A stretch of 43,685 nt of DNA, taken from the IMG/VR virus record IMGVR_UViG_3300012936_006767, positions 1-43,685 of that record. The stretch is one strand, 5' to 3'. This DNA comes from a virus. The position numbers and the translations under genes were made by a program. Of this stretch, positions 1-43,685 are shown one piece after another (the first letter of the stretch is position 1; each line of letters opens with the position of its first letter). The notes beneath the pieces are model-generated. The model did not search any database and was not told where the DNA came from. It was given only the letters and a program-made list of their open reading frames with translations.

Positions 1-121
1 TAATGAAGTATCCCTACTTCGAGTGTTCAATAAGAAATCTTAAAGATAAGAACTACATGATCTAACTCTTGTTCTGCTCCACATAGTTAACACTAAAAAA
101 ATAGAAAGTATAGTTCTAATC
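1..121. other. Left-edge segment, mostly non-coding
   Basis: This stretch precedes the first complete gene. Two short + frames run in from the left edge, one closing at 41-43 and one at 63-65. Either could be the last codons of an upstream gene cut by the window edge, and I cannot choose between them. The remaining 56 bases are AT-rich and have no clear Shine-Dalgarno sequence before the ATG at 122. A TATAGT hexamer lies at 109-114. Confidence 0.4.
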
Positions 122-739
122 ATGAGCAGCAGCAAAAAATTAGTTATATTTGATCTAGACGGAGTTCTTGTAGATGCCTGTGACTGGCACAGAGATGCAC
201 TAAACGAAGCCCTTCTTGAAGTTAGTAATACTTCCATTGGCGAGAAAGAGCATGTTTCAACTTTTAACGGAATACCCACTAGAAAAAAGCTTGAAATATT
301 AATAGATCAAAAAAGAGTAAAAGAATCTGACCTAGAGAGAATTTATGATCTCAAGCAAGAAAAAACAGTTCAGATCATACAACAAAAAGCTCAAAAAAGA
401 AAAGAGAAAATAGAGCTCATTACAGAGCTCAAGAGAAAAGGTTTTATAGTTGCCTGTTTCACAAACTCAATAAGAGAGACTGCAAGCCTCATGCTTTCCA
501 AAACAGGGATTATTGATCTTTTCGAACTAGTTTTAACAAATCAAGATGTTTCCAGCCCAAAGCCAAGTCCCGAAGGTTACGTAAAAGTAATGAAACACTT
601 CGAAGTTAGCAAAGAAGAGACCTGTATAATAGAGGATTCTCCCAAAGGCATTGAAGCTGCTAAACAATCAGGTGCTCAAGTAATTGTTGTGAAAAATCCC
701 GGTGATGTCAATCTAAACTTGATTGAAAGGATATTATGA
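122..739 (+). CDS. HAD-superfamily hydrolase, beta-phosphoglucomutase-like
   Basis: This is a probable cytoplasmic phosphatase or phosphomutase acting on a small sugar phosphate. All four HAD motifs are visible: motif I DLDGVLVD with Asp11 and Asp13, motif II FTNS at 113-116, motif III Lys147 in SSPKPSP, and motif IV EDSPKG with Glu171 and Asp172. A helical cap fills residues 18-100, as in the beta-phosphoglucomutase/Gph group, and 205 residues is normal for that group. The stop overlaps the next start (ATGA at 736-739), so it is coupled to the sugar nucleotidyltransferase. A HAD enzyme beside a nucleotidyltransferase suggests one sugar-activation route, as in NDP-heptose or similar pathways, but the sugar cannot be named. 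No clear ribosome binding site precedes the ATG. Confidence 0.9.
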   Translation: MSSSKKLVIFDLDGVLVDACDWHRDALNEALLEVSNTSIGEKEHVSTFNGIPTRKKLEILIDQKRVKESDLERIYDLKQEKTVQIIQQKAQKRKEKIELITELKRKGFIVACFTNSIRETASLMLSKTGIIDLFELVLTNQDVSSPKPSPEGYVKVMKHFEVSKEETCIIEDSPKGIEAAKQSGAQVIVVKNPGDVNLNLIERIL

Positions 740-1449
740 AGATACTAATACCAATGGCAGGCGAAGGAAGTAGATTTGCCAAAGAAGGATACACGTTTCC
801 AAAACCTTTGATCGATGTTAATGGAAAGCCGATGATACAAAGGGTTGTCGAGAACCTAGACTTTGACTCTGAGTATATCTTTCTAGTCAGAAGAGAGCAC
901 ATCGAAAAGTATGAAGGAATGCTTGACACTCTCGACAGAATAACAAACGGAAGGTTTAATCATGTTGTTGTTGATGCACTCACTGAAGGAGCCGCATGCA
1001 CTGCTTTGCTAGCTAGAGATTTAATCGACGACGATGAAGACTTGCTAATAGCTAACAGTGATCAAGTCATAGACTACGAACCAGAAAACTTCAACTTAAT
1101 TAGAAATACCAGCAACTTTGATGCTGTTGTGTTCACCTTTAACGCAGTTCACCCTAAGTGGTCTTTTGTGAAAACCAACTCTAGAGGATACATCACAGAA
1201 GTAGCTGAAAAGAAACCTATTTCTAACATAGCCACATGTGGAATCTACTGGTATCGAAAAGGTTCTGATTTTGTTAGATATGCAGATCGAATGATAGAAA
1301 AGAATATAAGGGTAAACAATGAATTCTATATTGCACCCGTTTACAATGAGCTTATTGAAGATGGAAAAACTCTTGTTCCTTTCTATGTAAGCAAGATGCA
1401 CGGTCTTGGGACTCCCGAAGATTTAAGGTTTTACTTGGACAAGGCATGA
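736..1449 (+). CDS. Sugar nucleotidyltransferase (NTP_transferase family)
   Basis: This protein is expected to join a sugar-1-phosphate to an NTP, giving an NDP-sugar and pyrophosphate. The N-terminus has the family signature: the Gly-rich loop MAGEGSRF (7-14) and FPKPLI (21-26), whose Lys23 contacts phosphate. TEGAACTALLA (83-93) resembles the base and sugar pocket, and Asp109 in NSDQ is the likely metal ligand. GLGTPEDL near the C-terminus is typical of short capsule-type nucleotidyltransferases. At 237 residues it has only the catalytic core, with no left-handed beta-helix. It overlaps both neighbours by ATGA. The nucleotide and sugar are unknown. Confidence 0.9.
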   Translation: MKILIPMAGEGSRFAKEGYTFPKPLIDVNGKPMIQRVVENLDFDSEYIFLVRREHIEKYEGMLDTLDRITNGRFNHVVVDALTEGAACTALLARDLIDDDEDLLIANSDQVIDYEPENFNLIRNTSNFDAVVFTFNAVHPKWSFVKTNSRGYITEVAEKKPISNIATCGIYWYRKGSDFVRYADRMIEKNIRVNNEFYIAPVYNELIEDGKTLVPFYVSKMHGLGTPEDLRFYLDKA

Positions 1450-2057
1450 GAGAAGAAAAGTTACTTGAGAAAATAAGACTTTTTAAAGCTGCGGGCCTGG
1501 GATTAATGTCAAAGGCTCAGTACGAAGAAGTAGGAAAACTATTACTTAGTCTCGCTCCGTGTAATTTTCTAGTTTTCGGCCTAGGTGACGACTCTCACTT
1601 GTGGCATGAAGTTAACTCTGAAGGGAAAAATATTTTTCTAGAAGATGATTCTGAATGGATATCGAGATTTGAAGATTCCGGGCTTGATATAAGAAAAGTC
1701 AATTACAAAACTCAGATAAAAGACGTTAACGAGATAGGGTTTGATGAAAAAATTCTTTCTTTAGACTTGCCAGAAGACATTCGAGAAACTGAGTGGGATT
1801 TGATACTAGTAGATGCACCTTTAGGTCACGGTCCTCCTACTCCTGGATCACCATGGGAAAACACACCGGGAAGACCTTTTAAAGGACCGGGTCGAATGTC
1901 ATCCATTTACGAAGCTTCTCGACTAGTAAAGAAAAACGGTCACGTAGTCGTCGACGACATGAGTCGCCACGTTGAGTTCTTATACTCAATGAACTTCTTA
2001 GGGCAGAAAAACTTAAAAACTTTAGTAGAAAACAAAGTAGGAATATTTCAAGTTTGA
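1446..2057 (+). CDS. DUF579 / glucuronoxylan 4-O-methyltransferase-like protein
   Basis: The sequence strongly resembles the plant DUF579 (Polysacc_synt_4) family, whose GXM enzymes use SAM to methylate O-4 of glucuronic acid on xylan. Visible landmarks are NFLVFGLGDDSHLW (40-53, SAM-binding loop), FLEDDSEWI (64-72, acidic end of strand 2), a LPEDI then ETEWDLILVDAP stretch (109-125), and PGRMSSIY (148-155). It lacks the plant N-terminal membrane anchor and is only 203 residues, so it is a soluble minimal version. The insert GHGPPTPGSPWENTPG (127-142) extends the loop before PGRM. A uronate-forming dehydrogenase in the same cassette (5430-6266) makes a GlcA-type substrate plausible. The substrate itself is inferred. 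Confidence 0.85.
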   Translation: MREEKLLEKIRLFKAAGLGLMSKAQYEEVGKLLLSLAPCNFLVFGLGDDSHLWHEVNSEGKNIFLEDDSEWISRFEDSGLDIRKVNYKTQIKDVNEIGFDEKILSLDLPEDIRETEWDLILVDAPLGHGPPTPGSPWENTPGRPFKGPGRMSSIYEASRLVKKNGHVVVDDMSRHVEFLYSMNFLGQKNLKTLVENKVGIFQV

Positions 2058-2488
2058 AAAGAATAATAGCTCACAGGGGTAACATTAACGGTCCTGATCC
2101 AGAAAAAGAAAATACGCCTGAGTATATTTTGCACGCCCTAAATTCAGGATACGAGGCTGAGATAGACGTGTGGTTTATCTCGAACAATTTTTTCTTAGGT
2201 CATGATGAACCTGATCATCTGGTAGAAGAGTCTTTTTTAGAAAATGAAAGACTTTGGTGTCATGCTAAAAACAAAGAAGCTCTTCAAAGAATGCTTCTTA
2301 ACAAAAAGATACACTGCTTCTGGCATCAAGAAGATGATTATACTGTAACTTCCAAAGGTTTTATCTGGGCGTACCCGGGAAAGCCAGCAGAAGGAAAAGC
2401 TATTTGTGTAATGCCCGAAAGATCGCCAGGAGTAGATGTCGATACTTTCGTCGGTGTTTGTACTGACTTTTGTGAGAGATTTAAATGA
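2054..2488 (+). CDS. Minimal GDPD-like (glycerophosphodiester phosphodiesterase fold) protein
   Basis: The protein keeps the N-terminal signature of the GDPD/PI-PLC-like TIM barrel: HRG at 7-9, ENTPEYI at 19-25, EIDVW at 36-40 and LGHDEP at 48-53. These place His7, Glu36, Asp38 and His50 where catalytic and metal-binding residues lie in GDPD. It is 144 residues against about 240 or more for full enzymes, so it is compact or partial. LWCHAKN (67-73) and HCFWHQEDD (87-95) look like conserved features of a short subfamily. The start is TTG inside a TTGA overlap with the previous stop, and no ATG is available before residue 80. It may cut a phosphodiester-linked glycan or substituent. Its real substrate is unknown. 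Confidence 0.8.
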   Translation: MKRIIAHRGNINGPDPEKENTPEYILHALNSGYEAEIDVWFISNNFFLGHDEPDHLVEESFLENERLWCHAKNKEALQRMLLNKKIHCFWHQEDDYTVTSKGFIWAYPGKPAEGKAICVMPERSPGVDVDTFVGVCTDFCERFK

Positions 2489-3165
2489 AAAAAGAAGATT
2501 TAGAAAGAATAGTCAATGATTTGTCCGACTCAGATGGATGGAATCACTATTACGAGTTTCCTTACAACATAAAAACAAGATCAGTTCATATTCAATCACC
2601 TGGATATTGTATTCATAAGTGGCCTAGACTTGAAGCTATCCTTTCGAAAGAATCTCTAGAAAAAAAGACTCTCGTCGATGTCGGGTGTTCCGATGGATAT
2701 TTTTCAATCAATGCAGCCCGAATGGGACTAAAAGTAAAAGGTTTCGATCTAGATCCCTTAAGAATAAAGAGAGCAGAGCTGGCAAAAGAAGTTCTCTCTC
2801 AGGAGAATGTAGATTTTGAATGCAGAGATGTTTTTAAAATAGAGGGTTTGCAAAAATTTGATTATTGCTTTGGTCTGGGTCTGTTACACAGAGTCTCAGA
2901 TATTCAGGGATGTTTAGAAAATTTATCAAATCTTTCTGACTTTCTTATTCTTGAGTACAAGACCTACAACTCAGTTTCAGACATGTGTTTTGAGGGAAAA
3001 AAGGGAGAAGTAAAAGTTAATGCTTTCAATACTCTTCATGGAATACCTACTAACACTTTTGTCAAAAATAGGCTTGAGGAACTTGGTTTTAATGAAATAG
3101 AATTTGATCTAGATACAAAGAGCAACTTAAAATTTAAGAGATCTATCTGCGTAGCGAGGAAATAG
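2485..3165 (+). CDS. Class I SAM-dependent methyltransferase
   Basis: This is a Rossmann-fold methyltransferase. Motif I is VDVGCSDGYFS (64-74), the acidic end of strand 2 is FDLD (87-90), motif II falls near ECRDVF (112-117), and FGLGLLHRVSD (129-139) resembles the post-motif of the CmoB/DUF1698 and Methyltransf_11 groups. The first 50 residues (with WNHYYEFPYNIKT) form an N-terminal cap seen in CmoB-like proteins and probably help bind substrate. It overlaps the GDPD-like gene by ATGA. In this cassette it most likely methylates a sugar or lipid-linked glycan; a tRNA or other target cannot be excluded. Confidence 0.85.
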   Translation: MKKEDLERIVNDLSDSDGWNHYYEFPYNIKTRSVHIQSPGYCIHKWPRLEAILSKESLEKKTLVDVGCSDGYFSINAARMGLKVKGFDLDPLRIKRAELAKEVLSQENVDFECRDVFKIEGLQKFDYCFGLGLLHRVSDIQGCLENLSNLSDFLILEYKTYNSVSDMCFEGKKGEVKVNAFNTLHGIPTNTFVKNRLEELGFNEIEFDLDTKSNLKFKRSICVARK

Positions 3166-3906
3166 ATGAAAAAAGCTTTTTTTGTACATATACCCAAGAC
3201 CGCTGGAAACTCAGTGAGACAAGCACTCAGATCCCACGATATTCTTTCTAATCCCGGATATGAAAAGAAAGAAAGAGAACATCACTTTGGATCGAAGAAG
3301 GCCAAGAGAGTTAAGGGGTCGCACATTTCATTTAACACAGACGTTTGGCCCAGCTATTCAGATCTCAAAGAATATAAAAATGCAGAGTTTTCCTTCACGG
3401 TTTTGAGGAACCCGTATGATATGCTTTACAGCTACTATAGCCACTTTATAGATAGTTCAAAAACTAAGAATTGGATAGATAGAGGGTGGGCAAACGTTAA
3501 CGGTTACCATAATATAAGTAGTTTTGAAAATTTCATCGACATTTATACCTCTATCGATCCTGAGAAGTGGCATGTACCGTCTTTGTGTCAAAATCTTTTC
3601 GGGCAAATATTTTCAGAAGACAAAAATCTTCTCGTCGACAAAGCCATATTTGTGGAGAGACTTAATGAAGGACTCTCTAAGATTTCAAGAATTATCAGCC
3701 CTGGATCTAAAATAGCAACATGGAGGCTCAACGAATCTCCTAAGAGAAAAAAAGACTATAGACTTGCTTACACCGATTCAATGGTTGAGAAAGTTAGGAA
3801 AAAATGTTCTTGGGAGCTTGATTCTTTTGGATATTCTTTTGAGTCAAGAAAGCCCAGTCATGAAAAAAGAATCATAGAGCTAAAGGATTATGTCAAGTCA
3901 AGCTAA
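3166..3906 (+). CDS. Sulfotransferase-family protein (PAPS-dependent)
   Basis: The N-terminus HIPKTAGNSVR (8-18) is the 5'-phosphosulfate binding loop of carbohydrate sulfotransferases (Sulfotransfer_2 type), with Lys11 as the expected catalytic or PAPS-contacting lysine. VLRNPYDMLYSYY (79-91) matches the 3'-phosphate binding motif with Arg81 and a following Ser. The length of 246 residues is normal, and no signal peptide or membrane segment is seen, so it should act in the host cytoplasm using host PAPS. A good Shine-Dalgarno GAGGA (3156-3160) lies 5 bases before the ATG. Its place among sugar-modifying enzymes suggests O-sulfation of a glycan; the acceptor is unknown. Confidence 0.88.
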   Translation: MKKAFFVHIPKTAGNSVRQALRSHDILSNPGYEKKEREHHFGSKKAKRVKGSHISFNTDVWPSYSDLKEYKNAEFSFTVLRNPYDMLYSYYSHFIDSSKTKNWIDRGWANVNGYHNISSFENFIDIYTSIDPEKWHVPSLCQNLFGQIFSEDKNLLVDKAIFVERLNEGLSKISRIISPGSKIATWRLNESPKRKKDYRLAYTDSMVEKVRKKCSWELDSFGYSFESRKPSHEKRIIELKDYVKSS

Positions 3907-4588
3907 GATAAAACTAGTTAACAGAGGTGATCTGATCAATTTAGGCAGAGTCCCAGTATCAGCTTCTGATAACTCTTTGCTTAAGACATGTAAGCTTATA
4001 ATAGAAAACAATCCAAGCAGCTCAGAGGCTGAAGAGTTTCTTATAAGCTACTATCAAAACCTAGCGTATACAGATCTTAACAGCCTTTTCAATACTAGTA
4101 TAAGCGTCCTGGAAAGAAAATCTTTTCACAATTACTTTCTTCCGTGGATTCACAAGAAACCATCGCGCACCCGAGACGTAGCATTTACTCAAAAGATAGC
4201 CGAAATAGAAGTTATCAAAAAAGTAAGGAAGCTAAAAGAAATAATGATATCAGTTCAGGCAAAAGGCTATGTTCCGAAAGATCACCCCGATCGAAGACAT
4301 GGTCACATATCTGGTTATTTTATTGAGTCAAGAAAAAAAAGAGGCTTCTATGTCGTTGCAGGAAATCATAGATTCTCAGCCCTGTCAGCCCTAGGATTTG
4401 AAAAAATTCCTGTAATATACGAGAGCGTTGATTATTTTAAATCAAGAGATCGGGATTGCTTCGGGTGGAAAGAGTTGCCCAAGGTTTTTAGCTATAAAGA
4501 CATTGAAAAATGGCCTTCTGTTAAGTCTGGTTTTTTAAAGGCCGAAGAAGCTGAGGTTATACTAGAGTCATATCTAGATTTTAAGTGA
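3890..4588 (+). CDS. ParB-like (ParB/sulfiredoxin fold) protein
   Basis: The recognisable part is VVAGNHRFSALSALGF (155-170), followed by a short hydrophobic strand. This is the GxHRxxAL motif of the ParB/sulfiredoxin-like fold, which in ParB binds CTP and in sulfiredoxin binds ATP. The first 100 residues are helical and unlike any family I know. It has no helix-turn-helix DNA-binding domain of the partition type. It overlaps the sulfotransferase by 17 bases, and AAGGA just upstream supports the start at 3890. Its position inside the glycan cassette suggests a small-molecule or sugar-related role rather than DNA partition, but this is inference. Confidence 0.6.
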   Translation: MSSQAKIKLVNRGDLINLGRVPVSASDNSLLKTCKLIIENNPSSSEAEEFLISYYQNLAYTDLNSLFNTSISVLERKSFHNYFLPWIHKKPSRTRDVAFTQKIAEIEVIKKVRKLKEIMISVQAKGYVPKDHPDRRHGHISGYFIESRKKRGFYVVAGNHRFSALSALGFEKIPVIYESVDYFKSRDRDCFGWKELPKVFSYKDIEKWPSVKSGFLKAEEAEVILESYLDFK

Positions 4589-4595
4589 GATTTTT

Positions 4596-5417
4596 ATGAA
4601 TAAAGTTTTTGAAGACTATAAAGACATTCACAAGGGAAAAAGAGTTTTTCTTGTAGCAAACGGACCAAGTCTAAATGACACAGACTTAGACTTGATTAAG
4701 GGCGAGTATTCTTTCGCCATGAATAGAATTTCTCTAAAATATGAAGAAACAGAATGGAGGCCCACCTACTACCTTTTTTCTTCAACAAATGTTAACAGCT
4801 CTAAGCCCTGGCACCAACAATGGAGAGAGTCAGTTCGAACTGCAATAGAGTCTGATAAGACAACTTGTTTCGTTGCTGAACAATTTAGAAATCAAGTTGA
4901 TCCCGAAAATAAATACAGCCAGGTTAAGTGGTTTTCTAGTCTTTCTGAGAACAAACCAGATCCCCAGGGAAATGTTTTGCACACATGTTTTTCTACTAAT
5001 GTAGTTGATAGAATAGACAAGACAGGCACCACGATGAACTTAGCTCTTCAGCTATGTTATCACATGGGTTTTTCTGAAATAATTTTTGTAGGAGCAGATC
5101 TTGGGTGGACTTTCGATACAGGGACTAAGAAAGATCCAAACCACTTTTCAAAAGAATATACTGCTGAGATCACCAAGCCTGAAAAGGCAAATTATCAAAT
5201 GAGAAATATTCACTCCCTGGCTTACGCTTATTTTAGCAGAGACAAACCAGATGTGAAGTTTTACAACGCTAGTAAAAAAACAGTCTTAGATGTCTACCCT
5301 ATCATAGACTATGAAAAGTACATATCAGAAGGAAACACTGATGTGATGTCCGACAGGCTACAAAACGCCCGGGCATTCTGGGTAAGGCCCCCTCAGTATG
5401 GAGGGTATTTTGAGTAG
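4596..5417 (+). CDS. DUF115-like / GT42-like nucleotide-binding protein
   Basis: VFLVANGPSLNDTD (17-30) is the ANGPSL phosphate or nucleotide-binding loop found in DUF115 (MptE/motility accessory factor) and in GT42 sialyltransferases. A second conserved block, TGTTMNLALQLCYHMGF (143-159), leads into EIIFVGADLGW (161-171), again as in DUF115. The 273 residues fit a single Rossmann-like domain plus a C-terminal extension. In bacteria such proteins transfer or help transfer nonulosonic or other sugars. Here it sits directly before the NDP-sugar dehydrogenase, so a glycosyltransferase role is plausible. The identity of donor and acceptor cannot be read. Confidence 0.65.
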   Translation: MNKVFEDYKDIHKGKRVFLVANGPSLNDTDLDLIKGEYSFAMNRISLKYEETEWRPTYYLFSSTNVNSSKPWHQQWRESVRTAIESDKTTCFVAEQFRNQVDPENKYSQVKWFSSLSENKPDPQGNVLHTCFSTNVVDRIDKTGTTMNLALQLCYHMGFSEIIFVGADLGWTFDTGTKKDPNHFSKEYTAEITKPEKANYQMRNIHSLAYAYFSRDKPDVKFYNASKKTVLDVYPIIDYEKYISEGNTDVMSDRLQNARAFWVRPPQYGGYFE

Positions 5418-5429
5418 AAAGGAACTAAA

Positions 5430-6266
5430 ATGAAGATTGGGATCATAGGCCAGGGTTTTGTAGGTTCTGCTATAAGAGAGGGACTAGACGACTATTATGA
5501 AGTACTGACTTACGATAAAGACTCATCTAAGTCAAGAAACAGTCATGAAGAAGTAGTCAGAAACTCTTCAATTGTTTTTATATGTGTTCCTACTCCGATG
5601 AGAAAATCAGGTGAATGTGACACCCGAATTCTAGAGTCAGTGATATCTGATGTAGAAAACGTAGATACAAAAAACGAGCCCGTTCTGGTTATAAAGTCAA
5701 CAATACCTCCAGGTACAACTGATAGAGTTTCTGGTCTCACTCGATTTGATGTCTGTTTTAGCCCTGAGTTCTTGACTGAAGCTAACTCTTTCCAAGATTT
5801 TAAGAACCAGACTAGGATAATAGTCGGTGGCCCAAGGCCAGCGACAGGAAAAGTAAAAGCAATGTTCAGAAAACCTTTTCCTGAGATTCCTATTATAAAG
5901 ACAGGAACTAGAACTGCTGAGATGATAAAATATTTCACTAATTGCTTTTTAGCTACCAAGGTCACTTTTGCAAATCAAATGTATGATATCTGCAAATCTG
6001 CTGGAATAGATTACGACAAGGTTTGCGAATATGCACTTTATGACCAGAGAATAGGAAGAACTCATCTGGCAGTACCGGGACCAGATGGAGATAGAGGTTT
6101 CGGAGGACACTGCTTTCCAAAAGATCTTGCTGCAATGATATACTTTTCTAATGAGATCATGAATGAAAATTCTGACTTTCTAAAGTCTGTTGAAGATTCT
6201 AACAATAGATATAGAAAAGATAGAGACTGGGAATCAATGCAAGGGAGAGCAGTTTCAGATGACTAA
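5430..6266 (+). CDS. ugd: Short UDP-glucose/GDP-mannose 6-dehydrogenase
   Basis: The protein would oxidise an NDP-hexose twice at C6 with NAD+ to an NDP-uronic acid. All active-site landmarks are present: GQGFVG (7-12) for NAD, VPTP (53-56), STIPPGT (90-96), SPEFLTEAN (111-119), Lys167 and Asn171 in EMIKYFTN, and GFGGHCFPKD (223-232) with catalytic Cys228. The chain ends at 278, soon after the central helical domain, so the usual C-terminal UDP-binding domain (about 100 residues) is absent. The next gene begins at once, and no out-of-frame remnant is visible. AAAGGA (5418-5423) lies 6 bases before the ATG. It probably supplies UDP-glucuronate for the DUF579 methyltransferase and the epimerases. 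Confidence 0.9.
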   Translation: MKIGIIGQGFVGSAIREGLDDYYEVLTYDKDSSKSRNSHEEVVRNSSIVFICVPTPMRKSGECDTRILESVISDVENVDTKNEPVLVIKSTIPPGTTDRVSGLTRFDVCFSPEFLTEANSFQDFKNQTRIIVGGPRPATGKVKAMFRKPFPEIPIIKTGTRTAEMIKYFTNCFLATKVTFANQMYDICKSAGIDYDKVCEYALYDQRIGRTHLAVPGPDGDRGFGGHCFPKDLAAMIYFSNEIMNENSDFLKSVEDSNNRYRKDRDWESMQGRAVSDD

Positions 6267-7149
6267 AGCAGTTGTGACAGGCGGCTGTGGCTTTATAGGA
6301 AGCCACATCGTAGACAGACTTATTGTTGACGGTTTTGAGGTCGAAGTAATCGACGATCTTTCAGCGCCTGAAAACGAAGAGTTCTATTTTAACGACAAAG
6401 CTGTTTATCACAAGATGGACGTTTCCAAAGATGATTGCTTTAAAATATTCGAAAAAGCTTCTTATGTTTTTCATCTTGCTGCAAGAAGCAGAATTCAGCC
6501 TACGATAGATTCTCCAAATAGATGTTTCGAAGTAAACGTCGTAGGTTCTCAGAGAGTCCTGGAGTGGTCTAGGAGATCAAGCGTGAGCAAATTCATATAT
6601 TCAGGCACAAGTTCTCTTTACGGTCACCAGAATTCAATTCCCTTTCTTCCTAACATGCCTACTGACTGCCTAAATCCTTACTCAATGTCTAAGTGGATGG
6701 GGGAGCAAATTTGTAAATTGTATAGTCAGAACTACGGGCTAAACACTGATGTTCTTAGATACTTTAATGTTTATGGCCCTAGAGAGCCTATTAAAGGACA
6801 GTATGCTCCTGTTATTGGGCTTTTTAAGAGACAGGTGTCAGAGGGAAAACCAATGACAATAGTGGGCGACGGCGAGCAAAAAAGGGACTTTACTTACATC
6901 GATGATGTTGTCGAAGCCAACATCCTGTCAGCTCTTTCCAACAAAAGAAAAGGGTTCAACATTTATAATGTCGGTTCCGGAAAGAACTATTCTATAAATC
7001 AGGTAGCTGACATGATAGGCGGCGAAAGAAAATTTATAAAAGAGCGACCTGCTGAGGTCAGAGAAACTCTAGCAGACATTGAAGACACTCAGTCTGTTTT
7101 CTCCTGGTCTCCTAGACACTCTCTTGAAGAGAAAATTTTATCATATTAG
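6259..7149 (+). CDS. NAD-dependent sugar-nucleotide epimerase (GalE/WbpP-like SDR)
   Basis: This is an extended SDR enzyme acting on an NDP-sugar. It shows TGGCGFIGSH (7-16), FHLAARS (71-77), the catalytic Ser near YSGTSSLYG, and Tyr141-xxx-Lys145 in NPYSMSK. RYFNVYGP and RDFTYIDDVVEA are typical of the UDP-glucose or UDP-GlcNAc/GlcA 4-epimerase group. I chose the ATG at 6259 and not the in-frame one at 6190: the family's N-terminus starts exactly there, the longer start would overlap the dehydrogenase by 77 bases, and GGGAG lies upstream at 6243-6247. With 296 residues it is complete. A UDP-GlcA to UDP-GalA step is the simplest guess. Confidence 0.92.
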   Translation: MTKAVVTGGCGFIGSHIVDRLIVDGFEVEVIDDLSAPENEEFYFNDKAVYHKMDVSKDDCFKIFEKASYVFHLAARSRIQPTIDSPNRCFEVNVVGSQRVLEWSRRSSVSKFIYSGTSSLYGHQNSIPFLPNMPTDCLNPYSMSKWMGEQICKLYSQNYGLNTDVLRYFNVYGPREPIKGQYAPVIGLFKRQVSEGKPMTIVGDGEQKRDFTYIDDVVEANILSALSNKRKGFNIYNVGSGKNYSINQVADMIGGERKFIKERPAEVRETLADIEDTQSVFSWSPRHSLEEKILSY

Positions 7150-7156
7150 GTGAGAA

Positions 7157-8095
7157 ATGAAGAATATTTTAGTAACAGGGGGCTTGGGATTTATAGGTTC
7201 TAGCCTTGTAGAAAGACTTAGACACGACAACAAGGTCACTGTTGTAGACAACATATCTTCAGCGAGAGAAGACTGGAAAGAACTTGTATCTAAAAACTCA
7301 AACGTCGATTACATCGAGTCTTGCTATTCATCTCCCGTAGTTTTAAATGCCCTTAGGTCTGGAAAATTTGACTATGTTTTCCATGTCGCCGCAGTCCCTA
7401 GAGTTTTATACTCCGTGGAAAATCCTGTTGAAACTACTGACAACAATGTAATGAAAACCATTTCACTTATTGACGGATCGATAAGAGGCGGCGTAAAGAG
7501 ATTTATCTTTTCTTCTTCTTCGTCTGTTTACGGAGGTGCCGAAGTTCTTCCTACTCCTGTTAATTTTAAAAAGGATCCTAAGTCACCGTATGCTTGGCAC
7601 AAGTCATCAGTAGAGGATTACATTGCCATGGCTTCTTTTCTTTACAACGTAGATATGGTTTCTCTGAGATATTTTAACGTTTTTGGTCCTGGACAGTTTG
7701 GAGGATCTGCCTATTCAACAGCAGTCTCTGCTTGGTGTCATGCAATAAAAAACGAAAAACCTTTAAGAAAAGACGGAACTGGAGAGCAGTCTAGAGACAT
7801 GTGTTATATTGACAATGTTGTTGACGCAAACATAAGAGCCATGGAGTGTGAATCCAAGTTCTCGGGTGAATGTTTTAACGTAGCGTGTGGAGATAGAGTT
7901 TCTAACAACGAGATTCTAGAATTTCTAGTCAAGAGACACCCAGACATAAAAATAAAAGAAGCACCATTCAGACTAGGAGACGTAATGCACACCTTGGCAG
8001 ATATCTCTGAATCTGAGAAAACTTTGGGATATTCCCCTAAGATTAGGTTCTGGGAAGGACTAGAAAGAACTTTAGCTTGGTGGGGACTAGACTGA
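7157..8095 (+). CDS. Second NAD-dependent sugar-nucleotide epimerase/dehydratase (SDR)
   Basis: This is another extended SDR. TGGLGFIGSS (7-16) binds NAD, the serine-rich FSSSSSVYGG (118-127) holds the catalytic Ser, and Tyr145-xxx-Lys149 lies in SPYAWHK. RYFNVFGPG and RDMCYIDNVVDA again point to the GalE-like clade. It is 312 residues and complete. The sequence differs enough from the preceding SDR that they are unlikely to be a recent duplication, so they probably act on different substrates or steps. A strong Shine-Dalgarno AGGTGAG sits just before the ATG. It ends the tightly packed first cassette; a 58-base gap follows. Confidence 0.92.
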   Translation: MKNILVTGGLGFIGSSLVERLRHDNKVTVVDNISSAREDWKELVSKNSNVDYIESCYSSPVVLNALRSGKFDYVFHVAAVPRVLYSVENPVETTDNNVMKTISLIDGSIRGGVKRFIFSSSSSVYGGAEVLPTPVNFKKDPKSPYAWHKSSVEDYIAMASFLYNVDMVSLRYFNVFGPGQFGGSAYSTAVSAWCHAIKNEKPLRKDGTGEQSRDMCYIDNVVDANIRAMECESKFSGECFNVACGDRVSNNEILEFLVKRHPDIKIKEAPFRLGDVMHTLADISESEKTLGYSPKIRFWEGLERTLAWWGLD

Positions 8096-8131
8096 ACTTA
8101 AACTTTTGATCATTTTTTTCTAATATTGATT

Positions 8132-8137
8132 TATAAT
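8132..8137 (+). promoter_or_regulatory. Candidate promoter -10 element (TATAAT)
   Basis: A perfect TATAAT lies in the 58-base AT-rich gap between the second epimerase and the nuclease, 17 bases before the ATG at 8154. No convincing -35 box at standard spacing is seen. T4-like late promoters need only a -10-like octamer, but the T4 consensus TATAAATA is not matched exactly. No terminator hairpin is visible in the gap. Confidence 0.35.
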
Positions 8138-8153
8138 TTATAAGAGAGAAAAC

Positions 8154-9017
8154 ATGTCAAAAGAACAATCTCTACCTCTTTTACCTACCGGCAAGCCTCA
8201 CATCTCTTTTTCAGAAGCAAGAATGTGGAAAGAATGTCCGTGGCGTCACAAACTAGTTCATATAGATAAGCTTTCCCTCCAAGAAGAATCACCTCACCTT
8301 CACTATGGTACTTTGGTTCATGAAGCAGTTGAAAATTTCTTGAACAATAAAGTGATGGACATAAAATCATGTCAAGAAAAAATAGAAGAAGCCTGGGGCG
8401 ACCATGGATTTGACACCCAAGAGTTTGTAGATAAACAGACAGCTTCAGCTCAGAAACAAGGTTGGAAGTATAGACACGACGATCTAGAGAGCTGGAAGCA
8501 GTCAGCTGAAAACTGCTTGACAAGGTTGCCTAGCTTCATGGACGAGAATTTTGGAGAATGGAAATCCATCGAAGCAGAACATCAACTCTATGAAAACATA
8601 AGAGGATGTCAGGGAGAGAAGTTCAAAGGTTTCATCGATGCCATCATTCTTTCAAAAATTGAAGGAAAGAAAAAGGCTTGGATCATAGACTGGAAGACAT
8701 CTTCACCTCGAGGGTGGTCTAAGCAAAAGAGACAAGACTTTTTAATGCAAGCTCAATTAATGCTCTACAAGTCGTTCTGGTCCGAGAAGATGGAGCTTCA
8801 CAGCAGAGACATATCTTGCGGCTTCGTCCTTTTGAAAAAGAAAACAAAAATGGAAAAATCAGTTCAGCTAATACCCGTTTCAGCAGGTCCCACCTCAATG
8901 GAAAGATCTCAAAAAATGATTCGAAGTGCAATCAAGGGTATAAAGTCTGGAATGCTTCTTAAGAATAGAGAGGCATGCAAATTTTGTGAGTTCAAAGATA
9001 CGCCTCATTGCACTTGA
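8154..9017 (+). CDS. PD-(D/E)XK nuclease, RecB/Cas4-like, with probable Fe-S cluster
   Basis: This is a RecB-family (PDDEXK_1) nuclease. Landmarks are GTLVHEAVE (52-60) with His56, GFIDAII (159-165) with Asp162, the core IIDWKTS (177-183) with Asp179 and Lys181, and QAQLMLYK (199-206), the QxxxY-type motif. Cys28 in ECPW together with Cys275, Cys278 and Cys286 near the C-terminus gives the one-plus-three cysteine spacing of the 4Fe-4S cluster in AddB, Cas4 and Dna2. It has no helicase domain, like single-domain Cas4. It has its own gap and candidate promoter, so it may be expressed apart from the sugar genes. Roles in recombination, host DNA breakdown or genome end processing are all possible. 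Confidence 0.85.
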   Translation: MSKEQSLPLLPTGKPHISFSEARMWKECPWRHKLVHIDKLSLQEESPHLHYGTLVHEAVENFLNNKVMDIKSCQEKIEEAWGDHGFDTQEFVDKQTASAQKQGWKYRHDDLESWKQSAENCLTRLPSFMDENFGEWKSIEAEHQLYENIRGCQGEKFKGFIDAIILSKIEGKKKAWIIDWKTSSPRGWSKQKRQDFLMQAQLMLYKSFWSEKMELHSRDISCGFVLLKKKTKMEKSVQLIPVSAGPTSMERSQKMIRSAIKGIKSGMLLKNREACKFCEFKDTPHCT

Positions 9018-9040
9018 GCGCGTTTACTAAACATTACCTC

Positions 9041-9050
9041 TATGTAATAT
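9041..9050 (+). promoter_or_regulatory. Weak candidate promoter element before glycosyltransferase gene
   Basis: The 39-base gap 9018-9056 holds TATGTAATAT immediately upstream of the ATG at 9057, with no Shine-Dalgarno sequence. A -10 box here would put the transcript start close to the ATG, giving a very short leader. The layout resembles the gap before 122, where TATAGT lies at 109-114. This is a suggestion only. Confidence 0.2.
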
Positions 9051-9056
9051 TCGATC

Positions 9057-10313
9057 ATGAGTGAAAAATATAAAGTTTTAGTCCTTTCCGACCACGCACT
9101 GAGCACATCAGGCGTAGGCTGCCAGACAAGATTCTTAATTGAGGGTCTTATAAAAAAAGGCAAATGGTCTTTTAGACAGTTCGGTGCAGCCATTAAGCAC
9201 ACCAACTATGATGTTGTACAAGTCAATCCAGATTTTATCATCAAGCCAATCGACGGATTCGGTGACAGAAACATGATTCTTCAGACTTTAATAGCTGAGA
9301 AGCCTGATGCTGTCTTGATATTCACAGACCCTAGATTTTTTATATGGCTTTTTGAAATAGAAGACGAAATAAGACAGCTTTGTCCTATAGCTTACTGGCA
9401 TGTCTGGGACAACTACCCATTTCCGGAGTATAATAGACCCCTTTATGCATCTACTGACTTGATAAACTGTCATTCTCACATGACATACGAGATGGTCAAG
9501 AAGGAGTTTCCGGAAAGAACAAACTTTGTCCCTCATTCTTTACCCGAAGAGATATTTTATCCTCTTCCTGAGAATGAAGTCAGACAGTATAGGTCTGAAG
9601 TTCTAGGTAAAGGAACAGAGGATAAGTTTGTTCTTTTCTGGGTAAATAGAAACGCAAGGAGAAAAAGGCCTAATGATGTTCTATGGGCGTGGAAAAAGTT
9701 CTTAGAAAAAGCAAAAGCCGCTGGAAGAAAAAATGACGCTTTGCTTCTAATGCACACGGACCCTACTGATAATGAAGGTCCGAACTTGCTAGAAACAGCA
9801 TCAGCTCTAGATATTCAAGACTCCATTATTTTTTCAAACCAGAGACTTGAGTTTGAAAAAATGAACGTTTTGCACAACATGTCAGATGCTTGTATAAACA
9901 TATCTTATGCCGAAGGCTTTGGACTCGCCACCCTTGAGGCTATGAACTGTGGAAAGCCAATCATAGCTGGAAAGACCGGAGGTTTAACAAGGCAGGTGGT
10001 TGATCACAGAGATGGGTCTGAGAATGGAGTAGCTCTTCCTATAAGATGCAAGAGTCTTGTGGGATCTCAGTCTGTCCCTTATATCTATGAAGATTATGTT
10101 GATGTCGATGAAGCTTCAGATGCTATTTTCAAGCTATATAGCATGACAAAAGAAGAAAGATCCTCCCTGGGTGAAAAAGCTAGATCTTACGCTCTTTCTG
10201 AGTTTTCTCACCAGAAAACCATTGACCTTTGGGATGAGACCCTAGAAAAGATAATATTAGAAAGAAGAGATAACCCGACTAGGCGATGGACAATTCAGGA
10301 GGTTAAACCTTGA
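9057..10313 (+). CDS. Glycosyltransferase, GT4 (group 1) family
   Basis: This is a GT-B fold glycosyltransferase of 418 residues. The N-terminal half has a glycine-containing acceptor-side loop, STSGVGCQTRF (16-26). The C-terminal half has the donor-binding region: FVLFWVNRNARRKRP (191-205) opening the second Rossmann domain, and the E-x7-E signature EGFGLATLE (Glu286 and Glu294) followed by NCGKPIIAG. No signal or membrane segment is seen. It is followed by a second GT4 gene at a TTGA overlap, so the two are co-translated. They probably use NDP-sugars from the upstream cassette to build a glycan on a virion protein, a host polymer or possibly DNA. Confidence 0.9.
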   Translation: MSEKYKVLVLSDHALSTSGVGCQTRFLIEGLIKKGKWSFRQFGAAIKHTNYDVVQVNPDFIIKPIDGFGDRNMILQTLIAEKPDAVLIFTDPRFFIWLFEIEDEIRQLCPIAYWHVWDNYPFPEYNRPLYASTDLINCHSHMTYEMVKKEFPERTNFVPHSLPEEIFYPLPENEVRQYRSEVLGKGTEDKFVLFWVNRNARRKRPNDVLWAWKKFLEKAKAAGRKNDALLLMHTDPTDNEGPNLLETASALDIQDSIIFSNQRLEFEKMNVLHNMSDACINISYAEGFGLATLEAMNCGKPIIAGKTGGLTRQVVDHRDGSENGVALPIRCKSLVGSQSVPYIYEDYVDVDEASDAIFKLYSMTKEERSSLGEKARSYALSEFSHQKTIDLWDETLEKIILERRDNPTRRWTIQEVKP

Positions 10314-11476
10314 AATCAGTACTTTTAAGAGGACCGGTATTTTCAAAGTCAGGTTATGGCGAGCACACTCGCCAGATTTACAGATACCTTCGAGAACAAA
10401 ACGTCAGGATATCCATAGAATCTTTGAACTGGGGATATACTCCTTGGTTTGTTAAGAGTTCTGATTACTTTGGATTGATCGGAGAGATGCAAGAAAAATG
10501 TATCAGAGATCCTGAAGAAAAATATGATGTGACCATACAGTGCCAACTTCCGAACGAATGGGATCCTAGTCTTGGTAGATTTAACATCGGAGTAACTGCA
10601 GGAGTCGAGACAGACTTTGCCAATCCTTCTTGGACAACAGTCGATGTCAATAAAATGGACCTCGTGCTAGTTCCTTCTGACTTTACTAAGAAATCTTTTG
10701 AAAAACTCGTAAAACCCAGGACTGAGATAAAAGTCGTTCCTGAGTCTTATTATGATGAGCTATTGACTGACTCTCAAAAGTCGTCGGCCGAAGAAGACCT
10801 AAAGACTGATTTTAATTTCTTGACAGTAGGCGTTCTGACTGGAACATCTCCGGAGACTGATAGAAAGAATCTTTTCTATTTAATAAAGTGGTTTGTTGAA
10901 GAGTTTAAGAATGACAATGATGTAGGCCTGGTTATAAAAACCAACAAAGGAAGAGACACAGAGATAGACAAAGTAGCAACTTCCAGGCTGCTAGCCCAGG
11001 TTCTAGGTGAGGTAGGGCATAATGGTCAACCTAGAATCTATCTTCTTCACGGAGAGATGTCCAGAGAGGAAATGAGAGATCTTTACAAGTCCGATAAGAT
11101 AAAAGCTTATGTTTCTGCGACGAGAGGAGAGGGTTTTGGTCTACCTTTGCTTGAAGCTGCAGTTTCTGGTTTGCCGGTAATTGCAACAAACTGGTCAGCA
11201 CACACTGAGTTTTTAAATAAGGGAAAATGGATAAGTCTAGATTACGACTTAAAAGAAGTTGCAGAATCAAAAATAGACGACCAGATATTCATCAGAGGCT
11301 CTAAGTGGGCTGAAGTTAGAGAAGGCGATTTTAAAAGAAAGCTCAGGAACTTTTACAAAAAGCCCGGTCTTCCAAAGGAATGGGCTAAGAATCTTAGTGG
11401 AAATCTAAAGAAAGAATACTCAATAGAATCTATTAAAAACCACTATCATGAAGCATTAGGAGATCATCTTAGTTGA
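10310..11476 (+). CDS. Second GT4-family glycosyltransferase
   Basis: This GT-B enzyme has 388 residues. The N-terminus LRGPVFSKSGYGEHTRQ (6-22) has the glycine loop of GT4 enzymes, VGVLTGTSPETDRKN (173-187) begins the donor domain, and EGFGLPLLE gives E-x7-E with Glu274 and Glu282, followed by SGLPVIATNWSAHTE. The start is TTG in a TTGA overlap with the preceding stop. The next internal Met is at residue 60, which would cut off the conserved loop, so TTG must be used. With its neighbour it probably adds two successive sugars. It differs clearly from its neighbour in sequence. Confidence 0.88.
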   Translation: MKSVLLRGPVFSKSGYGEHTRQIYRYLREQNVRISIESLNWGYTPWFVKSSDYFGLIGEMQEKCIRDPEEKYDVTIQCQLPNEWDPSLGRFNIGVTAGVETDFANPSWTTVDVNKMDLVLVPSDFTKKSFEKLVKPRTEIKVVPESYYDELLTDSQKSSAEEDLKTDFNFLTVGVLTGTSPETDRKNLFYLIKWFVEEFKNDNDVGLVIKTNKGRDTEIDKVATSRLLAQVLGEVGHNGQPRIYLLHGEMSREEMRDLYKSDKIKAYVSATRGEGFGLPLLEAAVSGLPVIATNWSAHTEFLNKGKWISLDYDLKEVAESKIDDQIFIRGSKWAEVREGDFKRKLRNFYKKPGLPKEWAKNLSGNLKKEYSIESIKNHYHEALGDHLS

Positions 11477-11766
11477 TCTATTGGTACATAGGATCAGTTG
11501 TACTTTTAACATACGCTGCACTAGTGTCATATTATTGTCTAAAGTTCGCTATGATCGTTCTTAGGGTTCAAGATTCCATAGAACAGTCTGTTGATTTAAT
11601 TGAAGAGAAATACGAAAGCATGTCTGAGATCCTATCTAGACCGCTTTTTTATGACAGTCCTGAAGTTAGAAAAGTCGTAGAAGACATTTCAGAAGTGAGA
11701 GAATCTTTAAATCAAGTAGCTTTCGACCTAACAAACAAAATAGAGAAAGACACAGAATTAGAATGA
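11473..11766 (+). CDS. Small membrane-anchored coiled-coil protein
   Basis: I do not recognise the family. Residues 2-23 are a single hydrophobic segment rich in aromatic and aliphatic residues. The rest (32-97) is charged and probably helical, with heptad-like spacing in IEQSVDLIEEKYESM and in VEDISEVRESLNQV. It should therefore be anchored in the inner membrane with a cytoplasmic coiled coil. The start is TTG in a TTGA overlap; the next Met (27) would remove the membrane segment. It overlaps the sigma-factor gene by ATGA. No function can be assigned. Confidence 0.6.
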   Translation: MIYWYIGSVVLLTYAALVSYYCLKFAMIVLRVQDSIEQSVDLIEEKYESMSEILSRPLFYDSPEVRKVVEDISEVRESLNQVAFDLTNKIEKDTELE

Positions 11767-12491
11767 AGGGTAGAAAAAAGATAAGGAGAAAACCGGGAAC
11801 TCCTAGGAACATGTACTTTACAAAAGAGACGGGAGAGTCTATTGCAAAGTATTGCGAAACTGAGTGTCCTGATTCAAAAAGAACTATATATGAAAAAGAG
11901 ATATTGCCATCATTTGCTAAATTAGCGGAGAATTTAATTTTCGTATATGGCTTTAAGTCTCCTTACGCCACCTCAGAAGAGCTTAAAGTTGACTGTGTTT
12001 CTTTTATGTTTGAGACTTTGCATAAGTGGGACCCTTCCAGGGGTTCAAAAGCTTTTTCTTATTTTAATGTTGTTGCTAAGAATTGGTTTATTATCAACAC
12101 CAGAAAGCATTTAAAAAGAAGAAATAGACATCTTAGCATTGATGATCCTAACTCTATGTCTGCAGCTCAAAGAGCAGTTTTTGAAGATTTTGACTACGTA
12201 CCGCCAGCTGATGAAATTATGATAAAAAATCAGGCTAAAAAAGAGATTATCAATCTCCTGGAGGATATGAAAGTAAAGCTTACAAATGAAAACGAGTTAA
12301 AATGTCTTCACGCAATCGAGACTCTTTTTGGCTCTATTGATGATCTTGAGCTTCTAAATAAAAGAGCAGTTCTACTATACATAAGAGAGATAAGCGGACT
12401 TGACAAGAAGCACCTCTCTAAGGCAATGTCTGTAATTAGAAGACACTATAGGTCTATGTCAAAGCTTCCTGACAAGTACTGCATTTTTTGA
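11763..12491 (+). CDS. gp55: Late-transcription sigma factor, T4 gp55-like
   Basis: This should direct host RNA polymerase to phage late promoters. A sigma-70 region 2-like segment spans about 40-115; its core KAFSYFNVVAKNWFI (96-110) is the pattern shared by gp55-type factors of T4-related phages. The N-terminus has a basic start (KGRKKIRRK) and then YFTKETGESIAKY (18-30). There is no region 4, as expected for gp55, which recognises only a -10-like element. At 242 residues it is somewhat longer than T4 gp55 (185). The C-terminus, where T4 gp55 carries its sliding-clamp-binding peptide, ends in a hydrophobic KYCIF. Placement just before the baseplate genes fits control of the late region. Confidence 0.85.
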   Translation: MKGRKKIRRKPGTPRNMYFTKETGESIAKYCETECPDSKRTIYEKEILPSFAKLAENLIFVYGFKSPYATSEELKVDCVSFMFETLHKWDPSRGSKAFSYFNVVAKNWFIINTRKHLKRRNRHLSIDDPNSMSAAQRAVFEDFDYVPPADEIMIKNQAKKEIINLLEDMKVKLTNENELKCLHAIETLFGSIDDLELLNKRAVLLYIREISGLDKKHLSKAMSVIRRHYRSMSKLPDKYCIF

Positions 12492-12497
12492 GGTATT

Positions 12498-12875
12498 ATG
12501 AAAGACAACGAAGAAAAAATAGAAAAGATGCTCAAAAAAGTTAAGAAGAAAGAAGAAAGGCTAAAAAGCTTTTCTGAGCTCTTAGAGGGTCTTGCAACAA
12601 CAGACGAGAAAAAGAAATCTCTCTGGAAAGAGATTTATGAAAATGCTGCTAGTGATAGAGAAAGAGCTTCGATTCTCTTTACTGAGGCTTACAAGACGAT
12701 GGGTTCAAGCACATCAGACCACGTAGCGATGGGATCCATAATGTCAAAATATCTAGAAAGGATGTCAAAGTCAAACGATCAAATACTGAGCTTGGCTGAT
12801 TTGGTTAACAAGGCAGAGCAAGACCAAGAGAAGATAGTTCCCGACGAACTCTATAGCAAGATACTAGGTGACTAA
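12498..12875 (+). CDS. Small helical protein, possible late-transcription partner
   Basis: The family is not certain to me. The 125 residues are almost wholly helical and highly charged. A Lys/Glu-rich coiled coil covers 1-35, then LWKEIYENAASDRERASILFTEAY (read as LWKEIYENAASD plus the following helix) at about 42-66, and a second helical block at 73-100. GAGG 5 bases upstream of the ATG gives it its own strong ribosome binding site, and it follows the sigma factor by 6 bases. T4 uses gp33 as a small helical co-activator with gp55, so a similar role is conceivable. No clamp-binding peptide is obvious at the C-terminus. It could equally be a structural chaperone. Confidence 0.5.
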   Translation: MKDNEEKIEKMLKKVKKKEERLKSFSELLEGLATTDEKKKSLWKEIYENAASDRERASILFTEAYKTMGSSTSDHVAMGSIMSKYLERMSKSNDQILSLADLVNKAEQDQEKIVPDELYSKILGD

Positions 12876-14545
12876 TGACAAATCTCTTCAGACCTACAAA
12901 GGAGATAAACGAAGCTCCTTTTTCTCGTTTCGTTGTTGTTGAAGTTCTTTCAAAAACGTATCATGAAAGAGAACAGATAGCTGAGTGGTCTCAAAGTGTA
13001 ACTAACGGAGAGTTTTTCACACAGTCCACTGGTGAAGATGGTGAAAACCTAGAGTCGTATCTAATAGCCCCTAGGAATTCTTTGATAGCCAAGAAGATAG
13101 ACGGAGGAGAAAGCAGGTCTGAAGGCAATTTGATCATTATGTACCCATTTTTTTCTTCTCACTTTTCCCTTCCTGTCAAGCCAGGTGAGCAGGTATGGGG
13201 CATGGAAGAGCTCGATGGAAAAGTATTCTGGCTTTCTAGAATTCATGAACCAGACGCTGTTGAGGATTTAAACTTTACTCACGGCGATAGAAGAGAAATA
13301 CCCACTATTCAAGAGACGAATGAAATAAAAGAAGATTCCCCGGATAACTTAGTCGTGGAGAGGAAACCTTCTTTTCCTAACGGATTTAACTTAGTAAACA
13401 GAGCGTCAGATCTTTTAGACCCTGAATCTACTGATGTAGAAAAGCTAAATGAAGCAGGAGTGAGCGAAGACCACTTTACGTTACCTGACCTCAACGGCTA
13501 TGAAAAAATATTTTCTGAAAATTCTGAAAAAAGTTCAGTTGTCTACGAGCCCGTCCCAAGGTTTACTAAAAGACCTGGAGATCTCACGCTTCATGGGTCT
13601 AACAACACATCCATAGTACTAGGTACTGAAAGAGGATACGGTGCAAACATACGGCCTGAAGACACAGATGGTAGCAATCTAAACCCAGAGAATGACGATG
13701 CATCTCTAGTAGGGCTTACTGAGGGAATGGGCGCAATTGACATAGTCGTAGGAAGAGGTAGACTTCATGAAGGAGCCGAGGCCAACGCAGACGTAGATCC
13801 TGCAGGAACTAGGCCAAGGGTGATAGGAAACCCTAGGGAAAATTTTGAGACTGATAAGAACGTAGGATTAGATTCTTCGAAAGCCCCTGAGGGATCTGCT
13901 CTTGCTGATGTTAACGAGGGCGATCCTGATTTCATTAATGATGCCTCAAGGATCTATATCTCAATAGCTTCAGACCCAGATAATTTGTTCGGGCTCTCTT
14001 ACCCGGATCAACCAGCGGAAGGAACTGTTGTCGAGCCTACCCTAGGAGACTCTTCGATCGTTTTTAAGTCTGATCAAATAAGAATAGTCGCGCGTAAGGA
14101 TGATGAGAACGGAATCAATGGTTCAATTAGGATAATCAAAGAAGGTGAATCAGAAGCTGACAGAGCAACTGTGGTGATACAGCCTGACGGATCGATCATG
14201 ATAGATGGACCGAAGATAATAATCGGAGATGGAAGAGAGGACACTAGTGGAGGTGAAAACGGAGCAGGAACACAGGTTGAAATCGGAAGGGAAGCTTCTG
14301 AGCCCATAGTGATGGGAAATCAATTAAACACCACTTTGGCTGAGTTTATGGAGGACGTGATAAAATTCATCACAGATACGTTCGTTAATCACGGTCACGC
14401 AACAGGCGCCGGACCTTCCGGAATCGCCGGAACTGGAGCCGACGCTGGAACCACACCCACAGCACTCCAGACTCATGAAACAGATATCCAAGCGATGATT
14501 GACAAGCTAAACCTTCATCTGAGCAAAGTAGGAAAAACTAAATAA
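12875..14545 (+). CDS. Baseplate central spike/hub protein, gp5/gpV-like
   Basis: The protein probably forms the puncturing tip of the contractile tail. Residues about 15-125 look like the OB-fold of gp5/gpV: a strand RFVVVEVL, then a strand-rich block ending in LPVKPGEQVWGMEE (99-112) and VFWLSRI (117-123). The middle (130-390) is acidic and low in hydrophobic residues. The C-terminal part has short beta strands with repeats such as QIRIVARKD, SIRIIKEG, ATVVIQPDGSIMIDG and KIIIGDG, as expected for a trimeric beta-helix needle, followed by a helix (TTLAEFMEDVIKFI). No lysozyme domain is visible, unlike T4 gp5. It lies upstream of the gp25-like gene, as V lies before W in P2-type tails. Confidence 0.7.
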   Translation: MTNLFRPTKEINEAPFSRFVVVEVLSKTYHEREQIAEWSQSVTNGEFFTQSTGEDGENLESYLIAPRNSLIAKKIDGGESRSEGNLIIMYPFFSSHFSLPVKPGEQVWGMEELDGKVFWLSRIHEPDAVEDLNFTHGDRREIPTIQETNEIKEDSPDNLVVERKPSFPNGFNLVNRASDLLDPESTDVEKLNEAGVSEDHFTLPDLNGYEKIFSENSEKSSVVYEPVPRFTKRPGDLTLHGSNNTSIVLGTERGYGANIRPEDTDGSNLNPENDDASLVGLTEGMGAIDIVVGRGRLHEGAEANADVDPAGTRPRVIGNPRENFETDKNVGLDSSKAPEGSALADVNEGDPDFINDASRIYISIASDPDNLFGLSYPDQPAEGTVVEPTLGDSSIVFKSDQIRIVARKDDENGINGSIRIIKEGESEADRATVVIQPDGSIMIDGPKIIIGDGREDTSGGENGAGTQVEIGREASEPIVMGNQLNTTLAEFMEDVIKFITDTFVNHGHATGAGPSGIAGTGADAGTTPTALQTHETDIQAMIDKLNLHLSKVGKTK

Positions 14546-15126
14546 TGGCACTGAACAAGAGTTCACTTGAGGAAAATATAAAGAAGCTTTTAGACCTAGA
14601 GCAAGAGCCACATGCAACAAACCCACAAGACTGCGCCGAGCTAATATGTGACTACATAGATGAGTATCTTTCAACTGCTGAGCTTGACCCATTTCCAGCC
14701 CCTGGAATTCAGCCAGGATCACCACCAGTCCCAGATCCCGTCGGACCAGCACTTAAAGTCGAGCCTGGCTCTCCTGTTACCACAGACCTTTTCAAAGCAG
14801 ATCTAATAGCTGTTATGAATTTACAGTCGGGTGACTTTTCTTCATGTGGGCCTCAACTTGTGTCCGACTTATCTGTTATCACCGAGGTCAAGGATTCAAA
14901 CGGTTACAAAGCCCCTGGAGCCTCTGTTTGCGCTAATCCGCCAGACATAGACGCTGCTTTTAACAAAGGTAAAAACCAAGAAAATCATGAGGCTGTAGCA
15001 GCAGAGTTAGCAGACCAGATTCATAATGCAGTGATATCTACTACGTTTACAGCTGCAGGCGCTTATGCCAATGGCGCGTTTCTTCAAACCCCTCCTGTCC
15101 CTCCTTATGTCTCCGTTCTGAAATAG
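14545..15126 (+). CDS. Conserved-looking tail-associated protein of unknown function
   Basis: I do not recognise a named family. It overlaps the spike gene by TAATG and is 193 residues long. An N-terminal helical part (1-45, with CAELICDYIDEYL) is followed by a Pro/Gly-rich stretch (48-75) and a helical C-terminal half containing NHEAVAAELADQIHNAVIS. The protein ends in a Pro-rich tail, PPVPPYVSVLK. Small helical proteins with a terminal Ala-rich helix often sit between the spike and baseplate genes of myoviruses, so a baseplate assembly role is the best guess. Confidence 0.5.
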   Translation: MALNKSSLEENIKKLLDLEQEPHATNPQDCAELICDYIDEYLSTAELDPFPAPGIQPGSPPVPDPVGPALKVEPGSPVTTDLFKADLIAVMNLQSGDFSSCGPQLVSDLSVITEVKDSNGYKAPGASVCANPPDIDAAFNKGKNQENHEAVAAELADQIHNAVISTTFTAAGAYANGAFLQTPPVPPYVSVLK

Positions 15127-15231
15127 ACCGTTCATCCTACACACAAGGTCAGTTTTTTGTAAACTTTAAGAGCATAAGTGTTGTTCTCTAATAAACTTGA
15201 GTAGACGCATAATTATTGCAGAGGTGAAACG
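15127..15231. other. 105-base intergenic gap with Shine-Dalgarno site
   Basis: This is the longest gap between genes in the baseplate module and probably begins a new transcript. It is AT-rich with a T6 run but has no matching hairpin, so I do not call a terminator. TAATAAA (15190-15196) and CATAATTAT near 15210 are loose -10-like candidates. GAGG at 15221-15224 is a strong Shine-Dalgarno sequence 7 bases before the GTG at 15232 and decides that start. Confidence 0.5.
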
Positions 15232-15720
15232 GTGTCTGATCAGGGAAGAAAAGTATATAGCTTTAAGTCGGTAGGTGAGACTGAGCCGGAAAGAGCTCAG
15301 AGACCCGATAGCAATAGACTAGATCTTCCGATAGGTATCAAAACTCCAATGAGGCTGTCAGCTGGTAACTTTGCTCTTTTTGATATGCACACAAACCTTG
15401 CTGCTCAAATAAGAGACAATTTCAGAAACATGGTTTCTACAAATCACGGAGAGCGTCTCTCTATATACGACTTTGGAGGAAACTTACTTCCTCTAGCTTT
15501 TGAACTCGGCGCCGATGATGTAGACACCCAGGCAATTAAGAGGATCACTGCCACTACTGAAAAGTACATGCCTTTCATTTCTTTAGAAACTTTTGAACCC
15601 TTTAGGGAGAATAGTGAAGACGGAAATCTTGCAAAGATAGGTGTTAGAGTTACTTACTCAATACCAAGTCTGCAAGTTACAGACCAGGCTGTCGAGGCTT
15701 TAATATATGCAATTGGGTGA
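15232..15720 (+). CDS. gp25: Baseplate wedge protein, gp25-like (W family)
   Basis: This is a gp25-like wedge subunit, the part of the contractile baseplate that touches the sheath start. The fold core is visible as a segment from RLSAGNFALFDM through LAAQIRDNFRNMVSTNHGER (57-74) to YDFGGNLLPLAFE (79-91). The GER followed by DFG pattern is the family hallmark. The C-terminal half ends in IGVRVTYSIPSL. At 162 residues it is slightly longer than T4 gp25 (132), mainly through an N-terminal extension of about 30 residues. It starts with GTG. It is immediately followed by the gp6-like gene, its known partner in the wedge. Confidence 0.9.
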   Translation: MSDQGRKVYSFKSVGETEPERAQRPDSNRLDLPIGIKTPMRLSAGNFALFDMHTNLAAQIRDNFRNMVSTNHGERLSIYDFGGNLLPLAFELGADDVDTQAIKRITATTEKYMPFISLETFEPFRENSEDGNLAKIGVRVTYSIPSLQVTDQAVEALIYAIG

Positions 15721-15724
15721 TTAG

Positions 15725-17617
15725 ATGACTAAGAAGATAAAAAACAGACTTAGAGCCGGATCAAATAGAACATTTCTGGCCAGGGACTTCGAAGGGTTTA
15801 GGGCTCAATTAATAGAAAGTGCCCGAATATTCTATCCAGATAAAATACAAGACTTTTCTGAAGCCTCTCTGGGAGGTCTTCTGGTTGATCTCGCAGCCAC
15901 AGTTGGAGATACTATGTCTTTTTACTTAGATCACCAGTTTAGAGAGCTTGACCCTTCAAGGGCAGTTGAATTTTCTAACATCGCTACTCATATACGAAAC
16001 GCCGGCGTCAAAATCAAAGGTGCAGCACCTGCTGCGGGAAAAGCAACTCTGAGCTTTACGGTTCCTTCTGAGTCTTACATTGACGAAAACTTTGAAACAG
16101 CGTATAGACCAAAAGAATCTGCTCTTCCTTACATTTTTGAAGAAACCATCTTAGAGTCTTCTAATGGGATTACTTTTAATTTAGTTGAAGATATAGACTT
16201 TTCCGAAAAGAATGTTTTAGGACAGTTAGTTGCAGCCAAGTCCGTCAAAGAAGTCTCAAACGGAGTTCCCAAAAATTGGACGCTGTCTAGGGAGGTTGAT
16301 GTAATATCAGGCACAGAAACTGTAGAGACTTTTGTAATAGAAGATGTTCATGAGCCTTTTAGAGAGATTCTTCTTGGGAATCAAAACGTTACGGAGGTCC
16401 TAAGCGTTTTTGACTCGGATGGAAACGAATATTTTGAAGTTGAATCGCTAAGCCAGGACACTGTTTTTGAGTCTGTTAAGAACAGCAGGAGAGAAGATGC
16501 TGATCTTGTACCCCAGACTCTTGAAATAAAGCATGCCCCTAGAAGATTTGTTTCTATAACTTCTCCATCTAATTTTAAGACCACGCTTAGATTTGGAAGC
16601 GGAAACTCTCTTTCTCTAGATGATGACATAGCACCAGACCCAAGTGAGCTAGCGCTGAGTATGTATGGAAAAAAGACTTTCTCTAGATTTTCAATCGATC
16701 CAAATGCACTAGTAGACACGCAGACCCTCGGGATCTCTCCTAGAGGGACTACAATTACAGTCACATATCGACACGGAGGCGGACTAAGGCATAATGTTCC
16801 GTCCGGAGAGATAAATGGTTTTAGCAATATTTCTCTAGAGTTTAGAAAGAACCCAGACCCCTCCGACGCACTCTCTGTTAGACTCAGCGCTTCTGTAACT
16901 AACAAAAGGGCAGCTTCGGGAGGAGACAATGCACCCGATACTGACTTCTTGAGATCTCTAATAGCACCTTCTAGAAACGCTCAATCTAGAATAGTGACCA
17001 AGGAAGACTTAATCGCAAGAATATACACCCTTCCCAATAGATTTGGAAGAGTCTTTAGGGTAGGACTTTCTGAAAATTCCATGACCGGTACCTCACTAAT
17101 AGTTCACGTGATAAGCCTGGATGCTGATGGCAACTTAGCAATATCTCCGGACACTCTTAAGCAAAACTTAAGTACTTATTTAAATGAGTTTAGACTTCTT
17201 TCTGATGCAATAGACGTCGTCGACGCAAAGGTTTTAAATTACAAAGTTAGATACGAAGTAATTTTGGACAAGAAGGTGAACAAACAGTCTACTCTTTTGT
17301 CGATAAACAGAAGTTTGGCAGAAGCCCTTCAGAGAAGATATTTTCAAATTGACCAACCGATTATAGTTGACGATATATTAAATGTCATCATAAACTCCCA
17401 GGGGGTGATTTCAGTTAACGATATAGAAATAGTTCCAGCAACCGGTGCAGAAGCTTCAGCAGGTGACAGGTTTGGAGCAGGAGAGGGCGGAAGGATATAT
17501 TCAGTCCATCCATTTCAAGCCGAGGGTAGCGTGAAAAGAGGAATCTTAACTGGTGATGTTGGATCGATCTTTGAACTAAGATATCCTGAAAACGATATAA
17601 TTGGGTATGCGGTGTAA
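15725..17617 (+). CDS. gp6: Baseplate wedge protein, gp6-like (J family)
   Basis: gp6/J proteins form the ring that holds the wedges together. The N-terminal signature is clear: a FEGFRAQLIESARIFYPDK-type opening (about 23-41), FSEASLGGLLVDLAATVGD (43-61), and SFYLDHQFRELDPSRA (64-79). The C-terminal half has the J-like arrangement LIARIYTLPNRFGRVFRVGL and, later, an inward strand LNYKVRYEVILDKKVN. The length of 630 residues is close to T4 gp6 (660). The gene follows gp25 by 4 bases and precedes the next gene by 2 bases, so these are translated together. Confidence 0.88.
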   Translation: MTKKIKNRLRAGSNRTFLARDFEGFRAQLIESARIFYPDKIQDFSEASLGGLLVDLAATVGDTMSFYLDHQFRELDPSRAVEFSNIATHIRNAGVKIKGAAPAAGKATLSFTVPSESYIDENFETAYRPKESALPYIFEETILESSNGITFNLVEDIDFSEKNVLGQLVAAKSVKEVSNGVPKNWTLSREVDVISGTETVETFVIEDVHEPFREILLGNQNVTEVLSVFDSDGNEYFEVESLSQDTVFESVKNSRREDADLVPQTLEIKHAPRRFVSITSPSNFKTTLRFGSGNSLSLDDDIAPDPSELALSMYGKKTFSRFSIDPNALVDTQTLGISPRGTTITVTYRHGGGLRHNVPSGEINGFSNISLEFRKNPDPSDALSVRLSASVTNKRAASGGDNAPDTDFLRSLIAPSRNAQSRIVTKEDLIARIYTLPNRFGRVFRVGLSENSMTGTSLIVHVISLDADGNLAISPDTLKQNLSTYLNEFRLLSDAIDVVDAKVLNYKVRYEVILDKKVNKQSTLLSINRSLAEALQRRYFQIDQPIIVDDILNVIINSQGVISVNDIEIVPATGAEASAGDRFGAGEGGRIYSVHPFQAEGSVKRGILTGDVGSIFELRYPENDIIGYAV

Positions 17618-17619
17618 AA

Positions 17620-19149
17620 ATGAAAATATTCTGTACTGCCAGTTCTGATCTTTACATAACGGACAAGATCATTAATGAAAAAATTAGAGCCACCGATGCT
17701 AACACAGGCAGGGCTGGTACTTTAGATCTTTTTAAACTTTATGATGAGACTGAAATAACTGGATCAGACCTCCAGAACGAAATCTCTAGAATACTCGTTA
17801 AGTTTGATTTGACCAAACCTAGAAGTTTAATAAGAAAAAATCTCGACGTGCGTCACAAAAACTTCAGCGCAAAACTAAAGCTTTTTGATATCAGATCGGG
17901 ACATGCTACTCCCTCTAGGTTCTCTGTAGTAGTTTATCCTCTTTCCCGAAGCTTTGAGGAAGGAATAGGAAGAAACATATCTGAGTTCTCAGATCTCGGT
18001 GTTTCTAATTTCTTTACAGCTTCAGTTCAAAACGGATCTCCAGTAGCTTGGGTAGTATCCGGAGCAAACGGAAAAGGTGGACTAAACACTGACCCTATTG
18101 ATATTATAACTTCTGGTTCGATAGGCGGAGAGACATTTCAGTTCGGCACATCTCAATTTTTTGAGACCGGAAACGAAGATCTTTCCATTGATGTGACTTC
18201 TGCCATCTCAGGGACTCTGATGGGACACTTGCCTGATCGAGGGTTTAGAATATCTTTTTCTGGTTCTGACGAGTCTGACAAAAAAACGAGGTTTGTCAAG
18301 AGGTTCGCCTCTAGGCATTCAGCCAACCCGTTGATTAGACCTCGTCTTGAGATATCTTTTGATGATTCCGTGAAGGATGATCGTTCTTCTTTTTATTTTG
18401 ACAATTCTGGTACTATATTTTTAAGAAACAGCAGAGGTTCTTCTTTTTCTAATTTGAAAGCAGGGGGAACCCCGGTAACCGGGGATGATTCTCTTAAAGT
18501 TAAGATAAGAAAGGGAAAGTACAGTCTCGTGGCTGATGCATCTCAGGTTAAGGCTGGCTCTTTTGATACTCAGGCAGTAGGAGTATATTCTGCGTCTTTT
18601 TCTATTTCTTCTGAGGAGTCTACCGAATATGAAAGAGGAAAGTCTCTAGCTTCTTTGATTTCAAAGGAAAAAGAAGTTGTTTTTGAAGAGTTTTGGTACT
18701 CTAATGATGGTACAAAAGGCTTTTATACAGGCTCCTTGACCATCAGATCTGAGCTTGCTCAGGCATCTGTTTTTGGCGACGACATCGAGATCTTTTCTAC
18801 AAATTGCAGGGCTTCGTATAAAACATCAGATTCAGAAAAAATAGTTCTTTTCGGTCTGAATAGAACAAAAGATCAGAACACTCCAGGAAAAAAGTCTATA
18901 AAGAAGAAGTCAGAGGTTTTCGAAAAAGCTTATTATCGAGTTATCGACGCAGATAGCCTTGACGTTATATTTGACTTCGGGGAATCAGACAATTCAACTA
19001 GGATTTCTACTGACGAAGAAGGAATGTATTTTAATTTTAATTTTGACTCTCTCCCTCCGGGAAGGTCTTACGTTTTTGAATACCTTGTGATTCAAGGAAA
19101 TCATAGAAGAACAATTAGAGATTCTAAGTCTAGATTCACGGTGAGATAA
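17620..19149 (+). CDS. Baseplate-associated protein with DNRLRE/CBM-like N-terminal domain
   Basis: The N-terminal 245 residues resemble the DNRLRE/CBM96-type beta-sandwich: an opening SSDLYITDKIINE (8-20), a glycine-bearing GRAGTLDLFKLYDET (29-43), SRILVKFDL (54-62), and a closing NPLIRPRLEISFDDS near 235-250. The remaining half is a series of beta strands with Ser- and Phe-rich loops, probably immunoglobulin-like. No enzyme motif is visible. It sits directly after gp6 and overlaps the next gene by TAATG, so it is likely a virion protein attached to the wedge. Related domains bind or decorate carbohydrates; that function is inferred. Confidence 0.6.
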   Translation: MKIFCTASSDLYITDKIINEKIRATDANTGRAGTLDLFKLYDETEITGSDLQNEISRILVKFDLTKPRSLIRKNLDVRHKNFSAKLKLFDIRSGHATPSRFSVVVYPLSRSFEEGIGRNISEFSDLGVSNFFTASVQNGSPVAWVVSGANGKGGLNTDPIDIITSGSIGGETFQFGTSQFFETGNEDLSIDVTSAISGTLMGHLPDRGFRISFSGSDESDKKTRFVKRFASRHSANPLIRPRLEISFDDSVKDDRSSFYFDNSGTIFLRNSRGSSFSNLKAGGTPVTGDDSLKVKIRKGKYSLVADASQVKAGSFDTQAVGVYSASFSISSEESTEYERGKSLASLISKEKEVVFEEFWYSNDGTKGFYTGSLTIRSELAQASVFGDDIEIFSTNCRASYKTSDSEKIVLFGLNRTKDQNTPGKKSIKKKSEVFEKAYYRVIDADSLDVIFDFGESDNSTRISTDEEGMYFNFNFDSLPPGRSYVFEYLVIQGNHRRTIRDSKSRFTVR

Positions 19150-22100
19150 TGTCAAGAAAAATTAATTTTTTCAAAGATTCTTTGTTTAAGCCTAGTGTCC
19201 TTAGATCATCTGGGGGAAGAGAGACTTTGTCAATATCCGACAATGCTCAGGATTCTTACGGCGCTGTTTATTCTTCAAGTTCATTTAGATTCGATCCTAC
19301 CGGCTCTCCCCTAAAGAATACCCAGCAGCTTAATGTAGACTTTTCCAGATTTGAAAACCACACTTTTTTCAATTCAGCTAAGAATAAAGTACACGTTGCT
19401 TTTGAAAAGATCATAAACCAGTATCCCTTTGACGGAACAAGAGCTGAATACGAATCTTTTTTCGATAAGATTTCTGGCTTCGAGAAATATGTTTTTGATA
19501 GATTCCCTAAGCATTCTGGATTCTTAATTTTTGATAGAGAGGGATCAAGCCCGGGCACCTTTCTTTCTATCGACGACTCTAGGGGTTCGGGTGACTTAGG
19601 TTCTGACAGAAAGTACGATGGACAACCTAGGCTCAAAATAGGCGAGAATCCTTTTACTCTAGAATTCAACCTTTTCGTTCCAAGTGGTTCTGTAAATCAC
19701 AACGAAGTTATAGCTCAGAGAATTTCACAAGATGCAGGCTATACTGTTGCTATTTCAAGTTCAGCTGGTTCATCTTCGCCAGAAGGAGAGTGTGATCTAG
19801 TTTTTATACTTTCTGACGGATCTAAGTCTGAGTCCGTTGCAAAGAAAATCACGAAAGGAAAGTTTCACCACATCGCTGCAATATACGATAGAGGTGACAC
19901 GAACAAGCTGAAGATAGTCAGGAACTTTGACTCAACAACTCAGAGCACCGGATCGATAATACTAGACACTATTGACTTTAAATCTACTAAAATATTAATA
20001 GGCTCAGGATCAAATCATAGCTATGGAAATTCAATTTTTGAACCAAAGCAGACTCTATCTGGGGCTCTTGATGAATTTAGATTTTTTCTTTCTTCTAGGA
20101 CACGAGACGATCTTAAGAAGTACGGAGATAGAGAGATTTTCGCCCAAGAAGATCTACAGTTATATTTTCGATTTAATGAACCAAGCGGTTCGTATAGCTC
20201 TTCTGGATTAGGTACAAACAATTTATGTCTAGACCATTCAGGTAACGGGTTTCACACCCAAGTCTCTAATTTTAACATCAGACAGAGAGATACTTCCAGA
20301 CTAGACGTTGATTCCATGATATCAGAGGACCCTTCTGTTTCCCCGGTCCTTTTTCCAACTTTCGAAACCGTGAGAAGCCTTTCAGACGATCTTTTGTCTA
20401 GCGCTTCAAATTATGATCTTAACAATCCTAATATCATAACTAACCTAGTGCCTCGACACTATCTGTCTGATGAGCAGAACGTAAGTACACTGGATGACGA
20501 AGTTGCAGGAAACCTGGAAGGCCAGCCTAGAATTATATTTGACCAGCCCGGCGGAAATCAGATACAGCAGTCACATCTAATAACATCAATCCTCTACACA
20601 TGGGCAGCGACTTTTGACGAAATAAAAATGTTCATAGACGAGATGTCTAGAATGACAAAGGTCGACTATGATTCAAAGGACACTATTTCTGATACCATGT
20701 TGAGCTTTTTGGCTGAATATCATTCCTTTAATCTGCCAAGTCAGTTTAATCAATCCTCGATAATTCAGTTCCAGGAAGGAAGAGACATAACAGTAGGAAA
20801 AGCTCAAAAGAACAGATCCTTGCAGGAAATACAGAACTCTATATGGAGAAGAATACTTTCAGATCTTCCTGAGCTAAGAAGAACGAAAGGTACAAGGTCT
20901 TCTCTTGAGTCTCTTTTAAGAAACGTAGGAATAAACCCGGGAACTACTTTTAGAATAAAAGAATACGGAGGATCTCCTAGAAAAGAGATTTCTAACACTT
21001 TCGAGAAGAGGACACATATAGGTTCCAGGCTTAATTTTTCAAGCTCTTTTGGAGAACAAGGTACGATCGACGCAGAAGGAAGAGATTCAAATAGACCGCT
21101 CTTGACCACGCCTTTTCTATCAGCCTCTAGGGTCGAGCCAGGAGATCCTAAAATAAGAGGTGTCTTCAATGTTGGTCTAAGCAACGAGCCCGGCGATGGT
21201 CTTTTTACCAGTAGTTCTTGGACATCAGAGGCATTTTTCTCTTTTAATGGCTCTCTTCCCCATACATCACCTCAGAGTTTAATGAGAATTCATACTACTG
21301 GTTCTTCTTCCGGCGTGGGAAATAATTGGCTTACATTTAATCTCACAGCTGTGAAACCAAACCCAAAGACGGCCAAGACAGGTTCTTTAATCCTCTACGG
21401 AAAGCCTGATGGCAGCAAAAGTGGAAAACTGCGATTAGAAATAAACGATATAGACGTTTTTAATGGGGGTAACTGGTACGTATCTTTTGGGCGGGAAGCA
21501 AAGAGCCCTGAGAACAACTATGCTTCTTCTTCTTACTTCATTAGAGCAGGTCAACCTAGATATCTAAAAGCCCCTGTTTTCATGTCAAGTTCAGGATTCT
21601 TCGACGATACCGGAGAAAATTCAATGAACTCAATGAGCGCAGCCTATAACGCGTCAGGTTCTTTTGTCGCTTTTGGAAGCATGAGTCTTGGGTATGATAG
21701 CTCATCTGCTTTGAGCTTTTTAAATCATGACTCTGAGGCAAACAGGGTCGACTTCACCGGAAACGTTTCTAACTTTAGATTTTTCTCCAAAGCACTCTCC
21801 AAAAAAGAATCAATCTCTCATGTTGAAAACCCTAAATCTTTCGGAACTTCCAACCCCTCGGTTCATTTTAATTTCAATGAGCAAACGACAGGATCGTTTC
21901 AAAGGCTAAGAGTTGACTATTCAATGAACCAGCCTGTTACTTCTTCAAAGATTTCTGGCGGGATATCTATAACAGACTTTTCACAAAATGAAAGAACAGG
22001 AATTGGAACAGGTTTCATCCCCTTGGCCAGGGTCATAGAACCAGTACGTTACGACCACAGAACTATATCTCCGAAATTAGATACTCGATCTGAAGACAAT

Positions 22101-22625
22101 AAAGTCAGAATAAGATCTTATATCTCTTCCGAGCTAGCTGAGATAAACGGAGCTAGGCTCGCGCCAGTCTACGACATACCCTTGGAAGAAAATCCAAATG
22201 ATGATAAAAGAGTTGAGATTGAGGTTTCATCAGTACAAGCTCTTAATGATGATATTATTCTTCTCTTTTCCACGCTTGACTTCTTTGACAATGCAATCGG
22301 AGACCCAGAGTTGGTTTTCTCGTCAGAGTATAAGTCACTAAGAGAGCTTAGAAGGATTTATTTTAACAGACTTACAGATAAGATGAGTTTAATGAAGTTC
22401 TTTTCTTTTTTCAAATGGTTCGACGACACTGTCGGAGACGTCTTAGAGGAACTAGTTCCTAGATCTTCAAAGTATATGGGAGCCAACTTTATAATAGAGA
22501 GTCACTCTCTAGAGCGACCTAAGTTTATGTATGCTTATACAGATATGTATTTAGGTGAGCTTGAGAGGCCTAATCCTGGCGAGATATTCGTTCAACAGCT
22601 GATAGGTGTTCTTAAAAAGAGGTAA
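19149..22625 (+). CDS. Large baseplate protein with two LamG-like domains around a gpI/gp7-like core
   Basis: The chain has three recognisable parts. Residues about 165-345 are a LamG (concanavalin A-like) domain: FTLEFNLFVPSG (169-180), FHHIAAIYDRG (239-249) and LSGALDEFRFFLSSR (303-317), then LQLYFRFNEPSGSY. Residues about 500-625 look like the tail protein I/gp7-type core: a helical segment, IWRRILSDLPELRRTKGTR, and GTTFRIKEYGG. Residues about 670-930 form a second LamG-like unit containing NVSNFRFFSKALSKKE. The C-terminus is helical with RELRRIYFNRLTDKMSLMKF. Its place after the gp6-like gene matches gene I in P2 and gene 7 in T4. The lectin-like domains probably decorate the baseplate rim. 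Confidence 0.7.
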   Translation: MSRKINFFKDSLFKPSVLRSSGGRETLSISDNAQDSYGAVYSSSSFRFDPTGSPLKNTQQLNVDFSRFENHTFFNSAKNKVHVAFEKIINQYPFDGTRAEYESFFDKISGFEKYVFDRFPKHSGFLIFDREGSSPGTFLSIDDSRGSGDLGSDRKYDGQPRLKIGENPFTLEFNLFVPSGSVNHNEVIAQRISQDAGYTVAISSSAGSSSPEGECDLVFILSDGSKSESVAKKITKGKFHHIAAIYDRGDTNKLKIVRNFDSTTQSTGSIILDTIDFKSTKILIGSGSNHSYGNSIFEPKQTLSGALDEFRFFLSSRTRDDLKKYGDREIFAQEDLQLYFRFNEPSGSYSSSGLGTNNLCLDHSGNGFHTQVSNFNIRQRDTSRLDVDSMISEDPSVSPVLFPTFETVRSLSDDLLSSASNYDLNNPNIITNLVPRHYLSDEQNVSTLDDEVAGNLEGQPRIIFDQPGGNQIQQSHLITSILYTWAATFDEIKMFIDEMSRMTKVDYDSKDTISDTMLSFLAEYHSFNLPSQFNQSSIIQFQEGRDITVGKAQKNRSLQEIQNSIWRRILSDLPELRRTKGTRSSLESLLRNVGINPGTTFRIKEYGGSPRKEISNTFEKRTHIGSRLNFSSSFGEQGTIDAEGRDSNRPLLTTPFLSASRVEPGDPKIRGVFNVGLSNEPGDGLFTSSSWTSEAFFSFNGSLPHTSPQSLMRIHTTGSSSGVGNNWLTFNLTAVKPNPKTAKTGSLILYGKPDGSKSGKLRLEINDIDVFNGGNWYVSFGREAKSPENNYASSSYFIRAGQPRYLKAPVFMSSSGFFDDTGENSMNSMSAAYNASGSFVAFGSMSLGYDSSSALSFLNHDSEANRVDFTGNVSNFRFFSKALSKKESISHVENPKSFGTSNPSVHFNFNEQTTGSFQRLRVDYSMNQPVTSSKISGGISITDFSQNERTGIGTGFIPLARVIEPVRYDHRTISPKLDTRSEDNKVRIRSYISSELAEINGARLAPVYDIPLEENPNDDKRVEIEVSSVQALNDDIILLFSTLDFFDNAIGDPELVFSSEYKSLRELRRIYFNRLTDKMSLMKFFSFFKWFDDTVGDVLEELVPRSSKYMGANFIIESHSLERPKFMYAYTDMYLGELERPNPGEIFVQQLIGVLKKR

Positions 22626-22627
22626 AA

Positions 22628-23914
22628 ATGTCTAGTGTTAGAATACTAAGTGGATCTTTAACCAAAGGTTCTGTTTCTTATGATATAAATGAGGAAGGTA
22701 CTCTTAGCGGGTCTCACGTGTACGGAAACGAAGCATACGCAGACGGAATAAACTTAAAAAGCTACAATCAGATATTCCGAAGGGTGATGATATTTCCTAG
22801 ACCAAATACTTCCGACAAACTTCTTGTCGGAGGAAAACCAGTTGGAGAGAAGTACGACGACGGACTTACTCCGACATCTCCTCGTCGAAAAAAGATTTCA
22901 AAAAGTTCGGTCTGGGGAAAGCTTTATGATTTAAGTAATTTCCCACAATCAACAAGAATAGATTCAACAACGACAAACCTAATGAATATACCCGAAGGGT
23001 TTTCAGGAGGAGGAAGGTTTCTAGAAAGATCTGTTGTCAATACTGAGACAAAAATCTATATTACTGCGACCGAAGGAACAGACGAACAGCCTTATGGAGA
23101 TTTAGTTTTCGACGTTGTCGAAGAACTTGAGCAAGATCCTTATCACCTAGTGAAAGTAAGGTACAATCCAATACTTTCTACAATCTCCTTTATAGCCCAT
23201 AAAATAGGTTCGAACCACGACGCCGGCACACTTTTCACCGGCCAGACCATATTTCAAACTGGCACTAGCAAAAAAATAACGCAGGTCATAAATCATGAGA
23301 TGGAACAGCGAGACTTAGGATATCCCGCCCTTTACGACGACGGACTTCCTTTCAAAGAGGAGATAGCCCCTGAGAGTCCCGTAGAGCTTGTAAAGACTCA
23401 CCCTCAAAATGTTTATTTACCTTTGACGCTAGTAGATCCGGGAAATGCCCTTTCCATGAATGGTGTCTTAGAACCTCTTGGTATAAGAAGTAACATTGAT
23501 ATCTCTGGTCTCGAAATTCCTTTCACTACAAGGGGCCTAAGAGGAACATTAGGATCTGGTGAAGATGCTTACAGGAACAGTGTGGTGATCTCTGAGGGTT
23601 ATAATGATGGCGATCCAAAGGTTGTTCCTTTTTTAGATGCTGTAGAATACTTTGGACCTGTTGAATTACCGCCCGTGTTCGAGCCTGACGAAACTCAGAT
23701 TAAGAAATTTTCGGACACAAGTCACATGAGAGAGATATATTTCGAAAAGAGAGCAAAAAAAGGCGTGAACGTCTCCCAAGATTTTAGAACTGTCTTGATA
23801 AATGGTTCTTTCGATACTTCTGATTTTGAGTCATTCGATTACGAAGGAACTAGGGGTACTCAATATTTTGGTGGCGGAACAGATTCCATAGTTTACGGAG
23901 GCTTGAAAAAATAA
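22628..23914 (+). CDS. Putative virion structural protein, family not recognised
   Basis: I cannot name a family for this 428-residue protein. It is rich in short beta strands, Gly, Ser and Asp, and has no membrane segment or enzymatic motif. Notable stretches are the N-terminal SVRILSGSLTKGSVSYDINEEG (about 3-24), the basic SPRRKKISKSSVWGK (83-97) and a C-terminal Gly-rich TRGTQYFGGGTDSIVYGG. It lies 2 bases after the LamG/gpI-like gene and overlaps the next gene by TAATG, so it belongs to the same baseplate operon and is probably a wedge or collar component. Confidence 0.5.
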   Translation: MSSVRILSGSLTKGSVSYDINEEGTLSGSHVYGNEAYADGINLKSYNQIFRRVMIFPRPNTSDKLLVGGKPVGEKYDDGLTPTSPRRKKISKSSVWGKLYDLSNFPQSTRIDSTTTNLMNIPEGFSGGGRFLERSVVNTETKIYITATEGTDEQPYGDLVFDVVEELEQDPYHLVKVRYNPILSTISFIAHKIGSNHDAGTLFTGQTIFQTGTSKKITQVINHEMEQRDLGYPALYDDGLPFKEEIAPESPVELVKTHPQNVYLPLTLVDPGNALSMNGVLEPLGIRSNIDISGLEIPFTTRGLRGTLGSGEDAYRNSVVISEGYNDGDPKVVPFLDAVEYFGPVELPPVFEPDETQIKKFSDTSHMREIYFEKRAKKGVNVSQDFRTVLINGSFDTSDFESFDYEGTRGTQYFGGGTDSIVYGGLKK

Positions 23915-26900
23915 TGCCAAAAGCAGGATCCAGCTTAACGTATGACTTACTGAGACAGATGAACTCACCTTCGGGTTTCTCTTACACAGCTTACGACTCT
24001 TTGTATGCTTGGTACAAGTTTGATGAAACATTGACGCCCTCGGGAGAGCTCACTGATTATTCTAACAACTCCCGGGGCCTCGGGCCAAAGAGTGATTCAT
24101 TCGTTTACACCCCTGGAGCTCCTATTAGTGATTCTCCTTTTTTAAAATCTTTTGATCGAAAGTCTATAAATTTTGCCGGAGATATCTTGGTAAACGACAA
24201 TGATTCTGATTTCGTTCTATCTGAGGGATTCACAGTTGCAACCTGGATAAAAGTTGACGCATTCTCCGGATCGCACGTAGTTCTATATCAAGGTAACTCC
24301 ACGTTTAACCCCGAGACTGCCGGAACATTTTCTTTTTTTCTAGAGGTTGGAAAAGGAATCCGTTCTAATCCCTCAATTGAACTTTACATAGGTGATGCTT
24401 CGAATAGTGGAGAAATATATGCGAAGTCTGATTTCATATCTTTAAACAAATTTGATGCAAACAAATGGGTCCATATCGCAGCTTCTTACGACGGAGGAGA
24501 CAGTCCCGATTCAATATCTATCTATCTTAACGGAGAAAAACTAGGAATCCGATCAACCAGCGAGAACAATTTCACTAGCATGAACGGACCTTCGGGAGGA
24601 AGATTTTGTGTAGGTAATGCTTTTGGAGCCTCTCCGAGCTACGATTTTGATGGATCATACGCAGAATTAGCAGTTTGGTCAAAAGTTTTGAAAAGATCCG
24701 AGGTCTTCGGAGTCTATTCACTTTCTCAGGGTGCGTTCCTACCGACATCAGGAATTTTAACAAACCCAGTTAGAACTATCATAAGAGAGGATGATCACAG
24801 GACTGGGTCTTATCCCACTAATTCAAGAACTGGTGATTCTGATTTTGTTGGAAACAGAGCTATAGAACCCTACAATGACAGAAACACACTTGACTTTAAG
24901 ACAGGATTTCCCAGGGGAAAGATAGAGATAAAGTCTGGTATAAAAAAGCTTCAGTCATACGTTTTTGGTCTAACGGGCTCAGATGGATCTACGAAAGATT
25001 TCGAAATAATAAGAGCTGCAATCCCAACTCGTGAAGGAAGGTTCAGGGGAAAGCAAAGAGCACCAGGATCAACCCAGGTTAATATAACGCCGTTTTCTAC
25101 TAAGCTAACAGACTCTCTTCGTCTAGACCCGGGAGGAAACAGACATATCGCGTATATGTTGTCTGTTTGTATTAACAATGATCCAGATCTTAAGATAAAA
25201 GCCGAGCCCGTGAGCGGCTCAGTCTATCTTCAAAGCATTGAGGGAAAGAATAACTTCGGAACTTTTGGTAGAATATCTGTCTACAATCCATTAGTAGGCT
25301 CTGTTAAAGATAGAGATTATAGAGTAACAAATTTTTCTAGGGATTTCACAACAGTTAATGCTTCTACGAAACTTACCTTGAACAGCCCGTTTGCTAGAAA
25401 CAACATCAGCGCTCCCAATTCTCTGCCAGACATTATGATCGAAGGAGCCATCTTACCGGGAATATCAGATTATGGAATTCACTTCTCTCCTGGAGAAAAC
25501 ATTAGTCCTTTTGATGATAGAAAGTACTCGATAGGAAAAACAAGTTACTACGAAGAGGGAACTCCCGTTTCTATTTTACCCGGGTTCACTTCCCCTCTTC
25601 GATCCAAGACTCAAATAGTCATAAATCTAAGTTCTTCAAATGGCCCGAACGGAACTGGAACAGCCCTGTATTTTGCAACTGGAGCACAGGGCACCGGCGC
25701 ACCAGCTGAAGCCGGTCCCGAAGGATTGAATCACCCAGAAATAACGACATCTTCAAACGCCCCGGGTTTTTCTTACTGGGATGATGTTCTTAAAAAGTGG
25801 ACTTTAAAAAAAGAGATAGTCGACCCCCCGGGAATAGATTTGTTTTCCACTACAGTGGGAGTACCCTTGAACAGTCTTATGTCGTACACCCAGGGAAGAC
25901 TCTTTGGATACAGAGGTTTCACAGCACCCGTTTACACGGAGCAACCTTTAAATGACGGCGAAGCAACTACTAGTCAGACACAGGATTATTACAGGCTTAC
26001 TTCGGGAGAGATATCAGACGAAACGATAGTAGGGAAAAAGATAGATAGGTTAAAATCTTGTGCTCAACCAACCGTTTCCCTGCAGTTTCCCTTGGGAGTC
26101 CAATATCAACCCTCGGGATCTCAGTACATAGAGATGAAAAACAAGATTGGAACTCCCTTTCTTGTCGAGAAGATCAAAGTCGATATCGATGTAAATCTAG
26201 GCATTTCAAGCAATCAAGATCTTGAAACAATAGCTTTTAGAAAGTTTTTCATTCTGTGTCAAACAAACGATCCAGAAGGAAAAGTACCTGAACAGGAAAA
26301 CCAAATACCAGTCAGTGAGACTTTTCATTCACGAACTAGATCTTTCCTAAGAAAGGGAATTTCTCAAGGGTATAGAGAGATAATTACATACGGAAGGATC
26401 GGAGTCGCAAACGTAGCCAACAACTATTCTAGCTCCAGCCTGTACAATGATCTCAAGGATTCTTTTGACGCTTTTGTCACATATACGGGGGTAGACCAAC
26501 GCCGCCACGGAGTGACCTCTAGCTTAAGTCTTGAAATAGAGCCTAGAGTTGCTGAAAAGCAGTCAATGGCCGGATTTTTTACAACTTTTTCTAATTATGA
26601 CTATAGTAATGGACTTACTAACCCATTCGACGTTACAAAATGGCACTATGATAGAGACTCAAACCCGGGAGGACCAGCTTTAAACGGAAGAGCTTCAGGT
26701 AGACACCTAGGGCCTTCTCTAGAAGCTTCTGATATCGATCCTAATAATGATCCTTTCGTTGTAACTCCGGACAACGAAATTCCTACTTCTTTTTTTCCCA
26801 AGAAAAATTATTTTAAGACTTCTCCTTATATGATATTTCCTTCTGATAAGCTGATAATTGGGTGGGAAAACATCCCAGAGTTTTACTCTGAGCTCCAGGA

Positions 26901-28296
26901 GGTAAAAGATAACGCCGAAGAGATGGTCGACAGAATCAGGAACGTAAAGATAACTCTCTTCGGATCACAGGTTGTAGGAGGAGTCGAACACCACGACTCT
27001 TCAAATCAGCCTCTGACTTCTCCCGGTGTTCACGAGGCAATACTTGGTGAGCCTGTTGTCGATAAATGGGATGTCGAACCCTTGATCACTATGACTGGAT
27101 CGATCTACGATGCTAATGTTTTCGGAGCAATGCTAAACAATCACGAACCCTCAGGATCTGAAAGAGGCGTAATAAGCTCGAGAACAAAACAGTATGTCTC
27201 TCTCCGAGATCCAAATAGTTCGAACACAACAGCTGTAAAGATAACAACAAGCTCTTTCAGCAGAACAGTTCCTTTGGTCGATAATAATGTTGTTTACTAC
27301 GATTCCGCTGTCCCAAATCCAGGGTCTTTTCTCTCTGAGATCTTACCGTCAGACACCCTTTCTGAAAGAAAGTCTGTAGGTTCTGTTACTAGGTACGGGC
27401 TACAGCTAAGTACGGCCCCCGGGGAACCCACAAGAAGAGTCGCCTCTTTCTTGGGTCTCTTTAACGATCCAGATATTAACTCCTCTAGGAATAGATTTTT
27501 ACCATCAAATCCTTTTCTTTATAAGGGCAGAACGGCATTTAGAAGAGCTGCTGACGGATCGAACAGGAGATTCCAAAATATATTCTTTGAGGACAGAGTG
27601 TTTTCAGGGTCTTTTCAAAGAATTCATGGAGTTTCAGTAGGTTCCGAAAGCCAGCGTCAAAACAGATCTTCTTATACTTCTGAGGTAACCGGAAGCCGAC
27701 CCATAAAAGTAGTTTCCTTTGAGTCACCAGTTTCTGATAATCTTTTTCAGAGCGTATTAATCATGACAAAGCGACATAGAAGAGAAATCGCAATCAGGGA
27801 GACCAGAAGTCTGTACAATACACTATACGGAATTCCAAAACATTTAAGCGATGGCTCGATAAGATTTCCAGTCAGACCCGCAGGTGCTCTCGGAGTAACT
27901 GATAACATCGAAGGCTTTAAGTATGGTTTGATGAACACCACTCCTGTTTCGCCTGTTTATCAATTTTCTAGAACTTCTCATGGAAATTTTAGGGACTTGA
28001 TGTTCTCGCCTCCCGAGGGGATGATGAGAGGTCTTTACAAGATTCTTGATCCAGAAGATATCACTTCCGGAAAGCGAAAAGCCGGCCGGGATGAAGAAGG
28101 AAGCCCAGTTAAAATTAGATTTGTATCGAGAGCTGGTGAGCCTGATGTAGATCCTAGGACTACCAATTGTCAGAATCTTCATAAATTTTCTTCTTCTTCG
28201 TTTCCATATTTTGATGAGATATCAAAGGACAGAGATGTTCTTAAGAGTCCTCCGCCTGATGGAGATCTTGAGTCTTATGAAATTGAATTTGAATAA
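23914..28296 (+). CDS. Large virion protein with N-terminal LamG-like domain
   Basis: The 1460-residue chain starts with a LamG/Laminin_G_3 domain at about 28-270: LYAWYKFDETLT (30-41), GFTVATWIKVDAF (about 105-117), WVHIAASYDGG (about 187-197), SIYLNGEKLG, and a closing DGSYAELAVWSKVLKRSE. The remaining 1190 residues are an extended beta-rich region with many Ser, Asn and Pro residues and no recognisable enzyme motif. Such proteins at this place are probably baseplate-fibre connectors or short tail fibres. The LamG start matches those in the 1158-residue protein and the long fibre, so three neighbouring virion genes carry the same fold. Confidence 0.65.
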   Translation: MPKAGSSLTYDLLRQMNSPSGFSYTAYDSLYAWYKFDETLTPSGELTDYSNNSRGLGPKSDSFVYTPGAPISDSPFLKSFDRKSINFAGDILVNDNDSDFVLSEGFTVATWIKVDAFSGSHVVLYQGNSTFNPETAGTFSFFLEVGKGIRSNPSIELYIGDASNSGEIYAKSDFISLNKFDANKWVHIAASYDGGDSPDSISIYLNGEKLGIRSTSENNFTSMNGPSGGRFCVGNAFGASPSYDFDGSYAELAVWSKVLKRSEVFGVYSLSQGAFLPTSGILTNPVRTIIREDDHRTGSYPTNSRTGDSDFVGNRAIEPYNDRNTLDFKTGFPRGKIEIKSGIKKLQSYVFGLTGSDGSTKDFEIIRAAIPTREGRFRGKQRAPGSTQVNITPFSTKLTDSLRLDPGGNRHIAYMLSVCINNDPDLKIKAEPVSGSVYLQSIEGKNNFGTFGRISVYNPLVGSVKDRDYRVTNFSRDFTTVNASTKLTLNSPFARNNISAPNSLPDIMIEGAILPGISDYGIHFSPGENISPFDDRKYSIGKTSYYEEGTPVSILPGFTSPLRSKTQIVINLSSSNGPNGTGTALYFATGAQGTGAPAEAGPEGLNHPEITTSSNAPGFSYWDDVLKKWTLKKEIVDPPGIDLFSTTVGVPLNSLMSYTQGRLFGYRGFTAPVYTEQPLNDGEATTSQTQDYYRLTSGEISDETIVGKKIDRLKSCAQPTVSLQFPLGVQYQPSGSQYIEMKNKIGTPFLVEKIKVDIDVNLGISSNQDLETIAFRKFFILCQTNDPEGKVPEQENQIPVSETFHSRTRSFLRKGISQGYREIITYGRIGVANVANNYSSSSLYNDLKDSFDAFVTYTGVDQRRHGVTSSLSLEIEPRVAEKQSMAGFFTTFSNYDYSNGLTNPFDVTKWHYDRDSNPGGPALNGRASGRHLGPSLEASDIDPNNDPFVVTPDNEIPTSFFPKKNYFKTSPYMIFPSDKLIIGWENIPEFYSELQEVKDNAEEMVDRIRNVKITLFGSQVVGGVEHHDSSNQPLTSPGVHEAILGEPVVDKWDVEPLITMTGSIYDANVFGAMLNNHEPSGSERGVISSRTKQYVSLRDPNSSNTTAVKITTSSFSRTVPLVDNNVVYYDSAVPNPGSFLSEILPSDTLSERKSVGSVTRYGLQLSTAPGEPTRRVASFLGLFNDPDINSSRNRFLPSNPFLYKGRTAFRRAADGSNRRFQNIFFEDRVFSGSFQRIHGVSVGSESQRQNRSSYTSEVTGSRPIKVVSFESPVSDNLFQSVLIMTKRHRREIAIRETRSLYNTLYGIPKHLSDGSIRFPVRPAGALGVTDNIEGFKYGLMNTTPVSPVYQFSRTSHGNFRDLMFSPPEGMMRGLYKILDPEDITSGKRKAGRDEEGSPVKIRFVSRAGEPDVDPRTTNCQNLHKFSSSSFPYFDEISKDRDVLKSPPPDGDLESYEIEFE

Positions 28297-28322
28297 TTTT
28301 ATTAGAGGGCTAGACTAAGATT

Positions 28323-31300
28323 ATGTCAAAGCAATATATCGACAAGAAAAAAGCGAAAAAATCTAAAAAAATAGTCGTTCGAAACAGATCGGGAGAAGTA
28401 ACAAATACCGTCATTCCAGGCGGGCTTTCTGTTGGTATTAAGGGAGAGAATGAAGGCTTTACTGTCCATGGAGACTCTAGCTTCGAAGGAACGATCAACG
28501 CGGAAAGAATTTTGATCAATGGAATACCCGTTGAAAATTCAGCAACCGCCGGCGCCAATTTTTTCTTCACAACAAATATTCTCACAGTCGAAGCAACTCC
28601 TGATTATGCCAACCCAGTTAGCGGAGAAGACTGGCCAACCGACTTTGCCGGAGCACCCAGCGCCAAGATGGACGGATCTTTGTCGTCCGGAACTAGACTC
28701 ACCACCCCTGGGAATGACTATTCGAATACTTCTCTCGGCGGCGACTCTAATATCGATACAAACGAGTATCTTGTTGATGGTTCGAACGTAACAGCTGAGA
28801 CTGATAACGGAACTTCTCTCACGGTCTCTCTAGAGGGTCACAACGATCTTTCTCCGAGAGACTTTAGAATCAACATGAAAAGGGGTTCTAAAACTGTAGC
28901 TGCCCTAAGAATAACAAAAGATAGCAGCGGAAACGGAAATCAAGTTCTTACAGTCGCAGACTTGGCCCAGTACGAAGACGAGTCCAATTCAGATACATTT
29001 GCCAGTATATCAATTGCCATTCCATATAAGCTGAATCTAGGCTCAGGTATAGTTGACCTCACAAGGGTTTTGGTAATTCAAAAGTTGATCAGCGGACCTG
29101 CCGGTTCTGATGGATCTGACGGCTCGGACGGAGCTCCCGGAGCAGCCGGAAGCGATGGATCTGCAGGAACCGACGCAAGAGCAGTTCACTTAACAGTTTC
29201 TTCTGGCAAGAATGTAATAATATACGATCAAGACGGAGCCAACCCCGCGCCTTCTTCGATCACAATTTCTGCCACTGATCAAAACGTTCCCGACGGCACA
29301 GATGCAAAGTTTAGATTTCTTTTAAATGACTCAGAAACTCAGGCTTCTTCAGCGACTTCAACTCTTACTTTTAGTGCCCCTTCCTCAATAGACGACTCTT
29401 CTCTTCCTTTAAAGTTCGAAGTAGAGCTTAGGGAGGGCTCCGGATCTACTGTCAAAGCTACAGACCAGATAACCATTCCGGGCGTTAGGGATGGATCTGA
29501 TGCATACACTGTCGTCCTGGAAAACGAGGCTCACACAATACCGGCAGATTCTAGCGGAACCGTAATCGATCCCGACGGCGCCGGCTCCTTGACAGGCTAC
29601 GAAAATTCTGGAACAAAGATCGTAGTCTACAAAGGGGCAACTCAGTTAACTGGTCTCACTGCAGGAAGTACTCCTTCTAGCGGTGAATATGTTGTGACAC
29701 CTGCAGTTCAGCAAGGCACTATCACGGTTGGATCTTACACAGTAAACTCAGACGGGGATGTTGTGATCCCAGACCACGCCTCTTTTACTTCTGAGACTGC
29801 TCTTATTTCCTACACTATCAACGCCGAGGGATCTGCAAACATCACGAAGCTTCAGTCTTTAACAAAATCTAGGAGAGGAGTCGACGGAGTCGATGGAGCA
29901 GACGGTGAAGACGGCTCAGACGGAGCGGCAGGCAGGACTGTTAAGCTTACAACTACACACCAAGCAATCGTGTACGATGCCGCAGAGGGGAATCCTTCTC
30001 CGGACGGAGAAACTACGGGCCAGGAAGTAACAATCACCGCCACAGCGATCAACTCATCTGGAACACCTTATTACAGATTTTTTAAAGATGACTCGGTAGT
30101 CCAGGGAGGTTCTTACGGCGGTACTGATAGCACATATTCCTACATTCCCGAAGCTTCTTATTCTAACATGCCTGACAAGATCGAAGTAGAACTCAGAGAA
30201 GGAAATACTTCTGAAGATCCAGTTCTAGCAAGAGATCAGATAACGATCTTTGGTCTTAAGCCGGGAAACGACGGCTACTCAGTATTGTTAGGAAACGAAG
30301 CCCATACCATTCCAGCTAATGCTGACGGAACATTTGAATCGGGTGCTTTTGCTGGGTCTGGAACTACTTTAAACGTTTTCAAAGGTACAACTCAACTCAA
30401 GCACACGACAACCTCAGACGCGGGGTCTGGGTTCTATAGATATGCCGTAAGCGCAACCAACATATCAGCTGACGGATCTCCTGATACTTCCTCCAGTATA
30501 TATGAAGTTGTTTACGGTGACGCTGCTTCAGCCGGATCTGATTCTGAGAATAACGATACTGCGTCTATAGAATTTACAATCTATGCCGAAGAAGGCAGCG
30601 CCGACGGAGCTACGATCACAAAGACGCAGACTTTCTCCAAGTCTAAGCGAGGTGACAACGGAACAAACGGTTCAAATGGAACTGACGGAAAGACTGTAAA
30701 GCTCACTGTGTCTGTGGGCAAGCAAGGTATAGCCTATTCTGCTAACGGAGACACACCCAATCCCAGTAGCTGCACTATTCTTGCCACTAGATTTGGACCC
30801 TCTGCCAACGAAGGGCACAACGTTTACTATAGGTTCAGTATTGACGGAACACCCGAAGCCGCCGGATTCACGACAGGAGCCTCTCTGAGCTATACACCCC
30901 CTAGTAGCTATGACGACATGCCTGACACAATTCTTGTTGAGATGGGTGAGGGAACAAGTGCCAGCAACGCTGCAAGCAACGTAGTTGCCCAAGACGAGAT
31001 CACCATGTTCGGCCTTAAGCCGGGTGAGGATGGTGCTGATGCTTATACAATGATTCTGACCAACGAGGCCCACACCTTGCCTGCTACGACAACAGAGGCC
31101 GGAGATGCAACCTACACAGGATCCGGAACAACTGTTAGAGTCTACAAGGGAACAACAGAATTGACTGCTGTTGCTTCTTCTCCGACCGCAACACAATTCA
31201 CAGTAGTAGCTGAAGGAACAAACATCGACCCGAGAGGGTCATCTGCTTCTTCTGTCTCCCCGACAAGTGTAAGTGAATCAGGTGCTGTCTACGCTGATCA

Positions 31301-34300
31301 CAGCAACATGACTCAAAACAATGCTACGATCACTTACACAGTGACTACCGGAGGAAGCGGCCCGACTCTCGTTAAGGTTCAGACTCTGTCAAAGTCCATA
31401 AAAGGTGAGCAGGGAGAAACGGGAACTCGTTTACCCGGCGTGGATCTTGAAATTGACCCACCTGTCATCATTTACGACACAGCTGGCAACAATCCTGACG
31501 TATCTGAGATAGATTTGATAGCTGTTCCTAGGAACTTAGGTAACGCTGTGAATGTCCTGAATTTTGACGGAACTGCCAATGCTCGCATATATCAGGCTAG
31601 TCTCAGCTCATCGAATTTTTCATTCTCAGATGGGTCTTCTACAGACAATCCTTTTACCGTGTCTTTCTGGTTAAACGTAAATTCTGATGCTAATAGTAGT
31701 GACTTCCAGCGCCTTTATAGAAGCTGGTATCCTTTTGCAGTGGGTTACCAGAGCAATGATATGAAAATTGCTCTTAGGGATGAGACGAACAACGAAACCA
31801 ACACCTTCACATCCGCACAGTCAAGCGGAAAAGATTTTCTAGAAGACGAGGAAGGTAACTGGGTACACGTTGTTCTTGCATACACACCTGAGACTTCAAA
31901 CGGTGCAAATAACGAGAAAATTGATTTCTATAAGAACGGAAGCTTGTGGTCAACCCATGTATCGCCCAACGATTCGTACGATCACGGAGGACTTACGGAT
32001 AACCAATCCTATGTGGGCTGGTACAATGGAACCAACTCTCCGGATATGAAGTTATCAAGTTTATTGCACTACAATCACGATGGATCAAGTGGTAGAGGAA
32101 GTTCTGCGTTCACAGCATCAGATGCCGCGGCAATATATAACAGTGGATTCGTTCACACTGATTACACTTCACTTACAAAGGGTGACGACATAGTAGGGTA
32201 CTGGAGACTGGATGATGATCCTAGCACCAATAGAGTTGAAGACTATTCAGGAAATAACGAAGATTTCACCTCCATCAGTTCAGGTGTCACCAGAGATACT
32301 TCTTCTGGGCTAAGATCGAAGTCGGGCCCGTCTTACTTCACTTTTAGGGTAGCAGGATCGATTGTGGGTTCCGCAAATCAAACGATTCCTTACGTCTCTT
32401 ACACTTCAATTCCGTCACGATTCAGCGACTTCGCTTCCACTCCCAAGACTGCTGTTGTTGAAATGAGGTCCGAAAACTCGAGTGATCCAGTTGATGCGAG
32501 AGACCAGGGATCGATCACAGCTATCAATCCGGGTTCTAATGCCCCGGTTGTCATACTGGATAATCCAGTTCACTTCTTTGCCGGAGCCGGGGCGGATGGA
32601 TCTGTCTCTGATTATTCGAATTCTGGAACCGAAATACAGGTCTACAGCAACGGTGTTCTACTCTCAGGTTTGACCTCAACAGGGTCGGCTCCTACAACAG
32701 ATAGTGGAACATTTCAGGTTATCTCGAGAACTGTGACACCAGCCAACAGAGTTGTTCTGGGCGCCTTATCAAACTATACAGTTGGAACAGGCGACGATCA
32801 CGGCGACAGAATCATCGTTCCCGACCACGCACAAGCCTCGTCAGAGGGCAACCGATTCTCGAAGACAGTGGGACAGAACGCAAAAGTTACGTATCAAATA
32901 AACGTTGAAGGAACCACCGTCACCGCAGTTCAAACCCTAAACGTTAACAGTCCAGGAACCGACGGAGCAGATATCGGGGTCGATGTAAGAATAGATCCGC
33001 CGCTCGCAGTCGTTCAGACAGATAGTTTCGGAGCACCGACCTCTGGCGCTTTGGATGCTACGGCAATGACAGTAACGGTTTTTATCCTAGGTGACGGCGC
33101 AACCGTTGACAAAGCGACTCCGTATGCTGACGACACGTTTAGAATTGAAGTGGGAGATTTAGACTCCGGAGGTTTTACTGACGGAGCCGTATCTCAGACT
33201 ACAGGGGAGAGTTCTGCTTCTTATTCAGCGATCTCAGCGATGACAGCTGACGCGGTCTACAGATCTGTAAAGGTCCATGTGACTGTTGATGGAGTTCAGT
33301 ATACTCAGACCAAGGTTCAACAGATCGTTAAGGCAGTTTCACAGGTAGACGAAGTCGTGGCTATAATAGAGAAGCCGGTTGTCGCATTGCCTAGAACAAA
33401 CTGGTCGTCAACGTATGAACCAACTATATCCGACTATTCCGCAGCTGACACCTATATAAGGGTTTACAAGAATGGAACATCCGTAGGGTACCATAACACT
33501 GCCGACGGATCGATGACAAATAACAGATTCAAAGTGCTGGTAGGCCAGAGCGATGATTTCCCAACAATCAACATAACCCCAGGTAGTGTCAGTTATGCTT
33601 CCTCATACATAGCAAACGTTAGCTCTCCGAGTGGTTATGATAATGCAAATTTCCCAAATCCAGCTGTAATTGACTATCAGGTCAGATACAAGGACACTGT
33701 AGGAAATTTTCACAATATCCCGGTAAGACAGACGATGAATCCTGTCAATGAGTATCCTGCCGAAAAGACGTTTAAGCTAGGTGTTTATCATGACTTTGGT
33801 GATTACCCATTAACTGAAGGCAGCAGCACCATCAGCACCTCCGATGCCGGTTTTTTTGCAAGATACGCAACCCTAAAAACAGGATTCAATCAAGCCGGCC
33901 AAGGCAGGTATTCGAAAGCCTCTATCATACCGCAGTTTGCTTTTACATGGGGGCTAAACGGCAAAGATCCAAGTTCTAAAGGTTTTTTTCCAGGCGCACC
34001 TGCCGACGGAAACCCACTTGAAGTTACAGGATATCAGCGAACAGCCGGAAACAACGTAACCGGTTACATCGCTAGAAATGAGAGAACGAGTCGGTACACA
34101 GACTTTACCCCGACCAATCCTACGAACTTAGGCAACTATCGAGATGTGTGCGCCTATCCGGGAGTAGATATAAGGCTAGTGTCAGCAAGGGGACAAGTAT
34201 ACTATACAAACCTATCGTGGAGCACCAAAGCCTACTATGGTTCGGGTCCAACGTTCTCTCCAGTGTACAACACTTCTTTTTCCAGCTATGCCTACAGGGA

Positions 34301-34649
34301 TTGCTATTTCGGCGTCGATCTCTACACACGCCCTGTTAGCGACAATGGAGAAGGAGAGCTCACCTACCTCTGTACACTCAACATGGATAAAACCGGTGGG
34401 GGCGAAATTGACGCATATGCAAACGTCGGCGGCGGTCCTGATGCGAATAGAGCAGGCCACAGGATTGTAAGTGTCAGTGATAGAAGCTCCGATGCTAGCA
34501 CCGCTCACGATAGTACGCATATAATGAAGGTTTCAAGCACACAACAGATAATACCTGTTTTGTGGTTTCAAAAGCCTTCTTGGTACGACCGAATTCCTAA
34601 AGCAGGTTTTCTCTGGTTCGAAGCCGAAATAGGTTATTACGAGATTTAG
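28323..34649 (+). CDS. Long tail fibre: repeated modules, collagen-like linkers, inserted LamG
   Basis: This 2108-residue protein is the largest complete gene. Residues 1-256 are the attachment region, with a Lys-rich start (KKKAKKSKK) and GGLSVGIKGENEGF. Then come about five modules of roughly 257 residues. Each opens with a collagen-like GXY tract (258-285, 519-537, 777-789, a short one at 1028) and contains an Ig-like half and a second half starting VxLxNEAHT. NEAHT occurs at residues 401, 658 and 914 and a variant at 1414, with a weaker match near 1684. A LamG domain of about 250 residues is inserted in module 4. Residues 1811-2108 are unlike the repeats and probably bind the host receptor. 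GAGGG at 28305-28309 lies upstream of the ATG. Confidence 0.85.
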   Translation: MSKQYIDKKKAKKSKKIVVRNRSGEVTNTVIPGGLSVGIKGENEGFTVHGDSSFEGTINAERILINGIPVENSATAGANFFFTTNILTVEATPDYANPVSGEDWPTDFAGAPSAKMDGSLSSGTRLTTPGNDYSNTSLGGDSNIDTNEYLVDGSNVTAETDNGTSLTVSLEGHNDLSPRDFRINMKRGSKTVAALRITKDSSGNGNQVLTVADLAQYEDESNSDTFASISIAIPYKLNLGSGIVDLTRVLVIQKLISGPAGSDGSDGSDGAPGAAGSDGSAGTDARAVHLTVSSGKNVIIYDQDGANPAPSSITISATDQNVPDGTDAKFRFLLNDSETQASSATSTLTFSAPSSIDDSSLPLKFEVELREGSGSTVKATDQITIPGVRDGSDAYTVVLENEAHTIPADSSGTVIDPDGAGSLTGYENSGTKIVVYKGATQLTGLTAGSTPSSGEYVVTPAVQQGTITVGSYTVNSDGDVVIPDHASFTSETALISYTINAEGSANITKLQSLTKSRRGVDGVDGADGEDGSDGAAGRTVKLTTTHQAIVYDAAEGNPSPDGETTGQEVTITATAINSSGTPYYRFFKDDSVVQGGSYGGTDSTYSYIPEASYSNMPDKIEVELREGNTSEDPVLARDQITIFGLKPGNDGYSVLLGNEAHTIPANADGTFESGAFAGSGTTLNVFKGTTQLKHTTTSDAGSGFYRYAVSATNISADGSPDTSSSIYEVVYGDAASAGSDSENNDTASIEFTIYAEEGSADGATITKTQTFSKSKRGDNGTNGSNGTDGKTVKLTVSVGKQGIAYSANGDTPNPSSCTILATRFGPSANEGHNVYYRFSIDGTPEAAGFTTGASLSYTPPSSYDDMPDTILVEMGEGTSASNAASNVVAQDEITMFGLKPGEDGADAYTMILTNEAHTLPATTTEAGDATYTGSGTTVRVYKGTTELTAVASSPTATQFTVVAEGTNIDPRGSSASSVSPTSVSESGAVYADHSNMTQNNATITYTVTTGGSGPTLVKVQTLSKSIKGEQGETGTRLPGVDLEIDPPVIIYDTAGNNPDVSEIDLIAVPRNLGNAVNVLNFDGTANARIYQASLSSSNFSFSDGSSTDNPFTVSFWLNVNSDANSSDFQRLYRSWYPFAVGYQSNDMKIALRDETNNETNTFTSAQSSGKDFLEDEEGNWVHVVLAYTPETSNGANNEKIDFYKNGSLWSTHVSPNDSYDHGGLTDNQSYVGWYNGTNSPDMKLSSLLHYNHDGSSGRGSSAFTASDAAAIYNSGFVHTDYTSLTKGDDIVGYWRLDDDPSTNRVEDYSGNNEDFTSISSGVTRDTSSGLRSKSGPSYFTFRVAGSIVGSANQTIPYVSYTSIPSRFSDFASTPKTAVVEMRSENSSDPVDARDQGSITAINPGSNAPVVILDNPVHFFAGAGADGSVSDYSNSGTEIQVYSNGVLLSGLTSTGSAPTTDSGTFQVISRTVTPANRVVLGALSNYTVGTGDDHGDRIIVPDHAQASSEGNRFSKTVGQNAKVTYQINVEGTTVTAVQTLNVNSPGTDGADIGVDVRIDPPLAVVQTDSFGAPTSGALDATAMTVTVFILGDGATVDKATPYADDTFRIEVGDLDSGGFTDGAVSQTTGESSASYSAISAMTADAVYRSVKVHVTVDGVQYTQTKVQQIVKAVSQVDEVVAIIEKPVVALPRTNWSSTYEPTISDYSAADTYIRVYKNGTSVGYHNTADGSMTNNRFKVLVGQSDDFPTINITPGSVSYASSYIANVSSPSGYDNANFPNPAVIDYQVRYKDTVGNFHNIPVRQTMNPVNEYPAEKTFKLGVYHDFGDYPLTEGSSTISTSDAGFFARYATLKTGFNQAGQGRYSKASIIPQFAFTWGLNGKDPSSKGFFPGAPADGNPLEVTGYQRTAGNNVTGYIARNERTSRYTDFTPTNPTNLGNYRDVCAYPGVDIRLVSARGQVYYTNLSWSTKAYYGSGPTFSPVYNTSFSSYAYRDCYFGVDLYTRPVSDNGEGELTYLCTLNMDKTGGGEIDAYANVGGGPDANRAGHRIVSVSDRSSDASTAHDSTHIMKVSSTQQIIPVLWFQKPSWYDRIPKAGFLWFEAEIGYYEI
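29094..33749 (+). repeat. Protein-level tandem repeat array within the tail fibre
   Basis: The array encodes about five diverged copies of a module near 257 residues (771 bases). Anchor codons for the NEAHT motif start at 29523, 30294 and 31062, so the first three copies are spaced 257 and 256 residues apart. The fourth anchor (NPVHF) is at 32562, 500 residues on, because a domain of about 244 residues is inserted in that copy. The fifth, weak anchor is near 33372, 270 residues further. Collagen-like tracts encode the junctions at 29094-29177, 29877-29933, 30651-30689 and 31404-31424. Confidence 0.8.
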
Positions 34650-34658
34650 AAGGAAAAA

Positions 34659-35069
34659 ATGTTTCAGACAATTAATAGCGTGATTGTTGAAGTACTAAGG
34701 GGAAATGAAAACCTGACAAGATTAAATGCAGGGTGTCTAAACTTGTTCTTTTATCCGGAAGATAATCTTGAAATAACCCTGACGCCTGGAGAAACTAGAT
34801 ATCTCCAGACTGGTCTAAAGGTGTTACCGCCATTTGGATGTATCGCCGGAATAACTAGTAGAAAAATATTTGAAGACAAAAAACTAATATGTCTTTTCAG
34901 TTCTGTCTGTCTAGATACAGACTTTTCTGATGAGATTGTTTTGCCTTTTCAAAACTTAGGAAGCACAGACCAGACTTTAAGCCCTGGCAGTAATTTTGCT
35001 GAGATGTATTTTATAAAAGTATCAAGCCCACTCCTTCAGATAACTTCAAGTGGGTCTTTAGAAGAATAG
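34659..35069 (+). CDS. Degenerate dUTPase-fold protein in the tail module
   Basis: The 136-residue chain follows the trimeric dUTPase layout from end to end. NAGCLNL (23-29) replaces motif 1 AGxDL, so its Asp is lost. TPGETRYLQTGLKVLPP (42-58) matches the PGE and TGL strands. TSRKIFEDKKLIC (66-78) stands where motif 2 RSxLA lies and lacks the second Ser. CLDTDFSDEIVLPFQNLG (84-101) matches motif 3 IDxDYxGE and keeps Asp86. PGSNFAEMYFIKV (109-121) matches motif 4 GDRIAQ with Gln to Glu. The Gly-rich motif 5 is absent; the chain ends in SSGSLEE. Catalysis is therefore doubtful. AAGGA before the ATG and 9 bases from the fibre stop suggest co-expression with tail genes. Confidence 0.65.
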   Translation: MFQTINSVIVEVLRGNENLTRLNAGCLNLFFYPEDNLEITLTPGETRYLQTGLKVLPPFGCIAGITSRKIFEDKKLICLFSSVCLDTDFSDEIVLPFQNLGSTDQTLSPGSNFAEMYFIKVSSPLLQITSSGSLEE

Positions 35070-35105
35070 ACAGAAGAACAAAGAAATATCACAAGAGCAT
35101 CTATC

Positions 35106-35111
35106 TATAAT
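35106..35111 (+). promoter_or_regulatory. Candidate promoter -10 element (TATAAT)
   Basis: The 68-base gap 35070-35137 contains a perfect TATAAT 26 bases before the ATG at 35138, with no recognisable -35 box. GAGG (35117-35120) is the only Shine-Dalgarno-like sequence, but it lies 17 bases from that ATG. A three-codon ATG frame immediately follows the GAGG and ends in TAA. The gap lacks a terminator-like hairpin. Confidence 0.35.
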
Positions 35112-35137
35112 TTTTTGAGGATGAATAATTAAAGAAC

Positions 35138-36172
35138 ATGGCAGGAATACTAGACAGCAAAGAAAGAGTTATAGACTTCATCATCACTCCGAACGGTAGA
35201 TCTCAGATATCTTCCGGGCGACTTAAAATTGAGTTTGCATCTCTTTCAGATACCCAGACTTTCTATAGATCTGCATCTCTCGATCGAGTCGCTGACGATG
35301 CTTCTGAGCGAGTCTATTTTGAGACAAACTCTTCTCCTTCTGACACGATCTCACCTGAGCTCGAAGCCGGCACTTTTCTCAAAGGTTTTAGAGCAGGTGA
35401 ATTTGAAGTACAGGGTCAGAAATTTGCTCTAAACTCCCTGAATGAAAACTCCGGGCAGGAGACTTCCACAATCCTGAGCGGATCTAAGATAATAGATAAC
35501 TCAGTAAAACTAACTGAAAACATCATTAACAATTTCACCAGTCTAAGAATTCTAGGCACCGAAGATCTCTTTTCTGACACCTCTGAATTTGATATTGGAT
35601 ATGCTACGGGAAGTTTTGTTATCACTCAGAGAGATCTCGAGATCAATCAAGGAAAAGGCATTTATCTTAAGGATGTCTCTCCTAGGGATTACAACACAGA
35701 GAGCCCAGCCAATGCTGAACCCGATGGAGCTGTGACTCTAGAAAACTCTCCAAGCATATTCTCAGACCCTCGGTTTGATCATCTGCCAAACTATAGGTAC
35801 TTACCTCCTGTAAATCTACCAGATCCAGGAAAAGACCCGGAGGTGATGGGTCTCTATCCCAGGCTTGACAACAACAAAGATCCTGGAAATTCTAATTCTA
35901 TATTTCAAAATCTTGAAACAAGGCAGAAAATTGAGTTAGAGTTTAATCAAATATCGAGGTCTAGAAATCTAATGTGCCAAGTCTTTGAGTTTGTTAGATC
36001 AAACACGGGAGGAGTAGAAAAACTCTCTGCTGTTGACAACGGAATATACGAAGATCCTGAGACAGGAGAGCTTTCTCACATATTTTATATCGGTAAGCTC
36101 AAAAAAGATCAGAACGGATCTGATACTTTTCTTAATATTTTTACCCTAAGGTTTTCAGGCCTTGGTGATTGA
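35138..36172 (+). CDS. Putative virion structural protein
   Basis: I do not recognise a characterised family. The N-terminus, GILDSKERVIDFIITPNGRSQISSG (3-27 in two parts), followed by LKIEFASLSDTQTFY, resembles a protein opening I associate with large phages, where an NGR/QGR motif is followed by a beta strand and FxDxxxF; this recollection is not a firm assignment. The rest alternates beta strands with acidic loops. A Pro- and Asp-rich middle (about 205-255) contains LPNYRYLPPVNLPDPG, and the C-terminal part ends with strands (FLNIFTLRFSGLGD). It follows its own gap and candidate promoter and precedes another structural gene by 10 bases. Confidence 0.55.
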   Translation: MAGILDSKERVIDFIITPNGRSQISSGRLKIEFASLSDTQTFYRSASLDRVADDASERVYFETNSSPSDTISPELEAGTFLKGFRAGEFEVQGQKFALNSLNENSGQETSTILSGSKIIDNSVKLTENIINNFTSLRILGTEDLFSDTSEFDIGYATGSFVITQRDLEINQGKGIYLKDVSPRDYNTESPANAEPDGAVTLENSPSIFSDPRFDHLPNYRYLPPVNLPDPGKDPEVMGLYPRLDNNKDPGNSNSIFQNLETRQKIELEFNQISRSRNLMCQVFEFVRSNTGGVEKLSAVDNGIYEDPETGELSHIFYIGKLKKDQNGSDTFLNIFTLRFSGLGD

Positions 36173-36182
36173 TTAGATCTAA

Positions 36183-38996
36183 ATGGGACAGGCAAACTTA
36201 CAATATTCAATCCAGGCAGTCCTGGCCGAGGACGGAGATGGGTCTCTAGTCCAGCCTGAGCTTTCTTTTGAAGATATCGGAATAGATCGAAACGTTGTGG
36301 GTACTCACGGGATGCACGATGACGACAATATTTGCATGAGACTAAGGCTTGACCTAGACGTTGATGTTGAAAAAGTTGTGAATACCCGGACGATAGGGTA
36401 CAGAGTAGATTTTATTTCGAATCTCCCTAACGGTAAGTCTTCGTCTTTTTCTAACTACTTTATCGATGATTTTCATGAAAAAATCACAACGGGAGAGAGA
36501 GACTTCGAGGCGTTTCAAGAATTAGTTTTACAACCCAGGGTAGAGTTAATTACTGCGCTCGACGAAATTGGAGACCCGTCAGATAGTAACAACGGAATAG
36601 TAGATGATTCTGAACTCACCGCTTTTTACGAAAACAACATGCTTTTGAATACAAAAGATTTGATATCTTCTCAGATACAGTCAAGTTTAAATCTAGGTGT
36701 AGCTCCGACTTCTATGGACAGGATCTTTGCTGACTTGAGACCCACCTATAGAATATCAAAAAACGATAGATCTGGAACTAACAGCTCTAATAGACCGAAG
36801 ATGCATTCAGACGGTTCGATCAACAATCCGATTGTTTTGTCTGAGCTCAGAGAGACTGAAGCAGTCCCTGAGAGCACCCACACTTTTAGTTCTCAAGCGG
36901 CAGCATCGATATACGAAGCAGAAACTCAGAGAAGAAAAGAGATAAGCCTGGGCAGGGTTGTAAAATACACTAGCACTAATTTCACTTCTTCTAGATTTTT
37001 TGATATTGGTTTTAAAAATATATCTTTTGCCCAGAACTTTACAGTAAATGTACTTCCTATTATAGACCTCGAAGGTGAATCAGGATCTCCACCAGCCGGC
37101 ACACCCTATTCTATTTCGACAAATATATCTGAAGACGCCATCAGCGAAGTTTTAAATTTTGACGGAACAAAGTCCCAGATAAAAGTCTTCAGAAACACTC
37201 CTGGGAAAGTATCAATTGAGGTTACTAGATCTGATCACTTTTCTTCTTACTTTTCTGTTTCTATAGAGTCTACTAACCCGTATACCGGAATAACAGTGGA
37301 CGATCAACAGGAGATTAGTTTTAGAGTCGGAGAGTTCTCTAAGATTGTCGATTTTGAGAACGTCTTAAATATCGATCCTTTTTTCACGACAATATGCCTT
37401 CTTCCCAAGAAGACCCCTGAAGGACCTTACGTAGATGGACCTCCTTCTATTGCCCTTCCGGGCATTCCCGTAAATCGACCACAAGGTTTTAATAAGTCGG
37501 GAATAGTTGAGAACGTTAAGATAGGGACTTCAAATACTCCTTTGGGTATTGAAGTGGAACTTTTCGACCTTCCGGTCAACTGTTCTGGAGTCCGAATACA
37601 TAGATCTCTTTCTACTCTTTTGAGTGAAAAGTCTCTTGTTTTTGACGGACCAGTAGGTGAAGAATTTTCTTTAATCGACCAAGAAGTATCAGAGGGAAGA
37701 ACTTATGTATATCAAGTTGATTTAGTTCTTAGGACACCTTCGGTTGACCTAGGCTCTTCAGTAGACTACAGGTGGGGAACACCTTCCGGAGAAACTTCTC
37801 AAGAGACGCCAAAGTCTAGAATAGTGTATTACCACAAAGCAGAGAATGAGTCGATAATAACTAGACTGTATCCTAGGGGCACACAATTCTCAGTAGAGAT
37901 GCTTGAACCTATCGCGAATAAAGCTTCAGACAGAGTAGAAATATCCGTACGTGTCAAGGAGGATGAAGGCATTTTTAACAACAAGGCAATTCAGGCTCTT
38001 GCGGCCGGCTATGAGAAAATAAGAGATCTGACAAATGATCCTGTTTTTAAGCAAGCCAATTTGCACAATCAACCTGTTCCTTTTGTTAAAGTAACACGTC
38101 TGGATTTGAAAAAAGGGGGAGATCCAGTCGTTGTAGGTTACGGAATGTTCGCAGAAAAAACCAAGATCTTTGATAGCTCTGTATCTTCTATAAAGGAAAA
38201 GACCCGTTTAAGGTACTACGCCCATCTTTCCTTAGTTTCCCTAGGGGCACTTAGAGATGCCGCGCTAGAGATAGATTCGATCAACTCCCCGGGCAATGCT
38301 AAGATATCAGTCAAGCAAAAGAAATATGATGTCTTCAGCCCAGACGGTACTGTTGAAAGTGTCGGTTTTTCTAAGACAGAAAACAATCTCATAGACTTGA
38401 TAGAAAGAAACAAGACAGGAAACGAAACAAGTTCTACTTTACTCTATGAACCTCCTTTACCCGCCGCTGGCGGCTTTGCAGAGGGTTTTTTCTCTCCTCC
38501 TTTTTCTGCTAAGTTAAAATATATTCCAAAGAAGTGGGGAGCAGACATTCAGATCAACATCGTAGGCGCCAAGTCAGTATCTGAGTTCATGCTTTACAGG
38601 AGATCTTCTTCTGGTAGGAACTTGTTGATAGCTGTCCAGAAAGTATCAAAAAAAGGTGGAAAATATGTCATTAAAGATGAGTTTCTAAAGCTTCTTATGA
38701 ACCAGAAGCCAGCCCAGTATTTTCTTGACGTTGTTATGATCGATGGTACTCTTCTTAGAAACGTAGCAGCAACTGCTTCTGAGTATATCATAAAGAAAGG
38801 AAGTAAAAAGCTTTCTAAGAAAAGAACCAAGCTAAGGGTTTTTTCCTCTGGGAAGAATTCCACTGCAAAGATTAGAAAAATAAAAAAGAAGATCAAGAAC
38901 GTCAAAAAAGGTGTTCCTATAGGGACAGCCAAAAAGAAGAAGAGCAGCAAGAAGAAACCAGGCTTTCAGAAAATTAGAAAAGTTACATTGAGGTAA
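36183..38996 (+). CDS. Large virion protein with FnIII-like segments and Lys-rich tail
   Basis: This 937-residue protein has no family I can name. Two regions look like fibronectin III-type folds: about 430-545 (with VRIHRSLSTLL and TYVYQVDLVLRTPS) and about 755-870 (with SVSEFMLYRRSSSGRN and AQYFLDVVMIDGT). The last 65 residues are extremely basic: runs such as KKGSKKLSKKRTKLR and KKKKSSKKKPG carry nearly one Lys or Arg every second residue. Two loops resemble EF-hands (about 15-26 and 133-144), though their first ligand position is not Asp. It probably bridges tail components; the basic end may bind DNA, the membrane or an acidic partner. Confidence 0.55.
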   Translation: MGQANLQYSIQAVLAEDGDGSLVQPELSFEDIGIDRNVVGTHGMHDDDNICMRLRLDLDVDVEKVVNTRTIGYRVDFISNLPNGKSSSFSNYFIDDFHEKITTGERDFEAFQELVLQPRVELITALDEIGDPSDSNNGIVDDSELTAFYENNMLLNTKDLISSQIQSSLNLGVAPTSMDRIFADLRPTYRISKNDRSGTNSSNRPKMHSDGSINNPIVLSELRETEAVPESTHTFSSQAAASIYEAETQRRKEISLGRVVKYTSTNFTSSRFFDIGFKNISFAQNFTVNVLPIIDLEGESGSPPAGTPYSISTNISEDAISEVLNFDGTKSQIKVFRNTPGKVSIEVTRSDHFSSYFSVSIESTNPYTGITVDDQQEISFRVGEFSKIVDFENVLNIDPFFTTICLLPKKTPEGPYVDGPPSIALPGIPVNRPQGFNKSGIVENVKIGTSNTPLGIEVELFDLPVNCSGVRIHRSLSTLLSEKSLVFDGPVGEEFSLIDQEVSEGRTYVYQVDLVLRTPSVDLGSSVDYRWGTPSGETSQETPKSRIVYYHKAENESIITRLYPRGTQFSVEMLEPIANKASDRVEISVRVKEDEGIFNNKAIQALAAGYEKIRDLTNDPVFKQANLHNQPVPFVKVTRLDLKKGGDPVVVGYGMFAEKTKIFDSSVSSIKEKTRLRYYAHLSLVSLGALRDAALEIDSINSPGNAKISVKQKKYDVFSPDGTVESVGFSKTENNLIDLIERNKTGNETSSTLLYEPPLPAAGGFAEGFFSPPFSAKLKYIPKKWGADIQINIVGAKSVSEFMLYRRSSSGRNLLIAVQKVSKKGGKYVIKDEFLKLLMNQKPAQYFLDVVMIDGTLLRNVAATASEYIIKKGSKKLSKKRTKLRVFSSGKNSTAKIRKIKKKIKNVKKGVPIGTAKKKKSSKKKPGFQKIRKVTLR

Positions 38997-39003
38997 TCAG
39001 AAC

Positions 39004-42000
39004 ATGAGCCTAAGCAACAAAGATACAAAAGACACAGGTCAAAAAATATTAAGATCTACATTGTCGCAAGTCTACAAGGCTGCACTCGATAAAAATTTTA
39101 TAGTAGAGGGAAAATCTCTTGATGAGACAGACATAGAAGAGCCAAGCATCATTATCAGGGACCTTTCAGATCAATCTCTTAAAGGTTTCGATGAAAACGC
39201 TTTTCCGGCTGACATGGTTGACATTGGCGAGACAGTCCTCGCCGGAGACAGAATTCTTTCTCATGCTTTTTCTCTCGATCTAGACTTAAACACTCTTCTT
39301 TTTATGAAGGAGACAATGAAAAGTCTTAGAATTGAAAAAGAAATAGAAAATCAGCTAGGTCACGAGGTTCTTAAAAAGTTTTATCAGACAGACCCTGACT
39401 TTCTAGACAAGCTAATGATCCAGCTTGAAAACAATTTTAATGAAAATTTCTCTAAAATAAAGTCCCTGGGCTTGGAGACTTCTTTTTTCAATAGGATGAA
39501 CCTTTCTGCAAATAAGTCATCAGCTTATTACGGAAATAGATTGCCAGGAACTGTTGATTATGACTTTTTAGAAGCTGAGATAGATGACATTCATAGAGCT
39601 GTCTATACTTCTAACTTTGGACCATACACTCTACTTTTTTCTTCTACCACCACCGGAAAATCGAAGTTTGATTTCAAGGATCAGTACAAAGAGGAGTTTC
39701 GGTACATCTACAACGACATAGCAGGAAGAAGTTCAAATCAAAGATTTATTCCAGGAAAGTTTTCTCCACACTCTTTTCCTCCTCCTCACTCTAAAGCCAC
39801 GTTGACTTCGCTAATGTACCAGCATCTTCACGATGCTTCTTTTTCCTTAAATCATGGTGTTTCTCCGTATTCTTGGAATAAAAATAATTACCAAAATCAG
39901 GAGTTAAGTTCAGGAGATAGCCACAACGATCATAGAGATGCTCAGGGAAATCTACCTCCTTTGCTTGTGGACTTAGGATACAACAAAGACTTAGATAAAA
40001 TGAGAAGTTTTCAGTATCCTTCTAGGGACGCTCTCTTATCGACTGCTTTGGCCGTCGGTGACAGTCAGGCAGACGTTCGGGCCGTCGACGATTTCATAAA
40101 AGATATTTTTAAAAACTCTGGAACAGATACGAACAAAAAAGATTTTATACTCGAGACAGACAACATAACTTTGCCAGCCCCCAGATCAGGCACCGGACCG
40201 AGCCTTACAATAACATCCAAAGATCACCCGGGAACAAGAGCAATGAAGTGGATCGATCAAGGAGAGCCCCATGAAGAAGAAACTCCCTTGTCAAGACTTG
40301 GAAGAATAGCTTCTGTAATAGCTACAGAAATGCAACTGTCTGCCGGCATCAGTTCACTGCCCAGTCATTTGTATGACCCAGAAGAAGGGAACAAAGAGCC
40401 TTTAGGGAAGAAGATTTTTGGAGAATTTAAGGAGCGTATAAATCTTCTAGATGAGTTATCCACAAAGTCCCCCGGGATCTTGTTACCCAATGTCCAGAAT
40501 CACGGCGATGTTTATTTTTATGAAAGGGCCTTGAGATTTAAAGACTTTCAAGGAGCCTCTAGTGGAAAAGACCTAACCACAGAGTACATCACTCCGTATG
40601 TCGCAGCAACTAGAAGGTCTGACAGAGAAAAAATTGTAAATGATCTTAAAGACTTGGTAGAGAGCCAAGATGAGAGAGCAAAAACAACCTGGGATAGAAT
40701 TTCGAAACTTAATCAGTACACTTCGAACGAAGATCTACTTTCGGATGAACAGCTAGATCAGATGGACTCTGTTTTGCTCCATACTTCTTCTAGAAGATCT
40801 CTTTTGGCTTCTCGATCGCCCGAGCATGTCATGAGTATAATCCTAGAGATTTTTCAAAGCCTTCATCAGTTTGACTACTATCGAAGGAAGCAAACTCGAG
40901 AAGACTCCACTCAAGCAAATCTTCCAAAAAGAATTTTAGCACAAATGCATGGACTGATGCTTACTTCGAAGAATTCTAATAATAACCTGAGTTTCTTGAA
41001 CAAGGAAAAGTTAAGAAACTCCATAGTGACTGCCATAGTAAATAGAGACATGACTCGAGCTATTGACAACATCCCTGTAGGGATGGAGCTAGGACAGTAC
41101 CCAAATGAGATTTTAGGGCAATTCGTAACGAATAGAAGAATAGGGTACACTAAATCTACGATTCGACGTCATACGGCTCAAATATTATTGTCTGGGCCTG
41201 AGGATGATAATCTTCTTGATTCCAAGATCGCAAGGACTGATAACTTAAGATATAACATAGCCCGATACACAGCCTGGTCTTTAAATCAAGGTGTTCATAA
41301 ATGGCATCACCGACCAGATATAACAAAAGTCATCGTTTCTTACACTGGAAATAACAAACCTCAGTTAGATAGAAATCAGCCAGAGTCAGCTGTACAAAAC
41401 AACAACGTCGGCGACTTTGTCGCTTATATCGGAGGAGATATCCTAGAGAATGCGTACAGTTTCAACTCCGATGGCCTAGGAGGCAACGTTTCTCCGAGTT
41501 CTTACAGCATGAAATATGATCTTTATGACATGATCATAAGGGCAGTAGATAGAATCGATGAATCCATAGCCCGGACCGTTGACGCTAGCAGCTCAGAATC
41601 CATTGTCGACAGCGAAGTCTCAGAGAGTGATGAGATATTTGGAAATTATTTTCACTCCTCTGCTGGGATAACTAGAGCTTCGGGATTTGACAGAAGCTTA
41701 ATTATATCCCTTGTAGTCGACGCAGTTTCAGAAATTCTAGGGGACTCTTTTAACTCTAACCTTTTCGTCAAGTACGAAAACGGTGCCAAGATGTTCACGG
41801 GTTTTTATGATGAAGGAAACGTAAACCCAGCCACGGGGAAGCGTGCTTATAACAAGGCCTGCGCAATAGAGATATTTCCGAAAGGAACTTCTTTAAGTTT
41901 TTTTAGAAATCGAAAGAGTAAAGCATTCCAGGGTGAGGAATTGAACACAGCAGCAGCCGCCGGCGGCGGGTCAAACGGGCCAATTAAGTGGCCCTACGAA

Positions 42001-43685
42001 GAGGGCTCTGATTACCCACATGTTTTTAGGACAGCGATGACAACTGAGAAGGTGTTTGCATCAATATCGTGCCTTGGAGATATTTTAAATCCATCATTTG
42101 TCCACCAATATATGAAGAACGGCCGGATCGGATCAATATCAGAAGCCCAGAGGCTCTGGAAAGCTTGTGTCGTAGAACTAATGCTAGAAGGCCCTTTTGA
42201 GTACAGCAGAACTAGCCTCAAGACTCCGCCCAACCCTGCTACATTCTACACCACAGCTCTTCGTGATCGATTTAGAAAAATATTTGGTCCTTCAAATTCT
42301 AATTCCTATAATCTTCTGGGCGCATCAAGCCTAAACAATTTCGCCGAGCAAAGTATTGGAGAGCTGGCTTCTGGTATTAACGGCCACAAGGGAAGCCTCA
42401 AATCAGTAACTGAGTTTATTAACTTACATGCTTCTTACGTGCAGCCTATCAAGAGATTCATCGAAGCATTCAGTCAAAACAGCTTAGACATGGCGGAAAA
42501 TTATCCTGATCACCTTGCATGCTCCTACGCTTCAAATGGACAGCTTCTAAAGAGTTTCATGAGGCTTCAGAAAATGTCCGGACCTGTCAGTGCTTTCGTT
42601 GACGAAGATGACAATTCCTTTTTCCGGGAAAAAATTAATTCGAAAATGTGGTCATTAATTGAAAAATTTCTAAATTATTCAATAGACAACATCTCTGAAT
42701 TTGATCATAAAAAAGTAGTTTTTTACGGAACGACCCCAGGATCTTTTTACGAATCTCTGTCAAATTTTACAGACGAATCACCGGAGTTTGGAAGCTGGCC
42801 GACCGAGACTTCTTATGTTCCGATAAAAACAGTTTTTAATATTAAAAAAACAAACCCACTTGACGAAAACATTACGTTCGCAAGTCCAGAAGAAGCTATA
42901 CCCGATATTGATTTGAATGTAATTCTTGATGAAACTACTATTCTGTCTAACGTTACCTCGGATGCAAACTGGGAAGACATCGCAGACTCTGTCACTTTTA
43001 TATCCCCTACCCAAATCCCTAGTTTTGATAAGATACCCAATACAGAAAAAGGTTCTCCGGCTTCTATTTTATCTTACGTTAGAAATTCAATAGGGTTTTC
43101 AGTCAATAGTATTCTCGATGAAAATCAAACCATTTCCGATGAAGAAGTTGACAAACTAAGGGATATGGCAAGAAGAAAGCTGGGTGACTTTTGTTATAAG
43201 TTCTTAATAAATTCAATTTATTCTCTAGAGCTCAGAGACGAAAAAATAATTAGGGAAGGAGCCAAGGGGATGATAAAGAACCCGTCGGTCGACGGCGATG
43301 ATTTTATCTCAAAATTTAAAAATTCTTTAAGCTTAATTGACGTTAGCCTGAAAGATGTTTTTGAAAAGCTCACCACTGATAAAGTGTCAGAGCCGAAAGG
43401 TTTCGACGGAAGCAAAATATCTCAGTCAAAAGGAGAGAGAAGGGCTAGAAGGCCTATGGATAACGAACTAAAAAGAAGCTTAAGACCTTCGGCCAAGATT
43501 TCTGATAACGGGACTCCTTTTATAGCTCCGCCAGATCTTAATGATCAAGAATTCTATATAGGAGAAGTTCTTTTTTCTTCTTTGATGATGTACGATCACA
43601 GGCTTTTGTTCGGGACTCCCTTGTTTGATGATATTGTAAGTGTTGAATTTGATTCTGAAAATACATTAGCTAAGCCCGTATTCGA
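39004..43685 (+). CDS. Giant unidentified phage protein, incomplete at the right edge
   Basis: An open frame runs from the ATG at 39004 to the window end without a stop, at least 1560 codons. GAGG at 38990-38993 lies 10 bases upstream, overlapping the end of the preceding gene. The start reads MSLSNKDTKDTGQKILRS. The sequence is mixed helical and strand, with no transmembrane segment or signal peptide. I see no enzymatic signature. Helical, charged blocks include EKEIENQLGHEVLKKFYQ (about 116-133), AVDRIDESIARTVD and FDRSLIISLVVDAVSEILG. It belongs to the virion module by position and orientation, so a large structural or injected protein is likely. A Pro- and Gly-rich patch occurs near residue 980. 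Confidence 0.6.
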   Translation, partial: MSLSNKDTKDTGQKILRSTLSQVYKAALDKNFIVEGKSLDETDIEEPSIIIRDLSDQSLKGFDENAFPADMVDIGETVLAGDRILSHAFSLDLDLNTLLFMKETMKSLRIEKEIENQLGHEVLKKFYQTDPDFLDKLMIQLENNFNENFSKIKSLGLETSFFNRMNLSANKSSAYYGNRLPGTVDYDFLEAEIDDIHRAVYTSNFGPYTLLFSSTTTGKSKFDFKDQYKEEFRYIYNDIAGRSSNQRFIPGKFSPHSFPPPHSKATLTSLMYQHLHDASFSLNHGVSPYSWNKNNYQNQELSSGDSHNDHRDAQGNLPPLLVDLGYNKDLDKMRSFQYPSRDALLSTALAVGDSQADVRAVDDFIKDIFKNSGTDTNKKDFILETDNITLPAPRSGTGPSLTITSKDHPGTRAMKWIDQGEPHEEETPLSRLGRIASVIATEMQLSAGISSLPSHLYDPEEGNKEPLGKKIFGEFKERINLLDELSTKSPGILLPNVQNHGDVYFYERALRFKDFQGASSGKDLTTEYITPYVAATRRSDREKIVNDLKDLVESQDERAKTTWDRISKLNQYTSNEDLLSDEQLDQMDSVLLHTSSRRSLLASRSPEHVMSIILEIFQSLHQFDYYRRKQTREDSTQANLPKRILAQMHGLMLTSKNSNNNLSFLNKEKLRNSIVTAIVNRDMTRAIDNIPVGMELGQYPNEILGQFVTNRRIGYTKSTIRRHTAQILLSGPEDDNLLDSKIARTDNLRYNIARYTAWSLNQGVHKWHHRPDITKVIVSYTGNNKPQLDRNQPESAVQNNNVGDFVAYIGGDILENAYSFNSDGLGGNVSPSSYSMKYDLYDMIIRAVDRIDESIARTVDASSSESIVDSEVSESDEIFGNYFHSSAGITRASGFDRSLIISLVVDAVSEILGDSFNSNLFVKYENGAKMFTGFYDEGNVNPATGKRAYNKACAIEIFPKGTSLSFFRNRKSKAFQGEELNTAAAAGGGSNGPIKWPYEEGSDYPHVFRTAMTTEKVFASISCLGDILNPSFVHQYMKNGRIGSISEAQRLWKACVVELMLEGPFEYSRTSLKTPPNPATFYTTALRDRFRKIFGPSNSNSYNLLGASSLNNFAEQSIGELASGINGHKGSLKSVTEFINLHASYVQPIKRFIEAFSQNSLDMAENYPDHLACSYASNGQLLKSFMRLQKMSGPVSAFVDEDDNSFFREKINSKMWSLIEKFLNYSIDNISEFDHKKVVFYGTTPGSFYESLSNFTDESPEFGSWPTETSYVPIKTVFNIKKTNPLDENITFASPEEAIPDIDLNVILDETTILSNVTSDANWEDIADSVTFISPTQIPSFDKIPNTEKGSPASILSYVRNSIGFSVNSILDENQTISDEEVDKLRDMARRKLGDFCYKFLINSIYSLELRDEKIIREGAKGMIKNPSVDGDDFISKFKNSLSLIDVSLKDVFEKLTTDKVSEPKGFDGSKISQSKGERRARRPMDNELKRSLRPSAKISDNGTPFIAPPDLNDQEFYIGEVLFSSLMMYDHRLLFGTPLFDDIVSVEFDSENTLAKPVF

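Follow-up and report, generated by a model that had tools for sequence, protein, structure and literature searches.

A catalytically degenerate dUTPase-superfamily protein encoded directly behind a tail-fibre-like gene of a tailed phage

In the window (the whole stretch of DNA analysed, a 43.7-kb virus fragment of 43,685 nt from a marine phage), a short gene for a dUTPase-like protein lies in a fibre cassette, which raises the question of whether its product, hereafter the window protein, is still an enzyme and, if not, what it does there. The features discussed are listed in Table 1. The location behind the long fibre given by an earlier sequence-only reading was borne out: the open reading frame starts 9 bp after the stop codon of the 2108-residue fibre, and gene E (344 residues) follows after a gap of 68 bp. 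The frame begins with ATG and is preceded by an SD-like AAGGA, its base composition varies with codon position, and it runs through 136 codons without an internal stop, which none of 20000 base shuffles does. The window contains no T4 late promoter TATAAATA, and a promoter and terminator scan performed no better than shuffles. To the eye, an ORF of 242 amino acids at 11763-12491 looks like a late sigma factor of the T4 gp55 type; Pfam gave no match for it.

Table 1. Positions of the genes and intervals considered in the window.
Feature	Position	Strand	Remarks
gp25-like baseplate wedge gene	15232..15720	+	Pfam GPW_gp25, E-value 1.7e-5, slightly under cut-off
Baseplate wedge (gp6/J-like) gene	15725..17617	+	weak Pfam Baseplate_J match
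Gene D	23914..28296	+	1460 aa; conserved gene that bounds the fibre cassette on the left
Long collagen-containing tail-fibre-like gene	28323..34649	+	2108 aa; mostly 68-98% identity to sister phage as far as about residue 1350, C-terminal part divergent
Divergent 3' part of the fibre gene	32400..34649	+	16-30% identity to sister phage from about residue 1650
dUTPase-superfamily ORF	34659..35069	+	136 aa, degenerate motifs 1-4, no motif 5
DNA similarity to sister phage resumes	35125..35137	+	13 bp before gene E
Gene E	35138..36172	+	344 aa, conserved right border; 97% in sister phage; 39 related IMG/VR loci

Membership of the window protein in the trimeric dUTPase superfamily was confirmed by sequence comparison. 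A phmmer search of PDB returned only dUTPases and dCTP deaminases (best E-value 1.8e-4), one match being named merely "putative uncharacterized", and the dCTP deaminase matches were weaker than those to dUTPases. The NCBIfam model dut (TIGR00576) matched with an E-value of 3.9e-7 and 29.9 bits (cut-off 102.55 bits), and Pfam PF00692 gave 13 bits against a cut-off of 22 bits, so that the protein would be missed by standard annotation. Alignment with other phage dUTPases fetched 80 loci, 64 of them distinct, and a profile of these 64 intact phage dUTPases, built with the window protein left out, scored it at 57.3 bits (E-value 7e-20 for one sequence); the highest of 2000 shuffles reached 7.8 bits. 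The alignment along dUTPase motifs 1-4, as had been claimed, thus holds. The nearest relative is the intact marine-phage dUTPase L096 (IMGVR_UViG_3300030331_006142), with 33% identity over residues 5-134 and an E-value of 4e-18, and no close relatives were found in viral and bacterial genome collections. In a phylogenetic tree the terminal branch of the window protein has a length of about 10 and is saturated, which makes its placement unusable. GenBank phage matches were ordinary dUTPases where annotated; among three of them inspected individually, one has replication/recombination neighbours and two carry no useful annotation.

All 64 distinct relatives show complete motifs, and it is in these motifs that the window protein is changed. 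The motif 1 Asp is replaced by N28 (or L27 in another alignment), and motif 2 (N/K-R/S/G) reads S67-R68-K69-I70, with loss of the Asn and of both Ser/Gly positions. Motif 3 keeps D86 and E92 and shows the changes Gly88 to Asp, Tyr89 to Phe and Gly91 to Asp, with Asn96 to Pro directly after it. In motif 4 (Gly-x-Arg/Lys-x-x-Gln), the Lys/Arg has become N112 and the Gln E115. Motif 5, the glycine-rich C-terminal arm, is missing, and the frames downstream of the ORF contain no remnant of it. The sequence-only reading had listed as lost the motif 1 Asp, the second Ser of motif 2, the motif 4 Gln and all of motif 5; every entry is correct, but the list is incomplete: both Ser/Gly positions are gone from motif 2, the glycines and the Tyr from motif 3 and the Lys/Arg from motif 4. 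The structural turns PG/TG/NxG are kept (P43, T51-G52, P58 and N99-G101). Of the 41 columns that are near-invariant in the 64 relatives, 13 (32%) are conserved in the window protein, against 93-100% in each of the 64 intact dUTPases. Judged from these residues, the catalytic apparatus has clearly been lost and, because active-site residues are missing, the protein would no longer hydrolyse dUTP.

The dUTPase fold, on the other hand, is probably kept, as sequence and modelling suggest. Comparison of a predicted structure with dUTPase, which had been proposed as a check, gave a divided outcome. AlphaFold2 run on the single sequence produced an unusable model (pLDDT 40), while with the dUTPase alignment the pLDDT was 76.9. 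The 50 best matches of this model in PDB were dUTPases throughout, with a TM of about 0.8, a result which is a compatibility test and not independent proof, because the alignment behind the model consists of dUTPases. The fold matches include an adenovirus 17 kDa protein, which we take to be E4 ORF1.

The intact relatives whose neighbours were examined mostly have DNA polymerase III alpha and IMP dehydrogenase as adjacent genes, and none of these relatives has tail genes beside it; neighbour genes were identified with Pfam for L096 and by similarity of translations for the others. Three contigs with such intact dUTPases encode a baseplate protein 30-32% identical to that of the window, which places the putative donor clade in distantly related marine phages. 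Related phages were searched for with the baseplate wedge (gp6/J-like) gene as query, and contig IMGVR_UViG_3300031841_005609 is referred to as the sister phage (gene E 97% and baseplate wedge protein 90% identical). The dUTPase of the sister phage is encoded beside nrdB (ribonucleotide reductase), about 65 kb from the fibre place, and its similarity to the window protein is 12.6 bits versus 61.8 for L096. As it is so much less similar, duplication of the phage's own dUTPase was rejected as the simplest origin, although the window itself is a fragment. A profile search found no second dUTPase gene in any of 40 records. The sister's own dUTPase (L086:1330-1830) is divergent too: it has 166 amino acids, KERGSV as motif 2 and RAQGSLGSSD as motif 5, and keeps 71% of the near-invariant columns.

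The sister phage has the fibre shaft in common with the window phage and a different tip, and both fibres can be aligned again over their final ~60 residues, with 33% identity (none of 1000 shuffles was as good). In the sister, the fibre stop is followed by gene E after 58 bp and the dUTPase gene is absent there. In this single comparison, therefore, the two phages differ over one interval, which takes in the dUTPase-like gene together with the fibre tip, and the gene, located directly 3' of the fibre, occurs with one tip and not with the other. The GC3 of the gene is 0.30 versus 0.47 in the fibre tip, so that gene and tip need not share an origin. No other phages with the C-terminus of the window fibre were found. 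The middle part of the fibre was matched in the sister, in L198 and partially in L197 and L199; L198 is a near-identical relative which ends inside the fibre, and L197 and L199 show no comparable arrangement. Stretches of gene D and of the fibre gene (23914-28296 and 31400-32300) resemble LamG/concanavalin-type domains by eye.

Homologues of gene D are present at most of the 39 gene E loci. At many of them D directly abuts E, and at about ten there is cargo in between: a collagen gene (L210), collagen and Peptidase_S74 (L236), Peptidase_S74 (L240), and short genes with the N-terminal anchor of the window fibre (L205, L206 and L240). The cargo of these relatives is of the fibre type, and the window gene thus sits at a site that elsewhere serves for fibre genes. 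None of the 39 E loci shows a dUTPase-like protein in the D-E interval, which leaves the window as the single known instance. A search for a dUTPase-like domain hidden in the fibres or cassette genes of the relatives also found none. In marine phages, the D-E interval (the region 5' of the E match in L204-L240) is a variable fibre slot, whose contents include collagen, Peptidase_S74 and beta-helix-like proteins.

The explanation that we favour, with slightly less than an even chance of being correct, is that a catalytically dead and probably trimeric dUTPase-fold protein has been reused in the fibre cassette as a tip adhesin or an assembly partner. A dUTPase gene of the marine-phage clade with the DNA polymerase III alpha / IMP dehydrogenase locus would have moved between genes D and E and been exapted in the fibre cassette. 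To judge from its family, the product would still form a dUTPase-type threefold trimer and may work with the presumably trimeric fibre, either as an adhesin bound to the tip, like gp38 in T2-type phages, or, produced beside the fibre, as a partner in its assembly, like T4 gp38, Mu Tfa and V22 gp27. To our knowledge, T4/T2 gp38, Mu Tfa and V22 gp27 are not dUTPase-like. What they have in common with the window gene is that each is a small gene directly downstream of a fibre, and genes directly 3' of fibres often encode fibre adhesins or chaperones, as in T4, Mu and V22 gp27 (PMC7289586). The presence of the dUTPase-like gene where the fibre tip differs points, without proof, to reuse of the fold in a part of the host-recognition fibre or in a helper for it. 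The sequence-only reading had proposed reuse as a virion part or a signalling protein; fold retention and catalytic loss agree with reuse, and it is the position of the gene that points to a role in the virion or fibre. The single occurrence of the gene argues against a fibre role. A narrower version, in which the dead dUTPase trimer is the receptor-binding knob on the tail-fibre tip, or a permanent part of that knob, is rather unlikely.

A possible but somewhat unlikely alternative is an accessory (moron-like) intracellular protein whose dUTPase fold is kept as a scaffold for binding other proteins, for instance a regulator of the host or of a satellite, the cassette site being incidental. 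Precedents are the binding of the SaPI Stl repressor by trimeric dUTPases of phages (PMC5593958) and the regulatory or immune functions of dead dUTPase relatives in herpesviruses (PMC11599850), and a single occurrence with a GC3 unlike that of the fibre tip would suit such a protein. The staphylococcal phage dUTPases that act on Stl are comparable in that a trimeric dUTPase serves as a protein-binding signal; however, they are active, and Stl binding requires motifs IV and V and an extra motif VI (PMC5593958). In the window protein motif IV is altered, motif V is absent and no insertion of the size of motif VI is present, which makes an Stl-type mechanism unlikely. In addition, a PADLOC search gave no match, and the gene stands 9 bp behind a structural gene in a cassette which carries fibre genes in relatives. 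A fibre-assembly chaperone that does not stay in the virion would be a narrower, overlapping form of the reuse in the fibre cassette favoured above. The short spacing to the fibre and the frequent location of chaperone genes directly downstream of fibres (PMC7289586) speak for it, but the sister fibre, with homologous C-terminal ~60 residues, does without such a gene, which weakens this variant and argues against a general chaperone for that end of the fibre; furthermore, no precedent of a dUTPase-fold fibre chaperone was found in the literature searched, and we consider it clearly unlikely.

That the ORF is a functionless, decaying dUTPase gene inserted by recombination would account for its extreme divergence, seen in the saturated terminal branch, and for its single occurrence. 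Against decay, all 136 codons are open behind a start and an SD-like site, which together with the shuffles and the codon-position composition argues for function, and core turn residues are kept while active-site residues are lost; decay is therefore improbable. It is even harder to regard the protein as an enzyme that has diverged strongly but still works, as a dUTPase or a related dUTP/dCTP hydrolase, which we take to be very improbable: D86 and E92 of motif 3 are kept and the DCD-DUT enzymes also lack motif 5 (PMC5593958), but the motif 1 Asp and the motif 2 and motif 4 residues are all lost, and the dCTP deaminases gave the weaker matches.

With trimeric dUTPase (EC 3.6.1.23; PF00692, TIGR00576), the window protein shares the order of the motifs, about 33% identity to L096 and, in the model built on the dUTPase alignment, the beta fold; it differs in having lost the active site and in being encoded in a fibre cassette instead of a replication locus. 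Herpesvirus DURPs (e.g. HCMV UL82/pp71) and adenovirus E4 ORF1 have kept the fold, lost the enzyme activity and acquired new roles, and some of these reused proteins are virion (tegument) proteins (PMC11599850, PMC8961515). They resemble the window protein in having a dead dUTPase fold; however, DURPs are multi-domain proteins of unrelated viruses, whereas the window protein is a single domain of 136 residues encoded beside the fibre of a tailed phage. Reuse of the dUTPase fold after loss of activity is thus known from herpesviruses, while a limited literature search found no dead dUTPase fold in a tailed-phage fibre or tail, and no such case in a fibre cassette. If the protein is located on the fibre, it would show the recruitment of an already threefold trimeric enzyme to a threefold fibre, and a protein type not recognised so far would join the host-recognition modules of phages. 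In automated annotation it would be overlooked or wrongly named a dUTPase.

Upstream of the tail genes, the window also contains an apparent run of sugar or surface-polymer genes (122-11476), recognised by eye from the translations. It includes nucleotidyltransferase-like and UDP-glucose dehydrogenase-like genes, two NDP-sugar epimerase-like and two glycosyltransferase-like genes, as well as sulfotransferase-like and methyltransferase-like genes.
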